A stretch of DNA of 64,000 bases from Flavobacterium sp. ASW18X (lineage in GTDB: Bacteria; Bacteroidota; Bacteroidia; Flavobacteriales; Flavobacteriaceae). Of this stretch, positions 1-64,000 are shown in pieces. The notes beneath the pieces are model-generated. The model saw nothing but the letters and a program-made list of their open reading frames with translations, ran no database searches and was not told where the DNA came from. Each line of letters starts with the position of its first letter. The stretch's first letter is position 1. The stretch spans positions 124,001-188,000 of the forward strand of contig NZ_SWKK01000012.1 of the NCBI RefSeq assembly GCF_005144745.1, given 5' to 3'. A program made the position numbers and the translations under genes.

Positions 1-853
1 GAATTACAATTTTACCTTTTCCGTTGGCCGAAGCTGTTATGTCCACCTTAACGGCTAAATTGTCTTTTATGGCATCAAAGCGTTCTTGTATAAATTCTGG
101 CAACTCTTTTTTTGCCTTTTTAGCTTTTGCACTGTTTTTATCACCACCTTCTTTATAGGCCTTTACCAATTGTTCTGTATCTCTTACAGATAATCCTTCA
201 GCAACAATTTTCTCGTAAACGTCTATCTGGTCTTTGTTTTTTTCAATATTTACTAAAGCTCTACCATGACCCATACTTATAAAGCCATCTCGCATCCCTG
301 TTTGTATAATAGGATGTAATTTTAATAGGCGTAAATAATTAGTTATTGTAGAACGTTTTTTGCCAACGCGGTCACTTAATTTTTCTTGTGTGATTTCAAT
401 CTCATCAATCAATCTTTGATAAGATAGTGCAACTTCTATGGGATCTAAATCTTGGCGTTGTATATTTTCTACCAAGGCCATTTCTAACGACTCTTGATCA
501 TTGGCTATCCTGATGTAGGCAGGTATGGTCTCTAAACCAACAATTTTAGAGGCTCTAAACCTACGTTCCCCAGAAACCAGTTGAAACTTGTTATAGTCTA
601 ATTTACGTACGGTTATGGGTTGTATAATCCCTAATTCTCTAATGGAGACGGCTAGTTCTTGCAGTGCTTCATCACTAAAATTTGTTCTTGGCTGAAAAGG
701 GTTTACCTCAATAGAATTCAAATCTAATTCTACCACACTACCAATAACTTTATCCGCATTTTTATCAGTAACGGATTGTATGTCGTTTTCTGGATCTTTT
801 AATAAAGCGGAAAGCCCTCTTCCAAGGGCTTGTTTTTTAGTTGCCTTCGCCAT
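1..853 (-). CDS. parB: chromosome partitioning protein ParB (C-terminal end cut by window edge)
   Basis: ParB is the clamp protein that loads at parS sites and works with ParA to segregate the replication origin. The frame opens at an ATG at 853 and runs off the low-coordinate edge after about 284 codons, so the C-terminal dimerisation end is not visible. In order one sees the N-terminal ParA-contact segment with LGRGLSALL (about residues 10-18), the conserved NPFQPR stretch (about 51-56), the GERRFRAS box (about 95-102) of the nucleotide-binding fold, and then the helix-turn-helix part with ALVENIQRQDL. Its ATG directly abuts the parA stop codon, so the two are translationally coupled. The frame was read by hand from the sequence. 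The family call is secure. Confidence 0.93.
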   Translation of the reverse strand, partial: MAKATKKQALGRGLSALLKDPENDIQSVTDKNADKVIGSVVELDLNSIEVNPFQPRTNFSDEALQELAVSIRELGIIQPITVRKLDYNKFQLVSGERRFRASKIVGLETIPAYIRIANDQESLEMALVENIQRQDLDPIEVALSYQRLIDEIEITQEKLSDRVGKKRSTITNYLRLLKLHPIIQTGMRDGFISMGHGRALVNIEKNKDQIDVYEKIVAEGLSVRDTEQLVKAYKEGGDKNSAKAKKAKKELPEFIQERFDAIKDNLAVKVDITASANGKGKIVI

Positions 854-1627
854 TTAAACTTTTTCCTTGTTTTTATTCAATATTTCGTTGGCCAAGTTTA
901 GATAGTTGCTTGCGCCTTTGCTGCTTGCATCGTATTTAATAATACTTTCTCCGTAACTTGGTGCTTCACTAAGTTTTACATTACGTTGTATTATGGTGTC
1001 AAAAACCATATCTGCAAAGTGTTTCTTTACTTCTTCTACCACTTGGTTAGACAGGCGTAATCTAGAATCATACATAGTAAGTAGCATACCTTCAATATCC
1101 AAATCTGTATTGTGGATTTTTTGTACACTTTTTACTGTGTTCAATAGTTTACCTAGTCCTTCTAGAGCAAAATATTCACATTGTATAGGAATGATAACAG
1201 AATCTGCTGCCGTTAGTGCATTTAAGGTAAGTAAGCCTAAAGAAGGTGCGCAATCTATTAAGATGTAATCATAGGCATCTTTTAGGCCAGCGATTGCTTC
1301 TTTCATCATATATTCCCTGTTGTCTTTATCTACCAATTCTATCTCAATAGCAACAAGATCTATGTGAGCAGGTATTAAGTCAACATTTGGAGATTCGGTG
1401 GTTACTACAGTTTCTTTTGCCTTGTATGTGTGCTCTAATAACTGATAGGTACCCAGTTCTACACCTTCTACATCTACACCTAGACCAGAAGTGGCATTTG
1501 CTTGGGGGTCTGCATCAATTAGTAACACCTTTTTTTCCAGCACTCCTAAAGAGGCGGCAAGGTTAACGGTGGTGGTTGTTTTACCAACCCCTCCTTTTTG
1601 ATTTGCAATAGCAATGATTTTGCCCAT
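854..1627 (-). CDS. parA: chromosome partitioning ATPase ParA/Soj
   Basis: This is a deviant Walker-type ATPase that forms dynamic gradients on the nucleoid and moves ParB-parS complexes. At 257 residues it has the size of short chromosomal Soj proteins without an N-terminal DNA-binding extension. The deviant Walker A motif KGGVGKTT is at residues 11-18, followed by the switch region DADPQANAT (about 39-47) and the DYILIDCAPSLG Walker B segment (about 118-129). It is the first gene of a parA-parB pair on the minus strand, with parB starting at the next base. The 137 bases upstream hold a tandem pair of GTTAAAC words (1721-1727 and 1731-1737) but no recognisable parS palindrome. Confidence 0.95.
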   Translation of the reverse strand: MGKIIAIANQKGGVGKTTTTVNLAASLGVLEKKVLLIDADPQANATSGLGVDVEGVELGTYQLLEHTYKAKETVVTTESPNVDLIPAHIDLVAIEIELVDKDNREYMMKEAIAGLKDAYDYILIDCAPSLGLLTLNALTAADSVIIPIQCEYFALEGLGKLLNTVKSVQKIHNTDLDIEGMLLTMYDSRLRLSNQVVEEVKKHFADMVFDTIIQRNVKLSEAPSYGESIIKYDASSKGASNYLNLANEILNKNKEKV

Positions 1628-1764
1628 TGAACGCGTTAAGTTAGGGGTTAAAAATACAATTATTTACAACGCTAAAAAACGGAAATTGTTAACACTGGGT
1701 GAATAACTTGGGATAAACTCGTTAAACTACGTTAAACAAATCTTTAATTCCGAATAATTCAGTT

Positions 1765-3831
1765 TTAATTCATTAAAATTTCTAATAATGTAATAGCGGC
1801 TTTACTAATTTTAGTGCCAGGTCCAAACACTGCAGCAGCACCTGCACTAAACAAATAATCATAATCTTGTTTGGGTATAACGCCACCCACAATAACCATT
1901 ATATCTTCTCTACCATGTTCAGCTAATGCTTTAATCACAGCAGGTACAAGTGTTTTGTGCCCGCCAGCTAAAGAAGAAACTCCTAAAATATGCACATCAT
2001 TCTCCACGGCTTGTTTAGCAACTTCTTCTGGTGTTTGGAAAAGTGGTCCTATATCTACATCAAAGCCCAGGTCTGCATAACCCGTAGCTACAACTTTAGC
2101 GCCGCGGTCGTGCCCATCTTGCCCCATTTTAGCAATCATAATTCGTGGACGTCTACCCTCTTCTAAGGCAAACGTATCTGCTAGTTCTCTTGCTTTTAAA
2201 AAGCTCTCGTCATTATTTATCTCTTTGCTATACACACCAGAAACCGATTGTATTTTTGCCTTATGCCTGCCAAACGCCTGTTCCATAGCATCACTTATTT
2301 CACCAAGTGTTGCTCTAGCTTCTGCCGCATCCACAGCTAAAGCTAACAAATTTTTAGAAGAATCGCCAGCCAATTTAGCCTTAGAAACAGTAGTGATTTG
2401 TTCTAACAACTGTTTTACTTTTTTAGTGTCTCTTGTGGTTCTAATTTGGTTCAAGCGTTCAATTTGTTGCGCTCGTACTTTTTGGTTGTCTACCTCTAAA
2501 ATTTGTAAATCGTACTCTTCTTCTAATTGGTATTTGTTAACGCCTACTAAAATTTCTTTACCACTATCTAAACGTGCTTGTTTTTTTGCTGCAGCTTCTT
2601 CAATTCGGAGTTTAGGAATACCCGCTTCTATAGCTTTTGTCATACCACCAAGCTTCTCTACTTCTTGAATGTATTCCCAAGCTTCATTCGCAATTTGGTC
2701 CGTTAGTTCTTCTACATAATAACTGCCAGCCCAAGGGTCTACCGTTTTTGTAATTTGGGTTTCTTGCTGTAAAAATAGTTGTGTATTACGAGCTATTCTA
2801 GCAGAAAAATCTGTTGGTAAAGCAATAGCCTCGTCCAAAGCATTAGTGTGTAAACTTTGCGTGCCTCCAAAAGCAGCTGCCATAGCCTCAATAGTTGTTC
2901 TCGCTACATTATTAAAAGGGTCTTGTTCTGTAAGACTCCACCCACTAGTTTGGCTATGCGTTCTAAGCATAAGAGACTTTTGGTTGCTAGGTTCAAATTT
3001 GGAAACAAGTTTAGCCCATAGCATACGAGCTGCGCGCATCTTAGCAATTTCTGTAAAATGCCGCATGCCAATACCCCAGAAAAACGATAAACGTGGTGCA
3101 AAATCATCTATTTTTAATCCTGCTTTTAGTCCTGTACTGATGTATTCTATACCATCTGCTAGAGTGTAAGCAACTTCTAAGGCAGCCGGAGCACCAGCCT
3201 CATGCATATGATAGCCAGAAATACTGATACTGTTAAATTTGGGCATCTGTTTGCTGGTGTATTCAAAAATATCTGCAATGAGCTGCATGGATGGCGTAGG
3301 AGGATAGATATAGGTATTGCGCACCATAAACTCCTTTAGAATATCGTTTTGGATGGTGCCTGATAACTGGTCCAAGGCTACTCCTTGTTCTTTTGCAGCA
3401 ACGATGTAGAAGGCCATTATGGGCAATACCGCGCCATTCATGGTCATAGAAACAGACATTTTATCTAGTGGAATGCCATCAAATAACACCTTCATGTCTT
3501 CCACACTGTCAATCGCTACGCCAGCTTTACCAACGTCACCAATAACTCTTTCATTATCACTATCGTAACCTCGGTGTGTAGGTAAGTCAAAGGCTACAGA
3601 AAGACCTTTTTGACCAGCAGCAAGATTTCTCCTATAAAAGGCGTTACTTTCTTCTGCGGTCGAGAATCCTGCGTATTGTCTAATGGTCCAGGGTCTTCTA
3701 ACATACATAGTAGAATAAGGGCCTCTTAAAAAAGGAGCAATACCTGCAGCAAACCCCTCATGTTCATTTATAGGTTTAGCTTCGCTACTTTGTGAACTTA
3801 GTTCTAAGTTTTGTATGTTGATTCTACTCAT
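1765..3831 (-). CDS. methylmalonyl-CoA mutase, large (catalytic, B12-binding) subunit
   Basis: This enzyme interconverts succinyl-CoA and (R)-methylmalonyl-CoA with adenosylcobalamin and is the last step of propionyl-CoA assimilation. The 688 residues comprise a TIM-barrel substrate domain (roughly 30-530, including [22 protein letters not shown] near the N-terminus, the usual CoA-binding start) and a C-terminal cobalamin domain (about 555-688). The base-off His motif reads [10 protein letters not shown] (DxHxxG), which marks the catalytic subunit. The start overlaps the end of the small-subunit gene by 8 bases, so the two are co-expressed and translationally coupled. The carboxylase that makes methylmalonyl-CoA is encoded about 2.5 kb away on the other strand. 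Confidence 0.95.
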
Positions 3832-5200
3832 CTTTTAATCGGTTTTGTTCTACAGTTTCTGCTAATCTTTTACGTAGAATTGGTGGTAAAAGGGTTTTTC
3901 TTTTGTTGCATACCATGAAGGGCGATTTCTGTAGTGACGCCTTCATTTTATCTTGCGGATTTTGATATACATTAGTGCCTATTAAGGGTAGTTGGCCAGC
4001 ATCAAACAAGGATTGTTCTTTTTGTGCAGCTGCTTTTATCTTTTTCTGTAAAATGCCTTTTTTTAGATTAGCTAAAAACCCGCCTGAAGTTTCTAATTGT
4101 TTCCATAAATCTAACGCAGCCTGTGCCAATTGATACGTTAATACTTCAATATAATAAGTGCCATCTGTAGCATGTAAGGCTTCATCTAGGTATGCTTCTT
4201 CTTTTAAAAGCAATAATTGGTTTCGTGCTATGCGGTCACCAAATTCATTGCTATAATTAAAAAGTGTATCATAAGGGGTGTTTATTATAGTATCCGCACC
4301 TCCCAAAACAGCTGCCATACTTTCTACAGTGGTACGTAGCATATTCACATTATAATCATAAATAGTTTTGTTCCGTAATGTAGGTGTAGCTGTTAATTTA
4401 AATGTAAAATTACCTTCGTACTTATTTTGCAGGCTTTCTAACAACCAACGTAAAGCTCTTAATTTTGCAATTTCAAAAAAATAGTTGCCTCCAATGGCAA
4501 GATTAAAATTTATATAGCATTGGCCACCAGCTTCTGCTAGGTTTAAATACTCACTTGCGTGTGCAAGTCCATAAGCTAATTGTTGCACGCAATTGGCACC
4601 CGCATTTTGGTACAATTCCAGATTTACTGTATGGCTGTAAACATTTACGGCGGTATTGGTAGCCATTAAGTCCTTCGCAGCCTGTAAATCGGTCTCCATA
4701 GTGCTAGACCAATTTCCGGTTTCTGCTAATTGCCCAATAGGATCATAGGTCAAAACCAAACTTTGATATTCTGGTTTCCATTCTTCTAATATACTTTTAT
4801 AGTGTGTTGTAGAAGGGTTCGTGAATCCTAACTGTAAAGCAATTTCTTTTTTGTTTATTCCTTTTAATAGTGTAGATAGGTCTGCCGTAGTAGGGATAGC
4901 AGATATACAGATTTCTTGAGCACCATTATTAATGGCCTTTAATGCAACACTATTGCTTTCTTGTTCCGTGGCAAAAATAAGGTGTTGCGCTGCTCTCCAC
5001 TGGTGCTTTTTAGGCATTTGGTAACGGGGCAATGCTTCTAAATCTTCTTGGGAATAGAAAGGTTTTACTTTTATACCTTCTAAAGTTTCCCAAACTAAGG
5101 TGTCATTATAGTCCGCTCCTTTAAGGTCTACCTGTATTTTTTGTTTCCATTGCTTGGCGCTAACCTCAGAAAACTCATCAAAAAGAGGATGTTGATCCAT
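3824..5200 (-). CDS. methylmalonyl-CoA mutase, small subunit
   Basis: This is the non-catalytic partner of the B12-dependent mutase. The 458 residues resemble the TIM-barrel half of the large subunit, with [18 protein letters not shown] aligning to [18 protein letters not shown] in the partner. There is no C-terminal cobalamin domain and no DxHxxG motif. Some small subunits keep a degenerate B12-like domain; here the protein simply ends after the barrel. It lies upstream of and overlaps the large subunit by 8 bases. The division gene ends 59 bases before it, so it may be transcribed from the udk promoter or from a promoter in that short gap. Confidence 0.92.
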
Positions 5201-5259
5201 ACTTTAAAGATTCAGTTTGTTAGTGCAAGGCCTGCAAAAGATATTTTATTAGAGCCTTG

Positions 5260-5586
5260 CTATTGCTTTAGTTTTAGACTGTCTTCGTATTCAATTAAAA
5301 AGATTTCTTCACCATCTTTTTTCATAAAATACTTTTCCCGAGCAAACTTTTCTAGCTCGTCTTTACTAGACAATTTTTCCAAGAGTTTTTTATCGTGCTC
5401 AATCTCTTTTTTTAAAAACTCCTTTTTCTGTTCAAGTTTATTTATTTCCTTTTGCAGCTCCCTGTGTATTAAAAGGGAATTGGTGTCAAAAAAGGCCATC
5501 CAAATAACAAAAATAGTCAAGACTAAAACATAGGTGTTAGTCATGATTTTAATCCATTTTTTTTGTCTTAAGGCCTTTAACCCCAT
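5260..5586 (-). CDS. DivIC/FtsB-like septum formation initiator protein
   Basis: This is a small bitopic cell-division protein of the FtsB/DivIC family, which forms part of the FtsQLB-type complex at the septum. The 108 residues show a short cytoplasmic N-terminus (1-16), one membrane helix (about residues 17-34, TNTYVLVLTIFVIWMAFF) and a periplasmic coiled coil rich in Lys and Glu (about 42-80). The conserved end of this family follows, read here as EKFAREKYFMKKDGEEIF. It starts at the base next to the udk stop codon, so it is the second gene of a udk-divIC operon. The family assignment rests on architecture and this motif; which of FtsB or DivIC is the better name cannot be decided here. 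Confidence 0.85.
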   Translation of the reverse strand: MGLKALRQKKWIKIMTNTYVLVLTIFVIWMAFFDTNSLLIHRELQKEINKLEQKKEFLKKEIEHDKKLLEKLSSKDELEKFAREKYFMKKDGEEIFLIEYEDSLKLKQ

Positions 5587-6195
5587 TTATATCAACTTAT
5601 TGTTAATAATGGTACGTACCATATCTACCGCAACTGTATTATAATGGTTGTTAGGTATGATTATATCTGCAAACTCCTTGGAGGGCTCTATAAATTGATT
5701 GTGCATAGGCTTTACGGCAGTTTGGTAGCGGTAAAGTGCCTTTTCTAAGTCGTGCCCACGTTCTTTAATATCGCGTTGTAAACGTCTTATTAGACGTTCG
5801 TCTGAGTCTGCATGTACATAAATTTTTATATCAAACAACTTTCGTAATTCAGGATTGCTTAATACCAAAATGCCTTCTACAATTATAACCTTTTTAGGTG
5901 CTGTAGGTATGGATTCTGGTAAACGTGTTTCTTCTACAAAAGAATACACAGGAATAGCTATAGGTGCGCCTGCTCGTAAGGTGTTTATATGTTGTATGAG
6001 CAAGTCAAAATCTATAGAATTGGGGTGGTCAAAGTTTACTTTGCTTCGCTCCTCTTTGGTAAGGTAAGATAAATCGTTGTAATACGAATCCTGTGAGATA
6101 ACCACAACTTCATTTTCTGGAAGTTCATCAACTATTTGTTTTACAACTGTAGTTTTACCACATCCGGTACCACCCGCGATTCCGATAATTAACAT
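5587..6195 (-). CDS. udk: uridine kinase
   Basis: Uridine/cytidine kinase phosphorylates uridine and cytidine to UMP and CMP in pyrimidine salvage. The P-loop GGTGCGKTT lies directly after the N-terminal strand. The body keeps the family signatures SQDSYYNDLS, NFDHPNSIDFDLL, the IVEGILVLSNPELR lid region and the RRLQRDIKERGHD arginine-rich segment. An ATG at 6222 is in frame, but the ATG at 6195 places MLIIGIAGGTG at the N-terminus as in homologues. A perfect TAnnTTTG box at 6212-6219 would put the transcript start near 6205, downstream of the first ATG, so 6195 was chosen (202 residues). Confidence 0.93.
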   Translation of the reverse strand: MLIIGIAGGTGCGKTTVVKQIVDELPENEVVVISQDSYYNDLSYLTKEERSKVNFDHPNSIDFDLLIQHINTLRAGAPIAIPVYSFVEETRLPESIPTAPKKVIIVEGILVLSNPELRKLFDIKIYVHADSDERLIRRLQRDIKERGHDLEKALYRYQTAVKPMHNQFIEPSKEFADIIIPNNHYNTVAVDMVRTIINNKLI

Positions 6196-6211
6196 GAGAA
6201 TAATTTTACGC

Positions 6212-6219
6212 CAAAAATA
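6212..6219 (-). promoter_or_regulatory. -7 promoter element of udk (TATTTTTG)
   Basis: On the minus strand this reads TATTTTTG, a perfect match to the Bacteroidota -7 consensus TAnnTTTG. The predicted start near 6205-6208 leaves a leader of 10-13 bases before the ATG at 6195. No good -33 TTTG is seen at the usual spacing. Confidence 0.5.
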
Positions 6220-6336
6220 CACATTTGGCCCTATTTGCAGGGTTTTAAATGTGCAATACCTTAAATTTATATGTGCTTTTTATCTTTCTTACGAATTAAG
6301 CATTTAAAAATCAACAAGTAAAATTCATTTTTTGAA

Positions 6337-6360
6337 TATTTGCTAATTATTTAGCAAATA
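6337..6360. promoter_or_regulatory. perfect inverted repeat, operator of the acyl-CoA carboxylase operon
   Basis: The arms TATTTGCTAA (6337-6346) and TTAGCAAATA (6351-6360) are perfectly complementary and separated by four bases. The left arm supplies a TTTG at 6339-6342 that sits exactly 21 bases before a -7-like TATCTTTA (6364-6371). The repeat therefore covers the -33 box, which is the expected layout of a repressor site. The cognate regulator is not identifiable in the window. Confidence 0.65.
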
Positions 6361-6371
6361 ACCTATCTTTA
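6339..6371 (+). promoter_or_regulatory. promoter of the acyl-CoA carboxylase operon
   Basis: TTTG at 6339-6342, a 21-base spacer and TATCTTTA at 6364-6371 (7 of 8 positions of TAnnTTTG) form a good Bacteroidota promoter. Transcription would start near 6375-6378, giving a very short leader to the ATG at 6387 or 6396. Confidence 0.55.
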
Positions 6372-6386
6372 AATGCGAGAAATTTA

Positions 6387-6881
6387 ATGATTTCAATGGA
6401 AAATAAATATATTCTTAAGGTTGATGGCGGTTCTGAGTTTTCGTTAACAGCAAAAGACCTTACTCAATTAGATGTAGTTGCGTCTGGTCAAAATCTTTTT
6501 CATGTTTTACATAACGATGAAAATTTTAAGGCAGCTGTGGTAGGGAGAGATTTTCAGAATAAAACCTATCAAGTAAAAATTAATGCCACTGTACACACGG
6601 TTACTATTCAAAATCCACTTGCCACACTAATCAAAGACATGGGTTTAAGTGTTAATGCAGGAGCTGTGGTCAACAGTATAGAAGCGCCCATGCCCGGTCT
6701 TATTTTAGATATTGCAATTAAAGTAGGACAAGAAGTAGCGGAAGGTGATACCCTGTTAATCTTAGAAGCGATGAAAATGGAGAATGTATTAAGCGCTCCA
6801 CGCGCTGGGGTCATAAAAGAAATTGCAGTGGTTAAAGGCGATGCAGTTGAGAAAAAACAAGTGTTGATTACGTTTGAATAA
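6387..6881 (+). CDS. biotin carboxyl carrier protein of acyl-CoA carboxylase
   Basis: This is the biotinylated carrier subunit that shuttles CO2 between the carboxylase and carboxyltransferase subunits encoded just downstream. The 164 residues have a variable N-terminal half and a C-terminal biotinyl/lipoyl domain (about 90-164). That domain carries the biotin-attachment motif EAMKMEN, where the second Lys-Met lysine is modified, after the typical IEAPMPGLILDI start. The first ATG is at 6387, but an ATG three codons later (6396) is equally plausible because the predicted transcript start is only about 10 bases upstream. It is the first gene of a tight operon, with the next ATG 15 bases after the stop codon. 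Confidence 0.92.
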   Translation: MISMENKYILKVDGGSEFSLTAKDLTQLDVVASGQNLFHVLHNDENFKAAVVGRDFQNKTYQVKINATVHTVTIQNPLATLIKDMGLSVNAGAVVNSIEAPMPGLILDIAIKVGQEVAEGDTLLILEAMKMENVLSAPRAGVIKEIAVVKGDAVEKKQVLITFE

Positions 6882-6896
6882 TTCTTGTAAAGTAAG

Positions 6897-8339
6897 ATGA
6901 AAAAAATATTAGTTGCCAATAGAGGAGAAATTGCCCTTAGGGTAATGAAAACCGCAAAGAAAATGGGAATTAGAACCGTTGCTGTTTTTTCAGAAGCGGA
7001 TAGAAATGCGCCACATGTAAGTTTTGCGGACCAAGCTATTTGTTTGGGGCCAGCACCTTCTAATCAATCGTATTTATTGGGTGATAAAATCATTGCAGAG
7101 GCCCAGCGTTTGGGTGTTGATGGTATACATCCAGGGTACGGATTTTTAAGTGAAAATGCGGATTTTGCAGAGGCGGTAGAAAATGCAGGTCTAACCTTTA
7201 TAGGACCAAAATCTCATGCAATAAGGGTCATGGGTAGTAAGCTTGCTGCCAAAGAGGCGGTTAAAAGTTATGATATTCCCATGGTGCCTGGCATAGAAGA
7301 AGCCATTACAGATGTTGCCAAGGCTAAAGCCATCGCTAATGAAATTGGCTTTCCTATTTTGATAAAGGCATCTGCAGGTGGTGGCGGTAAAGGCATGCGT
7401 GTAGTAGAAAAGGAAAGTGATTTGGAGCAACAAATGAATCGTGCCATAAGCGAAGCTACTTCTGCATTTGGTGATGGCTCCGTATTCATAGAAAAGTATG
7501 TTACCTCTCCTCGTCATATTGAAATTCAGGTTATGGCAGACACGCATGGTAACTATCTTCATTTTTTTGAGCGGGAATGCAGCATACAGCGCAGACATCA
7601 AAAAGTAGTAGAAGAAGCGCCTTCCGCAGTATTAACCCCTGCCTTACGTACAGAAATGGGGGAGGCAGCTAAAAGAGTAGCTAAGGCCTGTGATTATGTG
7701 GGAGCTGGTACGGTAGAGTTTTTGTTAGACGGAGACCATAATTTTTACTTTTTAGAAATGAATACCCGCTTGCAAGTAGAGCACCCGGTTACCGAATTAA
7801 TTGCTGGGGTAGATTTGGTAGAATTGCAAATAAAAGTAGCCCGTGGGGAAGCACTTCCTTTTAAGCAAGAAGATTTAAAAATTACTGGGCATGCTATGGA
7901 ACTTAGAGTGTATGCAGAAGACCCGTTGAACGACTTTTTGCCAAGTGTAGGTTTGCTGTCTAAATACAACATTCCTGTTGGGGAAGGAATTCGCGTGGAC
8001 AATGGATTCCAAGAAGGTATGGAAATTCCTATTTATTATGACCCAATGTTGGCTAAATTAATTACGTATGGAGCTACAAGAGAAGAGGCCATTGCTTTAA
8101 TGGAAAAGGCTATTGCGGCCTATGAGGTAGAAGGGGTGCAAACTACCTTGCCTTTCGGAACTTTTGTTATGCAACACCATGCATTCACCTCTGGTGATTT
8201 TGATACTCATTTTGTTAAAAAATATTACAATCCAGAACAATTAAAAGAAGGACAAGAAAAAGAAGCACATTTGGCCGCCCTATTGGCCTTAAAATTGTAT
8301 TTGGACGATAAAAAAACACTAAGACTGCCCATTGCTTAA
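6897..8339 (+). CDS. acyl-CoA (propionyl-CoA) carboxylase, biotin carboxylase subunit
   Basis: This ATP-grasp enzyme carboxylates the biotin of the carrier protein with bicarbonate and ATP. The 480 residues contain the N-terminal fold starting [16 protein letters not shown], the glycine-rich loop [14 protein letters not shown] (about 160-173), the HIEIQV segment and the active-site [15 protein letters not shown] stretch (about 285-300). The family end EGVQTTLPF follows (about 415-423). The protein ends after the biotin carboxylase C domain, as expected when the carrier is a separate gene. It lies between carrier and carboxyltransferase genes with 15-base and 4-base gaps. Assignment to propionyl- rather than acetyl-CoA rests on the fused-type carboxyltransferase next door and the nearby mutase. 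Confidence 0.93.
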
Positions 8340-8343
8340 AATT

Positions 8344-9885
8344 ATGGACGATAAAATTAAACAGTTACAAGATAAAGTTACTCAGGCTCATTTAGGAGGC
8401 GGGGAAAAACGTATAGAAAAGCAACATGCTAAAAAGAAATTAACGGCTAGAGAGCGTATTGCATATTTACTAGACGAAGGTTCTTTTGAAGAGATGGGAA
8501 TTTTAGTGACCCATAGAACAACGGACTTTGGAATGGAAAAGGAGCAGTATTACGGTGATGGCGTTGTTACAGGTTATGGTACAATATCGGGTAGGCTAGT
8601 TTATGTTTATGCGCAAGATTTTACCGTGTTCGGTGGTGCGCTATCAGAAACGCATGCAGAAAAGATTTGCAAGGTTATGGATTTGGCAGTAAAAGTAGGA
8701 GCCCCAATTATAGGCCTTAACGATTCTGGAGGAGCGCGTATCCAAGAAGGGGTACGTTCTTTGGGTGGATATGCCGATATTTTCTTTAGAAACGTACAGG
8801 CTTCTGGGGTAGTTCCGCAAATTTCTGCCATTATGGGGCCTTGTGCGGGTGGTGCCGTTTATTCCCCAGCAATGACAGATTTTATCGTGATGGTAGAGCA
8901 AACCAGTTACATGTTTGTAACAGGTCCCAACGTGGTTAAAACGGTTACCAATGAAGAGGTGACATCAGAAGAGTTGGGTGGCGCTAGTACACACGCCAGT
9001 AAATCGGGCGTAGCCCATAAGACATCGCCAAATGATGCTGCTTGTTTGGAAGATGTTAAGAGATTATTGTCCTATTTGCCTCAAAACAATCAAGAAAAAG
9101 CCAAAAAACTACCCTTTGTACCTGGAGAAGAGGTGAGAGAACAATTAAAGGGAATTATTCCAGATAATGCCAACAAACCGTATGATATGCATCAGGTAAT
9201 TCATGGTATTATTGATGTAGATTCTTTTTATGAAATTCATAAAGACTACGCAGAAAATATAATTACTGGTTTTTCTCGTATTGGTGGGCGTAGCGTAGGG
9301 ATAGTTGCTAACCAGCCCATGGTTTTGGCAGGAGTGTTAGATGTAGATAGCTCTATAAAAGCGGCACGTTTTGTTCGTTTTTGCGATGCTTTTAATATTC
9401 CACTTTTAGTTCTTGTAGATGTACCTGGCTTTTTACCTGGAACGGACCAAGAATGGAATGCAATTATTACCAACGGCGCTAAATTACTTTATGCTTTGAG
9501 TGAAGCCACTGTACCACGGGTTACCTTAATTACTAGAAAAGCATACGGTGGTGCTTATGATGTAATGAATTCTAAGCATATTGGAGCCGATTTTAACTTT
9601 GCTTGGCCTTCTGCAGAAATTGCGGTAATGGGCGCTAAAGGAGCTAGTGAAATTATTTTTAGAAAAGAAATTGCTGATTCAGAAGACCCTGAGGCTAAAT
9701 TAAAAGAGAAAGAAGCCGAGTATGCAGATAAGTTTGCTAATCCTTACAGAGCAGCTAGTCGTGGTTTTATAGACGAGGTAATTTTACCGGAAAATACCCG
9801 TAGAAAATTACTGAAAACCTTTGCAATGTTAGAAAATAAAACTGTTGTGCCTCCTAAAAGAAAGCACGGTAACATTCCCTTATAG
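8344..9885 (+). CDS. acyl-CoA (propionyl-CoA) carboxylase, carboxyltransferase subunit
   Basis: This subunit transfers CO2 from carboxybiotin to an acyl-CoA, most likely propionyl-CoA to give methylmalonyl-CoA. The protein (513 residues from the ATG at 8344) is a two-domain crotonase-fold carboxyltransferase of the PccB/MMDA type. The N-terminal half has [16 protein letters not shown] and [17 protein letters not shown], and the C-terminal half has [18 protein letters not shown] and [11 protein letters not shown]. An in-frame start at 8332 lies inside the previous gene; the ATG at 8344, four bases after that gene's stop codon, was preferred. A strong hairpin terminator follows at 9901. Together with the mutase genes it defines the methylmalonyl-CoA pathway; the epimerase is not in the window. 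Confidence 0.93.
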
Positions 9886-9900
9886 TTAACAATACAAGCA

Positions 9901-9938
9901 TAAGTGTTTAACTTAACAAAAGTTAAACACTTATTGTT
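9901..9938 (+). terminator. rho-independent terminator after the carboxylase operon
   Basis: A perfect 14-base stem (9901-9914 with 9920-9933) has a five-base loop and is followed by TTGTTTCT. It separates the carboxylase operon from the efflux gene. Confidence 0.75.
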
Positions 9939-9960
9939 TCTGGCATGTTCTAAGAGTACC

Positions 9961-9968
9961 TAATTTTG
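9961..9968 (+). promoter_or_regulatory. -7 promoter element directly before the efflux gene (TAATTTTG)
   Basis: TAATTTTG matches TAnnTTTG perfectly and ends only four bases before the ATG at 9973. If used, the transcript would begin at or within a few bases of the start codon. A TTG at 9934-9936 is 24 bases upstream, slightly far for a -33 box. Confidence 0.4.
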
Positions 9969-9972
9969 CCAG

Positions 9973-11187
9973 ATGCAAAACACAACCCAAAAACCTAGTT
10001 TTGAGTTCATCGCATTAATGGCTTCTTTAATGTCTATTGTAGCCTTGTCTATAGATGCGCTTTTACCTGCTTTTCCAGAGATAGGTGTGAGTATTAATAG
10101 TTTAGACGCTACAGAACATCAAAAATTGGTGACGATGATTTTCTTAGGGTTGGGTGTTGGACAACTATTTTTTGGTCCGTTATCAGACGCTATTGGTCGT
10201 AAAAAAGTGGTGTATTTAGGTATGGTTATCACGCTTTTAGCAAGCTTGGTTTGCGTGTTCTCTCCTAATTTAGAATGGATGCTTTTTGGGCGAATTGTTC
10301 AAGGAATAGGATTATCTACCTCTAGATCTATTTCTATCTCCATGATAAGAGATATGTACAAAGGAGATGTAATGGCAAAAGTGATGTCTTTTGTGACTGC
10401 TTTTTTTATTCTTGTCCCTGTTGTAGCTCCCGCATATGGTAAATTGGTTTTGGACCTTGCTAACTGGCAAGCCATTTTTTATTCGCAAATGGTCATTACA
10501 ATACTTGTTGGATTTTGGTTTTGGAAGCGTCAACCAGAAACGCTAAAGCCAGAATACAAACAGCCTTTTACAATACGAATGTTTTGGGACGGGTTCAAAG
10601 AATTTTTAAAATACAAAGAATCAGTGGCTTTTACTCTTATTTCTGGTCTTGTGACGGGAGCATTTTTAGTGTATTTAAGTGCGTCTCAACACATATTTGA
10701 AGACCAATATGGATTAAAAGAATCGTTTCCCTATATTTTTGCAGGTTTAGCTATATCTATAGGGTTGTCTACACTATCTAACGGTACTTTAGTATTGCGT
10801 TTTGGTATGCGTAGGCTTTCCTTAACGGCACTTATTCTTTTCTGTATCATAGCTCTAGCATTTGTTGTCTTGTACATGGGGGGGGCAAACCCTAATGTGT
10901 ATGTTTTGGTAGCCTTTTTATCGTTACAGTTCTTCTGTTTAGGGTTTATGTGGGGTAATTTTAGGTCTATAGCCATGGAGCCAATTGGCCATATTGCTGG
11001 TATAGGAGCTGCTATTAATGGTTTTTTCTCAACCGTGGTAAGTATCCCAATTGCTACTTTTATCGGATTATTTGTAGATACTCATGTATATCCTTTATTT
11101 ATCGGGCTTGCCGTCTGCGGGCTATTGTCCTTAGCTATATTTCTTTACGTTCGCAAAGCGAAAAATTTGGTGCCGGCTACTTCTTAA
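9973..11187 (+). CDS. Bcr/CflA-type multidrug efflux MFS transporter
   Basis: This is a proton-driven drug exporter of the DHA1 (Bcr/CflA) branch of the major facilitator superfamily, with about twelve membrane helices over 404 residues. The first helix carries SIDALLPAFPEIG, typical of the Bcr/CflA branch. The loop between helices 2 and 3 reads GPLSDAIGRKKVVYLG, the MFS motif A, and helix 4 has GRIVQGIGLSTSRSISISMIRDMY. It stands alone between a terminator and the convergent anmK gene, with which it overlaps by four bases. The ATG at 9973 gives the normal N-terminus; the only alternative start is M16 in the first helix. The transported substrate cannot be told from sequence. Confidence 0.85.
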   Translation: MQNTTQKPSFEFIALMASLMSIVALSIDALLPAFPEIGVSINSLDATEHQKLVTMIFLGLGVGQLFFGPLSDAIGRKKVVYLGMVITLLASLVCVFSPNLEWMLFGRIVQGIGLSTSRSISISMIRDMYKGDVMAKVMSFVTAFFILVPVVAPAYGKLVLDLANWQAIFYSQMVITILVGFWFWKRQPETLKPEYKQPFTIRMFWDGFKEFLKYKESVAFTLISGLVTGAFLVYLSASQHIFEDQYGLKESFPYIFAGLAISIGLSTLSNGTLVLRFGMRRLSLTALILFCIIALAFVVLYMGGANPNVYVLVAFLSLQFFCLGFMWGNFRSIAMEPIGHIAGIGAAINGFFSTVVSIPIATFIGLFVDTHVYPLFIGLAVCGLLSLAIFLYVRKAKNLVPATS

Positions 11188-12263
11188 TTTGGATGATGTA
11201 ACACGCCAGAGCAAGAATCTCTACTAGCACCGGTTACAGATTTGAGTATATTAATTTGGTTTTCTACCCTAAGCACTCCCATAAAAGCAAAAACTAAGGC
11301 CTCTTTGTAATCAATTATAGTTTTGGATGGAACTATTAATTGAATTCCTTCTGGTAAATAAGTGGTTAAAGTTTGTGTGTAAAATGTATTCAATGCTCCG
11401 CCACCTGTGACCAATAGTTGTGTATTTATAATTGGTTTTTCTTTTTTGATAGAAAATGCTATTTGTTGGCAATTATGATGAATTATAGTATGTAACAGGT
11501 CTTTTGTTGATGCGTCTTTAAATTTTTCTAATATAGGAATAACCGCTGCCCTAAACCACTCGTATCCTGTGCTTTTTGGGTAGGGCAATTGGTAATATGT
11601 GAGTGCATTTAACTGCCTAAGCAAATCTGGGAGCAAAGTTCCTTGACGTGCCAGGTTGCCATTCTCATCGTAAGCTAGTCCTATTTTAGCGGTTAAATAA
11701 TTTAAAGGCATATTGGCAAGGCCGATATCATAAGCAATACGTTTCTCCTCCTTATCAAAAGAAATATTACTAATGCCGCCCAAGTTGAGACAAAATTGAT
11801 GAGAAGCAAAGAGTAACTTATCTCCAATAGGTACTAAAGGCGCACCTTGACCACCAAGAGCTACATCTAAAGTTCTAAAATCATTAATTACAATACAACC
11901 TGAAGCTTCTGCTAACGCTTTGCCATCCCCTAACTGAAAAGTAATTCCCTCTGCGGGTCTGTGGTGAGAGGTATGCCCATGACTAGCTATAAAATCAACG
12001 GATATATGGTGTGTGTCCAAAAAGTTCTTGGCTTGTGTTCCAAGCCATTTGCCATAAGTAATATGTAGTTGTTGGTGTGCAGCAGGTGAAAGGGTAATGG
12101 CATGTTTAAGTTGCTGGTACAGCTGTTCTTGGTAAGGTATTGTTGTAGCTTGATTAATGCTGAATTTCCACTCATTTTCTTCCTGCCAAAGGCTGCAATG
12201 TGCAATATCTAATCCGTCTAAGGAAGTGCCAGACATTAACCCCAAAACCGAATACTTTTTCAT
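11184..12263 (-). CDS. anmK: anhydro-N-acetylmuramic acid kinase
   Basis: AnmK hydrolyses and phosphorylates 1,6-anhydro-MurNAc released from peptidoglycan turnover, giving MurNAc 6-phosphate, the substrate of MurQ encoded further along. The 359 residues show the family start GLMSGTSLDGLDIA, the phosphate-binding FCLNLGGISNIS segment and GGGALN near the C-terminus. It is the last gene of a minus-strand run (GHL10 lipoprotein, permease, GH3, anmK) with one to three bases or small overlaps between genes. Its tail overlaps the convergent efflux gene by four bases. Name and role are secure from motifs and context. Confidence 0.93.
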   Translation of the reverse strand: MKKYSVLGLMSGTSLDGLDIAHCSLWQEENEWKFSINQATTIPYQEQLYQQLKHAITLSPAAHQQLHITYGKWLGTQAKNFLDTHHISVDFIASHGHTSHHRPAEGITFQLGDGKALAEASGCIVINDFRTLDVALGGQGAPLVPIGDKLLFASHQFCLNLGGISNISFDKEEKRIAYDIGLANMPLNYLTAKIGLAYDENGNLARQGTLLPDLLRQLNALTYYQLPYPKSTGYEWFRAAVIPILEKFKDASTKDLLHTIIHHNCQQIAFSIKKEKPIINTQLLVTGGGALNTFYTQTLTTYLPEGIQLIVPSKTIIDYKEALVFAFMGVLRVENQINILKSVTGASRDSCSGVLHHPN

Positions 12264-12264
12264 A

Positions 12265-13773
12265 TCAATCTAAATTTACAGGCAATTCTCCGTAGGAGGG
12301 CAGTTCTTCTAAAAAATGCTGTGCAGCGTAGGTTTGAAAAGGTTTAAAATCTTGATAAGTAATATAGATTCCTTTAGCCTTTTTATATGCTAAGGTATTC
12401 AGAGCGTATGGGTTGCCAAAGTGATAGATAAGAGCATTTTTTGTAGCTACAAGGGTATTGAATAATTCTATTTCTTCTTTGCTTAATCCAAAATTGTCTA
12501 AGGGTTTTGCAGAAGGCGGATTTACTACGATTAAGACCTGTTTGGAATTGATAGCTTCAACCAGATTAGCTGCCTTTTGTTTTAATAGTTCTGTAAAATA
12601 GGATGTTTTCGTTCCTAGGTTTACCAACTGAAAGGGTTCTTTTTTAAAGCGAGATAGATTAAAGTTTGGAGTGTAATTGGTAAGACTGTATTGAGCAATA
12701 GCCGCATTCAAACTACTTTCATTGGCAAAATTATGTTTTGTTTTTTGTTGTAACGCCTTTTGTTTTAAACGTTGAATGCGTTGGTATTTTTCATCGATTT
12801 CGGAAGCACTTGCTTCCGCTTCAATTTTAGCAATACCTGCTGCGGTATTTTCTGTAAAGCAAAGTATGTCTACCCCTGCCTTAAAAGCTTGCAGTTCAAC
12901 TTCTCCTTTTATTGTAAACAATTTGCTAATACTGTGCATGTTTAAAGCATCAGAAATAACCACCCCATTGTACTGTAATTCTTCTCTGATCAAGCTGTTA
13001 ATGATGGTTTTAGAAAGTGTAGCGGGTTTCTTAGGGTTCTGCTCTAACTGTGGTAGTGCCAAATGCCCAACCATAATGCTATCTAAATTTTCCTTGGCAA
13101 TGTGTTTAAATGGGTATAACTCGTTTTCTTGTAAATTCTGTAGGGATTTGTTAATAATGGGCAACCCTATGTGAGAATCTACAGCAGTATCTCCATGCCC
13201 AGGAAAATGCTTCACAGAATTTAGAATACCACAAGAAGCCATACCGTCTAGAAAGGCCTTTGCCTTAGCGGTTACCCGAATTTTATCGCTCCCAAAAGAA
13301 CGATACCCTATTACCGGATTTTTAGGAGTGCTATTTATATCTATTACGGGAGCTAAATTCCAGTGAATACCGGCGTGTAAACAGTCTTGTGCAATTTGTT
13401 GCCCTACTTGGTAAATCAGAAGGTTTTTAGAAAGCGGTAAAGCACCCAATGTAATAGCGTATGGATACTGCGGGGTATTTTCAATGCGCATGGCCAAACC
13501 CCATTCTGCGTCTATTGCTATTAAAAGCGGGTATTTTGCCGCTTTTTGATACCGGTTGATGAGGTAGGTTAACCGCTCAAAACTTTGTTCATTGTAAAGA
13601 ACCTTTTTTTTACCCTCAAAATTAGTTGCAGCGCTTGCTCTGGAGTGAAAAAAGCATAGTGCCCCTACATGATGTGTGGCAATCAAGCCTTCTAAAGATT
13701 TAATTTCTTCTTCTGAATCGTTTATAAAAGCAGCGGGCATAAATAGCTGACCAATTTTTTCTCGGAGCGTCAT
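12265..13773 (-). CDS. glycoside hydrolase family 3 beta-N-acetylhexosaminidase (NagZ-like)
   Basis: GH3 N-acetylglucosaminidases of the NagZ type cleave GlcNAc from GlcNAc-anhydroMurNAc. The 502 residues begin directly with the catalytic domain (LREKIGQLFMPAA) and no signal peptide is seen, so the product should be cytoplasmic, matching an AmpG-like importer next door. The flexible-loop signature KHFPGHGDTAVDSHIGLP is present near residue 190, and GVVISDALNM supplies the aspartate nucleophile near 270. The C-terminal portion (about 350-502) looks like a small GH3 C-terminal domain that minimal NagZ proteins lack. Substrate is inferred from the neighbours AnmK and MurQ. Confidence 0.87.
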   Translation of the reverse strand: MTLREKIGQLFMPAAFINDSEEEIKSLEGLIATHHVGALCFFHSRASAATNFEGKKKVLYNEQSFERLTYLINRYQKAAKYPLLIAIDAEWGLAMRIENTPQYPYAITLGALPLSKNLLIYQVGQQIAQDCLHAGIHWNLAPVIDINSTPKNPVIGYRSFGSDKIRVTAKAKAFLDGMASCGILNSVKHFPGHGDTAVDSHIGLPIINKSLQNLQENELYPFKHIAKENLDSIMVGHLALPQLEQNPKKPATLSKTIINSLIREELQYNGVVISDALNMHSISKLFTIKGEVELQAFKAGVDILCFTENTAAGIAKIEAEASASEIDEKYQRIQRLKQKALQQKTKHNFANESSLNAAIAQYSLTNYTPNFNLSRFKKEPFQLVNLGTKTSYFTELLKQKAANLVEAINSKQVLIVVNPPSAKPLDNFGLSKEEIELFNTLVATKNALIYHFGNPYALNTLAYKKAKGIYITYQDFKPFQTYAAQHFLEELPSYGELPVNLD

Positions 13774-13775
13774 TA

Positions 13776-15044
13776 CTAATTGTTTAAGGTTTTTTTACCA
13801 AAATCCGCAGGGTAATCTAAAAATCGTACTAATACGAGCGCAGGAATAGCTGCAAAAGCAACCCAAAAAAAGAATCCGTCGTAACCCAACCACTCTTGGA
13901 TATAACCGCTAATCATTCCAGGTAACATCATCCCAAGAGCCATAAAACCTGTAGCTAAAGCATAATGACTTGTTTTGTAAAAACCTTCTGCTACGTAGAT
14001 AAGGTATACTAAAAAGGCAGCAAATCCAAAGCCATAACCAAATTGCTCTATGATTACGGTGCCTACTATGGCAAACATACTGGTAGTTTTAGTAATTGCT
14101 AAAAGTGCGTACAACAGATTAGGTAAGTTAAGCGAAAGAATCATGGGAAGCATCCATTTTTTTAATCCATCTTTAGAAATCAAAATTCCGCCAAGAATAC
14201 CACCTAACGAAAGAAAAATAATGCCTACTGTTCCATAAATTGTTCCAACAGCTTCAGTAGCTAATCCCAAACCGCCTTTTGCGATATCATCCAATAAAAA
14301 AGGAGAAGTCATTTTTACCAATTGAGACTCTCCTAGGCGATAGGTTAAAATAAAAGCTAAGGATAACCAAATACCCTTTTTTGCAAAAAATGTGCTGAAA
14401 ATAGTTCCAAAATGCGCATTTTGATTGACTTTAGGACTATTTTCCTCTGCTTTGGGAGATGTAAAGAAATTGCTAATGGTGAGTACGGCCATCAATACGG
14501 CGGTGGCTATCATTGTAAAACTCCATGCTTTAGCCGTATTTTCTAGTTGATGCTCTAGAAAACCAGCTAGGATAACAATAAGACCTTGACCTGTAACCAT
14601 GGCTAGACGATAAAATGTACTGCGCATGCCAATAAAAAAAGATTGCTTTTTCTCACTCAACGCCAACATATAATAGCCGTCAGATGCAATGTCATTGGTT
14701 GCAGAGGCAAAAGCAACCATCCAAAAACAAGCAAGGGTAGCTGTTAAAAAAAAGTCGGTTTGTAGAGTAAGTCCAATCCCTAAAAAAGCCAAAGAAATAA
14801 GTAATTGCATACTCAAAAACCACTTTCGTTTGGTAAAATTTAAATCTACAAATGGACTCCACAAAGGTTTTAAAACCCATGGAATATAAAGCCAGCTTGT
14901 GTATAGTCCAATTTCTGAATTGCTTAGGCTAAGCTTCTTATACATGATAACAGACAAACCTACTACAATAATGTAGGGTAAACCCTGAGTAAAATAAAGG
15001 ATTGACACCCAAAGCCATGCATTTTTATCTTTATCGTTTGTCAT
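13776..15044 (-). CDS. AmpG-like MFS permease (muropeptide/anhydro-muro-sugar import)
   Basis: This is an inner-membrane MFS carrier of the AmpG/PAT-like type, expected to bring GlcNAc-anhydroMurNAc or related sugars into the cytoplasm. The 422 residues have about twelve helices. The N-terminal YFTQGLPYIIVVGLSVIMYK segment and LYTSWLYIPWVLKPLWSPFVD (with the AmpG-family WxxKxLWSP pattern) support the family. It ends two bases before the NagZ-like gene and its start shares one base with the stop of the lipoprotein gene, so all are one transcript. The substrate is inferred from the operon; the sequence alone shows only the transporter family. Confidence 0.8.
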   Translation of the reverse strand: MTNDKDKNAWLWVSILYFTQGLPYIIVVGLSVIMYKKLSLSNSEIGLYTSWLYIPWVLKPLWSPFVDLNFTKRKWFLSMQLLISLAFLGIGLTLQTDFFLTATLACFWMVAFASATNDIASDGYYMLALSEKKQSFFIGMRSTFYRLAMVTGQGLIVILAGFLEHQLENTAKAWSFTMIATAVLMAVLTISNFFTSPKAEENSPKVNQNAHFGTIFSTFFAKKGIWLSLAFILTYRLGESQLVKMTSPFLLDDIAKGGLGLATEAVGTIYGTVGIIFLSLGGILGGILISKDGLKKWMLPMILSLNLPNLLYALLAITKTTSMFAIVGTVIIEQFGYGFGFAAFLVYLIYVAEGFYKTSHYALATGFMALGMMLPGMISGYIQEWLGYDGFFFWVAFAAIPALVLVRFLDYPADFGKKTLNN

Positions 15045-16531
15045 TAATTTAATTTTATAGCTATGGGCAAACTATGCTGCCCATATTTACTTTCAAAAAC
15101 CAGCACGAGTTTTTTTCGATTCTTAGTAAGTTTTATTGGTAGCCGTAAAATGTCATCTTTGGAAAGATACCGTTTTCCTAAAAGTCCTTTAGGTTCTGTG
15201 GGTTCTTTTTTATAGATAAGCACGCTGCGTTGTTTTTGTTCTGATTTAATATTGAAAATGTAATTTTTATCTTTTTTTTCTAGTTGAGTTACCGTAATGT
15301 TTTGCGGTAAGGGAGCATCATATAACGGTGAATGGCTAGGAGTGTAAGCTTTGTGTTTGTATAATTTACGATGTATGGTTTTGGCTACTTCCTCATGTGC
15401 TAAAAGGGATTTAGCACTAAAGAACACGTTTCCAGAAATGTTGTTGGCACTTCTTACATAGTTTAATTGAGTGGGTAGTTCTAGTGGATTTTCCCAAGCA
15501 ATATCTGCATTGTTTTTAATCTTGTAGGGACCATTACCAATATAAATACGGCTATCAAATGCATTGGTACTCCACCAATCTGCTAATATTTTATGTGAGG
15601 CTGGAGCAAAATCCATGCTCCAATAGATTTGGGGAACTAGATAATCTATCCAACCTTTCTCCATCCATAATAGTGGGTTTGCATACAAATCGTGATAGGT
15701 AGTCTGCCCTGCTTTGGTAGCAGAACCCTTCGGGTCTGTAGTGTCATTCTTCCAAACACCAAACGGACTGATGCCAAATTGAACCCACGGCTTAGTGTTT
15801 TTAATGGTAGTATAGACATTTTTAATCAATGAATCTACATTGCTGCGTCTCCAATCCTCTAACGGTAGTTTTTTTGGATTGTAATTTGCGTAGCTTGTGC
15901 TATCTGCAAATATCTGGTCTTTAATGGTGTAGGGGTAAAAATAATCATCAAAATGTAGCGCGTCTATATTGTATTTTTGTACCACCTCTTGCATTATTTC
16001 GGCTAAATGTGCTTGTACTTCTGGGTTCCCAGGGTCATAGTAGTACTTGGTTCCGTAAGGAATCATCCAATCTTTATGTTGATAAAAGTCATGTGTAGTG
16101 CTTAGTTGCAAAGTATCCAAGGTCATGGTAGCCCGGTATGGGTTTAACCATGCATGGAATTCCATACCTCTTGTGTGCGCTTCTTTTATTAGAAAAGGAA
16201 CTATGTCTACCGTTTCTTTTAAACTTGCCCCTTGTTGGCCGGTTAGATACGTGGACCAAGGTGCTAATTTAGTAGGGTAAAGGGCATCTCCTGCAGTTCT
16301 TAGTTGTACTATTACAGCATTAAAATTATGAGCTTGATAGTAGTCTAAAAGCGCCAAATAATCTTTCTTTTTTTTCTCAAGGTTATCGCTCCCGTTTTTG
16401 GGCCAGTCAATATTGGCAACTGTGGCAATCCAAACGCCTCTAAATTCGGCAGGTGGCGTAGGTACTGCTTTAAATGTACTGCAAGAACCTATGAAAATAG
16501 CTAAAATAAGGGCGCTAAAAATAATTTTCAT
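15044..16531 (-). CDS. GHL10/DUF187 glycoside hydrolase lipoprotein (DigH/YngK family)
   Basis: This is a cell-envelope glycosidase of the GHL10 (DUF187) family. E. coli DigH (YddW) of this family cuts glycan strands stripped of stem peptides. The 495 residues begin with a lipoprotein signal (MKIIFSALILAIFIGSC, lipid Cys17). The barrel then begins with FRGVWIATVANIDWP (about 30-44), followed by NFNAVIVQLRTAGDALYPT, FHAWLNPYRATM (about 126-137), DALHFDDYFYPY (about 200-211) and VPQIYWSMDFA. The C-terminal 100 residues form a small beta domain. It heads the operon leading to the permease, GH3 and AnmK, which makes release of recyclable fragments its likely job. The start is fixed by the signal peptide. 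Confidence 0.87.
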   Translation of the reverse strand: MKIIFSALILAIFIGSCSTFKAVPTPPAEFRGVWIATVANIDWPKNGSDNLEKKKKDYLALLDYYQAHNFNAVIVQLRTAGDALYPTKLAPWSTYLTGQQGASLKETVDIVPFLIKEAHTRGMEFHAWLNPYRATMTLDTLQLSTTHDFYQHKDWMIPYGTKYYYDPGNPEVQAHLAEIMQEVVQKYNIDALHFDDYFYPYTIKDQIFADSTSYANYNPKKLPLEDWRRSNVDSLIKNVYTTIKNTKPWVQFGISPFGVWKNDTTDPKGSATKAGQTTYHDLYANPLLWMEKGWIDYLVPQIYWSMDFAPASHKILADWWSTNAFDSRIYIGNGPYKIKNNADIAWENPLELPTQLNYVRSANNISGNVFFSAKSLLAHEEVAKTIHRKLYKHKAYTPSHSPLYDAPLPQNITVTQLEKKDKNYIFNIKSEQKQRSVLIYKKEPTEPKGLLGKRYLSKDDILRLPIKLTKNRKKLVLVFESKYGQHSLPIAIKLN

Positions 16532-16548
16532 ACTTGGGATTACTACAT

Positions 16549-16578
16549 AAAAGGTCTACAAAAAGCTGTAGACCTTTT
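16549..16578 (-). terminator. terminator downstream of the nagB fusion gene
   Basis: AAAAGGTCTACA (16549-16560) pairs perfectly with TGTAGACCTTTT (16567-16578) around a six-base loop. On the minus strand it lies 33 bases after the NagB-fusion stop codon and ends in a T run, so it separates that gene from the lipoprotein operon. Confidence 0.6.
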
Positions 16579-16611
16579 ACAAAGGTAACTAACAAAATAT
16601 AGCTTTAGTAC

Positions 16612-18552
16612 TTAAAAATGATATTGAACAAAGCCCTCCATAGCCTCATATTCAGCAAGGCCTAATGCATTATATTTTGCAGCTGTTTCTGTATTTCTTT
16701 GTTGTGCACGCTGCCAAAATTCGCGCTCATCATTCCCAGGAAACATAGCACTATCTTTTTGGGATTGATGTTTAAATATGGCATTAATTTTACGTTGCAT
16801 ATCTTTTGGTCCAATGGGTACTGCCATTTCCATAGAAGCAATGTCCCATTCTTGCCATGCGCCACGGTATAGCCAAACTTTGCAATCTTTTAACCATTGA
16901 GCCCCCGATGTTTTTAACTGTTCCAAAGCCAAATAAATTATTTGTAGGCATACTCTATGAGTACCGTGTGGGTCCGATAGGTCCCCAGCAGCAAAAATTT
17001 GATGCGGTTGTACTTTATTTAATAGGTCTACAGTTAACTGAATATCTTTTTCTGAATGTGGCTTCTTTTTTACGGCACCAGTTTCATAAAACGGAAGGTT
17101 CATAAAATGTGCATGCGCTTCTTTTACGCCACAATAGCGACAAGCGGCTAAGGCTTCTCCTTTACGGATTAGGCCTTTATATTCTTGTATTTCTGAGCTA
17201 TCTATTTGGCCGGGTTTTTTGTTGTTTAAAAACTCCCGAACCTCCTTCATTTTAGTTTTTAACTTTTCATCTCCCTTTTCTATTTCTAAGGCAAAATCTA
17301 GAAAACGAATTACCTCATCATCAAATACCGCAATATTGCCAGAAGTTTGATAGGCAACATGTACCTCATGGCCTTGGTCTACTAACCGAAGTAGCGTACC
17401 GCCCATAGAGATTACATCATCATCTGGATGTGGACTAAAAATAAGAGCGGTTTTAGGGTAGGGGAGCGCGCGTTCTGGTCTATGGCTATCATCTGCGTTA
17501 GGCTTACCGCCAGGCCAACCCGTAATAGTAGCCTGTAATTGATTAAATACTTTTAGATTAATCTGCTCAGCAGAACCTATTTCTGCTACCAAATTTCCCA
17601 TTCCATATTCATTATAATCTTCATTAGTGAGCTTTAAAATAGCTTTTGATAGCTTTTCTGATAACCAGATGGTTGCTTTTTTGATAAGGAAATCGTTCCA
17701 AATTACCTCTCCTACTAACCAAGGAGTTTCTACACGAGTTAAAAAAGAAGCTGCCGCTTGGTCTAGGATAAAATCGCATTGAGTATGTTTTTGTAAAAAG
17801 GTAGCTGGTACGGTTTCTCTAATTTTGCCCTCAACAGCTTCTTTGACGATGTGGGATTTACCTTCCCCCCAAGCCATTAGTATTATACGTTTAGCGGCCA
17901 TTATAGTACCTACCCCCATGGTTATGGCGCGTTGTGGTACATTTTCCTCGCCAAAAAAATCGCTCGCAGCATCTAATTTGGTAACCCGGTCTAACCGCAC
18001 TAAACGGGTTTTACTATGAATGCTAGAGCCAGGTTCGTTGAAACCGATATGTCCCGTTCTACCAATACCAAGTATCTGAATGTCTATACCTCCTAAATCT
18101 TGAATGCGCTGCTCATAGGCGTCACAAAATGGCCTAATATCACTGGTATGCAAATTTCCATCAGGAATATGCACGTTTTTGCGATTTATGTCAATGTGGT
18201 TAAAAAGATGCTCATTCATAAAACGAACATAACTATGTATACTTTTTGGGTGCATAGGGTAGTATTCGTCCAAATTAAAAGTGGCAACATTTTTAAAACT
18301 TAAGCCATCTTCTTTATGAAATTTTACCAAATAATCGTAAACCTTAGTAGGCGTAGAACCAGTAGCTAAGCCTAAAATTGCCATTTTGCCTTCTGCCTGT
18401 CTCTTTTTAATCAGTTTGGCAATTTCAGTTGCTACAAAATAAGAAGCACGGTCAGCATCTTCATGAATAAGGGTGTTAACCTTTTCAAATTTTTGAATTT
18501 CTGCTAGATTAGCATCTGAGGTAATTTGCTGTTTATTGATAGTTTTGGTCAT
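16612..18552 (-). CDS. glucosamine-6-phosphate deaminase fused to a PIG-L/LmbE deacetylase-like domain
   Basis: The N-terminal part (about 25-290) is a NagB deaminase/isomerase converting glucosamine 6-phosphate to fructose 6-phosphate and ammonia. It shows LGLATGSTPTKVYDYL, TFNLDEYYPM, the GIGRTGHIGFNEPGSS active-site loop and QRAITMGVGTIM. After a linker, residues from about 375 to 640 are a PIG-L/LmbE domain with the zinc motif SPHPDDDVISMGGTLLR and a second metal-binding segment SDPHGTHRVC. This fusion occurs in Bacteroidota; the PIG-L part is an N-deacetylase fold, so it might deacetylate GlcNAc 6-phosphate or a relative (inference). It is divergent from the DeoR-murQ pair and shares repeated operator-like sites with it. 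Confidence 0.88.
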   Translation of the reverse strand: MTKTINKQQITSDANLAEIQKFEKVNTLIHEDADRASYFVATEIAKLIKKRQAEGKMAILGLATGSTPTKVYDYLVKFHKEDGLSFKNVATFNLDEYYPMHPKSIHSYVRFMNEHLFNHIDINRKNVHIPDGNLHTSDIRPFCDAYEQRIQDLGGIDIQILGIGRTGHIGFNEPGSSIHSKTRLVRLDRVTKLDAASDFFGEENVPQRAITMGVGTIMAAKRIILMAWGEGKSHIVKEAVEGKIRETVPATFLQKHTQCDFILDQAAASFLTRVETPWLVGEVIWNDFLIKKATIWLSEKLSKAILKLTNEDYNEYGMGNLVAEIGSAEQINLKVFNQLQATITGWPGGKPNADDSHRPERALPYPKTALIFSPHPDDDVISMGGTLLRLVDQGHEVHVAYQTSGNIAVFDDEVIRFLDFALEIEKGDEKLKTKMKEVREFLNNKKPGQIDSSEIQEYKGLIRKGEALAACRYCGVKEAHAHFMNLPFYETGAVKKKPHSEKDIQLTVDLLNKVQPHQIFAAGDLSDPHGTHRVCLQIIYLALEQLKTSGAQWLKDCKVWLYRGAWQEWDIASMEMAVPIGPKDMQRKINAIFKHQSQKDSAMFPGNDEREFWQRAQQRNTETAAKYNALGLAEYEAMEGFVQYHF

Positions 18553-18726
18553 GTATATTTGGTATTTTGAGTTTAAAACAGCATAAAACTACAAAATAAT
18601 CTTTTTTATGCTTTTTATTGCTATTAAATATGCGTCAAATTGCGTTTTATTGTATTAATTCGATTTTTTTATAATAAAAACAGCATAAATTCATTTTAGT
18701 TATCTTTGTATTTCTAGCAACGAATC
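18553..18726. promoter_or_regulatory. divergent nagB-fusion/deoR control region with three GCATAAA operator-like sites
   Basis: AAACAGCATAAA occurs at 18576-18587 and again at 18678-18689 (the latter ending in T at 18690). A related inverted copy reads AAAAAGCATAAAAAA on the minus strand within 18602-18618. The first copy lies 23 bases upstream of the nagB-fusion ATG, at its probable transcript start. The last copy lies just before a perfect -7 box TATCTTTG (18701-18708) serving the regulator gene. The layout fits autoregulated repression of both divergent transcripts by the DeoR-type protein encoded alongside. Confidence 0.6.
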
Positions 18727-19476
18727 ATGTTAAAAGAAGAAAGGCAACGCATTATCCTCAACGAAGTTGAATTACATAATAAAGTTTTGCTAACGGATAT
18801 AGCAGAACAATTAGCAGTGTCTATAGACACGGTGAGGCGAGATGTAAAGGAATTAGATGGGGATCAAAAACTTAGGAAAGTTCACGGTGGCGCAGTTTCT
18901 TTGGGATTTGCTAATTACAGTCCATCCAGAGCCAATGTATACGCTTTAGATAAAAAAACGACTATTGCAGAAAAAGCAATAAAGCTTATCAAAGCAAATA
19001 GTGTAATATTAATAGATGGAGGAACCACCTGTTTAGAGTTAGCTAGGTTATTGCCACAGCATTTGCATTTAACTTGTTTTACCCTAAGTTTACCAGTGGC
19101 GATGGAATTGCTGAATAAACCTAATGTTGATACTATCTTTATTGGCGGTAATTTGTCTAAAGATTCGCAAATATCGTATGGAGCTAATACCATCAACAAT
19201 CTGAGTCAACTAAAAGTAGATTGGGCTTTTATTGGTACAGGTTATGTTGATGCAGCTTTTGGTTTAACAGAGTTTGATTGGGATATTGTACAAACAAAAA
19301 AGGCAGTAATCAAGGCGGCGAAAAAATCGGTTTTACTGTGTATTTCAGAAAAACTGAGTTCTCAGCACCGCTATAAAACCTGCGATGTAAGACAGATACA
19401 CACCATGGTAACGGAGTTGCCTGCAGACCATAGAGATTTAAATCCATTTAAAAATCAAGAAATAACGATAGTATAG
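18727..19476 (+). CDS. DeoR/GlpR-family transcriptional regulator
   Basis: This is a DNA-binding repressor responding to a phosphorylated sugar. The 249 residues have the DeoR winged helix-turn-helix (residues 1-57, MLKEERQRIILNEV and VSIDTVRRDVKEL) and a C-terminal DeoRC sensor domain with LIDGGTTCLELARLL, FIGGNLSK and FIGTGYVDAAFGLTEFD. The murQ start codon follows two bases after its stop, so they form an operon. Given divergent NagB and the adjacent etherase, the inducer is likely GlcNAc 6-phosphate, GlcN 6-phosphate or MurNAc 6-phosphate (inference). A -7 box (18701-18708) predicts a leader of about 15 bases. Confidence 0.9.
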   Translation: MLKEERQRIILNEVELHNKVLLTDIAEQLAVSIDTVRRDVKELDGDQKLRKVHGGAVSLGFANYSPSRANVYALDKKTTIAEKAIKLIKANSVILIDGGTTCLELARLLPQHLHLTCFTLSLPVAMELLNKPNVDTIFIGGNLSKDSQISYGANTINNLSQLKVDWAFIGTGYVDAAFGLTEFDWDIVQTKKAVIKAAKKSVLLCISEKLSSQHRYKTCDVRQIHTMVTELPADHRDLNPFKNQEITIV

Positions 19477-19477
19477 T

Positions 19478-20293
19478 ATGGCTACATTCCAAAAAATAAC
19501 GGAACAACCTTCTTTGCATAATGATTTAGAGCAACAATCTACCTTAAACCTATTAGAAAAAATTAATGAAGAAGACCAAAAAATTGCGGCAGCGGTGGCT
19601 AAGACTATTCCCCAAATAGAGCAATTAGTAGAAGCTTTGGTAAGCCGTTTTAACCAAGGGGGGCGTCTTTTTTATATCGGAGCTGGTACTAGTGGTCGCT
19701 TAGGAATATTAGATGCTTCAGAAATCCCGCCGACGTTTGGAATGCCCTATGACCGCGTAATTGGTCTTATAGCTGGTGGAGATACAGCAATCAGAAAAGC
19801 GGTAGAGTTTGCAGAAGACAATACTGTACAGGCTTGGAAAGACCTTTCTGAATATAACATAACTACAAATGATGTAGTAGTTGGGATTGCAGCTTCTGGG
19901 ACAACTCCTTATGTGATGGGTGGTATAGAAGATGCTAAAAGGCATGGAATACTCACTGCGGGAATTACCAATAATCCGGGTTCTCCTTTAGCATTACAAA
20001 GCGATATTGCCATTGCGGTAGAAGTAGGGCCAGAATTCGTAACGGGCAGTACCCGTATGAAGTCAGGTACCAGTCAAAAATTAGTGTTGAACATGATTTC
20101 TACGGCATTAATGATACGAATAGGACGTATTAAAGGAAATAAAATGGTAGACATGCAATTGAGTAATAAAAAGTTGGTAGACCGTGGTACCCGCTATTTG
20201 GTAGAAGCTTTGAATCTATCTTATGAAGCAGCGGAGAAGGCCTTAAAAGAGTTCGGAAGCGTACGTACAGCTATGCAAGCCTTAAAACCTTAG
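19478..20293 (+). CDS. murQ: N-acetylmuramic acid 6-phosphate etherase
   Basis: MurQ removes the lactyl ether from MurNAc 6-phosphate to give GlcNAc 6-phosphate and D-lactate. The 271 residues contain a SIS domain: FYIGAGTSGRLGILDASEIPPTFG (about 67-90) carries the sugar-phosphate site. The IAGGDTAIRKAVEFAED segment, GIAASGTTPYVMGG and the ATGSTRMKSGTSQKLVLNMIST-like region (VTGSTRMKSGTSQK here) are all present. It follows the regulator by two bases and overlaps the convergent dehydrogenase gene by four. It completes the route from AnmK product to GlcNAc 6-phosphate. It is a little shorter than the roughly 300-residue enterobacterial protein, mainly at the C-terminus. Confidence 0.93.
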   Translation: MATFQKITEQPSLHNDLEQQSTLNLLEKINEEDQKIAAAVAKTIPQIEQLVEALVSRFNQGGRLFYIGAGTSGRLGILDASEIPPTFGMPYDRVIGLIAGGDTAIRKAVEFAEDNTVQAWKDLSEYNITTNDVVVGIAASGTTPYVMGGIEDAKRHGILTAGITNNPGSPLALQSDIAIAVEVGPEFVTGSTRMKSGTSQKLVLNMISTALMIRIGRIKGNKMVDMQLSNKKLVDRGTRYLVEALNLSYEAAEKALKEFGSVRTAMQALKP

Positions 20294-21414
20294 TTTTTAG
20301 CTGGAACTAGTTTATATATCCCTTTATTCTCTACACCAATATAAATAAAACCGTCAGAATCTTGGGTCAGGCTTCGTACCCTGCCAATGCCATCTAACAA
20401 CTTTTCACGCCGAACAACTTTGTTGTTTTTAAAAATTAATCGCTCTAAATATTGAAAAGCTAAAGAGCCGACGAGTAGATTGCCTTCCCATTCTGGATAG
20501 ATACTTCCAGTTACAAAAAGCATATCACAGGGAGCAATAGAGGGTACCCAATAATGAATAGGTTGCTCCATGCCGTTTTGTGCTGTTTTATCTGTAATTT
20601 TTGTGCCACTATAATTAATACCATAGGTAATTTGGGGCCATCCATAATTTTTACCCCTTTGTATAATATTTATCTCGTCCCCACCTCTAGGCCCATGTTC
20701 ATGAGACCAAAGTTCTTTTGTTTTAGGATGAAAGGTTAATCCCTGAGGATTGCGATGACCGTAACTGTAAATGGCTTTTTTTGCTTTAGAACTATTTACA
20801 AAAGGATTATCATCTGGGATACCTCCATTGGTAGTTATTCTGTAAATTTTACCACCATCTCTAGAAATATCTTGCGGGTTCTTGTCTCTATTGCCTCTAT
20901 CGCCAACAGAAAAATATAAATTTCTTTTACCGTCTATAACTAGTCTTGAACCAAAATGATGAGCGGTACTACTATTAGGGCTCGCTTTATAAAGTACTTT
21001 TACTTCTACAAGCTCTTGATTGTTAAGTTTTGCTCTAGCTATGGCTGTATTACTTCCGTTACCTGTACCTTCTGGAGAACTGTAAGCAAAATATAAATAT
21101 CCGTTATTTTTGTAATCTGGATCTAAAATTAAGTCGAGCAACCCACCTTGACCACTAGTTTTTATGGTAGGTAAATTTTTTATTTCCTTAGATTCACCAT
21201 TTTTAAAATGAAGTAGTTTACCTGCTCTTTCGGCAATTAAAATACTTTGGTCAGGTAAAAAAACAAAGCTCCAAGGAACGCCAGTATAGCGGAGGTACAA
21301 ATCTGCTGTAATGCCTGTTTTTTCTGGGGTTGCAATAGTTTTGTCAGTTGTTTGCGCACAAGAGGTGTTGAGCAGTACAACGAAAAAATGCAAGGTGAGT
21401 ATATACTTTTTCAT
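20290..21414 (-). CDS. PQQ-type soluble sugar dehydrogenase (GSDH family) lipoprotein
   Basis: This is a six-bladed beta-propeller of the glucose/sorbosone dehydrogenase family, which oxidises aldose sugars in the periplasm with pyrroloquinoline quinone. The 374 residues start with a lipoprotein-type signal ending in NTSCAQ (Cys19). They continue with PWSFVFLPDQSILIAERAGKL, GLLDLILDPDYKNNGYLYFAYS, HHFGSRLVIDGKRNLYFSVGDRGN and SYGHRNPQGLTFHPKTKELWSHEHGPRGGDEIN, the region that holds the active-site His and the cofactor Arg residues. The last segments bear IGRVRSLTQDSDGFIYIGVENKGIYKL. It is monocistronic, convergent with murQ (4-base overlap). The sugar substrate is unknown, and no PQQ biosynthesis gene is in the window. 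Confidence 0.85.
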   Translation of the reverse strand: MKKYILTLHFFVVLLNTSCAQTTDKTIATPEKTGITADLYLRYTGVPWSFVFLPDQSILIAERAGKLLHFKNGESKEIKNLPTIKTSGQGGLLDLILDPDYKNNGYLYFAYSSPEGTGNGSNTAIARAKLNNQELVEVKVLYKASPNSSTAHHFGSRLVIDGKRNLYFSVGDRGNRDKNPQDISRDGGKIYRITTNGGIPDDNPFVNSSKAKKAIYSYGHRNPQGLTFHPKTKELWSHEHGPRGGDEINIIQRGKNYGWPQITYGINYSGTKITDKTAQNGMEQPIHYWVPSIAPCDMLFVTGSIYPEWEGNLLVGSLAFQYLERLIFKNNKVVRREKLLDGIGRVRSLTQDSDGFIYIGVENKGIYKLVPAKN

Positions 21415-21558
21415 AAATTCATCGTTAGAATAATAGTTTTATAGGTTGAAATGCAAATTTCTATCTACGAATAAAAATAATGAGATTATAAGCTAAATAA
21501 TTACGCAAAGAAATATTAGGCTCCCAAATCCCGGTATTTCTTTTAACAGACTTAACCT

Positions 21559-24500
21559 ATGCTGAGCAATAAGACCTCACGTGTTTTATATGCACTACTT
21601 TTGGTACTAGTATCCTTAGTAGGCTATGCTTCTTTCACTAAAGCCAATTTTAGTGGACTAAGCTTTTATGAGTCTAATACCCCCCTAGCAGACCAAAACA
21701 CAATCCCAGAAGAATTAAAAGAAAGCCAAAACAGTTCTGCTGATATTAAAGATTTATCTTTTGAAGCACCTGCTGCAATGATGTTTACTACTATCATTAC
21801 CAATGCAGATGAAACTATTGGTTGTTCTGATAATGGATTTACCATTGCACGTTACAATTTGTGTGGTGAGTTTGATGATAGAACAGTGACCCTTTCTGGT
21901 TCTTATAGTTCTTACGTATGGGAACAATACACATACACAGGAACTGGAGCAGCAGACATTAATGATTCTTGTCCAGATACCAATAATGCCAGATGGTCAG
22001 TTGTAGATAATGATGCCAATTTTACCATTGATGCCAGTACAATAAATCCTACGAGTGGAGGGGAATTTAGAGTTAGAGTAAACGGTGGAGCATATTACTA
22101 CTTTAAAGTTAAAAAGAGTACTATTACCCAAACATTTGTAAAAAGAAATTACATCTGTGACGTTCCTGGTAGAATACAAATTACGAATCTTTCTAGTGCC
22201 TACGAGTATGCAATAAATCCGGGAACTGGCTACGGCGCATGGCAAAATTCTGCCATTTTTGAAGGATTAACTCCAGGCACCTATATAGTGAAAGCAAGAT
22301 TACGCAATACGCCAAATACTTGTGAATATCCGTATGAAGCCATAGAGATAGAAGAAAGAGAGATAGATATAAATGTTACTTATACGGATGCTAATTGTTA
22401 CGGTGAAACAGGTAGCATAACCGTACAGGTAAATGATGTTCCTGGCCCATACAAATACACCCTTTTAGATCAGAGTGGTGTACCCCAAGAATTTACAACA
22501 TTCATTGCCACAAACCCCTATACTTTTTCAGCTGTAGGTTTTGGTACTTATAGTGTACAAGTAGAGACACAGCAATGTGCCGGTGACCCTGGCAATGGAA
22601 TCCCCGCTCCCAGACAAACAACAGATGTTAATGGCAACCCCATCACTATTGGTGATGGATTGGTGCCATTGGCGGCTTCTACGGAAGTTAATGAAAGTTT
22701 AAATGCAGCTTGTGGTGTTAATAATGTAGATATTGTAGTCCGTACCTCTGGTGGTGCTGGTCCGTTTACTTTTACTACGAGTGATGGTGGTAATAGTGGA
22801 GGCTCTTATACTACCTCTACTACTTACAATGTATCCGCGGCCGGAGATTATGAATTTTATATTACTGATAGCAATGGTTGTACTATTACGGCAACAGCTA
22901 CTGTAGAAGAGCTTACGCCTCCAGATTTAACGGTAACAGGTACCAATGGTACTTGTAGTAATGGTGGTGCAAAACTTAATTTTTCAGTGAGTGACTCTAA
23001 AGGATATAACTTGTCTTTTAGAGCAACTCCAAGTGATGCCTGGTCTCCTAATCCAATTCTTTCTGTGGCAGCAGGCACGTATGCTAATATCCAAGTAAGG
23101 TACCAACAAGGAACCGTTGATTGTATACTGAATGTGCCAACGAGTGTTACGGTGACCAGCGTTGGTACTATTACTGGAAATGCCGTTAAGATTGCAGATA
23201 GAACTTGTGATGGTTCTGGAGGAGTAGATGGTGGTATTATTGAGTTTCAAGGCCCGTTTGGGGGTGGTTCTGGTAGTGGCTATGTATTTAGTATTTCTGG
23301 TGATGCGCCTTCTAACTTTTCAACCCAAACCACCTATAGCAATTTAGCACCAGGTACTTACACCCCTATAATAAGAGATGGTGGTGGATGTAGATTGGAG
23401 TTAACACCTATAACTATTTTGGATGTAGATCCGCCTACCAACATAGATTTTACCCAAAGCAATACAAACTGTGCTGCTAATACCTCTGATGTGCAACTAA
23501 CAGTAACAGCTAATGCTGCTATCGCTACTTTTGAAGTGATAAGTCCGGTAGCAATTAACAATGGGGCCTCAGATACTTTTATTGGGTTAACCAATAATAC
23601 CAATTATACCTTTAGGGTCACAGATGTAAATGGTTGTCAATACGAAGAAAGTTATAATCCATCGGTAATAAGTTCTGTAAGAGCTAGAGTCAAATCTGGT
23701 GGTGATTTAAGAGTTTGTTCTGGAGCTTCAGATGGTTCTGGTACATTTATAGTGGATGGTTTTACCAATAATTATACCTATAATATTAATGGTGGGGCAG
23801 AAAGTGCACCGCAGAATGCTTCCGAAGTAGACATTACAGGCTTGGCAGCAGGTAATTATACAATTACGGTAACTGACGTAGATTCGGGTTGTACAGATAC
23901 AGCCATATTAACGGTAGCAGAGCCAGCTTCTGCTATTAATTTAACAGGTACGGTTACTGCCATGAGTTGCGATAACAACAATTTAGGTAGGGTAGTAGCC
24001 AATGCAACCGGGGGTTGGGGTAGCTATAGCTATACATTAGATTATCCAGATGGTACCACACAGGCAGGCCCTAAATCGGGAACTTCCTTTGGTAATTTAG
24101 GTCAAGACGGTACCTATACGCTAACGGTTGAAGATGTTGAGGGTTGTACAGATACGTTTACCTTCAACTTAACAAGATTAGATGCTCCAGTAATAGCATT
24201 AGATGCAGCTACAGATTATTGCTACGACCCAAGTTCAGGAGCAACGGTGGTAGTTACTGCTTCTGGCGGAACGGCAGGGCCTCCATATACCTTTAGATTA
24301 GACAATGGTACACCCCAAGCCTCTGGTACGTTTACCAATGTAGGTTCAGGAAGCCATACGATAGAAGTAGAAGATGCTAACGGATGTACTGATGAGGTTA
24401 CGGTGAACATACGTCCACAACTGCGAGTAGCGGCTAATATTGTTGCAGAGATACCCTGCGGTGGTGCAGATGGAGAAATAGAAGTACGTGCACGTAACGG

Positions 24501-27500
24501 ATACTTATCGGGCTCTGGAATAAAAGCTTATGAGGTTAGTGCAGACAATGGTACCACTTGGTCCGCTGCTACACCTTTGACCGCCAATACATTTAGCTAT
24601 TTTACCAATGTACCGGGTACGTATGTGTTTAGAGTAACGGATAATCAAGGTTGTGTTGCTACCTCCTCTCCTGTAGAATTGGCGCCACCAGTAAATATAG
24701 ACCCCGCTAGTACAGAAGTTTTCCCCGCAAGCTGCGGAGAAACAAATAATGGTAGAGTTATTATTACACCAGATGGAACTAGTGGTTTACCGCCATACGA
24801 GGTTAATTTTGATGGTAGAGGATGGGATTCTCAAACCGCTTTCTCTAACCTAAACGCTGGGCAAACTTACACGTTTCAAGTTAGGGATGCTAGAGGTTGT
24901 TTAACTGTTTTAGATAATGTTACAATTCCCACAGATGCTACCCCTGCGCCAGATGCAGCAGTGAGTCAAGTATTGGCTACCTGTACAACCGGCGTTGTAG
25001 AAGGTGGTATAAGTATCACTGGAGTAACCGGTGGTGTTGCTGATTTTACCTATATTTTACAAGATGAATTTGGAACAGAACTAGATATAATAGGACCTAC
25101 GGCGAGTACTACGGAAACATTTACGGGTTTTGAGCCAGGGAATTATAGAGTAATTACAATTGATAGAAACGGTTGTACAGATACAGATGAGGTAACAGTA
25201 ACACAAGCGACATTAGATGTGATTCCAGACCCAGTACCATTTCCAGTTTGTGGTCCATCGGGCTTCTCTAACACCGTGGAAATTGTTGGCGGCACAGGTC
25301 CTTTCTTAATCCGTTTGGTAGGGGATCCAAATCCGCCTGTGGTTCCAAATGTGCCGCCAAGAAGACACACTTTTAACGATTTACAATATGGAGTAACCTA
25401 CGTGGTAGAGGTTACAGACCAGGGTACAGGTTGTATTTATGAAGAAGAAATACCACCAATTACTGGTCCAACAGCCTTAACAGTAACAGCAAACTCCACA
25501 CCTGGTGCCTGTGATGTAAACAGAAACGGAGAAATACAATATACTATTGACCAATTTACAGTAGGTGATATGTTGGAGTTAGAATTGATGAATTCTGATG
25601 ATGGTACCGTGGTAAATCTAGGTACAATTACTCCAGGTGCTGTTCCATATTCTGATGTAATAGCAGAATTAGCAGGGAACTATCAATTAATTGTGACAAA
25701 CCTTACAGATAACTGTAATGCGGCGGCATCTGTAACTATTGAAGAAAATTTACCGAGTTATCTCATCTTATCAGAAGAACCTGCAAACTGTAATGCTTTA
25801 GGGCAGATTACAGTGCAAGGTTACGGTGGTGATGGAGGTCCTTACGAGTTTGCTTTTATGCCAGATGGCGTAACGCCAGTAGCAGGAGATTACAGTAATG
25901 AAACCACTTTTGTAGGTGCTGCAGGAGATTATGATGTGTATGTAAGAGACGGTTCTGGTTGTACTTCTTTTGATATTGCAACAATCATTGCACTTAGACC
26001 AGATTTACCAACGCCAGTGATAAATGTGGTGAATCAGTGTGATGTTACTGCAACTAGTTTTGAAATCAATGTAAGTATACCTACAGCTCTTGCAGATACC
26101 CCAAGATTTACTATGGGTGGTACTACGCAAATTGGTGTGGTAAACGGAAGTGTTTATGAAACTACATTCTTTGTGAATTCACCTGGAAACTATACTATAG
26201 ATGTACAAGATGCAGATGGTTGTACTAGTGTGGGTGTTGCAGAAGTGTTCGATTTTCTAACGGTAAGTGGAGAATTTAGTACCATGCCTACGTGTTTTGA
26301 TGCTGATGGAACTATTACTATTGATGTGACAGGGGGTAGTGACGATTTTAATTTTGAACTTCAAGATGGTTCTGGTGTTTATATAGGTCCTACATTGACA
26401 GGAAACCGTACAGCAGGTGTATTTACAGGTTTGGTAGCGGGCAATTACAGAGTCTATATTTTAGATAATGAAACAGGATGTTCAGATACGGTAAATATTA
26501 ATCTAGATATACCTACACCTCCCGTATTACAGCCTTCCATTGTACAGAACATTTCTTGTAATGGTGCTAACGACGGCGCTATAGATATGCTGATAGACCC
26601 CGCAAGTGCTGTGGATACACCGTTTACTTATAATTTGTACGAGGCTGGGACATCCACTCTAGTCGCTACTAATGGTTCTGGAGTGTTTAACAATTTAACC
26701 CCAGGATTTTATGATGCAGTGGTGGTTACCGATAGAGGTTGTGAAGATAGAGAGGATAATATAGAAATAGAAGAACCACCAGTTTTTGAGATTGGTGCTT
26801 CTGCACCAGATTTTACCTGTGAGGTAGGCGCAAACAGATTTAGCAGTACGATTATTACCGTTGCTATTGATCCCAGCGGAACAGGCAATGTGGGTACTTC
26901 TGGGTATCAATATAGCATAACAGGTTTTAGCAACTACCAAACTAGCAATACATTCGAAATTATAGATAATGGTACTACACAAACTGTTACCGTGTATGCA
27001 ATAGATGGTAACGGTTGTCAAGACCAAGTAGATGTGATTATTGCACCGCCAACAGATGTTGTACCAACCATTACAGATACCACAGCATTAACCTGCGCTA
27101 CAGACGAGCTGGTAGAAATAACAGTAACGGGCACTACAAATTACGAGATTGAAGTAACGCCAGCTGTACCAGGTAGCCCATTTAACAGTGGGGGTACCGC
27201 AGCAACAACAATTAATTTACCTGCAGCTGGGGAATATCAATTTGTGGTAAACGATTTATCACCAAATGGGTGTTCTTATCCATTACCAAAATATACCGTA
27301 GTAGAGCCTATAGAACCAATAGCATTAATTTCTGAAGCAGCACCAATACGTTGTGACGGAGATACCAATGGTGCATTATTTATTGATGTATCTAATTATA
27401 CCGGAAATTATAGTTACGAAGTTTTTGCCGTGGATGGTGCGGGAACACAAACTAGCACTGGCGTAACAGGTAACTTTAACACGGCGGACTATCCAGATAT

Positions 27501-30066
27501 AAATGGAGACGCCGCCAGGATTTCCGGATTAAATGGTGGTAATTTTGTAGTCAGAATTACTTCAATAGATACGCCATTTTGTTCAGCGGAAAGCAATTTA
27601 GCAACGGTACGTACGCCAAGTGGACCGTTATCTGTAAGCACTACAGAAATTGGCAATGTAAGTTGTACGGACAATACAGGAAGTATTGAAGCTATTGGTA
27701 CGGGCGGTTGGGATGTTGCTCCCTATGAGTACCAATTGTTGCAAGATGATGGTTCTGGAACATATCCTACAGTGATTACAGCTTTTTCAGGACAGCAATT
27801 ATTTGAGAATTTAGCGAGTGGCGACTACCGTGTTGAGATTAGGGATGTAGAAGGTTGTGTGTCTTTTGATAACATCACCCTAAACCCAATCACCCCAATC
27901 ACCGCTGGTATTAGAGAACCATCTGGCTTAGTGTGCCCTGGTGGTAACAACGCTGTTTTAGAGGCCTATGACCTAACTACAGGAGATGCTACTACGGCTA
28001 CGGCAGGTGCATCAGGAGGTGTGCTGGGTGCAGGCTATAAATATCAATTAATTTACTTAGGTAGTAATAACATCGCCGATGAGTTGTCCCGTAGTGGATT
28101 GCAGGATTCCCCCACCTTCATCGGTACAAATGGGGAAGGATACATCAGTGCAGGATGGTACGCAATAGAAATTTCATCTAGCTATTCTTGTATAGGAGTA
28201 ACAGCACCTTACTATGTAAATCCGCCACCTGCTATTATACCGAGTTTAGTACAAGTAAGGGCTCCCGGTTGTGGCGGGCTTGGTCAGATGCGTTTAACGG
28301 TAACAAATCCAGAAGCTGGGTTTGAATACGAATATCGTTCTGTAAATACTCCAGATCCTATAAACGACCCTTATATTTCTATGGGCGCCGGGGTTACCAG
28401 TGTAATTATAGATGGTGGTCCAGGGTTCTATCAATTTGATGTGAGAAAAGTAAATCTAAATAATACTTGTGATCCAGTTGCCTCTAATGGTTTAACCTTG
28501 GTAGATGCTCAAGATTTAGATTTAGTAGTTAACTTACCAGATGATATTTCTTGTGCCTCAGAAACAGATGGGCGTATAGAGTCTTTCTCTTCTGGTGGTG
28601 TAGGTTCTAACCAATATTTCTTGTACATGGGAGACCCTGGAGACCCATTTGCGCCAAATGCATCCGCGACCTTGGTAAGAGGTCCATTAACAGATGGTAC
28701 TTTTGAAGGATTGCCAGAGAGTGCAGATTATTATGTTGCCGTAACTAGTGGTTCTACCTGTTTTGATGTAGAAGGTCCGTTTGTAATTACCAGACCTGCC
28801 CCAATAGAGTTTGTTAGTACTACAACAAACGTTAGTTGTAGTGGAGAGGAAGATGGTAGCGTAACGATAGCGGTAACTAGTGGTGGTGAAGGATTAATAC
28901 AGTTTGCTATAGGTCCTAATTTTAACGAGTTCTTTAATGATGCCGAGAACCCAGGTGTTTATACTTTTGATGAGTTAACAGGTAGTCCTACAGGTACAGA
29001 ATACGTGGTATTAATTCAAGATTCTCAGGGTTGTTCAGAAACTGAAATAGTTACTATCTATGCTCCAGAAGAATTGCAGGCTACGGCTGCTACAACACCA
29101 GAAACATGTTTGGGTGTAGCAGATGGTAGCGCTCAATTGAGTATTACAGGTGGAACTCCGTTTGTAGATGCTCTTACAGGAGAAACCTATTTTGAGGTAG
29201 CCTTTAATAGTAATTTAGAGGAAGATTATGTTAGAAATGATAGTCTGTTCTATGACAATCTATTAGGAGGAGAAACTTACGTCTTCTTTATAAGGGATGC
29301 TAGTGGTTGCGAAACTACTGTGTTTGCAGAAATTTCTAGTGGTGTGGATTTAGTGCCAACCGCAGAAGTGGTGTACGGGTGTGAGGGTATCTTTCCATTT
29401 AGTACAGTAACCATAGATTTAACCGATAGAAGTGAACTGTCAAGAACGCTTTTTTCTTTAGATGTAAATGATATAAGTTTAGCAACAGATGAGCGTGTAT
29501 TTGGTAATTTACCAGAAGGGGAGCACACTGTTTATGCATATCATGAAAACGGCTGTGTAACCTTTGTAGAATTTTCGGTAGAAAGTTATGAACCCTTAAT
29601 CTTGACCGCGGAACAAACCGGCCCTGGAGAAATTACAGCCGTTGCAACAGGTGGTTTTGGAGGATATGAGTTCTTCTTTAACGGAGATTCTTATGGTGCA
29701 GAGAACGTATTTACTATTAATTATGACAGTAATATAGAAATACGCGTGGTAGACGCTAATGGTTGCGAGGCATTGTTGTTAATGCCGTTCGATTTTGAAG
29801 GTATGCCAGAGTTCCCAGATTTCTTTACGCCGAATGGAGATGCCAGAAACGACAATTGGTTTGTAAAGAATGCGGACCTATTCCCTAACATGGAAGTTAA
29901 AATATTTGATAGGTACGGTAGGGTAGTGGCCATATTAACAGATGTAAAAGGATGGGATGGAACCTATGAGGGCTCACCTTTACCAACAGGGGATTATTGG
30001 TATGTTGTAAATGCCAATGACGCAGATAAACAACAATTTGTGGGGCACTTTACCCTTTACAGATAA
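21559..30066 (+). CDS. giant cell-surface protein with SprB-like repeats and T9SS type B C-terminal domain
   Basis: This is a 2835-residue exported protein. A signal peptide (MLSNKTSRVLYALLLVLVSLVGYASFTKA) precedes a long run of roughly 80-100-residue beta modules. Each shows a Cys near its start, a glycine-rich middle (GG..PY.Y/F), a GTYT-like turn and an ending of the form V.D..GC; this pattern matches SprB-type repeats of gliding-motility adhesins. The last 90 residues read FPDFFTPNGDARNDNWFVKN, then KIFDRYGRVV and GWDGTYEGSPLPTGDYWYVV. This is the gliding-associated C-terminal (CHU_C) domain recognised for type IX secretion type B sorting. It stands alone with its own terminator. It is probably an adhesin or matrix protein; the ligand is unknown. 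Confidence 0.9.
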   Translation: MLSNKTSRVLYALLLVLVSLVGYASFTKANFSGLSFYESNTPLADQNTIPEELKESQNSSADIKDLSFEAPAAMMFTTIITNADETIGCSDNGFTIARYNLCGEFDDRTVTLSGSYSSYVWEQYTYTGTGAADINDSCPDTNNARWSVVDNDANFTIDASTINPTSGGEFRVRVNGGAYYYFKVKKSTITQTFVKRNYICDVPGRIQITNLSSAYEYAINPGTGYGAWQNSAIFEGLTPGTYIVKARLRNTPNTCEYPYEAIEIEEREIDINVTYTDANCYGETGSITVQVNDVPGPYKYTLLDQSGVPQEFTTFIATNPYTFSAVGFGTYSVQVETQQCAGDPGNGIPAPRQTTDVNGNPITIGDGLVPLAASTEVNESLNAACGVNNVDIVVRTSGGAGPFTFTTSDGGNSGGSYTTSTTYNVSAAGDYEFYITDSNGCTITATATVEELTPPDLTVTGTNGTCSNGGAKLNFSVSDSKGYNLSFRATPSDAWSPNPILSVAAGTYANIQVRYQQGTVDCILNVPTSVTVTSVGTITGNAVKIADRTCDGSGGVDGGIIEFQGPFGGGSGSGYVFSISGDAPSNFSTQTTYSNLAPGTYTPIIRDGGGCRLELTPITILDVDPPTNIDFTQSNTNCAANTSDVQLTVTANAAIATFEVISPVAINNGASDTFIGLTNNTNYTFRVTDVNGCQYEESYNPSVISSVRARVKSGGDLRVCSGASDGSGTFIVDGFTNNYTYNINGGAESAPQNASEVDITGLAAGNYTITVTDVDSGCTDTAILTVAEPASAINLTGTVTAMSCDNNNLGRVVANATGGWGSYSYTLDYPDGTTQAGPKSGTSFGNLGQDGTYTLTVEDVEGCTDTFTFNLTRLDAPVIALDAATDYCYDPSSGATVVVTASGGTAGPPYTFRLDNGTPQASGTFTNVGSGSHTIEVEDANGCTDEVTVNIRPQLRVAANIVAEIPCGGADGEIEVRARNGYLSGSGIKAYEVSADNGTTWSAATPLTANTFSYFTNVPGTYVFRVTDNQGCVATSSPVELAPPVNIDPASTEVFPASCGETNNGRVIITPDGTSGLPPYEVNFDGRGWDSQTAFSNLNAGQTYTFQVRDARGCLTVLDNVTIPTDATPAPDAAVSQVLATCTTGVVEGGISITGVTGGVADFTYILQDEFGTELDIIGPTASTTETFTGFEPGNYRVITIDRNGCTDTDEVTVTQATLDVIPDPVPFPVCGPSGFSNTVEIVGGTGPFLIRLVGDPNPPVVPNVPPRRHTFNDLQYGVTYVVEVTDQGTGCIYEEEIPPITGPTALTVTANSTPGACDVNRNGEIQYTIDQFTVGDMLELELMNSDDGTVVNLGTITPGAVPYSDVIAELAGNYQLIVTNLTDNCNAAASVTIEENLPSYLILSEEPANCNALGQITVQGYGGDGGPYEFAFMPDGVTPVAGDYSNETTFVGAAGDYDVYVRDGSGCTSFDIATIIALRPDLPTPVINVVNQCDVTATSFEINVSIPTALADTPRFTMGGTTQIGVVNGSVYETTFFVNSPGNYTIDVQDADGCTSVGVAEVFDFLTVSGEFSTMPTCFDADGTITIDVTGGSDDFNFELQDGSGVYIGPTLTGNRTAGVFTGLVAGNYRVYILDNETGCSDTVNINLDIPTPPVLQPSIVQNISCNGANDGAIDMLIDPASAVDTPFTYNLYEAGTSTLVATNGSGVFNNLTPGFYDAVVVTDRGCEDREDNIEIEEPPVFEIGASAPDFTCEVGANRFSSTIITVAIDPSGTGNVGTSGYQYSITGFSNYQTSNTFEIIDNGTTQTVTVYAIDGNGCQDQVDVIIAPPTDVVPTITDTTALTCATDELVEITVTGTTNYEIEVTPAVPGSPFNSGGTAATTINLPAAGEYQFVVNDLSPNGCSYPLPKYTVVEPIEPIALISEAAPIRCDGDTNGALFIDVSNYTGNYSYEVFAVDGAGTQTSTGVTGNFNTADYPDINGDAARISGLNGGNFVVRITSIDTPFCSAESNLATVRTPSGPLSVSTTEIGNVSCTDNTGSIEAIGTGGWDVAPYEYQLLQDDGSGTYPTVITAFSGQQLFENLASGDYRVEIRDVEGCVSFDNITLNPITPITAGIREPSGLVCPGGNNAVLEAYDLTTGDATTATAGASGGVLGAGYKYQLIYLGSNNIADELSRSGLQDSPTFIGTNGEGYISAGWYAIEISSSYSCIGVTAPYYVNPPPAIIPSLVQVRAPGCGGLGQMRLTVTNPEAGFEYEYRSVNTPDPINDPYISMGAGVTSVIIDGGPGFYQFDVRKVNLNNTCDPVASNGLTLVDAQDLDLVVNLPDDISCASETDGRIESFSSGGVGSNQYFLYMGDPGDPFAPNASATLVRGPLTDGTFEGLPESADYYVAVTSGSTCFDVEGPFVITRPAPIEFVSTTTNVSCSGEEDGSVTIAVTSGGEGLIQFAIGPNFNEFFNDAENPGVYTFDELTGSPTGTEYVVLIQDSQGCSETEIVTIYAPEELQATAATTPETCLGVADGSAQLSITGGTPFVDALTGETYFEVAFNSNLEEDYVRNDSLFYDNLLGGETYVFFIRDASGCETTVFAEISSGVDLVPTAEVVYGCEGIFPFSTVTIDLTDRSELSRTLFSLDVNDISLATDERVFGNLPEGEHTVYAYHENGCVTFVEFSVESYEPLILTAEQTGPGEITAVATGGFGGYEFFFNGDSYGAENVFTINYDSNIEIRVVDANGCEALLLMPFDFEGMPEFPDFFTPNGDARNDNWFVKNADLFPNMEVKIFDRYGRVVAILTDVKGWDGTYEGSPLPTGDYWYVVNANDADKQQFVGHFTLYR

Positions 30067-30156
30067 AAATTTTGTTTGAAGATTGTAATTATGGGGTTAT
30101 TGAGATTGCCTTTATAGATTTAAACGCAAGACAACAATAAAAAAATACAATCTAAT

Positions 30157-30188
30157 AAACATCCCGCAAATAGCGGGATGTTTTCTTT
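30157..30188 (+). terminator. terminator of the giant surface protein gene
   Basis: CATCCCGC (30160-30167) pairs with GCGGGATG (30173-30180) around a five-base loop, flanked by A and T runs (TTTTCTTTT after the stem). It lies about 90 bases after the stop codon. Confidence 0.8.
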
Positions 30189-30344
30189 TCAAAATAAGGT
30201 ATACAAACAGATATAAAATACTGTTCAATAAATAAAAGATAATCTATTATAGTAAATGTATTATTAATGATGAGCATAATGGATACACTATTGGAGGAAA
30301 AAACAATTTTAGCCTCTAAAGAAGATTACTTTGGATTTAAATGT

Positions 30345-30352
30345 TATTTTTG
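30345..30352 (+). promoter_or_regulatory. -7 promoter element of the tRNA-Pro gene (TATTTTTG)
   Basis: TATTTTTG is a perfect TAnnTTTG box and predicts a transcript start near 30357, about eight bases before the mature tRNA 5' end. No clear -33 box is present at normal spacing. Confidence 0.5.
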
Positions 30353-30364
30353 CATCCCAAAATC

Positions 30365-30438
30365 CGGGATGTGGCGCAGTCTGGTAGCGTACACGCATGG
30401 GGTGCGTGTGGTCGCTGGTTCGAATCCAGTCATCCCGA
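30365..30438 (+). tRNA. tRNA-Pro (anticodon GGG)
   Basis: A full cloverleaf can be folded. The acceptor CGGGATG (30365-30371) pairs with CATCCCG (30431-30437), with A30438 as discriminator. The D arm GCGC/GCGT is followed by the anticodon stem CACGC/GCGTG with loop ATGGGGT, giving anticodon GGG after T33. The T arm GCTGG/CCAGT has loop TTCGAAT. GGG reads proline codons CCC and CCU. CCA is not encoded. A strong hairpin terminator follows 16 bases downstream and the gene is monocistronic. Confidence 0.95.
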
Positions 30439-30454
30439 CAAGGTATAACAAAAC

Positions 30455-30486
30455 AAAGGCTTCCAATTACGGAAGCCTTTGTTTAT
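30455..30486 (+). terminator. terminator after tRNA-Pro, possibly bidirectional
   Basis: AAAGGCTTCC (30455-30464) pairs perfectly with GGAAGCCTTT (30471-30480) around AATTAC, followed by GTTTATT. It sits between the tRNA and the convergent copper-binding gene ending at 30494 and could end both transcripts. Confidence 0.8.
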
Positions 30487-30493
30487 TATATTA

Positions 30494-30811
30494 CTAAGCA
30501 GCAATTTTCCTACATTCCTCCGCACATGCTTTGCAACTTGTTGCGCATGCAAGACAATGAGCATGATTGTGCGCTATGCACTGTTCTGCACACCAATCAC
30601 ATATTTCAGCGCAAATAGCAGCATAAGCCCTGCTAAACTTAGAATTAGCACTCATACTTTTAATACAGGCCAAACAAGCGTCTATACATTCCATACAACA
30701 CTTTGGACAGTCATTCATACTTTCTTTCCCCGCCATTTGAGATAGGCAGTACTGGCAATCCACTAAACATTGCTGACATAAAGCGATACAAGTAGTGTAT
30801 TTCTTATTCAT
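30494..30811 (-). CDS. Csp-like four-helix-bundle copper-binding protein
   Basis: The 105-residue protein has 20 cysteines, arranged mostly as CxxC and CxxxC along predicted helices, with several His near the C-terminus (HNHAHC). This is the pattern of the DUF326/Csp copper storage family, in which a four-helix bundle binds many Cu(I) ions through thiolates inside the bundle. There is no signal peptide (MNKKYTTCIALCQQC), so it resembles the cytosolic Csp3 type rather than exported Csp1. It is preceded, nine bases upstream, by a 40-codon ORF for a small membrane protein on the same strand. Metal specificity is inferred from the family. Confidence 0.85.
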   Translation of the reverse strand: MNKKYTTCIALCQQCLVDCQYCLSQMAGKESMNDCPKCCMECIDACLACIKSMSANSKFSRAYAAICAEICDWCAEQCIAHNHAHCLACATSCKACAEECRKIAA

Positions 30812-30820
30812 ATTGTTGGT

Positions 30821-30943
30821 TTAAATTCCTTTAAAAATTAGCGCTAAAGAAATTACAAAGGCAAGACAAAAGAATAGTCCTGAGCCAATTAAATAAATTT
30901 TAGTTCTAATTAGTGTTTTGTTAGCGTTACTTATAGTTGTCAT
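30821..30943 (-). CDS. small single-span membrane protein upstream of the copper-binding gene
   Basis: The ATG at 30943 opens a 40-residue frame. Residues 1-17 are polar and basic, then one hydrophobic helix follows (IYLIGSGLFFCLAFVISLALIF, cited in part) with a short tail ending KGI. The stop codon is nine bases before the copper-binding ATG, suggesting one transcript. A run of 15 adenines lies three bases before its start codon on the coding strand. No family is recognised. It could be a regulator of copper transfer or merely a chance ORF; the spacing, hydrophobic profile and A-rich leader favour a gene. Confidence 0.5.
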   Translation of the reverse strand: MTTISNANKTLIRTKIYLIGSGLFFCLAFVISLALIFKGI

Positions 30944-30945
30944 AG

Positions 30946-30960
30946 TTTTTTTTTTTTTTT
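30946..30960. repeat. 15-base A/T homopolymer tract
   Basis: Fifteen consecutive T on the plus strand give A15 on the coding strand three bases before the ATG of the 40-codon ORF. Such a tract can strengthen translation initiation in Bacteroidota and is prone to slippage. Confidence 0.8.
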
Positions 30961-31505
30961 GGTACGTTGTCTTATGTAAACAACACAACAAAGATGCAAC
31001 ACCATTTTAGGGTATAATTGCTGCATTAAAATTGTGTTTAACTCATTTCATTAAGAAAACATTTAGATATGCACACTTAGCATCTAATGGATACTACTAA
31101 ATAGAGAAGGAAATTTTGAATTTCGTAATTAAGAGCTCGTCTATTTGAAAATTTAATTTTTAAGTAGGGCAACAATTTTCATATTAAAATTTAACTAAGG
31201 CTCTATTGATAAATTCACAATAAACTTCGTCAAACGGATAGCTGCAGACAATTTTAACATCTCATGATTTTTGTCATCAAATACTGCTTTGATGTCTTCT
31301 ATTTTTGTGCTTATGTGGCTTAATTACAAGGTTTTAAAGGGTGTGTTGGTTTTTGATTCAAAAATGCAAATAGATGGTGTCAAAATCTATTTTTAGGTCA
31401 TTTTATAAAATGAAGCGAACCTAATAACCCTCTTAACATAGTTTTAAGTTGCTAAAAAGTGAGGTTGTGTTAACCTCTTACTGATAACTAAAAACTAACT
31501 TGAAT
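30961..31505 (+). promoter_or_regulatory. 545-base intergenic region upstream of the starch SusC gene
   Basis: No convincing gene lies here. It should contain the promoter of the copper operon at its left end, where a near-consensus CATCTTTG is read on the minus strand around 30990. The control region of the starch locus is at its right end: TATTTTTAGGTCAT (31388-31401) overlaps a perfect 16-base palindrome (31398-31413), and a weak -7 TAGTTTTA is at 31439-31446. A short inverted repeat GAGGTT/AACCTC (31461-31477) lies in the leader. A 42-codon open stretch without ATG on the minus strand (31195-31320) may be a gene remnant. Confidence 0.55.
31388..31413. promoter_or_regulatory. GGTCAT box and palindrome upstream of the starch susC
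   Basis: The word GGTCATTTTATAA (31396-31408) recurs at 41874-41886 upstream of the periplasmic GH13. The word TATTTTTAGGTCAT (31388-31401) recurs inverted at 44813-44826 between the second locus's regulator and its SusC. Here the box overlaps the perfect palindrome TCATTTTATAAAATGA (31398-31413), about 95-115 bases before the susC ATG. Confidence 0.55.
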
Positions 31506-34487
31506 ATGCGAAAGAAAATTTCGATGTTATTCTTGGTACTCTTAGCTGTACCATGTATTGCATTAGCGCAAATGAATGTGTCGGGAACCGTCACAGATGA
31601 TATGGGTACTCCTTTACCCGGCGCTACAATTATTTTAAAGGGAACCACAAACGGTGTAACCACAGATTTTGATGGTAATTATACCATCCAAGCCAATGAA
31701 GGCGATGTTTTGGTATTTTCTTACATCGGTCTTAAAAACAAAGAAGTCACCGTAGCTACAGAGGTAATTAATGTTTCTTTAGAAAGTGACGTTGCCCTTT
31801 TAGATGAAGTTGTAATAATTGGTTACGGTACCACTACAAAAAAAGACGCTACAGGTGCCGTGCAGTTATTGACATCAGAAGATTTGAATAAGGGAGCTAT
31901 CACTACAGCAGACCAAATGATTACGGGTAAATCTGCCGGTGTACGTGTGGTTAACAATGGTGGTGACCCAGATGCGGGGATAAACATTCGTATTCGTGGA
32001 GGTTCTTCCTTAAATGCGAATAACAGTCCGTTAATCGTAATTGATGGTGTGCCATTATCCAACCAGAATCCTGCTGGTCAGGCAAACCCATTAACCTTAA
32101 TTAACCCAAATGATATTGAATCTTTTTCGGTATTAAAAGATGCTTCCTCTACGGCTATTTACGGTTCTAGGGCTTCTAATGGGGTAATTATTATTACTAC
32201 TAAGTCTGGTACTAAGGGAGCACCACAGTTTAATTTCTCTTCTAACGTACAGGTTGGTACGTTGAGCAATCAAATAGATATTTTTGATTCTGCGGAGTAT
32301 GTAGATTTTATCCAAAATACCTATCCAGACAGTGCTGGGTTACTAGGTTTAAATGGTACTATTTATGATACCAACTGGCAAGAAGAGATATACAGAACCT
32401 CTTACACCGTTAATAATAACCTTACGGCTAGAGCAAACCTTTTTAATAAAATCCCAATTAGAGCTTCTTTTGGCCATTCAGAAATTGCGGGTATTTTAAA
32501 AGAGTCGCAATTGGATAGGTACACAGCGTCTTTAAATATTGCACCAGAGTTTTTTGATCAGCATTTAAAAGTGACTATCAATGCTAAAGGAATTGCTACA
32601 GAAAAAGACCAGCCAGATGGTGGAGCTATTGGTAGTGCCTTAGCTGCCAATCCAACATTACCAATATATGACCCACAAGGTGGTATTTTCGGAGGCTATT
32701 TTCAATTAACAGATGATCAAGGTATAGTGGGGCCAGCCAACCCATTAGCATTACTAAAGCAACGTGAGCGTAATGAAGATGCAGACCGTTTTATTGGAAG
32801 CGCTGAATTTAGATATAAAATTCATGGTTTTGAAGAGTTAACAGCGGTGGTTAACGCAGGTATAGATTATTCAGAATCTACTATAAACGAGTACTTTTTG
32901 CCAAGTGCCGTGGGCGCATATACCGTTTTTGATGGGCTGGAGATATTCAACAATTTCAGTCCAAGTTACAGAGAAAATCAAATTAAGAGAGACCATTTGT
33001 TAGATGCCTATTTGTCTTACGCTAAAGATTTTGAAGGAGCTTTGAACAGATTAGATGTCCAAGCGGGTTATGCATACCAAAACTTTGTAGTCGATGGCGC
33101 ACCTTTTTCAACAGTTACTAATAATGGTTTTAGAGAGCGTGTAAATGAAAATAGATATTATACAGAGCTTAATCTCCAGTCTTTCTTTGCTAGAGCAAAT
33201 CTTACACTATACGAGAATTTTTTATTGACAGCATCCATTAGAGCAGATGCGTCATCTTTATTTAATGAGAACGATAGATGGGGGTATTTTCCTGCAGCAG
33301 CCTTAGCTTGGAAATTAGATGAGGAAAAATTCTTTGAAGAAACGGATTGGATAGACCAATTAAAACTAAGATTAGGTTGGGGTCTTACAGGACAACAAGA
33401 TGTTACTAATATTGTTGGTTACTATCCTAGTACGGCATCATACGGTATTGGTAATGAGACGGTTCAATATAATTTTAACGGTCAAAGTATTCCAGGTTAT
33501 AGGGCTAATCCTTACAATCCAAATTTAACTTGGGAATCAACTTCAACTTACAATTTAGGAATAGATTTTAATTTATTTTCTAATGTTCTTAGTGGTAATA
33601 TAGATGGTTATATAAGGAATACTACCAACTTGTTGGCAAATGTTCCACAATCAGAAGGAGCCCTGTCAAATGAATTTGTGGAAAATGTTGGTGAAACCGA
33701 AAGTAAAGGTTTTGAAACTGCACTACAATTTAGACCTATACAAACGGATGATTTCACCTTAGAATTCAATGCTAATGCAGGATTTAATGAGACCTATATT
33801 ACTACATTGGGTAATATCACTCAATATGGGAACGGTGGAGGCATTGGCCGTGGAACTGGTGTAAACATTGGGCAAACTGCTGTAGGGGAGCGTAACCGTA
33901 CCTTCTGGTTGTATGAGCAAGTGTATGATGCTGATGGTAAGGCGATAGAGGATGCTTTTGTAGACCAGAATGGCGATGGCATCATCTCTGATGCGGACAG
34001 AAGATTTATTCCGTTTGAACCTAAATGGACGTACGGTTTTGGTACGTTTATTCAGTACAAAAACTTAGATTTTACAGCTAACTTAAGAGGGCAAATAGGA
34101 GGTAACGTCTATAATGCTAATTTGTTAAATAGAGGATTTGCTCAAGCAGCAATTCCGCAAACAGATTCTGGATTCATCAATAATACGTTGGATTTATATG
34201 ATGGTGTGCAGTATAATGGTTTTCCAGAAATTCCTTCAGATACACAGGCCTTATCGGATTTTTATTTATCAGATGCCTCTTTCTTAAGATTAGATAATAT
34301 AACTATTGGTTACAACCTTAAGCCTTTTGAAGACAAAAAATTAAGCTTAAGATTTTACGGTTCTGCCAATAATGTTTTTGTTATTACGGATTATGACGGT
34401 TTAGACCCAGAGAACTTTAATGGTATAGAATCTTCGCCTTATGCAAGACCACGTACCTATACATTAGGTGTAAATGTTGATTTCTAA
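31506..34487 (+). CDS. susC: SusC-type TonB-dependent outer membrane transporter (starch/alpha-glucan locus)
   Basis: This outer-membrane porter pairs with SusD to import glucan oligosaccharides using TonB energy. From the ATG at 31506 the product has 993 residues: a signal peptide (MRKKISMLFLVLLAVPCIALAQ), a carboxypeptidase-regulatory-like domain (about 24-100), the TonB-box/plug junction DEVVIIGYGT and the SusC plug with IRIRGGSSL and LIVIDGVPL. A C-terminal 22-strand barrel ends in Phe (YTLGVNVDF), the usual outer-membrane insertion signature. A TTG two codons earlier is the alternative start. Substrate is assigned from the following starch-module lipoprotein and amylase. It is the first gene of susC-susD-susE-amylase, with 13-base and 11-base gaps. 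Confidence 0.93.
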   Translation: MRKKISMLFLVLLAVPCIALAQMNVSGTVTDDMGTPLPGATIILKGTTNGVTTDFDGNYTIQANEGDVLVFSYIGLKNKEVTVATEVINVSLESDVALLDEVVIIGYGTTTKKDATGAVQLLTSEDLNKGAITTADQMITGKSAGVRVVNNGGDPDAGINIRIRGGSSLNANNSPLIVIDGVPLSNQNPAGQANPLTLINPNDIESFSVLKDASSTAIYGSRASNGVIIITTKSGTKGAPQFNFSSNVQVGTLSNQIDIFDSAEYVDFIQNTYPDSAGLLGLNGTIYDTNWQEEIYRTSYTVNNNLTARANLFNKIPIRASFGHSEIAGILKESQLDRYTASLNIAPEFFDQHLKVTINAKGIATEKDQPDGGAIGSALAANPTLPIYDPQGGIFGGYFQLTDDQGIVGPANPLALLKQRERNEDADRFIGSAEFRYKIHGFEELTAVVNAGIDYSESTINEYFLPSAVGAYTVFDGLEIFNNFSPSYRENQIKRDHLLDAYLSYAKDFEGALNRLDVQAGYAYQNFVVDGAPFSTVTNNGFRERVNENRYYTELNLQSFFARANLTLYENFLLTASIRADASSLFNENDRWGYFPAAALAWKLDEEKFFEETDWIDQLKLRLGWGLTGQQDVTNIVGYYPSTASYGIGNETVQYNFNGQSIPGYRANPYNPNLTWESTSTYNLGIDFNLFSNVLSGNIDGYIRNTTNLLANVPQSEGALSNEFVENVGETESKGFETALQFRPIQTDDFTLEFNANAGFNETYITTLGNITQYGNGGGIGRGTGVNIGQTAVGERNRTFWLYEQVYDADGKAIEDAFVDQNGDGIISDADRRFIPFEPKWTYGFGTFIQYKNLDFTANLRGQIGGNVYNANLLNRGFAQAAIPQTDSGFINNTLDLYDGVQYNGFPEIPSDTQALSDFYLSDASFLRLDNITIGYNLKPFEDKKLSLRFYGSANNVFVITDYDGLDPENFNGIESSPYARPRTYTLGVNVDF

Positions 34488-34500
34488 AAACGAACTACAA

Positions 34501-36060
34501 ATGATAAAAAAAATAATATTCGGACTATTTGCAGCTACTGTTTTAGTAGGCTGTACAGACGATTTAAATACGGAGCCAAGGGTAGAACAGAGTTTAGATA
34601 ACTTATTAGATTCGGACCCAAACGCCACATTAGGTATTCTAGGTAAATTATATGGTGGTCTGGCATTACACGGTATAGGTATACCGGGTAGCGGAAATCA
34701 GCAAGCAGATATTGCCGGAGATGACCCAGGAGAAACGGTATTCTTTAGAGCAATCTGGAATATGCAAGAGCTGACCACAGATATAGCTAAAAACCGTTGG
34801 GGAGATGGTGGTTTAGATCCTTTAACTACGGCTACTAACTGGGTACCTACCAATAAATTCTTTGGTTATTTATATAATAGAAGTTACTTCAATATTGCAC
34901 AAATCAATAACTTTATTATAGATGTACAAAAGACAGATGAACCTAATGCCGATTTATATGTGGCAGAAGCTCGTTTTCTACGTTCGCTATTCTATTATTA
35001 TTTGATGGACACCTTTGGTGGTGTGGTCATTGTAACCGAAGCAGATGGGGTTACGGGCGTAAGAAGAGCGCGCAACACCAGAACAGAAGTGTTTGATTTT
35101 GTAGAGAGCGAATTGTTGGCTGTAGAGGAGACTATACCTGCAAGTAATGAGTATGGTAGGGCAAATAAGGCTGCAGTACACATGTTATTAGCAAAGGTGT
35201 ATTTAAATGCAGAAGTGTATACGGGTACAGACAGGTATGCAGATGCATTGACGTATAGTGAAAAGGTGATTTTAGAATCGCCATTTACTTTGGATGATGA
35301 TTACCAATCTATATTTCAAGGTGATAACTTTACTTCTCCAGAAATAATTTTCCCAATTATAGGAGATAGAAATACTGTACAATCTTTTGGTACGGCTACA
35401 TATCTAACTAATGGTAGTTTAGGAGATACTACTATGCCAATAGCAGACTTTGGAAATTCTGAAAGTTGGTTTGGTCACCGTTGTACGCCTGCTATTTATG
35501 GTTTGTTTGGCGATTTGGAGACTACTCCAGATAGCAGAGCTATTTTCTGGACAGAGGGGCATAGTTATGAAATGGACGATTACCGTACGTGGGAGAGTGG
35601 TTACCCAACAACTAAATTCCAAAATCAATACTCAGACGGAAGTTCTGGTCAGAGTCGTTTCTCTGATACCGATATTCCATTATTCCGTTTAGGAGACGCC
35701 TATCTAATGTATGCAGAAGCATTTTTTAGAGGTGGTGGTGGTTCTGCAGCTCAGGCGGTAGATTACATTAATGCGCTAAGAGAAAGAGCTTACGGTGATG
35801 CTAGTGGAAATATCACAGAAGCAGATTTAACTGAACAGTTCTTGATAGATGAGCGTGCACGCGAATTGTATTATGAAGGTCATAGAAGACAAGATTTAAT
35901 TCGTTTTGGTCGCTTTACTGGAGGAACTTACAATTGGCCTTGGAAAGGTAATGTGGCAGATGGTACTTCTATTCCGGATCATTACAACTTGTTTCCATTT
36001 CCTTTAGAAGCATTACAAGCAAATCCATTATTGGAACAAAACCCAGGCTATACTAACTAA
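34501..36060 (+). CDS. susD: SusD/RagB-type outer membrane glycan-binding lipoprotein
   Basis: This surface lipoprotein caps the SusC barrel and captures the oligosaccharide. From the ATG at 34501 (519 residues) it has a short lipoprotein signal (MIKKIIFGLFAATVLVGCTDD). The SusD helical TPR scaffold includes ARFLRSLFYYYLMDTFGGVVIVTE and AAVHMLLAKVYLNAEVYTG. The family C-terminal segment DERARELYYEGHRRQDLIRFGRF is followed by LFPFPLEALQANPLLEQNPGY. An in-frame start inside the end of susC (34474) would add nine residues before the signal peptide and is rejected. Its ATG is 13 bases after the SusC stop codon. Confidence 0.93.
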   Translation: MIKKIIFGLFAATVLVGCTDDLNTEPRVEQSLDNLLDSDPNATLGILGKLYGGLALHGIGIPGSGNQQADIAGDDPGETVFFRAIWNMQELTTDIAKNRWGDGGLDPLTTATNWVPTNKFFGYLYNRSYFNIAQINNFIIDVQKTDEPNADLYVAEARFLRSLFYYYLMDTFGGVVIVTEADGVTGVRRARNTRTEVFDFVESELLAVEETIPASNEYGRANKAAVHMLLAKVYLNAEVYTGTDRYADALTYSEKVILESPFTLDDDYQSIFQGDNFTSPEIIFPIIGDRNTVQSFGTATYLTNGSLGDTTMPIADFGNSESWFGHRCTPAIYGLFGDLETTPDSRAIFWTEGHSYEMDDYRTWESGYPTTKFQNQYSDGSSGQSRFSDTDIPLFRLGDAYLMYAEAFFRGGGGSAAQAVDYINALRERAYGDASGNITEADLTEQFLIDERARELYYEGHRRQDLIRFGRFTGGTYNWPWKGNVADGTSIPDHYNLFPFPLEALQANPLLEQNPGYTN

Positions 36061-36071
36061 AAACTAAAACG

Positions 36072-37385
36072 ATGAAGAAAAATTTAGCATTTATATATGC
36101 ATCCATCGTGGCAATGGCACTTTTGGTGACAGGTTGTAGCGATGATGATGAAAACATAAGAGTAAGTAGTGAGGCAAGTACACAACTTACACTATCCTCA
36201 ACAGAGGCTTTAGAATTAACTAGAGATATGACGGGAGAAACCGTGTTAAGCCTAAACTGGACTGCTCCAGATTTTGGCTTTACTGGTGCAGTACCTACGT
36301 ATAACGTGGTTGTAGGGGTTGATGCAGCTACAGAGGCTATGCCAGCCCGTGTAAATGTGGGTAACGTGCTAAGTAAAGATTTTTTAGCAGAAGAATTGAA
36401 TGATGCCGTGGCAGATGCAGGTGCTTTAGCTGGCCTAGAAAACGAAGTTAAGATTTGGGTAGAAGCTATGTTAGGTAAAGATGTAGTGGCATCTTCTGCT
36501 GCACAAGTCTTAACCATTACAGGGTATGCAACTACCTTCGATTTAAGTTCGCCTTGGGGTCTAGTGGGTTCTGCAACGCCTAACGGTTGGGATGGTCCAG
36601 ATGTACCTGTTTACAGTACAGCTATCGCTAATGAATTTGTGGCTTACGTTACACTAGTAGACGGCGAGCTTAAAATTCGTGAAAATAACGATTGGACCGT
36701 AAATTATGGGGACACTGGTGCCGATGGTATTTTAGACCAAAACGGTGATAACATCCAAGTTACGGCAGGTACTTACAAAGTAATGTTTAGCTTAAACGAC
36801 TTTACCTACAGCATAGAGCCATTCACATGGGGATTGGTTGGTGATGCTACACCAAATGGTTGGGATGGTCCTGATACTCCTTTAACGTATGACTCTTCTT
36901 CTGACCAATGGAGGGCAGTGGTAACACTGACTGATGGCGAAATGAAGTTTAGACAAAATAATGATTGGGCCGTAAATTTTGGTGATACCGGTGCAGATGG
37001 TACTATTGAAGCAAATGGTGATAATATTGCCGTAGAGGCCGGTAATTATCTAGTTTCGGTAGATTTTACCAATAACCTGTATACTTTAGAACCTATAGAT
37101 ATTTGGGGCTTAGTAGGTGATGCTGCTCCCAATGGATGGGACGGTCCTAACGTACGTTTTACACCAGATTATGCCAACGAAGGCGTTTGGATTTTGGAAA
37201 ATGTTACGTTGTTAGACGGTGAAATTAAATTCCGTACCAATGATGCCTGGGATTTTAATTATGGAGATGATGGCAATGACGGTACGTTAGAGACAGACGG
37301 TGCTAACATTCCCGTAAGTGCAGGTACGTATACCATAACATTGTATTTGGCAGATGCCGATAACCCAACCTACACTATCGAATAA
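36072..37385 (+). CDS. susE: SusE-type surface starch-binding lipoprotein with three repeated modules
   Basis: This is a glycan-binding outer-membrane lipoprotein that holds starch at the cell surface. The 437 residues comprise a lipoprotein signal (ending LLVTGC, Cys22), an Ig-like SusE N-terminal domain (about 35-155), and three copies of a roughly 90-residue beta module. These start W-G-L-V-G-x-A-x-P-N-G-W-D-G-P near residues 160, 255 and 345. Each copy has a conserved DGE(L/M/I)K(F/I)R.N..W..N(F/Y)GD and ends with a TYT/LYTLE strand. The same module is repeated at the C-terminus of the next gene's amylase. Module identity with characterised SusE/SusF starch-binding domains is inferred from layout and sequence pattern. 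Confidence 0.87.
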   Translation: MKKNLAFIYASIVAMALLVTGCSDDDENIRVSSEASTQLTLSSTEALELTRDMTGETVLSLNWTAPDFGFTGAVPTYNVVVGVDAATEAMPARVNVGNVLSKDFLAEELNDAVADAGALAGLENEVKIWVEAMLGKDVVASSAAQVLTITGYATTFDLSSPWGLVGSATPNGWDGPDVPVYSTAIANEFVAYVTLVDGELKIRENNDWTVNYGDTGADGILDQNGDNIQVTAGTYKVMFSLNDFTYSIEPFTWGLVGDATPNGWDGPDTPLTYDSSSDQWRAVVTLTDGEMKFRQNNDWAVNFGDTGADGTIEANGDNIAVEAGNYLVSVDFTNNLYTLEPIDIWGLVGDAAPNGWDGPNVRFTPDYANEGVWILENVTLLDGEIKFRTNDAWDFNYGDDGNDGTLETDGANIPVSAGTYTITLYLADADNPTYTIE

Positions 37386-37396
37386 ATCAAGAAATT

Positions 37397-39682
37397 ATGA
37401 AAATCAAAAAATATATACATCTAAGTCTGGCTGCGTTAACCTTGGTGTTCGCAGCTTGTACTAACGATGATTTTTCGCCCTTAAAAGTTAAAGAAGCAAA
37501 CGATGCAGAAGATTTACCTTCTGGCTCGGCAGCTGGTAGAACAGATGCATTAGTACCGGGTAATGGTGTTATGATGCAAGCCTTTTATTGGGACGTTACC
37601 GAGGGCGGAATTTGGTGGAACAATGTAGAATCCAAACTAGACAGCTGGGCAGCCAACGGAATTGATGCCATCTGGATTCCGCCAATCTCTAAAGGTCAAA
37701 GTGGTGGTTTTTCTATGGGGTACGACCCGGCAGATTACTTCGATTTTGGTGACTTTCAACAGCATGGAACTGTAGAAACCCGCTTTGGTAATCGTGCAGA
37801 ATTAGAAAATATGATTGGTACTGCGCACGAGAATAATATTGCAGTTATTGCAGACATCGTACTAAACCACAATTCTGGTGGACAGTTAGAGTACAACGAG
37901 TTTAGACAAATTGAAACCTATACCTTGTTTGAGCCAGCTTCTGGTTTATTCAATAGAACTTGGTTAAACTATTTGCCTAACGCAGAAAATTTAAAGGATG
38001 AAGGTAGATTTGGTGGTTTTCCAGACTTGGATTTAAAGAATGACTATGTGCGCGATTGGTTATGGCAGTCCGAAGAATCTGTAGCCAATTACTACATGAA
38101 TACGTTGAAAATTGACGGTTGGAGATTCGATTTTGTAAAAGGTTTTTCTCCAGATGTTGTTAAAGATTGGATTGCTACCGTTGGCGGTTATAGCGTTGGG
38201 GAAAATTTTGATGGCAATGTAGAAGGTGTTGTTGGTCCTTGGGTAGAAGCCTCTGGTGCCAACGCTTTTGATTTTCCTAACTTCTTTAATATGCGTAATG
38301 CCTTTTTAAACGGTAATTTAAATGAGTTGGTGAAACCTAGCTTACTATCTACCATGCCAGAGAAAGCTGTGACATTTGTGGGTAACCATGATACGGAAGC
38401 TAGAGATGGAAGTAACGAATTTCCAGATGAGTTTGAAACCCATGCTTACGCATACATTATGAGTGCTCCAGGATATCCTTGTGTATTCTATTCGCACTAT
38501 GAGGATAGCGGTGAAGAGCAAAAAACTAAAATTAACCAGTTAATTCAGATTCGTTCAGAATTAGCTGCTGGGGATTGGACAGTGAATTATGTTTCTAACC
38601 AAGAGTTTGTGGCTATCCGTGGTGGCGATGCAGAGAAACCAGGTTTGGTATTATACATTAACTTAAGTGGAGAAGAAGCGTCCAGAGAAGTACAAACGCA
38701 TTGGGCTAGTGCCAATATTAAGGATTACACAGAAGAATATTTAATTTTTGAGCAATCAGATGCTAGTGGTTTGGTTACATTAAAAGCCCCAGCCAACGGT
38801 TATGCCATTTGGGCAGCTACAGAAGACGAACAGTTGGCTTTCCCAGAAGTATTATATGTGCCAGGAGGTTACCAAGGATGGGACCCATCATCTGCTCCTG
38901 CCTTAAATGCTGTAGAATTACCAAACTTAGCCGGTACGTTTAGCGGTCACGTTCGTTTTACAGAAGCAAGTAACGAATTTAAATTTACAGATGCTCCAAA
39001 TTGGGATAATGGAATTTACGCAGATGAAGGGGATGGTACAACAGGTGTATTGGCTTCTCCTGGGAACAACATTATTTTGGCAGGACCTCAAGATTATGAA
39101 ATCAATGTTGACTTGGCTAACAACACCTGGTCTGCCAACACTTGGGCAATTATAGGTAGTGCTACGCCAAACGGTTGGGACGACCCGGATACGGATATGT
39201 CTTATGATTTTGACAGAAACGTTTGGACGGTAACAACTACCCTTACAGATGGCGAATTAAAATTCCGTGCCAATAATGGATGGGATGTAAACCTAGGGGA
39301 CACTGGTGCAGATGGTGTGTTGGATAATGGTGGTGATAATATTGCTGTAACTGCTGGTAGCTACCAAATAGACTTAGATGTGGCAAACAATTCATTTACC
39401 CTTGGTAATTGGGGTGTTATAGGTAGTGCTACGCCTAGCGGTTGGGACGCTGATACCAACATGACATATGATACGGTTAACCAAGTTTGGACCATTACAT
39501 TAGATTTGGTGGCAGGTGAAATGAAATTTAGATTTAATGATGATTGGGCCGTTAATTTAGGAGATAATGATGCGGATGGTAGCGTGGAGCAAGATGGTGC
39601 TAACATTGCTGTTACAGCAGCGGGGAATTACACTATCACCTTAAATTTAGCTACCAATACATTTGTAGTAGTACAAAACTAA
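37397..39682 (+). CDS. surface alpha-amylase (GH13) with three C-terminal starch-binding modules
   Basis: This endo-acting alpha-amylase lipoprotein (Cys21) degrades starch at the cell surface before import. The GH13 barrel spans about residues 55-470. The catalytic triad is readable as D245 in GWRFDFVKGF, E269 in SVGENFDG and D332 in FVGNHDTEARDG. This pattern resembles the GH13 subfamilies of archaeal and plant amylases (GH13_7/GH13_6) more than classical SusG. Three beta modules follow: one beginning VPGGYQGWDPSSAP (about 490) and two near-copies beginning IGSATPNGWD and IGSATPSGWD, homologous to those in the preceding SusE-like protein. It is the last gene of the operon, with a terminator at 39723. 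Confidence 0.92.
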   Translation: MKIKKYIHLSLAALTLVFAACTNDDFSPLKVKEANDAEDLPSGSAAGRTDALVPGNGVMMQAFYWDVTEGGIWWNNVESKLDSWAANGIDAIWIPPISKGQSGGFSMGYDPADYFDFGDFQQHGTVETRFGNRAELENMIGTAHENNIAVIADIVLNHNSGGQLEYNEFRQIETYTLFEPASGLFNRTWLNYLPNAENLKDEGRFGGFPDLDLKNDYVRDWLWQSEESVANYYMNTLKIDGWRFDFVKGFSPDVVKDWIATVGGYSVGENFDGNVEGVVGPWVEASGANAFDFPNFFNMRNAFLNGNLNELVKPSLLSTMPEKAVTFVGNHDTEARDGSNEFPDEFETHAYAYIMSAPGYPCVFYSHYEDSGEEQKTKINQLIQIRSELAAGDWTVNYVSNQEFVAIRGGDAEKPGLVLYINLSGEEASREVQTHWASANIKDYTEEYLIFEQSDASGLVTLKAPANGYAIWAATEDEQLAFPEVLYVPGGYQGWDPSSAPALNAVELPNLAGTFSGHVRFTEASNEFKFTDAPNWDNGIYADEGDGTTGVLASPGNNIILAGPQDYEINVDLANNTWSANTWAIIGSATPNGWDDPDTDMSYDFDRNVWTVTTTLTDGELKFRANNGWDVNLGDTGADGVLDNGGDNIAVTAGSYQIDLDVANNSFTLGNWGVIGSATPSGWDADTNMTYDTVNQVWTITLDLVAGEMKFRFNDDWAVNLGDNDADGSVEQDGANIAVTAAGNYTITLNLATNTFVVVQN

Positions 39683-39722
39683 AGTTTAAGTTTTCAGTTT
39701 AGTTAATTATAATTGTGGAAAG

Positions 39723-39751
39723 AAGGGTTGCCAATTGGCAGCCCTTTTTTT
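39723..39751 (+). terminator. terminator of the susC-susD-susE-amylase operon
   Basis: AAGGGTTGCC (39723-39732) pairs with GGCAGCCCTT (39737-39746) with one G-T pair and an AATT loop, followed by a T run to 39751. Confidence 0.8.
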
Positions 39752-39868
39752 ATGAATAGTAATAGAAGCCATAAGCAGCAAGGCCATAGTATCCCTTACC
39801 AAATTTTACTGTAATTACTATATCACAAGAAAATAGAAGTTTGATAGGAACTAAAACTCGGTATTTGC

Positions 39869-39876
39869 TAGTTTTG
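39869..39876 (+). promoter_or_regulatory. -7 promoter element of the seven-helix regulator gene (TAGTTTTG)
   Basis: TAGTTTTG is a perfect TAnnTTTG match 50 bases before the ATG at 39927. A TTTG at 39840-39843 is 25 bases upstream, a little longer than the usual spacing. Confidence 0.4.
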
Positions 39877-39926
39877 TACAAAAATTTAAAGCCTTTTAGG
39901 CATAGAATTTAGTAAGAGTTTTGTGG

Positions 39927-41858
39927 ATGCAAAGGGATAAAATTTACAGTATTAAATTGACAATCAATAACTCCAACTGTAGAATTAATCAATTGGTATT
40001 GGTTGTTCTTTTCTTTTTTGCCATCCTTAAAATTCACGGGCAAACTACCTTTATTGTAGATTATGTTCCAGAGTATACCAATGTTTCCCAAGACCTTTTC
40101 CTCTCTGGCTCTTTTAACAACTGGAACCCGTCTGACCCTGATTACAAGTTTACATTACAGGCCGATGGGAATTATGTGTTAGCAAATAAAGAATTTGAAA
40201 ATTCTTGGATTTCTTATAAAATAACCAGAGGTAGTTGGGAAACTGTAGAAGTAAAAAAAGAAGGACTGCCACTCACTGTTCGTAAACATTCTTTTAATAA
40301 AACAGGGTCAGAAACTGTTACCTTACAGGTAGCCGGTTGGACAGATAATTTTAATGCACTATCTAACGTAGATTGGCTTACCGTAAGACTAATAGACATT
40401 CCAAAAAATACACCACCCAATACCTCTATTTATATATGTGGTAATTTTAATGGATGGGTACCTGGTGATGAGCGGTATCAACTAAAAGTTGCGGGTAATG
40501 GAATGTACGAAATTACAATACCAATTTATGAGAATCGGTTGGAGTACAAATTTACTCGTGGTAATTGGTCCACGGTAGAAGGGAGTAGTTATGGCAGACC
40601 ACGACCTAATCGGGTTTTAGAAAAAGAAGATTTAAATCCAAACCAGCCTGTAGAAGACAGTATTGCGTATTGGGAGGACCAATCTTACGGTATTTTTAAT
40701 CCATATACCCTTGTTTTGGTGTTAACGGCACTACAGGGGTTTTTCTTAATTTTCATTATAAACAGTAATCAGAATAACAATAAGTGGGCTAACCAAGCTT
40801 TAAGCGTGCTTATTTTTGTAATATCTTTAACTTTAATAGCGCGTGTAGTAATTTATGACCGCGTTATTTATACCAACTATCCCAAATTATCGCTGCTTAC
40901 AGATTTGGTGTTTTTCTTGTATGGGCCAACGCTGCTTATTTATATTAAAAGATTATTGCATCATGCTAAAAAAGCCATATGGCATTATTGGCCACATTTT
41001 GTGCCATTCTTTCTACAATGTGTTATCTATGTAAGCTTCTTTTTTAAGCCTACACATACCTTTATAGAGCAGAATTTATTTCAGTCTATGGATTCCCCAC
41101 CGTATTCCATTTACGAGGTAATTGTCTTAATAGCATTGGTGTTTAACATTTGGTATTGGTTTAAAGTTAAAAACATCATCAATAATTATTTTAAGAATAT
41201 TGAGCATAATTATTCAACTGATCAAAACATAAAATACCTAAATACCATTCTAATTATTTTAGGTATTTGTCTTGTACTTTGGACGGTTATTATTCTTGTA
41301 GATATATATGGCACTTTTACAGAAAAGCCTGTAAATGCGCTGAACAATTTTTTAATAGATGGTATTTGGATTGTATTTTCTGTAGTGGTGTTTTTCTTAG
41401 GGTATTTTGCCATAAAGCAACCTCAAATTTTTAGAATGCCAGAAGAAGAGGAAAACCAAGAAGAAAAAGCGCCAGAAATAGAAAAGTCACCCTTAGAATC
41501 AGAAGAATTAGAGTCACTTAAACAAGCACTGCATCAAATGATGATAGAGGAGCAAGTATACTTAAATCCTCAATTGAGTTTGCCAGAATTAGCAGAAAGG
41601 ATGAATTCTAACGTACATACGCTTTCTAGAGCAATCAACGCAGGCTTTAATAAGAATTTTAGAGATTTTGTAAATCACTATAGAATAGAAGATTTTATCG
41701 TTCGTGCTCAAGATGAGAAATATAAAAATCAGACCTTCTTAGCTATTGCGTTAGCGGTAGGTTTCAATTCTAAATCCTCCTTTAATCGCTCCTTTAAAAA
41801 AGTCACAAATAAGTCGCCAAGAGAATATTTTAATGACTTAGAGCAAAACACGCCCTAG
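39927..41858 (+). CDS. seven-helix membrane regulator: two periplasmic CBM-like domains, 7 TM, AraC DNA-binding domain
   Basis: This 643-residue protein appears to be a one-piece transmembrane transcription factor. After an N-terminal hydrophobic leader (NQLVLVVLFFFAILKIHGQ) come two E-set/CBM48-like domains with LFLSGSFNNWNPSDPDYKF (about 60-78) and IYICGNFNGWVPGDERYQL (about 170-188). Each is followed by a YKxTRGxW motif. Seven hydrophobic spans lie near residues 262-281, 291-313, 324-342, 357-376, 398-414, 438-461 and 479-497. After an acidic linker, an AraC-type double helix-turn-helix (about 540-640, LSLPELAERMNSNVHTLSRAINAGF and VGFNSKSSFNRSFKKVTNKSPREYF) ends the protein. Its position inside the starch locus suggests it senses alpha-glucan. 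An upstream TTG start is rejected. Confidence 0.87.
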   Translation: MQRDKIYSIKLTINNSNCRINQLVLVVLFFFAILKIHGQTTFIVDYVPEYTNVSQDLFLSGSFNNWNPSDPDYKFTLQADGNYVLANKEFENSWISYKITRGSWETVEVKKEGLPLTVRKHSFNKTGSETVTLQVAGWTDNFNALSNVDWLTVRLIDIPKNTPPNTSIYICGNFNGWVPGDERYQLKVAGNGMYEITIPIYENRLEYKFTRGNWSTVEGSSYGRPRPNRVLEKEDLNPNQPVEDSIAYWEDQSYGIFNPYTLVLVLTALQGFFLIFIINSNQNNNKWANQALSVLIFVISLTLIARVVIYDRVIYTNYPKLSLLTDLVFFLYGPTLLIYIKRLLHHAKKAIWHYWPHFVPFFLQCVIYVSFFFKPTHTFIEQNLFQSMDSPPYSIYEVIVLIALVFNIWYWFKVKNIINNYFKNIEHNYSTDQNIKYLNTILIILGICLVLWTVIILVDIYGTFTEKPVNALNNFLIDGIWIVFSVVVFFLGYFAIKQPQIFRMPEEEENQEEKAPEIEKSPLESEELESLKQALHQMMIEEQVYLNPQLSLPELAERMNSNVHTLSRAINAGFNKNFRDFVNHYRIEDFIVRAQDEKYKNQTFLAIALAVGFNSKSSFNRSFKKVTNKSPREYFNDLEQNTP

Positions 41859-41873
41859 GTGTTCTTAAATAAG

Positions 41874-41886
41874 GGTCATTTTATAA
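41874..41886 (+). promoter_or_regulatory. second copy of the GGTCATTTTATAA box, upstream of the periplasmic GH13
   Basis: GGTCATTTTATAA here is identical to 31396-31408 and lies 84 bases before the GH13 ATG, similar to the 97 bases at the susC gene. It is a candidate regulator site. Confidence 0.5.
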
Positions 41887-41970
41887 GAATTAATTACCAT
41901 ATTATAATTTAAGTCGATACAAACCTCCATTCTCATTAGTTTAGTTGTAACTGAATAAAAAACTAATTTG

Positions 41971-43806
41971 ATGAGAATTACTTCTTTTTTTACTTGGATA
42001 CTGGTGTTAGTTTTAACACAAGTAACCGCCCAAAATTCTATTTCCCGTTTAGAGCCACCAAATTGGTGGGTGGGCATGGAATACAACACTATTGAATTAT
42101 TAGTTTACGGCAAGGATATAGCCACTTTTGATGTTGCTTTAAAACCGTATGATAAGGTACAACTGCAAAGTGCAAAAAAAGTAACTAATCCCAATTATTT
42201 GTTTATCAATTTACAAATAGATGATACTGCTCAATCAGGACATTTAGCCTTAGAATTTAAAAAGAATAATTCGGTGGTATTTGAACAACCTTACGAGCTT
42301 AAAGCCAGGACAAATAACCGTAAGAATATAGAAGGATTTAATACATCTGATGCTATCTACTTAATTACACCAGACCGTTTTGTGAATGGAAATCCAAGCA
42401 ACGATGCTGTTGCAGGAATGTTGGAACAACCCAACCGAAAGGATAAAGGGGGTAGGCACGGAGGAGATGTGCAGGGTATTGTAAATAGTTTGGATGCGAT
42501 TAAGGATATGGGGTTTACCGCCATATGGACCAATCCTATTTTAGAAAATAACATGCCCTCTTACAGTTATCATGGATATGCCATTACTGATTTTTATAAA
42601 GTGGACCCGCGTTATGGTAGCAATGAGGCGTATAGAGCTATGGTAGAGCAAGCCTCTGAAAAGGGAATGAAGGTAATTATGGATATGATTGCCAACCACT
42701 GTGGATTGGAACATTGGTGGATGAAAGATTTACCATCTGACGATTGGATTAACCAATGGGATACCTACACCCAAACCAATCATAAAAAGACCGTGGTTTT
42801 AGATCCCTATGCCACTAAAAAAGATACCAAAGAGTTTTTTGATGGATGGTTTGTCCCAACAATGCCAGATTTAAATCAGCGCAATGCCGCTATGGCTAAC
42901 TACCTAATTCAAAATACACTTTGGTGGATAGAATATTCTGGCATCGCTGGTATCCGTATGGATACATATCCTTATCCAGACATGTACTTTATGCGAGATT
43001 GGACAGCCGCTGTGATGGGAGAATACCCAAATTTTAATATTGTAGGAGAGGAGTGGGTGCTCCGTCCTACTATCGTATCATATTGGCAAAAAGGAAAAGA
43101 AAATGCTAATGGCTATATCTCTGAATTAAAAAGTGTGATGGATTTTCCCATACAACATGCACTAGTAAACTCCTTAAACGATACCAACTCTTGGAATGTG
43201 GTTTATGAGGAATTGGGGCAAGACTACTTATATCCAGACCCAAATAACTTAGTGGTTTTTCCAGATAATCATGATATGAGTCGCATTTTTACCCAGCTTA
43301 ATGAGGATGCAGCCTTAGTTAAACTCGCGTTGACTTACATAGCTACGGTACGTGGTATTCCACAGATTTATTATGGTACGGAAATTCTAATGGGTAATAA
43401 AGGTACCGAGGACCACGGTATTATTAGAACAGATTATCCTGGCGGATGGGCAAAAGACAAGGTAAATGCTTTTACAGAGAAAGGATTAACTGCTGAACAA
43501 AAAGATGCAAAGGCCTATTTAAGTAAGTTATTTAATTGGCGAAAAAATGCGGAGGTTATCCACAACGGAAAGCTGATTCATTTTGCACCAAAAGATAATG
43601 TTTATGTTTTCTTTAGATACAATGAGAATGAAAAGGTGATGGTGATTTTAAATAAGGGAGAAGCAACAACCTTAAATGTAGAAGATTACTTAGAAGTTCT
43701 TGGCGGTAACTTAAATGGTACAGAGATTTTAACCAATAAAACCTATAACAATATGGACCATATAGATATAGCTGCAAAAACTGCAATGGTTATAGAAGTA
43801 GAGTAG
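41971..43806 (+). CDS. periplasmic GH13 neopullulanase/cyclomaltodextrinase-like alpha-glucanase (SusA-like)
   Basis: This enzyme hydrolyses imported maltooligosaccharides in the periplasm. From the ATG at 41971 there are 611 residues: a type I signal peptide (MRITSFFTWILVLVLTQVTAQ), an N-terminal cyclomaltodextrinase-type beta domain (about 22-115) and a GH13 barrel beginning SDAIYLITPDRFVNG. The catalytic residues lie in GIRMDTYPYPD, NIVGEEW and VVFPDNHDMSR. A small C-terminal beta domain follows. The 112 bases upstream hold the shared GGTCAT box. It is downstream of the regulator gene and may be transcribed separately. A TTG one codon earlier is the alternative start. The exact preference (pullulan, cyclodextrin, maltodextrin) cannot be read. 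Confidence 0.92.
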   Translation: MRITSFFTWILVLVLTQVTAQNSISRLEPPNWWVGMEYNTIELLVYGKDIATFDVALKPYDKVQLQSAKKVTNPNYLFINLQIDDTAQSGHLALEFKKNNSVVFEQPYELKARTNNRKNIEGFNTSDAIYLITPDRFVNGNPSNDAVAGMLEQPNRKDKGGRHGGDVQGIVNSLDAIKDMGFTAIWTNPILENNMPSYSYHGYAITDFYKVDPRYGSNEAYRAMVEQASEKGMKVIMDMIANHCGLEHWWMKDLPSDDWINQWDTYTQTNHKKTVVLDPYATKKDTKEFFDGWFVPTMPDLNQRNAAMANYLIQNTLWWIEYSGIAGIRMDTYPYPDMYFMRDWTAAVMGEYPNFNIVGEEWVLRPTIVSYWQKGKENANGYISELKSVMDFPIQHALVNSLNDTNSWNVVYEELGQDYLYPDPNNLVVFPDNHDMSRIFTQLNEDAALVKLALTYIATVRGIPQIYYGTEILMGNKGTEDHGIIRTDYPGGWAKDKVNAFTEKGLTAEQKDAKAYLSKLFNWRKNAEVIHNGKLIHFAPKDNVYVFFRYNENEKVMVILNKGEATTLNVEDYLEVLGGNLNGTEILTNKTYNNMDHIDIAAKTAMVIEVE

Positions 43807-43831
43807 CATTTAATTTTTCAGTTTAGTGTAG

Positions 43832-43867
43832 AAAACACCAATCTTGAGCGGTTGGTGTTTTTGTTTT
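43832..43867. terminator. bidirectional terminator hairpin, copy 1 of an identical 36-base pair
   Basis: AAAACACCAATC (43832-43843) pairs with GGTTGGTGTTTT (43850-43861) around TTGAGC, and T runs follow on both strands. All 36 bases are identical to 57928-57963. It lies between the convergent GH13 and AraC-regulator genes and would stop both. Confidence 0.8.
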
Positions 43868-43872
43868 TAGAG

Positions 43873-44733
43873 TTATCGAGTGGTTTCTCTTTCATAATTT
43901 GTTTTGTACTCCTTGGGAGATAACTGAAACTTTTTTTTGAATGCCCTATTAAAATTGGAAAGCGAATTAAATCCTGCAGCAAAACTTATTTCATTAATAG
44001 ACATATTTGTTTCTATCAATAATTTGGTAACCACACCCAAGCGGTAATCTAACAAGTAACTGGTGAAACTTTGACTTGTTCGCTTTTTAAAAAAATGGCT
44101 AAACGCAGATTCGGACATATTGACCAATTGTGCAACTTTACCCAGCTTAATGTCTTGTTGGTAGTTTTTACGAATGTAATTGATTACCGTAGTTATTCTT
44201 CTGCTTTCTCTTTCTTGGTTATAATTAGCGCTAGGAGGATTGCTTAAAACTTTATAATCCTTAGAAATGGATAACAAATGTAAAATCTCTAAAAAAATGA
44301 GAAAAGATTTAAAGTCCCCGTTGCTTTCTATTGCGTCTATTTTTTCTTTAACCAAGCTTTTGGTAGGTTCGGCAAAAGCGATACCACGTTTAGAAAGCTC
44401 TAGTAGTTTTTTAATGTCTTTAGAGACATTGTATTCCATAAATTTGCTATGCAGAAAGTGTTCTTGAAACTGTATGGTCGTAACACTAGCTGTACTCACT
44501 AAGGCTTCTGATTTCCATAAATGTTTTAATTCTGGACCTAAAAGCGTAAGGTCTGTTTCTTCACATTTTTCTATGGAATCCCCAACGGTGCGTGTACCTT
44601 TGAAGTTGGTAATTAAATTTAATTCGTATTCATCATGAAAATGCAAAGGATAATCAAAAAGTGCATTTTCATGTTTTAAAATAACAAAAGGGTCATTAGA
44701 TTTTATGGGGGTAATTTCCTTAATCGACTTCAT
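43873..44733 (-). CDS. AraC-family transcriptional regulator (cupin sensor plus HTH)
   Basis: This is a cytoplasmic AraC regulator of 286 residues. An N-terminal cupin-like half begins with LKHENALFDYPLHFHDEYELNLI, whose HxHxxxE pattern is typical of sugar-sensing AraC proteins. The C-terminal double helix-turn-helix (about 185-284) has IKLGKVAQLVNMSESAFSHFFKKRTSQSF and AAGFNSLSNFNRAFKKKFQLSPKEYK. It is divergent from the second SusC gene, with 208 bases between, and is the natural local regulator of that locus. An inverted copy of the TATTTTTAGGTCAT box lies 80 bases upstream of its ATG. The ligand is unknown. Confidence 0.88.
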   Translation of the reverse strand: MKSIKEITPIKSNDPFVILKHENALFDYPLHFHDEYELNLITNFKGTRTVGDSIEKCEETDLTLLGPELKHLWKSEALVSTASVTTIQFQEHFLHSKFMEYNVSKDIKKLLELSKRGIAFAEPTKSLVKEKIDAIESNGDFKSFLIFLEILHLLSISKDYKVLSNPPSANYNQERESRRITTVINYIRKNYQQDIKLGKVAQLVNMSESAFSHFFKKRTSQSFTSYLLDYRLGVVTKLLIETNMSINEISFAAGFNSLSNFNRAFKKKFQLSPKEYKTNYERETTR

Positions 44734-44812
44734 TAACAGCGCTCCTCAGTAAGTAAATTTTATAAAATACTTCTCTAGAATTTTAATAATTATTTAAAGT
44801 AGTATTCAGAAT

Positions 44813-44826
44813 ATGACCTAAAAATA
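44813..44826 (-). promoter_or_regulatory. TATTTTTAGGTCAT box (inverted) between the AraC gene and the second susC
   Basis: On the minus strand this is a 14-base exact copy of 31388-31401. It sits between the divergent regulator and SusC genes and could serve either. Confidence 0.5.
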
Positions 44827-44902
44827 ATCAAAATACTATCAATAATTCAAAAAACGCACAGTTTTGAGCAAGATATATTCATAATGCACAAACTACCTAT
44901 CC

Positions 44903-44910
44903 TAATTTTG
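44903..44910 (+). promoter_or_regulatory. -7 promoter element of the second susC (TAATTTTG)
   Basis: TAATTTTG matches TAnnTTTG perfectly, 31 bases before the ATG. A -33 TTTG at normal spacing is not seen, which would fit activator dependence. Confidence 0.45.
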
Positions 44911-44941
44911 AATCTATAATTAACTAATAAACTAAAGCTAA

Positions 44942-47900
44942 ATGAAGAGGATTAACCTTTTATGGTTATTCTCCACTATGCTGATTTTGTTGTCCATGAC
45001 TACTGCACATGCGCAAATCAAAATTAGTGGAATAGTAACAGACCAAGCTGGCCAGCCGTTTCCAGGCGCCACAATTTTAGAGAAAGGTACCCAAAACGGT
45101 ACTACAACAGATTTTGATGGATTGTTTTCCTTATCGGTAAGCAATACAACAGCACAACTAGAAGTATCCTATATAGGCTTTGCTTCTAAAGTACTTGCTG
45201 TAAATGACCAGACCAATTTTACCATTATTCTGGAAGAAGATGTGTCTCAGCTAGATGAGGTAGTGGTTGTGGGTTACGGTACGGTAAAAAAGAGTGATCT
45301 TACAGGCTCTGTGGCTGCAGTAGATATGGATGATATTCCCTCTAGACCAGCAAACTCAGTAGATGGTTTATTACAAGGTCAAGTGGCAGGGGTGCAAGTT
45401 ACTGCACCTTCTGATAATCCTGGAGCCGGTGCTGTGATACGTATTAGAGGAGGTAGCTCTTTAAGAGGAGGTAATGACCCTCTAGTAGTAGTAGACGGTT
45501 TCCCGATTGGTAATGCTGGGGATTTAAAACAAATTTCGCCACAGGACATTGCTTCTATGGAGATTTTAAAAGATGCTTCTGCATCTTCCATTTACGGTTC
45601 TCGTGGTGCTAATGGTGTAATAATCATTACCACTAAAAAAGGTAAAATGAATAGTACAGAGGTCTCTATTTCCCAGCAAAATACCTTTTCCAGATTTACT
45701 TCAGAATTGAATCTTTGGAGAGACCCTGTATTGATGGCAGAGTTGAGCAACGAGGGTAGAATAAATGGAGGTTTTGTTCCGCTTTACGTAGGTGCGCCAG
45801 ACCCAAATGGCGTGTATTATCCTTCTGTAAATGAGTTAAGAAATGGTTCTTGGGCGTTTAATACACCTTGGGATAAGGTGGTCTTTAGGGACCCAATTTC
45901 TAATAACACCAATTTTGCAGTTCGTAGTCAGAATAAGGATTCGCAATTTAGTTTAAGTGGTACATATTATACTAATGAAGGGGTTTATATAGATAGTGAT
46001 TACGAGAAATTGAACGTAAACCTAAACACTTTAAGAAAATTATACGACGGTAAAGTTACGGTGGGCGCCAATGTTATCTATTCTAAAGGCAAACAGAATA
46101 ATAATAACGATTTAGCATATTGGAGAAATCCTATATTTCCTATCTATCAGAATAATGACCCTACGCAGGATTATTTTCTTATTGGGCCTCAAGATTTTAG
46201 CCACCCTATAGCCCTGACGAATACGAGGTCTAATACCAATACATTTATGGATTTTATTAGTTCTGTATTTGCAGAAATTGAGTTAAATCCATCTTTAAAA
46301 CTTAAATCGCAACTAAATTATAAGTTTGGTAAATCTACTACAGATTTCTACAATCCTAAGCGATATACTTTAGATGGTACCTTTAATAATGGTGCTGGTG
46401 GTATCAATAATTGGGAGTCTAATGAAACGGTTTCAGAAACCTTTTTAACGTTTGATAAAAAGTTAAAGGATAAACATAGTTTTAATGCTATGGGTGGAGT
46501 TTCTTATCAATATTACCAAGCCAGAACTTCAGAACTTAGAGCGTTCGATTTTTTAAATGAATCTTTAGGTAATGGCAATCTTGCGGTAGGCAATCCAGAA
46601 AAACAAAGAGTCGCCAATAGCAAAACCGAAACAGTATTGTATTCTGGTTTAGGTAGATTAAATTATGCTTATGACGATAAATATCTGGTAACTTTTACAA
46701 TGCGAGCGGATGGTTCTTCTAAATTCGGAGAAAACAATCAATGGGCTTATTTTCCTTCCGGAGCAATAGGCTGGAAACTGCATAACGAGAAATTTATTCA
46801 AGATTTAGATGTTTTTGATGAATTTAAACTTAGAGGTAGTTTTGGTATCTCTGGTAACCAAGGTATTTCTCCTTACCTAATTAACAGTAGGTATGGGCAA
46901 GACCAGTATTACGTAGATGGTTCTTGGCGTACAGCCATTGGTCCAGGATTTGTAGTTGGGCAAGACAGCCAAAGTGGTAAAAAAACTTGGGGTGGTATAC
47001 CTAATCCAGATTTAAAATGGGAGACCACAAGACAATATAATATTGGAGCAGACTTTGCTTTTTTAGATAGAAGACTAAGAATTACGGTAGATTACTATAA
47101 CAAGTATACATCAGATTTATTAAGAGAAAGATTGCTGTCTCCGTCTTCTTCTTATGATAGAATGTGGGTGAATGATGGTGAAATAGAAAACAAAGGGATA
47201 GAACTTACCTTAGATGGTACTATAATCAGTACAGACAAGTTAGATTTAGCCGGTACACTCATCATGTCTAGGAACAAAAATAAAGTGGTGAATCTAGGTG
47301 ATGCCTTGGCTTCTGGTTTAAATACAGATAAGTTAACAGGTACTAAATACGAGTTTTCTGGGAGCCAAGTAGAAGCGTTTAGAGCTATCCCTAACATATT
47401 AGCTGTGGGGCAACCTATAAATGTATTTTATGGTTACCAAGTAGATGGTATTGTGCAAAATTAAACAGAAGGCTTGGCGGCTGGATTATCTGGAAATTTA
47501 GCGCAACCGGGAGAATTTAAGTATGTAGACTTAAATGAAGATGGTGTAATAGACGAAGATGATAGAACAATAATTGGTGACCCAAATCCTGATTTTACGG
47601 CCAGTTTAAATTTACAAGCAAGATACAAACAGTTTGATTTGTCTTTGTTTTTTAATGGGGTGTTTGGGCAAGATGTTTTTAATACCAAGAAATTTGGTGA
47701 GCCTAGTAATTTACCGTTTAGGTGGACTTTGGATAATCCTACTAATGCGTATCCAAGCTTAAGAGACGGTAGAATTCTCTATATGTCAGATTGGTTTATA
47801 GACAAAGGAAGCTTTGTAAGGCTACAGAACTTAACCCTTGGCTATAGTTTTGAGGATTTAAAAATGGCATTCTTTAAATCAGGGAGAATCTCTTTAAACG

Positions 47901-48025
47901 CCACCAATTTATTTACACTTACAGATTTTGAAGGTTACGACCCAGAATTAGGAGAAAATGGTATTTACTGGGGCGGTTATCCAAAGCTTAGAAATTGGAC
48001 TATAGGACTAGAATTTACATTCTAG
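44942..48025 (+). pseudogene. SusC-type TonB-dependent transporter interrupted by an in-frame TAA
   Basis: The gene encodes a SusC-type outer-membrane porter: signal peptide (ending TTAHAQ), carboxypeptidase-regulatory-like domain, DEVVVVGYGTVKKSDLTGSV, plug with IRIRGGSSLRGGNDPLVVVDGFP and a long barrel. After codon 840 (YGYQVDGIVQN) there is a TAA at 47462-47464, and the same frame continues with TEGLAAGLSGNLAQPGEFKYVDLNEDG, a normal SusC segment, to the natural end YTF-like (GLEFTF) at 48025. A single base change thus removes the last 187 residues of the barrel. The pieces are 44942-47464 and, reopening at 47474 in the same frame, to 48025. Neighbouring genes are intact, so the lesion looks recent or is a sequencing error. 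Confidence 0.88.
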
Positions 48026-48074
48026 TAGACAACAACGAGCGTCTTAAATAATCCAGACAAAAAAGAATTTAAAA

Positions 48075-49574
48075 ATGAAAATCACTAAAATAATAATAGG
48101 AATCGTACTTCTTATAGGAGTGGTTTCTTGTGAGAGTTTAGATGTAGAACCAGAGGGTTTTTATTCTGATGAAAACTTTTATGACACCTTGGAAGATGCA
48201 GAAGCATCTTTATTATACGCCTATGATGCGTTAACATTGGTCAGCTATGCACCAGTAAGTTTTTATCTAACAGAATTAGCTTCGGATAACTGTGTGGTAA
48301 AACCAGACGAAGGAGCAGATGCACTAATGTTTGTTAATTGGCAAGTAACTGCACAAAATGAACTGTTGTCTCAATATTACAGGTCTGCCTATATAGCTAT
48401 TAACAGAGCCAATGCGGTGTTAGAAAATGTAGAGGGTAGGGGGTACAATCACGAGGAGGAAAGTAGATTACTTGGAGAAGCTTTGTTTCTAAGAGCCTAC
48501 AATCATTTTAATTTGGTTAAAGCTTTTGGCTTGGCTCCTTTGCAAAGCTCCTTAATAGATAAGCTAGACGAGACCACAGCAGTACCTCCACAAAATATGC
48601 AAGAGGTGTATAGCTTTCTAATAGCAGATTTAGAAAGAGCTGTTACTTTATTAAAAGTAAATCCAGTAGCGGGTAAGGCAGATAAAGTAGCGGCACAGGC
48701 TTTATTAGCTAAAGTGTATTTGTTTGCTGCTTCTGCTAAAGAAAGTGGTGTGCCGCAATACGACACTTTGACGGCCTCTGTAGAAGATTTATACGCAGCT
48801 GCTGCTGCAAACGCAAAGGAGGTTTTAACAGGGCAAACCACTTATGGATTTGAAGAAGACTTACAACAGATATATAATGTAGATGCACCCAACGGTAAAG
48901 AGCATATATTTATCTTGTCCATGGACCGTTCTGGTACTAATGAAGGGGATTATTCTAAGCTCTCTAAATATTTTATTCCTTGGCTGGGTGGCGCTACCGT
49001 GTATTTGCAAAATACAGATGATAGTCTAATCCCAACGCACGACGGTTGGAGTGTATTCCAGACTACTGAAAAGCTTTTTTCTGCCTACGACCCAGCAGAT
49101 AATAGAAGAAACAGTTTATTGGTTACAGAGGTATATGACCAAGAAGGTAACACCATTGGTTCTACACAAGATGGGTTAGTACCATATCCATTCACAAGAA
49201 AATATATAGACCCAAACTTTGAAGGCGATAAAACAAGCACAAGACCTTACCTAATCCGCTTTACAGATATACAGTTGGTATATGCAGAAGCAACCGCAAA
49301 TGCAGAGGGATTAGCGTATTACAATCAAGTGCGTAGAAGAGCAGGGGTAGAAGAATTGGCAAGTTTAGCAGGCATAACAACCGCACAGTTTAGAAATTTG
49401 GTTGTAGAAGAACGCCAAAGAGAATTGGCCTTTGAGGGCGATAGACTATGGGACCTTAGAAGAAAAAATTGGGTACAACAAGAGGTGCTTACAGCTGCAG
49501 GCATTTCTGCAGAAGCAGCAGCGTTTTTTCCGCTTCCGCAACGAGAAATCGATTTAAATCCTAACATCAACTAA
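48075..49574 (+). CDS. SusD/RagB-type glycan-binding lipoprotein of the second locus
   Basis: This is a surface lipoprotein partner of the adjacent SusC. The 499 residues start with a lipoprotein signal (MKITKIIIGIVLLIGVVSCESLD, Cys19). The SusD N-terminal scaffold is seen as NRANAVLENVEGRGYNHEEESRLLGEALFLRAYNHFNLVKAFG-type sequence (quoted from about residues 110-150, partly), followed by QALLAKVYLFAAS. The C-terminal signature reads VVEERQRELAFEGDRLWDLRRKNW, then FPLPQREIDLNPNI. It lies 49 bases after the SusC stop codon in the same transcript. It remains intact although SusC is interrupted. Ligand specificity cannot be read; the downstream enzymes suggest a beta-linked mannan-type glycan. 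Confidence 0.92.
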   Translation: MKITKIIIGIVLLIGVVSCESLDVEPEGFYSDENFYDTLEDAEASLLYAYDALTLVSYAPVSFYLTELASDNCVVKPDEGADALMFVNWQVTAQNELLSQYYRSAYIAINRANAVLENVEGRGYNHEEESRLLGEALFLRAYNHFNLVKAFGLAPLQSSLIDKLDETTAVPPQNMQEVYSFLIADLERAVTLLKVNPVAGKADKVAAQALLAKVYLFAASAKESGVPQYDTLTASVEDLYAAAAANAKEVLTGQTTYGFEEDLQQIYNVDAPNGKEHIFILSMDRSGTNEGDYSKLSKYFIPWLGGATVYLQNTDDSLIPTHDGWSVFQTTEKLFSAYDPADNRRNSLLVTEVYDQEGNTIGSTQDGLVPYPFTRKYIDPNFEGDKTSTRPYLIRFTDIQLVYAEATANAEGLAYYNQVRRRAGVEELASLAGITTAQFRNLVVEERQRELAFEGDRLWDLRRKNWVQQEVLTAAGISAEAAAFFPLPQREIDLNPNIN

Positions 49575-49584
49575 ACTAAAACGA

Positions 49585-51252
49585 ATGAAAAATCTATTTA
49601 AATTTTGGATCCTAGCAATCGGATTTTTGTTGGTAGGATGTACGGATGACCCATTAGAAGATTTAGAGGGTACTGCATGGCAAAAAGAACGGAATATAGT
49701 TTCTATTTTGTTAGAAGGGCAGATTGGTACTGCTCTTATAGAAAGAGATGTTGAGGAGGCTACTATTAAGGTTTTTGCTAAAACAGAAAATATAAAGGAC
49801 CTTTCTAAGGTAGCCATAAAAGATATTCAGTTGTCTTATGGTGCTTCTACAGAGCAAACGGTAGGTACAACCTTAGATTTTACTTCTGGAGAATCAATGT
49901 TAGAGATAAAATCTGGAGCTGGTGAGTCGCTAATATGGCGTATAGAATTGCTTCCATTTAAATCAGACTTAGAAGGTACTTGGTATATTGGGCAAATTGG
50001 GTTGTATGCAGACTTATTTACATGGGAGTCATGGGGATGGGAAAAGTATGAGCAAATCAATAACTACTTGCCAGAATTAAACCCAGAGTTTGATAATACT
50101 ATAACTTTTACTGTGGAAGGAGCCGATGAAAATGGGAATCCGTATGGCGTGTATGAGCACAATGCAGGTAATGACGGAGTTTATGGAAGTTTTACGGATA
50201 CAGCGAATGGGTGGGATTTTAATAGCCGATTCAGAAAGATTCCAAAAGGCACGGGGACTTGGTCTCGAAATTTTGAGCTGAATAAAGTGATTATTACCGA
50301 TGCCAACCGTGTGGTTCATGAGCTAGATTTAGAAGTGCTTGTAGCAACGGGAGAGGTTTCTTTAAAAGCAGAAGTGCCTTACCAACCAGAATTGTTTGAT
50401 TGGAATGAGCAAAACTGGTCTTATGAAGAATTGGCACACATGTCTAAGTCTATGTGGTATACGCTGACCAAAGATTATGAGGCGCAAACAGGGAATGACA
50501 TTATGAGCATTACCGTAGCAAATCAAGATGGAGATACTAGTTTTGATTATGATAACCACCAGATTACAGTCACTATACAAGATAATGAGGCAGATATTAG
50601 TGCTTTAGAAATCACAGGATTAGAATTGTCTTATGGAGCTACTGCAAACGTTACAGTTGGGGATGTCTTAAACTTTTCTGCTGGTAATACAACAACGGTA
50701 ACAGTTACGTCAGAAGCTGGTGAAAGTCAAACTTGGACCCTCAATTTAGTGGTAAAACAAGCTATTGAAGGCACCTATACTTTGGCAAGTGCTTTAATCC
50801 ACGTGAACCAAGAATGGGGCAGTGATTTTAATAAAGAAATAAGTGCTGATTTTCCTGATGCCCTGGCAGAATATGATAACCAGATACGTATTATCAATGA
50901 AGGGGTAGAAGGAGATAGGCCCTTTGGAACTATCAGCAACGAAGCAGGTGCAGACGGTATGTTTGGAGACTTTAATCACCCAGATGCGGATGTGGATTTA
51001 AATACAAAATTAAGACATCTATTGCCTACAGGGGATTCTTATTGGGAACTAGACACCACCACGGGTATTTTTTACATAGGCCTATCAAAAGATGAAATTA
51101 CATCACAAGCAACCCTTATCGCTACAGAAACGGGTTACGTGTTAGCTTTTGAGTTGCCATATAGAGAACTAGAACCACGTTGGGATTATGGTAATTATGA
51201 TAATTACATGTGCTGGACGTATAAGTACGAAGTATACATCGATAAAAACTAA
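49585..51252 (+). CDS. surface lipoprotein with duplicated Ig-like plus beta-module architecture (putative glycan-binding protein)
   Basis: The function is not recognised beyond a likely surface glycan-binding role from its place after susD, where SusE/F-type proteins occur. The 555 residues have a lipoprotein signal (LLVGC, about Cys19) and two tandem copies of a unit. Each has an Ig-like, DUF5018-like half, with IQLSYGAST..VGTTLDFTSGE in copy 1 (about 85-115) and LELSYGATANVTVGDVLNFSAG in copy 2 (about 340-365), each ending in GES..W....L. A beta module follows with LEGTWYIGQIG or IEGTYTLASAL and a conserved NEAG/NAG..G..G(S/D)F turn. Aromatic residues are frequent, as in sugar-binding faces. 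It starts ten bases after SusD. Confidence 0.7.
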   Translation: MKNLFKFWILAIGFLLVGCTDDPLEDLEGTAWQKERNIVSILLEGQIGTALIERDVEEATIKVFAKTENIKDLSKVAIKDIQLSYGASTEQTVGTTLDFTSGESMLEIKSGAGESLIWRIELLPFKSDLEGTWYIGQIGLYADLFTWESWGWEKYEQINNYLPELNPEFDNTITFTVEGADENGNPYGVYEHNAGNDGVYGSFTDTANGWDFNSRFRKIPKGTGTWSRNFELNKVIITDANRVVHELDLEVLVATGEVSLKAEVPYQPELFDWNEQNWSYEELAHMSKSMWYTLTKDYEAQTGNDIMSITVANQDGDTSFDYDNHQITVTIQDNEADISALEITGLELSYGATANVTVGDVLNFSAGNTTTVTVTSEAGESQTWTLNLVVKQAIEGTYTLASALIHVNQEWGSDFNKEISADFPDALAEYDNQIRIINEGVEGDRPFGTISNEAGADGMFGDFNHPDADVDLNTKLRHLLPTGDSYWELDTTTGIFYIGLSKDEITSQATLIATETGYVLAFELPYRELEPRWDYGNYDNYMCWTYKYEVYIDKN

Positions 51253-51271
51253 AAATCACTTAGTAAATCGC

Positions 51272-52792
51272 ATGAAGAATTTATATCATTATTCCGCTAT
51301 ATGCATGTTCATTTTTGGATTGGTTTCTTGCCAAGAAGATGATTTGAATGTAAACGAAGCAATTGCCCAAAATAGAGATATACAAATAACAAACCAAGTG
51401 GTGTCGACCAATTTTATTGGTAATGGTGTACAATGGGGCGGGTATGATATGGTGCCTACTTGGTTAGGAACAGAAACGTTGAGTGAGGAGGATTGGAGTA
51501 CCCTTTTTGCAAGAATAGACTTTTTAAGACCACCGTTTTTAAGAATTATGACGAGCCCGTCTTGGTCTTATGAAGTAAATGGTGCTTATGATGAACAATC
51601 AAAAACTGCTTCTTTGTATCGCATGCTAGACTACGCCCAAGCCAAAGGAATAGAAGTAACCTTTGGTGAATGGGGGCATGTGTATGATGGGGATATAAGC
51701 AACATAAACGGGCAATGGGTTGCAAACTCAGTAAAATTTGTAAACCATTTGATTAATGAAAAAGGGTATACTGTTATTAAAACAGTCAACATTGTAAATG
51801 AACCTAATGGCGATTGGTCTTCTACTAATGGTAACTATAACGTTTGGAGAGATGTGCAATTGATGTACTTAGCAGAAATGGAAAAGTACAATTTAGCTTC
51901 AGTTAAGCTGATGGGGCCAGATATTGCCATTTTCAATTCTGCTGCGCAAACAGAATGGTTCACTAACGCAACTGTAGATTTAGGAGATAATTTAGGTTTG
52001 TATGATATCCATGTTTATCCGGAGCAGACTACCGTTAGGAGCGGGGAATATGCAAAAATGCTACGTGCATACAAAACGATAACGCCTGCAGATAAACCAT
52101 TGGTTTTAGGAGAAATAGGGTTTAAATATGCCAATGTAGATGCTGCTTTAAAGGCTAAAAATGATGCTGCTATTGCAGAAGATGCTTTTGCCGGTCAAGA
52201 TTCTAATATGATGGTATACCAAGCTTTTTATGGTGTAGATATGGCAGATGCCTTAATCCAAACCATGAGAGAAGGATATGCTGGCTCCATTATTTGGAAT
52301 ATGGACGATGCCATGTATAATAGTCCAGATGATGGAGATTACCATACACAAAAGTTAAAACGTTGGGGCTTTTGGAACATACTAGGAGAAGAGCTGGGAG
52401 GTAAAGCTGAAGACGAAATGATTAGACCATTCTTTTATCCTGTTTCATTGTTATCTAGATTCTTCCCCGCTGGCAGTACATTGTATCAAGTTAATTTGCC
52501 AGACAAAAAAGGAGTACGTGCTATTATGGGAGAGAAAGACGGTAAATACACTATTGCATTGGTCAATTCGCACTACGTCTCCTATCCTATAAATTTAAAG
52601 TCTAATGATTTAGAGTCAATTTCAGTAGCTAAATACAGCTACAAAGCAAACCAAGATGGCAGTTTTATAGGCGCTGTAGATCTGAACGGTTTTGCCATAC
52701 CAGAGACGGAAAATATCGCTTTAAATTTAAAAGAAGGGGTAACGATAGAACTAGAGGGGCAATCTTTTGTCTTGTTTACCAATATGGAGTAA
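51272..52792 (+). CDS. putative clan GH-A glycoside hydrolase lipoprotein, paralogue 1 (GH5/GH39-like)
   Basis: This is a predicted surface or periplasmic glycosidase. From the ATG at 51272 it has 506 residues with a lipoprotein signal (ending GLVSC). A TIM-barrel-like region follows with FIGNGVQWGGYD, VTFGEWGHVY, and TVNIVNEPNGDW supplying the acid/base Glu. YDIHVYP comes next, then PLVLGEIGFKY supplying the probable nucleophile Glu. IIWNMDDAMY and RPFFYPVSLL precede a small C-terminal beta domain. The NEP...GE layout fits clan GH-A, but no family number is certain. The product is a close paralogue of the protein encoded at 53878-55461. In-frame starts from 51188 overlap the previous gene and would bury the signal peptide, so they were rejected. 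Confidence 0.72.
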   Translation: MKNLYHYSAICMFIFGLVSCQEDDLNVNEAIAQNRDIQITNQVVSTNFIGNGVQWGGYDMVPTWLGTETLSEEDWSTLFARIDFLRPPFLRIMTSPSWSYEVNGAYDEQSKTASLYRMLDYAQAKGIEVTFGEWGHVYDGDISNINGQWVANSVKFVNHLINEKGYTVIKTVNIVNEPNGDWSSTNGNYNVWRDVQLMYLAEMEKYNLASVKLMGPDIAIFNSAAQTEWFTNATVDLGDNLGLYDIHVYPEQTTVRSGEYAKMLRAYKTITPADKPLVLGEIGFKYANVDAALKAKNDAAIAEDAFAGQDSNMMVYQAFYGVDMADALIQTMREGYAGSIIWNMDDAMYNSPDDGDYHTQKLKRWGFWNILGEELGGKAEDEMIRPFFYPVSLLSRFFPAGSTLYQVNLPDKKGVRAIMGEKDGKYTIALVNSHYVSYPINLKSNDLESISVAKYSYKANQDGSFIGAVDLNGFAIPETENIALNLKEGVTIELEGQSFVLFTNME

Positions 52793-52847
52793 CACCAATC
52801 ATAAAATCATAAAATAAACAGCAAAACAACGCATAGTTAATTACAAG

Positions 52848-53894
52848 ATGAATATAGTAAGTGATAATAAGCAAGTGGCTACAATAAAACTAAATAAGCA
52901 TCCAGAGAATCCAATTTTTAGTCCAAATCCAGATAACCATTGGGAGAATTTGGTAGTATGTAATCCTGGAGTTTGGTATGAGGATGGTAAGTTTACCATG
53001 CTTTATAGAGCAGCAGGTAATGATGAAGAGCATTATATAAGATTTGGTCTTGCAGAGAGTACAGACGGTGTTCATTTTAAAAGAATGAGTAAGGACCCCA
53101 TATTTTCTCCCAGTATAGATGGACCAGATATGGGTGGGGTAGAAGACCCCAGAATTGTAAAATTTGGAGAGGAATATTATATAACTTATGCGTATAGACC
53201 TTTTCCTCCTGGACAATATTGGAAGTTTGAGCATGATGTTATTTTAGTGCCAGAATCTGGAGAAGATACCCCACATGTTTATAAAAATAACGTAGCCAAT
53301 TCTGGATTAGCTATATCCAAAGATTTAAAAACATTTAAACGTCTAGGCCGCATCACAACTGCAAATCTAGACGATAGAGACGTGATTCTTTTTCCAGAAA
53401 AAATTAATGGAAAGTATGCTATGTTACACCGTCCAAAAGAATGGATAGGAGAAGCATACGGCACTAATAGACCAGCAATTTGGATTCGTTTTTCAGATGA
53501 TTTAATGGTTTGGGAAGAGCCTAGTACATTACTTATTGCAGGTATAGAAGGCACTTGGGAAGAAAAAGTGGGAGGTAGTACACCTCCATTACGTACCAAA
53601 GATGGATGGTTAATTATTTACCATGGCGTAGAAAATGGCGGATTAGGGTACTACCGTGTTGGAGCTGCATTATTAGATTTAGAAGACCCAACTAAGGTTA
53701 TTGGTAGGTTAGAAGATTGGATAATGGAGCCAGAAGCTGATTATGAAATAGAAGGCTATTACAACGGGTGTGTTTTCCCAACAGGGAACATGATTATAGA
53801 AGATACGTTGTACGTTTATTATGGTGCAGCAGATAAGTATATTGGTTTAGCAACATGTAACATCAATCAGTTATTAGATGCATTTAAACAATAA
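52848..53894 (+). CDS. GH130 family beta-mannoside phosphorylase or mannosidase
   Basis: GH130 enzymes are five-bladed propellers that phosphorolyse or hydrolyse beta-1,4- or beta-1,2-mannosides. The 348 residues have no signal peptide, so the enzyme is cytoplasmic and would act on imported oligosaccharides. Visible motifs are HPENPIFSPNPDNHWE at the N-terminus, CNPGVWYEDGKFTMLYRA, the catalytic-Asp segment MGGVEDPRIVKF (about 103-114), NLDDRDVILFPEKINGKYAMLHRP and GGSTPPLRTKDGWLIIYHGVE. The subfamily and the choice of phosphorolysis versus hydrolysis depend on phosphate-binding residues that cannot be aligned here. Its end overlaps the next gene's start by 17 bases. Confidence 0.88.
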   Translation: MNIVSDNKQVATIKLNKHPENPIFSPNPDNHWENLVVCNPGVWYEDGKFTMLYRAAGNDEEHYIRFGLAESTDGVHFKRMSKDPIFSPSIDGPDMGGVEDPRIVKFGEEYYITYAYRPFPPGQYWKFEHDVILVPESGEDTPHVYKNNVANSGLAISKDLKTFKRLGRITTANLDDRDVILFPEKINGKYAMLHRPKEWIGEAYGTNRPAIWIRFSDDLMVWEEPSTLLIAGIEGTWEEKVGGSTPPLRTKDGWLIIYHGVENGGLGYYRVGAALLDLEDPTKVIGRLEDWIMEPEADYEIEGYYNGCVFPTGNMIIEDTLYVYYGAADKYIGLATCNINQLLDAFKQ

Positions 53895-55461
53895 GCAATT
53901 TTTATTTTTTTCCCTTGTCGCTTTTTTAACAGTCCTGTTATGGTCTTGTAAAGACAACGGTTTTGTACCAAAAGCAGACATTAATGTAGTTGTATCACCA
54001 GCCCAAAAATTAGATTTTCCATTTTTGGGCCACGGTGTACAATGGTCTGCATATCCACATGCCGATGCTCCAGATGCAGAATGGGGTGCGTTAATGACAC
54101 CTGAAAAATGGGAGCTTTTATACGAAAGATTAGATTATATAAACCCAAGAATTATTAGGGTGATGGATGTTGCCTCATGGCGTTACTATCAAGGCCTAAA
54201 TAAACAAGGGCAACCCCAACTTAATTTTGATACTCCAGAAATCAAAAGTCTGTATAAGCTTTTAGACTATTGTCAAAAAAGAGATATTCCTGTATTATTT
54301 GGAGAATGGGGAGCTCCTGGTTTATGGAATTTAAATAATGCGATTCCAGAAATAGAGCGGGCAGATGACCCTAGATGGATACAGATGATTATAGCCTATT
54401 TAGACCATCTAATTAATGTAAAGGGCTACACTTGTATTCAATATTACAATCTGGTGAACGAACCCAATGGATATTGGGCCTCTACCGATGGGGATTGGGA
54501 ACAGTGGAAAAAGGGATACCAAATGCTATTTGATGCGTTACAAGCGTCTGATTTAGCACAACATATAGCTTTAGCAGGGCCAGATGCGGTTACGCAGTGG
54601 AATCATCCTACTAATCCTAAAAAGGCACATGATTGGGTGTATAGCACCATAACCGACTTAGACAAACAGACAGGTCTATATGACTTTCATATTTATGCCA
54701 ATCAAGATATGATAAGAACAGGAGATTTTGTAGGTTATTTAGAACCCTTCATGCAAAAAATACATCCAACTCAAAAACCATTTGTTTTAGGAGAATTGGG
54801 AATGAAGTATACTGGGAAATTATTTGATGAAAATAAGAAAAGAGGAGAAGAAGACCCCCATGCAGGGCCAGATGATTCTTCTATGTTTGTTTACGATTAC
54901 TTTTATGGGGTAGATATGGCAGATGCGGCAGTACAATCCATGTTGGCTGGGGCCAGTGGTACTATTGCTTGGGATTTGGATGATGCCATGCACACTGTTG
55001 GCGATTTAGGAGAAAAACATCAGCTTAAAAAATGGGGTATGTGGAATATTTTGGCAGAGGAGTTTGGGAATCATTCCAAAGATAAAACACCTAGACCTTG
55101 GGCGTATCCTTGGACGTTGTTATGCCAACTTTATCCTCCTAAATCTACGGTATACAAGCCCCAATTAGATGTTGTTAATGATAGTATAAGAGCTGTGGCA
55201 GCTCAATTTGATAATGGCTTTACATTTACTCTGGTCAATCAATCAAAAAAGGACCAACATATGGCATTTTCTTCATCCCTAATAGACCAAACGCAAGATT
55301 TGTATGTGTATGAGTATGCAGAAGCGCAAAGCGCCAAAAATACAGCAGGTTTTCCTGTTGCAGCTCAAAGAATAGAACCAAACAACCAAGCTACTTTTTT
55401 GTCTTCTATCGCTTTAAAAAAGCATAGTGTACTTTTTGTAAGCACCAAGGCTCTAGAGTAA
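53878..55461 (+). CDS. putative clan GH-A glycoside hydrolase lipoprotein, paralogue 2 (GH5/GH39-like)
   Basis: This is a paralogue of the hydrolase two genes upstream, with the same layout over 527 residues: lipoprotein signal (LLWSC, Cys about 24), FLGHGVQWSAYPHAD, VLFGEWGAPGLW, YYNLVNEPNGYW (acid/base Glu), YDFHIYAN, PFVLGELGMKY (probable nucleophile Glu), TIAWDLDDAMH, KKWGMWNIL and RPWAYPWTLLCQLYPP. The conserved DDAM and MADA segments (DYFYGVDMADAAVQSM) are shared by both paralogues and are probably substrate-subsite features. The ATG lies inside the end of the GH130 gene, a sign of translational coupling. The family number is uncertain. Surface location fits initial chain cleavage, with GH130 acting later inside the cell. 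Confidence 0.72.
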   Translation: MHLNNKQFLFFSLVAFLTVLLWSCKDNGFVPKADINVVVSPAQKLDFPFLGHGVQWSAYPHADAPDAEWGALMTPEKWELLYERLDYINPRIIRVMDVASWRYYQGLNKQGQPQLNFDTPEIKSLYKLLDYCQKRDIPVLFGEWGAPGLWNLNNAIPEIERADDPRWIQMIIAYLDHLINVKGYTCIQYYNLVNEPNGYWASTDGDWEQWKKGYQMLFDALQASDLAQHIALAGPDAVTQWNHPTNPKKAHDWVYSTITDLDKQTGLYDFHIYANQDMIRTGDFVGYLEPFMQKIHPTQKPFVLGELGMKYTGKLFDENKKRGEEDPHAGPDDSSMFVYDYFYGVDMADAAVQSMLAGASGTIAWDLDDAMHTVGDLGEKHQLKKWGMWNILAEEFGNHSKDKTPRPWAYPWTLLCQLYPPKSTVYKPQLDVVNDSIRAVAAQFDNGFTFTLVNQSKKDQHMAFSSSLIDQTQDLYVYEYAEAQSAKNTAGFPVAAQRIEPNNQATFLSSIALKKHSVLFVSTKALE

Positions 55462-55476
55462 AAAATAAACATATAA

Positions 55477-57072
55477 GTGGAATATAATTTAGGAACTGTA
55501 GACATTGTAGTACTAGTACTGTACTTTATTTTTATTGTATGGTTTGGGATTAAATCTTCTAAAAAAGGGAGTACTTCTACGCAAGATTATTTTATGGCTG
55601 GCCGTAGTATGACCTGGCCTATTATTGGTTTTTCCTTATTTGCAGCCAGTATTTCTAGTACTACCTTAATTGGTAAAAGTGGCGATGCCTACTCAACGGG
55701 TATAGCGGTATTTAATTATGATTTAGTATCTGTACTTGTCATGGTATTCTTTGCCATGTTCTTTTTACCGTTTTATATAAAATCTGGTATTTTTACGATA
55801 CCAGAATTCTTAGAAAAACGTTTTGATAAGCGTTCTAGATACTATTTCTCCTTTATCACTTTAATGGGGAGTACTTTTTTAGACGCCGCAGGGGCATTAT
55901 ACGCCGCATCTTTATTAATGAAATTGGTTTTTCCGTCTTTAACTATAATGCAACTATCTATTGTATTTGCAGTGATTGTTGCGGCATATACTATTCCTGG
56001 CGGACTTTCTGCTGCAATAAAGGTAGATTTGGTACAGGGCGTATTGTTATTAGTGGGGACTTTTATCCTCACTTTTTTGGCACTAAATAATGGGGGAGCA
56101 GCATATTTAAAAGAAATGCTTTTGGAGGGCGATTATATGATGAAATTAATCCGCCCAATGGACGATGCTTCTGTTCCTTGGTTGGGTATGGTTGTGGGTA
56201 TCCCCATCTTAGGGTTTTATTTTTGGGGTAACAATCAAGTTTTAGTGCAAAGGGTATTAACTGCTAAGTCTATAGACCATGGAAGAAAAGGAATTTTACT
56301 AGTTGGATTTTTAACGGTTTCTATCATTTTCATCATCATATTTCCGGCAGTAATTGGTAAGCACCTATTCCCAGATTTACCTAAGAATGATATGGTGTAT
56401 CCCAAATTGGTCATAGAATTAATGCCAACTGGGTTGCTAGGTTTAATGCTAGCAGCTATGGTAGCGGCACTTACTTCTACACTCAGTGCGTTGCTCAACT
56501 CTGTTGCTACACTATTTACTATGGATTTTTATAGCACTATTAAGAAAGATGCATCGCAAAAAGAACAGGTATTTGTAGGTAAAATAGTCTCACTATTAGT
56601 TTTAATACTGGCGGTATTATGGGTGCCGTTTATTTCTAAGTTCGATTCACTTTTAAAGTACTATCAAGAGATGCTTACCTATATTGCGCCACCGGTAGTA
56701 GCCTTGTTTTTCTTAGGAGTGTTCTGGAAAAGAATAAATAGGCATGGTGCTTTTTGGGGACTTATTGCCGGAGCTATTCTAGCGCTAGATACCATTCTTT
56801 TAAAAGCACTTTTTGATATTGAGCTTCTAGGCAATATGCACTTTCTTTTAAAGGTGCCTTTTTACTTTTTGTTTAGTGCTTTGGTCATTATTATTGTAAG
56901 TTATACAACAAAACCAGATGGCCCAGAAAAGATTAAAAACTTAATTTGGACTAAAAAGATTTACAAGGAAGAAACAGAAGAATTAAAGGGTGTTCCATTG
57001 CTTAAAAATTTTAGATTTTGGTCTTTAATATTAATAGGTTTTTGTTTGTCGGTTTTATTTTTATATCGTTAA
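55477..57072 (+). CDS. sodium:solute symporter (SSS family), oligosaccharide/sugar uptake
   Basis: This is an inner-membrane sodium-coupled sugar symporter of the SSS/SGLT family with 13-14 helices over 531 residues. The N-terminal helix TVDIVVLVLYFIFIVWFGI is followed by the family motif QDYFMAGRSMTWPIIGFSLFAASISSTTLIGKSGDAY-type region (about residues 35-70), then AAYTIPGGLSAAIKVDLVQG and GFYFWGNNQVLVQRVL. The sodium-site helix AAMVAALTSTLSALLNSVATLFTMDFY is also recognisable in part. The start codon is GTG at 55477, 15 bases after the previous stop codon. Its place beside a cytoplasmic GH130 suggests import of a short mannoside or mannobiose; this is inference from context. Confidence 0.9.
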   Translation: MEYNLGTVDIVVLVLYFIFIVWFGIKSSKKGSTSTQDYFMAGRSMTWPIIGFSLFAASISSTTLIGKSGDAYSTGIAVFNYDLVSVLVMVFFAMFFLPFYIKSGIFTIPEFLEKRFDKRSRYYFSFITLMGSTFLDAAGALYAASLLMKLVFPSLTIMQLSIVFAVIVAAYTIPGGLSAAIKVDLVQGVLLLVGTFILTFLALNNGGAAYLKEMLLEGDYMMKLIRPMDDASVPWLGMVVGIPILGFYFWGNNQVLVQRVLTAKSIDHGRKGILLVGFLTVSIIFIIIFPAVIGKHLFPDLPKNDMVYPKLVIELMPTGLLGLMLAAMVAALTSTLSALLNSVATLFTMDFYSTIKKDASQKEQVFVGKIVSLLVLILAVLWVPFISKFDSLLKYYQEMLTYIAPPVVALFFLGVFWKRINRHGAFWGLIAGAILALDTILLKALFDIELLGNMHFLLKVPFYFLFSALVIIIVSYTTKPDGPEKIKNLIWTKKIYKEETEELKGVPLLKNFRFWSLILIGFCLSVLFLYR

Positions 57073-57074
57073 GC

Positions 57075-57893
57075 ATGAGAAACAGTTTGTTTTTAGTGCT
57101 TAGTATCTGGGCTGTACTGATGGGGCAAGCACAAGATTCCAATTTTCATGTTTATCTCTGCTTTGGACAATCCAATATGGAGGGTTCTGCAGTCATTGAA
57201 AAAGAAGATAAGCAGCCAACAGATAGATTCTTAGTGCTCCAAAATATGGATTGTAAAAATTATTCCCGTTCTAAAAATACATGGTACCCCGCTATACCGC
57301 CCTTAAGTAATTGCCAATCAGGATTGTCACCTGCAGATTATTTTGGAAAAACATTGGTAGCCAATTTACCAGACAGCGTAAGAATAGGAGTTATAAACGT
57401 GGCAGTAGGCGGTTGTGATATTAGATTATTTGATAAAAATCAATATCAAAATTTCACAGAAACTTATCCAGAAGAATGGTTTCAGAAAAAAATTAAAGAT
57501 TACGATGGTAATCCCTATCAATATCTAGTAAATTTAGGGAAAAGAGCCCAAAAAGATGGAGTGATAAAGGGAATTTTGTTGCACCAAGGAGAATCCAATA
57601 CTGGTGACGAAGAATGGCCAAAATATGTGGCTAAGATATATAAAGATTTACTTACGGATTTAGGCTTACAAGCATCAGAAGTGCCCCTTCTGGCGGGAGA
57701 AGTTGTGCATGCGGAACAAGGAGGTACATGTGCTGCTATGAATATAATTATAAACAAACTACCAAATGTTATCCCTACTGCACATGTAGTTACTTCAAAA
57801 GGATGCGAAGTGCAGAAAGATTTGGTACACTTTAATAGTGCTGGTGTAAGGGAAATTGGGAAAAGATATGCGACTAAAATGTTGCAAATATAG
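57075..57893 (+). CDS. SASA-domain carbohydrate acetylesterase
   Basis: This is a secreted SGNH-type esterase of the sialate O-acetylesterase/acetylxylan esterase (SASA) family that removes acetyl groups from polysaccharides. From the ATG at 57075 it has 272 residues, with a signal peptide ending GQAQ (about residue 20). The block with the Ser nucleophile reads CFGQSNMEGSA, and VINVAVGGCDIRLF and ILLHQGESNTGDEEWP (block III) follow. The C-terminal catalytic Asp-x-x-His is DLVHFNSAGVREIG. Starts upstream of 57075 lie inside the symporter gene and were rejected. It ends the second locus, just before the repeated terminator. De-acetylation fits an acetylated glycan substrate. Confidence 0.86.
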   Translation: MRNSLFLVLSIWAVLMGQAQDSNFHVYLCFGQSNMEGSAVIEKEDKQPTDRFLVLQNMDCKNYSRSKNTWYPAIPPLSNCQSGLSPADYFGKTLVANLPDSVRIGVINVAVGGCDIRLFDKNQYQNFTETYPEEWFQKKIKDYDGNPYQYLVNLGKRAQKDGVIKGILLHQGESNTGDEEWPKYVAKIYKDLLTDLGLQASEVPLLAGEVVHAEQGGTCAAMNIIINKLPNVIPTAHVVTSKGCEVQKDLVHFNSAGVREIGKRYATKMLQI

Positions 57894-57927
57894 TAGTGTA
57901 GTAGATAGATGTAGTTAATTTTAGAAA

Positions 57928-57963
57928 AAAACACCAATCTTGAGCGGTTGGTGTTTTTGTTTT
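57928..57963. terminator. bidirectional terminator hairpin, copy 2 of the identical 36-base pair
   Basis: This is identical over 36 bases to 43832-43867, including the TTGAGC loop and the T run. It lies between the convergent SASA esterase and DUF421 genes and marks the other end of the second polysaccharide locus. Confidence 0.8.
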
Positions 57964-57985
57964 CTAAAAGAAAGTACTTTATAGA

Positions 57986-58507
57986 CTATTGCTGTACTCC
58001 ATCTATAATCCAATTTTGAATTAAATTATCGTCTTTTTTGTGTAGTACAGAGACATCACCAGTAGATTCAAAAATTACAGCTTTTACTTGGTTTAAATGT
58101 GTTACGTTAGCTTCTCTTAGTTTAGCTTTTAAATCGCTCTCAGTAACTTTAGCTTTCTTTAAATTTTGGTAAATAATATTTGTGCCATCCATTAGCAGTA
58201 ATGGTTTATTGTCCACCAAGTTTTGAATTAATGGGAGTTCTCTAAAATGGGCAAGAGTTATCTGTAATACATAAATTGCCAATAGTCCAATAAAACCTTC
58301 TGCTAAGTTTACTTTTAAAGGTAAAATAGTAGTGGCTATAACAGAACCGATTGCAATAGTCATAGCAAAGTCAAAACTAGACATCTTAGAAAAACTTCTT
58401 TTCCCAACCACACGAGTAAGTAGTATGGTTACCAAATAGATTCCTATGCTGGTCAATAGTATTAGTAAAGCAGATTCCCAAGTTGTTTTCAATAATTTCT
58501 CTAGCAT
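57986..58507 (-). CDS. DUF421/YetF-like membrane protein
   Basis: This is a member of the YetF/YdfS-type DUF421 family of unknown physiological role. The 173 residues have three N-terminal hydrophobic spans (about 13-33, 47-66, 69-86) and the family-typical VVGKRSFSKMSSFDFAMTIAIGSVIATTIL, of which the GKRSxxxMSxFD pattern is diagnostic. A soluble C-terminal part follows with the DNKPLLLMDGTNIIYQNLKKAKVTESDL-type strand and helix, ending IQNWIIDGVQQ. It is convergent with the SASA gene. A 32-codon membrane ORF ends nine bases before its start and may be co-transcribed. Confidence 0.88.
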   Translation of the reverse strand: MLEKLLKTTWESALLILLTSIGIYLVTILLTRVVGKRSFSKMSSFDFAMTIAIGSVIATTILPLKVNLAEGFIGLLAIYVLQITLAHFRELPLIQNLVDNKPLLLMDGTNIIYQNLKKAKVTESDLKAKLREANVTHLNQVKAVIFESTGDVSVLHKKDDNLIQNWIIDGVQQ

Positions 58508-58516
58508 GTTATGATT

Positions 58517-58615
58517 TCAATAATTTAAGGTAATAACGAATAGCAATAACACACTAATTGCAACCAGTATAAATACCATGTTCTTCAATATCCTATTGCA
58601 ATTATTTCCTTTCAT
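58517..58615 (-). CDS. possible small membrane protein upstream of the DUF421 gene
   Basis: The ATG at 58615 opens a 32-residue frame: a polar basic start (MKGNNCNRILKN) then one hydrophobic helix (MVFILVAISVLLLFVITL) and NY. The stop codon is nine bases before the DUF421 ATG, the same spacing as between the 40-codon membrane ORF and the copper-binding gene. No homologue is known to me. It may be a chance ORF. Confidence 0.35.
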   Translation of the reverse strand: MKGNNCNRILKNMVFILVAISVLLLFVITLNY

Positions 58616-58735
58616 AAAGAGGATGTAAAATTCTAAAACCTAGCAATTATGTTCCAAATTAGGAAGTTAAGCTAGAATGGATTAGCGTAAAATGAAAAAT
58701 GCTTAACGCAATAAATGAGCATAAACAAAACAAAA

Positions 58736-58766
58736 AAGCCATTGAGACAACGAATCAATGGCTTTG
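58736..58766 (-). terminator. terminator of the SDR dehydrogenase gene
   Basis: AAAGCCATTGA (58736-58746) pairs perfectly with TCAATGGCTTT (58756-58766). On the minus strand the stem ends in a TTTTTTG run, 66 bases after the SDR stop codon. Confidence 0.7.
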
Positions 58767-58831
58767 TTCCCAAAATAAACGGGATAAATTTTAAGGCATT
58801 TAAAAATTGGGACCGTCCTTTTAATATGATT

Positions 58832-59695
58832 TTATAAAAATTTCGCTTTAACCTCTTGTAATAATTTGTTCCCAGTAGGATCTGCCTTAGTTTTTAAATG
58901 GCATAGTTGTTCTGCCCAATCAGACGTACGCTTACGTAGTGGTGGATTTTCTTCTTTTGCCAAATCTAAAATAATTGCCGCTACTTGTTCTGGGGTTTGG
59001 TAAGCAGTGGCGTCTCCGTTAGCAGCTCTATCTTGTGCTCCCTGTAAAAACGTATCAAAAATGGGCTTATAGGCCCCTGTAACCATTTCGCCTTTATCAT
59101 TAGAAGTTTTGGCAACAGCATTATTCATAAATTCGGTTGCTATTCCTCCTGGTTCTACTAAAGAAAATTTGATATTGAAAGGCTCACCTACATAAGAGGC
59201 AAGTGCTTCTGTAAAGCCCTCTACGGCAAATTTAGCTCCACAATATAATTCTGAAAAAGGTTGCCCCACCAAACCACCTACAGAAGTGATATTAATGATA
59301 TGTCCACTTTTAGCAGCCCTCATATGTGGTAACACCGCTTGGGTAGTTTTTACTACTCCTAAATAATTTACGTTGGTGACCCAATCTATTTCTTCCAGTG
59401 AAGTTTGTTCTAACGTTTTTGCAAAGCCAGCCCCTGCGTTATTCAACAGTATGTCTAGCTTGCCGTCTGCCTTAATAATAGTGGCAACTGTGTCCTTAAT
59501 AGTATCTACCTTAGTTACATCTAAGGGTAGTACGGTAATATCCAAGCCTTCTTTAGAAATAGCATCATGTAACGGCTCAGCTTTATCTAAGTTCCGCATG
59601 GTGGCGTAAACTTTGTAACCTTCTCTAGCAAATAGTAGCGCACTCTCTAGGCCTACTCCAGTGGATGTTCCTGTAATTAAAATGTTCTTTTTCAT
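58832..59695 (-). CDS. short-chain dehydrogenase/reductase (SDR family)
   Basis: This is a classical SDR oxidoreductase of 287 residues. The NADP(H)-binding loop is TGTSTGVGLESALLFA (TGxxxGxG, about 7-14), the NNAGAGFAK segment (about 87-95) is present, and the catalytic Ser and YxxxK occur as INITSVGGL and ELYCGAKFAVEGF (about 138-163). The tail is slightly long for the family, with KKRTSDWAEQL-like basic residues. It lies 49 bases downstream of the TetR-type regulator on the same strand. A palindromic operator shared with the regulator's own promoter lies 15 bases before its ATG. The substrate is unknown; the context suggests an inducible detoxification or lipid-modifying reductase. Confidence 0.87.
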   Translation of the reverse strand: MKKNILITGTSTGVGLESALLFAREGYKVYATMRNLDKAEPLHDAISKEGLDITVLPLDVTKVDTIKDTVATIIKADGKLDILLNNAGAGFAKTLEQTSLEEIDWVTNVNYLGVVKTTQAVLPHMRAAKSGHIINITSVGGLVGQPFSELYCGAKFAVEGFTEALASYVGEPFNIKFSLVEPGGIATEFMNNAVAKTSNDKGEMVTGAYKPIFDTFLQGAQDRAANGDATAYQTPEQVAAIILDLAKEENPPLRKRTSDWAEQLCHLKTKADPTGNKLLQEVKAKFL

Positions 59696-59709
59696 GTTTA
59701 AGTATTTTA

Positions 59710-59728
59710 GAATGAATATTCATTCCAA
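59710..59728. promoter_or_regulatory. TetR-type operator upstream of the SDR gene
   Basis: GAATGAATATTCATTC (59710-59725) is a perfect 16-base palindrome. Read on the minus strand from 59728 it gives TTGGAATGAATATTC, 13 of 15 bases identical to the site before the regulator gene. The TTG would be the -33 box of the SDR promoter. Confidence 0.65.
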
Positions 59729-59744
59729 GTTAATAATAAAATTT

Positions 59745-60302
59745 TTACGCCTTTATAGCATCCCACGTCATTTGTAATTGATTTTTGAGAGCCTTTTGAG
59801 AAGCGTTTGTAGCCTTAGAATTAAAATGAGTTCGTAAAAAAGAGAGTATGGATCCTGCCATAAATTGCAATAAATCTGATGTTGCTATATCCTTTAAAAT
59901 TAGGTCTTGCTTTCCTTTTTCAATAAGTTGATGTACCATAATAATGGATTTTAAACCTACCTCTCTACTTTCTGGAGCAATAATGGGAGAAGCCTGTAGT
60001 TGGTCCATGAACTTAAAATATTGTTCATGCTGCAAGAAAAACTTGACTACCTTGGTATAATAATTTTCAAATTGTGTTCTTATCGGAGCATTTGCATCAA
60101 AAACATCAAATAAAACTTCTTCTTCAATCTTTATTTTTTGATAAATAGCATTGATTAACACCTCTTTATTGGGGAAATAATTATAAATGGTACCCATTCC
60201 TGTACCAGCTTTATTAGCAATGGCAGACATTGGTGTAGCATGCACCCCGTTAGTAGTTAGTAGTTCTAACGCTGCGTGTAATATTCTTTCTTTTTTATTC
60301 AC
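59745..60302 (-). CDS. TetR-family transcriptional repressor
   Basis: The 185-residue regulator has the TetR helix-turn-helix at its very N-terminus (residues 5-50: RILHAALELLTTNGVHATPMSAIANKAG and GMGTIYNYFPNKEVLINA) and an all-helical ligand-binding part. The start codon must be the GTG at 60302, because the next Met is inside the HTH. The GTG lies only four bases after a perfect -7 box (60307-60314), so the message is probably leaderless. Matching operators precede both this gene and the downstream SDR gene, which argues for autorepression and control of the dehydrogenase. The inducer is unknown. Confidence 0.88.
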   Translation of the reverse strand: MNKKERILHAALELLTTNGVHATPMSAIANKAGTGMGTIYNYFPNKEVLINAIYQKIKIEEEVLFDVFDANAPIRTQFENYYTKVVKFFLQHEQYFKFMDQLQASPIIAPESREVGLKSIIMVHQLIEKGKQDLILKDIATSDLLQFMAGSILSFLRTHFNSKATNASQKALKNQLQMTWDAIKA

Positions 60303-60306
60303 TCCA

Positions 60307-60338
60307 CAAAACTAGCACAAATGGAATGTTTATTCCAA
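60307..60338 (-). promoter_or_regulatory. autoregulated tetR promoter with operator between the -33 and -7 boxes
   Basis: On the minus strand, TTG (60338-60336) and TAGTTTTG (60314-60307) are 21 bases apart. The palindrome TGGAATGTTTATTCCA (60322-60337) fills the spacer and overlaps the -33 box. This is a repressor site of the same type as that at 59714-59728. Confidence 0.65.
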
Positions 60339-60474
60339 TTTTTTGAAACTAATTCTTTGTTAATCTTATTTAAGAGTTGGTACCGAAAATATCTACGAAA
60401 ACTAAACTTCGGAGATATCATTTTGATAATCATTAGCCTTTAAAATACATTTTTGTTAATATATAAGGTTAGAT

Positions 60475-60525
60475 TTTGATGTTTATGAAATATGTTTATA
60501 TTTGGTCAACCAAACTGGTAAACCA
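60475..60525 (+). promoter_or_regulatory. promoter of the alginate lyase genes with two TGGT/ACCA palindromes
   Basis: TTTG (60475-60478) and TATATTTG (60497-60504, perfect TAnnTTTG) are 18 bases apart. Overlapping and following the -7 box are TTGGTCAACCAA (60502-60513) and TGGTAAACCA (60516-60525), two adjacent palindromes with TGGTnnACCA cores 14 bases apart. They cover the transcript start, as expected for repressor operators. The form resembles GntR-family sites (inference). No GntR gene lies in the window. Confidence 0.65.
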
Positions 60526-60533
60526 ATTAATGT

Positions 60534-62873
60534 ATGAAATACACTAAACTGCTGCAAACGACTTTTTTATTAACATCTTTACTGGTAATAACTAGTTGTA
60601 AAGACACGAATACACCCAAAGATGTGGTGCATAATGTGGCCGAATTTGACCAAGCTGTGGCCAACGCTAAACCAGGAACTACTATTACTTTGGCAAATGG
60701 AGTCTGGAAAGATGCAGAACTACTTTTAGAAGGGGAAGGAACAGCGGAGGCTCCAATTACTTTAACTGTTGAGGAAAAAGGGAAAGTGCTGTTAGAAGGG
60801 CAATCTAATTTAAGATTGGCTGGTAAATATTTGGTGGTAGAAGGTTTAGTCTTTAAAAACGGATATACCCCAACAACCGAGGTGATTAGTTTTAAAAAAG
60901 ATAAAAATACTTTAGCGCACCATAGTAGGTTAACAGAGTGCGTTATAGATAACTATAACAATCCAGAACGTCATGAGCCAGATACATGGGTAGCCATATA
61001 TGGCAAGCATAATAGAATAGACCATAATCACTTAGTAGGTAAGCGTAATCGTGGAGTTACCATGATTGTAAGGCTTAATACAGAAGAAAGTCAAGAAAAT
61101 CATAACCAAATAGACCATAACTATTTTGGTCCGCGTCCTAATTTGGGTTCGAATGGAGGCGAAACTTTACGCATCGGAACAAGTCACTACTCTTTAACCA
61201 ACTCCAGAACTGTGGTAGCTTCTAATTATTTTGACCGTTGTAATGGGGAGCATGAAATTATTTCGAACAAATCTGGAAACACTACGTATAAAGACAATAT
61301 GTTTTATGAGTGTACTGGAACCTTAACTATGCGCCACGGTAGTAATACGCATGTGGAAGGCAATGTTTTTATAGGAAATAATAAGCCTAGTACAGGTGGT
61401 ATTCGTGTTATCAATGGCCAGCAGACGGTTATTAATAACTACGGTGTAGGATTAACAGGCTACCGTTTTAGAGGGGCTTTTGTGATGATGAACGGTGTAC
61501 CCAATTCGCCTATTAACAGATATCACCAAGTGGTGGATGCTAAAATTGCGAACAACACTTTTATAGATTGTGACCATATACAATTATGTGCAGGGAGCGA
61601 TGCGGAACGGAGTGCAGTTCCTGTAAATTCTGTGATGGAAAACAACGTTTTCTATAGCACGGACCGTAAAAATTTATTCACGGTCTATGATGATATCAGC
61701 GGAATTACGTTCAAGAAAAATATTATCAGTCCAATTACGGAAAGTATAGATGCCGAAGGTTTTGAGCAAAAAGAGCTTAAACTGGTTGAGAATGATGCTG
61801 GTTTATTACTTCCGGAGGGTCTTAAAGGTATTGGCGCTACGCTAAGTGATAATTTGGCTTCTAAAGAAAATACGGGTGTTTCTTGGTATTCTAAAGAGGA
61901 TACAGAGGTTGCACTAAATACAGGAAAAAAAGTGCAAGTAGCACCTGGCCTTAATGCTTTGGTGGCTGCGGTTGCAAATTCCAATGCAGGTGATATTCTT
62001 GTTTTAGAAGCAGGTGAAAAGTATACCAATACAAAATCAGTTGCAGTCAATCATCCAATTTCCATTAAAGGAGCCGAGGGAGATAAACCTACGGTATACT
62101 TCGAGAAAAAATCGCTTTTTCAAATCAATAACGGTGGTAGTCTTTCTCTTGAAAATCTAATTTTTGATGGGGAAGATGCACCAGATAGAACAGGTAATTC
62201 GGTCATTACTACTAGCAAATACAGCATGACAAAAAATTACAAGCTGTTTGTGGATAATTGTGACTTTGTCAATTTAGATGTTAATCATTCTTATGATGCA
62301 ATCCGCGTTTACAAAAATACGTTTGCGGATACCATCAGCATAAAAAATTCTAAATTTCATACCATTAGTGGTAATGTTATGGCATTGGATAAAGAAACCG
62401 ATGATATTGGTATTTACAATGCAGAATATGTAATTCTAAAAAACAACAGTTTTACCAATGTTGGGGGAGCGGCGTTGCGTTTACACCGTGGCGGTAAAGA
62501 TGAAAGTACCTTTGGGCCTTTCTTAGAATTAGAAAACAATGTTTTTGATCAAGTTGGGCAAGACAAGCGCAATAAGTATGATGCTGCTATAAGCCTCTAC
62601 GGAGTACAGGAAATAGCTATTAAGGATAATATTTTTCAGGAATCAAAGGGAATTAACATGCATTTGGTTGTTGGGGAGCCTATTGTAAACGTGGTGCATA
62701 ACAATTTCTACAAGTCAGACCAGTTAAATGTTACAGGAGACCAAAAGTACAACGCCGCAAATCTATGGCAGATGCCGCCTAAATTTAAGGAGGATAGTTA
62801 TGAGCTAGCAGAAGATTCGCCGTTGAAAGGGAAAGGCGTCACAGGAGAGGATTTAGGACTACAAGTAGATTAA
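60534..62873 (+). CDS. alginate lyase family PL6 lipoprotein, two parallel beta-helix domains
   Basis: This is a polysaccharide lyase of the chondroitinase-B-like family PL6, which cleaves alginate by beta-elimination. The 779 residues start with a lipoprotein signal (LLVITSC, Cys22). The N-terminal beta-helix begins VHNVAEFDQAVANAKPGTTITLANGVWKDAELLLEG-type sequence (about 35-70). The region with GETLRIGTSHYS and the catalytic-type Lys and Arg in IISNKSGN and TMRHGSN (about 240-265) follows. A second, C-terminal beta-helix region (about 470-779) repeats the opening pattern (LNALVAAVANSNAGDILVLEAGE). The PL17 gene starts two bases after the stop codon, so the two act together on alginate. Poly-M or poly-G preference cannot be read. 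Confidence 0.9.
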   Translation: MKYTKLLQTTFLLTSLLVITSCKDTNTPKDVVHNVAEFDQAVANAKPGTTITLANGVWKDAELLLEGEGTAEAPITLTVEEKGKVLLEGQSNLRLAGKYLVVEGLVFKNGYTPTTEVISFKKDKNTLAHHSRLTECVIDNYNNPERHEPDTWVAIYGKHNRIDHNHLVGKRNRGVTMIVRLNTEESQENHNQIDHNYFGPRPNLGSNGGETLRIGTSHYSLTNSRTVVASNYFDRCNGEHEIISNKSGNTTYKDNMFYECTGTLTMRHGSNTHVEGNVFIGNNKPSTGGIRVINGQQTVINNYGVGLTGYRFRGAFVMMNGVPNSPINRYHQVVDAKIANNTFIDCDHIQLCAGSDAERSAVPVNSVMENNVFYSTDRKNLFTVYDDISGITFKKNIISPITESIDAEGFEQKELKLVENDAGLLLPEGLKGIGATLSDNLASKENTGVSWYSKEDTEVALNTGKKVQVAPGLNALVAAVANSNAGDILVLEAGEKYTNTKSVAVNHPISIKGAEGDKPTVYFEKKSLFQINNGGSLSLENLIFDGEDAPDRTGNSVITTSKYSMTKNYKLFVDNCDFVNLDVNHSYDAIRVYKNTFADTISIKNSKFHTISGNVMALDKETDDIGIYNAEYVILKNNSFTNVGGAALRLHRGGKDESTFGPFLELENNVFDQVGQDKRNKYDAAISLYGVQEIAIKDNIFQESKGINMHLVVGEPIVNVVHNNFYKSDQLNVTGDQKYNAANLWQMPPKFKEDSYELAEDSPLKGKGVTGEDLGLQVD

Positions 62874-62874
62874 A

Positions 62875-64000
62875 ATGGTATTGAAAAAGCTAAAATTAGC
62901 ATTAAGTGTGCTTATTTGGTTACCTGTACTTTTCTTAGGAGCTCAGGAACACCCAAAATTGATTCTGACTAAAACGGGGGTAAACCAAATAAGACAGCAA
63001 TTGGGAAAATTACCCATGCTAGATAAAACGGTACAAGCGGTAAAAGAAGAGGTAGATGTAGCAATGCTAAATGGTATAGATGTTCCCGTTCCTAAGGATT
63101 ATTCTGGTGGATACACGCATGAAACGCACAAGAAAAATTATCGTTTAATGCAGCAGGCAGGGGTGTTATATCAGATTTTAGAAGACGAAACCTACGCCAT
63201 TTACGTGCACGAGATGCTCAAGGCTTATGCAGAATTGTATCCTACTTTACCTATTCATCCAAAAGAACGTTCTTATGCTAGGGGAAAATTGTTTTGGCAG
63301 TGTTTAAACGATTCTAATTGGTTGGTATACACCAGCCAAGCTTACGATTGCATTTATGATTTTTTAAATAAAAAAGACCGTAAGTATCTAGAAAATAAGT
63401 TGTTTAAGCCATTTGCCGATTTCATATCCATAAAGAACCCTCAGTTTTTTAATAGAATACATAATCATAGTACGTGGGGTAATGTAGCGGTAGGTATGAT
63501 TGCCTTGGCTATGGATGATGATGCTTTACTAGAGCGAGCTTTGTACGGAATAAAGGATGCGAAGTTAGCACAAGGTTTAAAAGATAACGACGGAGGATAC
63601 ATTATAGAACCAGGCAAGGCAGCCGGATTCTTTGCGAATTTAGATGAACCCTTTTCTCCGGACGGTTATTACACAGAAGGCCCGTACTATCAGCGCTACG
63701 CCATGTATCCTTTTTTAATTTTTGCGCAAGCATTACAGAATGTAAAGCCAGCGGTTAAGGTGTTTGAATACAACAATGGTGTGCTGCTCAAAAGTGTTTA
63801 TGCGCTTTTGCAATTATCAGATAAAGATGGTGAATTCTTTCCTATAAATGATGGTCAAAAAGGCATGTCTTATTATAGCAACGCCTTAGTAAACGCTGTA
63901 GATATAGGATATTTCTATGGAGGTAAGGATGCATCATTGTTATCTATAGCAAAAGAACAAAACAAGATTGTTTTAAATGATGCTGGCTTAGCTGTAGCTA
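62875..64000 (+). CDS. alginate lyase family PL17 (3' end beyond the window)
   Basis: PL17 oligoalginate lyases release unsaturated monouronate from the products of endo-lyases. The frame opens with ATG at 62875 and continues to the window edge (about 375 codons). A signal peptide (MVLKKLKLALSVLIWLPVLFLGAQ, cleaved near 24) is followed by the alpha/alpha toroid domain. Visible catalytic-type residues are Asn and His in IHNHSTWGNVAVGM (about 195-208) and the Tyr in DGYYTEGPYYQRYAMYPF (about 262-279), as in characterised PL17 enzymes. The heparinase II/III-like C-terminal domain is only beginning at the edge. It starts two bases after the PL6 stop codon, within one operon. Confidence 0.92.
   Translation, partial: MVLKKLKLALSVLIWLPVLFLGAQEHPKLILTKTGVNQIRQQLGKLPMLDKTVQAVKEEVDVAMLNGIDVPVPKDYSGGYTHETHKKNYRLMQQAGVLYQILEDETYAIYVHEMLKAYAELYPTLPIHPKERSYARGKLFWQCLNDSNWLVYTSQAYDCIYDFLNKKDRKYLENKLFKPFADFISIKNPQFFNRIHNHSTWGNVAVGMIALAMDDDALLERALYGIKDAKLAQGLKDNDGGYIIEPGKAAGFFANLDEPFSPDGYYTEGPYYQRYAMYPFLIFAQALQNVKPAVKVFEYNNGVLLKSVYALLQLSDKDGEFFPINDGQKGMSYYSNALVNAVDIGYFYGGKDASLLSIAKEQNKIVLNDAGLAVA

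Follow-up and report, generated by a model that had tools for sequence, protein, structure and literature searches.

What kind of regulator controls a starch locus when the gene between its two operons encodes both a run of membrane helices and a DNA-binding domain? The question arises in the window (the whole stretch of 64,000 nucleotides analysed here, from contig NZ_SWKK01000012.1 of Flavobacterium sp. ASW18X), where such a gene is flanked by a susC-susD-susE-amylase run (31500-39682) and a neopullulanase gene (41968-43806). The reading that we favor, and hold to be probable, is that its product is a one-component, membrane-embedded alpha-glucan receptor that switches on the susCDE-amylase operon and the neopullulanase gene. 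The features on which the argument draws are collected in Table 1.

Table 1. Features of the starch locus, numbered from the first letter of the window
Feature	Position	Strand	Basis or remark
Conserved element before susC, predicted regulator site; contains palindrome TCATTTTATAAAATGA	31393..31421	+	
TAGTTT, -7-like box before susC	31439	+	
SusC-like TonB-dependent transporter	31500..34487	+	TIGR04056, 1.3e-217
SusD-like lipoprotein	34474..36060	+	NF033071 SusD, 8e-104, below its cut-off
SusE-like starch-binding lipoprotein	36072..37385	+	PF14292 and PF16411
GH13 alpha-amylase, probable lipoprotein, with C-terminal SusE/SusF-like domains	37397..39682	+	
Terminator-like hairpin and T run, amylase/regulator gap	39725..39752	+	By eye
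Membrane AraC regulator gene	39927..41858, stop included	+	ATG start, 643 aa; ORF list
Predicted signal peptide, aa 1-38	39927..40040	+	Hydropathy, alignment, comparison of N-termini
Ectodomain 1, aa 41-147, predicted CBM20-like beta-sandwich	40047..40367	+	W66/K98/W104
Ectodomain 2, aa 152-259, predicted CBM20/CBM48-like beta-sandwich	40380..40703	+	W177/K208/W214/N228
Seven predicted transmembrane spans, aa 260-493	40704..41405	+	Hydropathy, AlphaFold2, loop charges
Acidic linker, ~35 aa, aa 494-528	41406..41510	+	Sequence; low pLDDT over aa 489-523
AraC-type DNA-binding domain, aa 529-639	41511..41843	+	Pfam, VIA
Additional half-element GGTCATTTTATAA	41874..41886	+	21 bp upstream of main element
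Related element before neopullulanase gene	41892..41920	+	TAGTTT box 16 nt downstream
GH13 neopullulanase/cyclomaltodextrinase-like, SusA-like, N-terminal hydrophobic leader	41968..43806	+	PF00128, PF09087, PF10438

Domain layout and membrane topology

The original prediction was that one polypeptide joins a secreted leader, two domains with FNxW and YKxTRGxW motifs, seven hydrophobic spans and an AraC domain. This layout stands: the open reading frame is present (an upstream TTG at 39921 is an alternative start, ORF 39921..41858, + strand), hydropathy gives an N-terminal hydrophobic segment at aa 18-36 followed by seven spans that begin at aa 260, 291, 322, 355, 394, 440 and 475, and Pfam matches HTH_18 at aa 555-636 (4.9e-13) and HTH_AraC (1.7e-7), both above their cut-offs. 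The FNxW cores are FNNWNP (W66) and FNGWVPG (W177); the YKxTRGxW motif also occurs twice, with K98/W104 and K208/W214. The signal peptide is probably cleaved before Q39, to judge from the sequence; an N-terminus alignment has A-Q at the matching position in most close relatives. Homologues with the same layout share 66-81% identity in seven close relatives; in a further six, more distant, the figure is 29-51%. This conservation, together with a family of 95 ectodomain units in which W177 is invariant, argues that the layout is not a product of chance.

How does the protein lie in the membrane? Lysine plus arginine is higher in the predicted inside loops of all 14 proteins that, like the regulator, carry the ectodomain (fusions) and, with those counted in, of 49 of 49 proteins built from the seven-helix block and the AraC domain (AraC-7TM proteins). 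An N-out/C-in topology is supported by these loops and by modelling, and seven helices following a periplasmic N-terminus would place the AraC domain in the cytoplasm, just as had been proposed from the odd number of spans. A full-length AlphaFold2 model from 8 sequences has a mean pLDDT of 60, with the two ectodomains and the AraC domain at roughly 80; it gives seven long helices, but pLDDT falls below 50 over aa 253-436, and the model gives no confident helix arrangement. The AraC domain of the model (aa ~526-639) superposes by VIA on known AraC domains with Z of 11-13.5 and rmsd of 2.1-3.3 over 103-113 aligned residues in the best 15 rows.

What is the origin of the helix block? Profile-profile comparison equates it with that of AraC-7TM proteins of about 380 aa that lack an ectodomain and share the AraC domain as well (probability 100%). 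The 7TMR-DISM receptors (PF07695) have an extracytoplasmic domain, seven helices and a variable cytoplasmic output, and are conceptually the closest layout, yet PF07695 is not recognisable in the regulator's helices: the regulator has no match at E up to 1, nor does the genome as a whole have one at E up to 0.001. Profile-profile comparison with DISM gave a probability of 0.5%, lower than the 4.3% of a reversed control; because the DISM profile had little depth, this value is an absence of support for a 7TMR-DISM origin and not proof against one.

Starch-binding-like ectodomains

The two periplasmic domains were originally described as CBM48/E-set-like. The starch-binding-like beta-sandwich has held up, while the nearest folds prove to be CBM26, CBM20 and AMPK-type CBM48, and the CBM_48 family score itself falls short. 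In ectodomain 2 (aa ~166-214) Pfam gives AMPK1_CBM at 0.001, CBM_48 at 0.0066 and X25 at 0.017, all below threshold; AMPK1_CBM scores 19.6 bits against a membership cut-off of 26.8, and CBM_48 17.2 against 22.4. An iterated profile delimits both units in the regulator (aa 41-147 and 152-259) and 95 usable units across the fetched loci, 96 having been found and one left out for covering less than 70% of the profile. Among the 95, in loci gathered by similarity to the window protein, which biases the counts towards it, W177, G212 and E218 are present in every unit, W214 in 93 and K208 in 92; ectodomain 1 has V118 at a position where 75 of the 95 have asparagine. Pfam searches of 46 units, at E up to 0.1, find AMPK1_CBM in 23 and X25 in 14.

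Do the conserved residues correspond to a known binding site? In AMPK beta-1, a structure with beta-cyclodextrin has led to W100, K126, W133 and N150 being reported as critical for carbohydrate binding (PMC4032982). Against solved structures, a profile of the 46 units finds the Bacteroides ovatus GH13A-Sus amylase at 3.9e-4 and AMPK beta glycogen-binding domains at 0.003. W177 and W214 align with the AMPK tryptophans (FNNW and GQW), K208 aligns with the AMPK lysine in the beta-1 alignment only, and the alignment ends short of the AMPK asparagine. The two tryptophans and the lysine of the AMPK-type site are kept in both ectodomains.

Structure comparison gives a similar picture. A Foldseek search of the PDB with the full model ranks a CBM26 domain first, an archaeal S-layer protein second and the B. 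ovatus GH13A-Sus amylase at ranks 3-13 and 16, with branching enzymes, AraC domains and then CBM20 and AMPK glycogen-binding domains (E about 0.003) lower down. By VIA, aa ~35-137 match CBM20 domains with Z of 8.8-9.8 and rmsd of 2.0-2.8 over 89-95 aligned residues (best 15 rows), and ectodomain 2, modelled alone from 15 units at pLDDT 88, matches CBM20 domains with Z up to 8.4. Foldseek with ectodomain 2 alone returned no match at E below 0.001, although its top rows are nevertheless starch-binding domains; a PDB sequence search with an ectodomain alone had a lectin as its best match, at E of 0.16. Middling VIA Z values are common, so the claim for the fold leans on the agreement of sequence, fold and locus. 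In other genomes the unit is also fused to esterases, and in at least 13 other genomes of the family its match ends within 260 bp of a neopullulanase-homologue match; both observations tie the ectodomain family to alpha-glucan loci. Taking these together, the modelled ectodomains look like a CBM20/26/48-type starch-binding fold, and by model and sequence they look alpha-glucan-binding. They share the predicted fold and the W, K, W site with CBM20, CBM26 and CBM48 (AMPK) domains; those domains belong to enzymes or kinase subunits, however, whereas the regulator's are receptor ectodomains and score below the Pfam cut-offs.

The locus and its promoter element

Is the association with starch genes a general one? 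Seven close relatives (L038-L043 and L120; L and G labels are our own for loci and genomes) share the order susC-susD-susE-amylase-regulator-neopullulanase, and so does G120, where identities are 34-63%. The regulator precedes susC-susD-susE in L121 and L122 and a neopullulanase in L123; in L119, whose contig begins just before the regulator, the neopullulanase comes next, and in L044 an amylase-like sequence follows. A SusC- or GH13-like neighbour lies within 1.5 kb of all 14 fusions, the window included, and of only one of 35 AraC-7TM genes without an ectodomain; the other 34 have no SusC/SusD/GH13-like match within 1.5 kb on either side. The same domain order, which it had been suggested to look for in other genomes, recurs beside SusC- or GH13-like genes. 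Neither prediction nor comparison yielded an even number of helices, a cytoplasmic N-terminus, an ectodomain without a beta-sandwich or a family detached from glycan loci, the outcomes named at the outset as telling against the original prediction. Between the amylase and regulator genes, the hairpin, which has counterparts in relatives, suggests that the regulator gene is probably transcribed from a promoter of its own. A soluble AraC gene, at 43873-44733, was considered as a partner and set aside: it has no counterpart among the matches listed in 13 homologous loci, and it adjoins a mannan-type locus.

A conserved element of about 27 bp (29 bp as mapped) lies ahead of both operons flanking the regulator gene; it was not seen upstream of the regulator gene itself. 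In four genomes the DNA upstream of susC shares a block, TTAGGTCATTTTATAA, followed by AATGAAGCGAA or a similar sequence, in poorly conserved surroundings. The 16-mer of the susC element occurs exactly, in one copy each and before susC, in G000, G164, G555 and G120. Five more genomes have it with 0-1 mismatch at places fitting a susC start, where position or a matching flank points to the link with susC. In the Maribacter metagenome-assembled genome (MAG) another exact copy precedes an additional susC-like gene, and the L038 and L039 genomes have further one-mismatch matches away from susC. Counts at up to two mismatches are about equal to those of a reversed-pattern control, so only the 0-1-mismatch sites before susC were used. 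Inspection by eye revealed no such element at the distant loci L121-L123, and a search allowing two mismatches gave no match on the locus contig.

The gap between the regulator and neopullulanase genes contains an alignable element in 10 of 10 genomes, eight of which are close relatives and so not independent. Scored with a strict matrix, the element in the two most divergent gaps, G120 and G205, outscores all 500 shuffles, and 0-3 shuffles of 500 do as well in G120, G205, L038, L039, L041, L042, L043 and G555; taken by itself, the score does not reach significance for the gap in the window (34 of 500) or in L040 (116 of 500). The distance from the CA of the element to the TAnTTT box is 39 in 10 of 10 neopullulanase gaps, the core in each having been chosen by pattern before the distance was read, and 39 in eight of nine susC sites, the exception being the window's susC site at 40. 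The offset is thus identical in 18 of 19 promoters, and the element ends 16 nt upstream of the box. This box resembles the flavobacterial -7 box, given as TAnnTTTG in PMC9723704. In six of ten gaps a half-element 21 bp, or two helical turns, upstream retains 7-8 of 8 bases, whereas the remaining four keep 0-5 of 8; G555 does have the half-element, displaced by 2 bp.

A proposed mechanism, its rivals and its place among sensors

How might such a receptor work? The signal peptide would put the two starch-binding-like domains in the periplasm, where they may bind maltooligosaccharides imported by SusCD and trimmed by the neopullulanase. Ligand binding would rearrange the seven-helix block, probably within a dimer, and the rearranged helices would let the linker-tethered AraC domain occupy the elements 16-17 bp upstream of the -7-like boxes. 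There the bound domain could recruit RNA polymerase, turning on the susCDE-amylase operon and the neopullulanase gene. Computation supplies the domain layout, the predicted fold, the charge signal for topology, the conserved locus and a promoter element common to both operons at a constant spacing; we infer the identity of the ligand, the binding to the element, dimerisation, the passage of the signal through the membrane, and activation rather than repression of both operons.

One might think instead that the membrane protein is as described and another regulator, such as a LacI-type maltose repressor, binds the element, leaving the protein to control something else or to fine-tune. The susC element holds a perfect 16-bp palindrome, which would suit another dimeric factor, and LacI-type homologues are present in seven of seven genomes searched. 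In G119 and G014 the LacI-type gene heads a maltose gene run, on one strand with a neopullulanase homologue, GH65 and an esterase, and in G014 also with a transporter, a HAD-type protein and GH31. The neopullulanase versions of the element are not palindromic, however, and the element borders the regulator gene's neighbours on both sides, while the three regulator-bearing genomes inspected have their LacI gene at a separate site beside GH65 (in the window's genome, on another contig). The element was also considered as a LacI operator, and no copy was found at five LacI loci, three in regulator-bearing genomes plus the regulator-free L150 and L151, where the best matches have 6-9 mismatches in 25. 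We regard control by another factor as unlikely. The separate LacI/GH65 locus suggests that alpha-glucan use may be split into a LacI-controlled internal part and a receptor-controlled uptake part.

Might the regulator repress, with alpha-glucan releasing it, or might ligand-triggered proteolysis free the AraC domain? The acidic linker of about 35 aa is compatible with either scheme. Set against this is the exact element-to-box offset in all but one of the promoters, since AraC-type activators commonly contact RNA polymerase from such a position, 16 nt upstream of the box, and we consider repression or proteolysis unlikely. A further possibility is that the ectodomains serve a structural role or recognise a partner protein (SusD, SusE or a cell-wall component) and that the helix block senses otherwise, for example the state of the membrane. 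AraC-7TM relatives without an ectodomain do exist, so the helix block alone can suffice for function. But the binding-site tryptophans and lysine are conserved, and the domain's esterase fusions and its closeness to neopullulanase homologues also speak against this scheme, which strikes us as distinctly improbable.

How does the alpha-glucan receptor that we favor compare with known sensors? Bacteroides polysaccharide loci are governed by SusR-like proteins, hybrid two-component systems and sigma/anti-sigma pairs, according to PMC3878776. There SusR of Bacteroides thetaiotaomicron (BT3705) is described as a membrane protein with a periplasmic sensor and a cytoplasmic DNA-binding domain that binds maltose and activates susA and susBCDEFG; its DNA-binding domain is reported to lack significant similarity to other known factors, and its predicted motifs have sites 67 or 77 bp apart (PMC3878776). 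The regulator shares with that description the membrane location, the periplasmic sensor, the cytoplasmic DNA-binding part (all predicted) and, by prediction, the two-operon logic. It is set apart by its AraC/HTH_18 domain and by a single element of about 27 bp, accompanied in some promoters by a half-element 21 bp upstream. Hybrid two-component systems likewise link carbohydrate sensing in the periplasm to an AraC-type output within a single polypeptide; the regulator has seven spans instead, with no histidine kinase or receiver match in Pfam at E up to 1. The Zobellia galactanivorans protein CgrA (ZGAL_3159) is an AraC-family regulator of carrageenan genes (PMC5698469), and so resembles the regulator in family, in its polysaccharide locus and in coming from a related genus. 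It differs in the genes controlled, and the word "transmembrane" is absent from that paper's main text. The regulator is best described as functionally SusR-like and structurally distinct, being neither SusR, a hybrid two-component system nor a recognisable 7TMR-DISM protein.

Is the architecture new, as originally proposed? The chassis is not: at E up to 1e-8 the helix block is matched in at least 33 of 395 phylum genomes, a minimum, since only a few candidates from each genome were scored. A search with the full-length protein gives as many as nine matches at E up to 1e-20 in single genomes of the window's genus, some in the DNA-binding part only, and nearly all AraC-7TM matches in the genus lack the regulator's type of ectodomain. 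The AraC-7TM chassis is common in Bacteroidota; only its combination with alpha-glucan-binding-like domains is special, and in this part the proposal survives. We found no description of such an architecture or starch regulator in the literature, a weak absence, as mostly open-access journals were covered. The ectodomain-bearing form occurs in 3 of 199 family, 3 of 11 genus, 3 of 395 order and 4 of 395 phylum genomes, in overlapping samples that each count the window's genome. Among eight named loci, seven hold a fusion (Euzebyella, Cytophaga sp. FL35, Croceivirga, two Zobellia, a Maribacter MAG and Pseudochryseolinea), and L045 (Odoribacter) does not.

What evolutionary steps account for the fusions? 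In a midpoint-rooted tree of 57 helix-plus-AraC sequences, the 14 distinct fusions form one group with support of 99/98 (L008, L009 and L046 were left out as duplicates; L104, a 272-aa frame, was left out of the tree, topology and neighbour counts; G164 is apparently the same genome as L040). Independent assembly of the fusion in each group was rejected, since all 14 lie on one side of that one branch. Three fusions from other orders of the class branch deeply, and L044 is on a long branch. Eleven fusions have two ectodomain units and three have one (L044, L093 and L095). Another AraC-7TM subfamily has a different extension of about 100 aa ahead of the first span, which suggests that ectodomains joined the chassis more than once.

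The wider proposal is that AraC-7TM proteins are a large undescribed Bacteroidota class of one-component receptors that pass an outside signal to a promoter-bound domain with no kinase or second messenger. The starch clade, of one old origin and spread over more than one order, would then be the first with a nameable ligand class and target promoters, binding elements at its own locus while held in the membrane; to us the case for this whole proposal looks evenly balanced. If the receptor reading is right, polysaccharide loci have a further sensor layout, here one for which a probable class of ligand, two predicted target promoters and a precisely placed candidate site can be named. The regulator would also offer a starting point for the many other AraC-7TM proteins in the phylum, and for engineering glycan-responsive gene control, a seven-helix switch tethered to the membrane would be useful. 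Two of the named loci are from Zobellia, a genus in which the regulator homologue is carried and an AraC regulator has already been deleted (PMC5698469).

Relatives of the regulator's domains in other genomes

Among proteins that join the seven-helix block to an AraC DNA-binding domain, one subfamily (loci L141-L147) carries an N-terminal extension of about 100 aa behind a leader-like segment, and this extension is unlike the starch-binding-like units; in the tree, the seven members sampled group together. The units themselves also occur in other proteins. Proteins of 333-345 aa in which three starch-binding-like units follow a leader, with no other part, are found in other families of the same order (L066, L067, L069, L070, L072, L075 and L078). 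A frame of about 1180 aa at L018 combines one unit with an esterase-like domain, and its long C-terminal region, judged by eye, is GH31-like in appearance.

A further copy of the promoter element

In a Maribacter MAG, an exact copy of the 16-mer of the conserved promoter element, the predicted regulator site, lies ahead of a second susC-like gene (L196; 994 aa), which sits off the contig bearing the regulator locus.

The starch locus and its neighbors

The GH13 amylase of the starch locus ends in SusE/SusF-like repeats similar to those of the adjoining SusE-like protein, so that the amylase and the SusE-like binding protein have domains in common. Immediately upstream of the locus is the gene for an SprB-repeat protein whose C-terminal domain is of the type IX secretion kind. 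The window's second susC-like gene is split by an in-frame stop, and heads a run that includes a possible SusD-like gene and genes for a GH130 phosphorylase, a GH5-like protein and a sodium-solute symporter, perhaps a mannan-type locus, from which a soluble AraC gene diverges. A chondroitinase B-like polysaccharide lyase is encoded close to the window end.

Features of the window discussed here
Positions	Feature	Length (aa)
21559-30066	SprB-repeat protein	2835
37397-39682	GH13 amylase	
43873-44733	Soluble AraC gene	
44942-48025	Interrupted susC-like gene	840, then 183 in the same frame
60534-62873	Polysaccharide lyase	779
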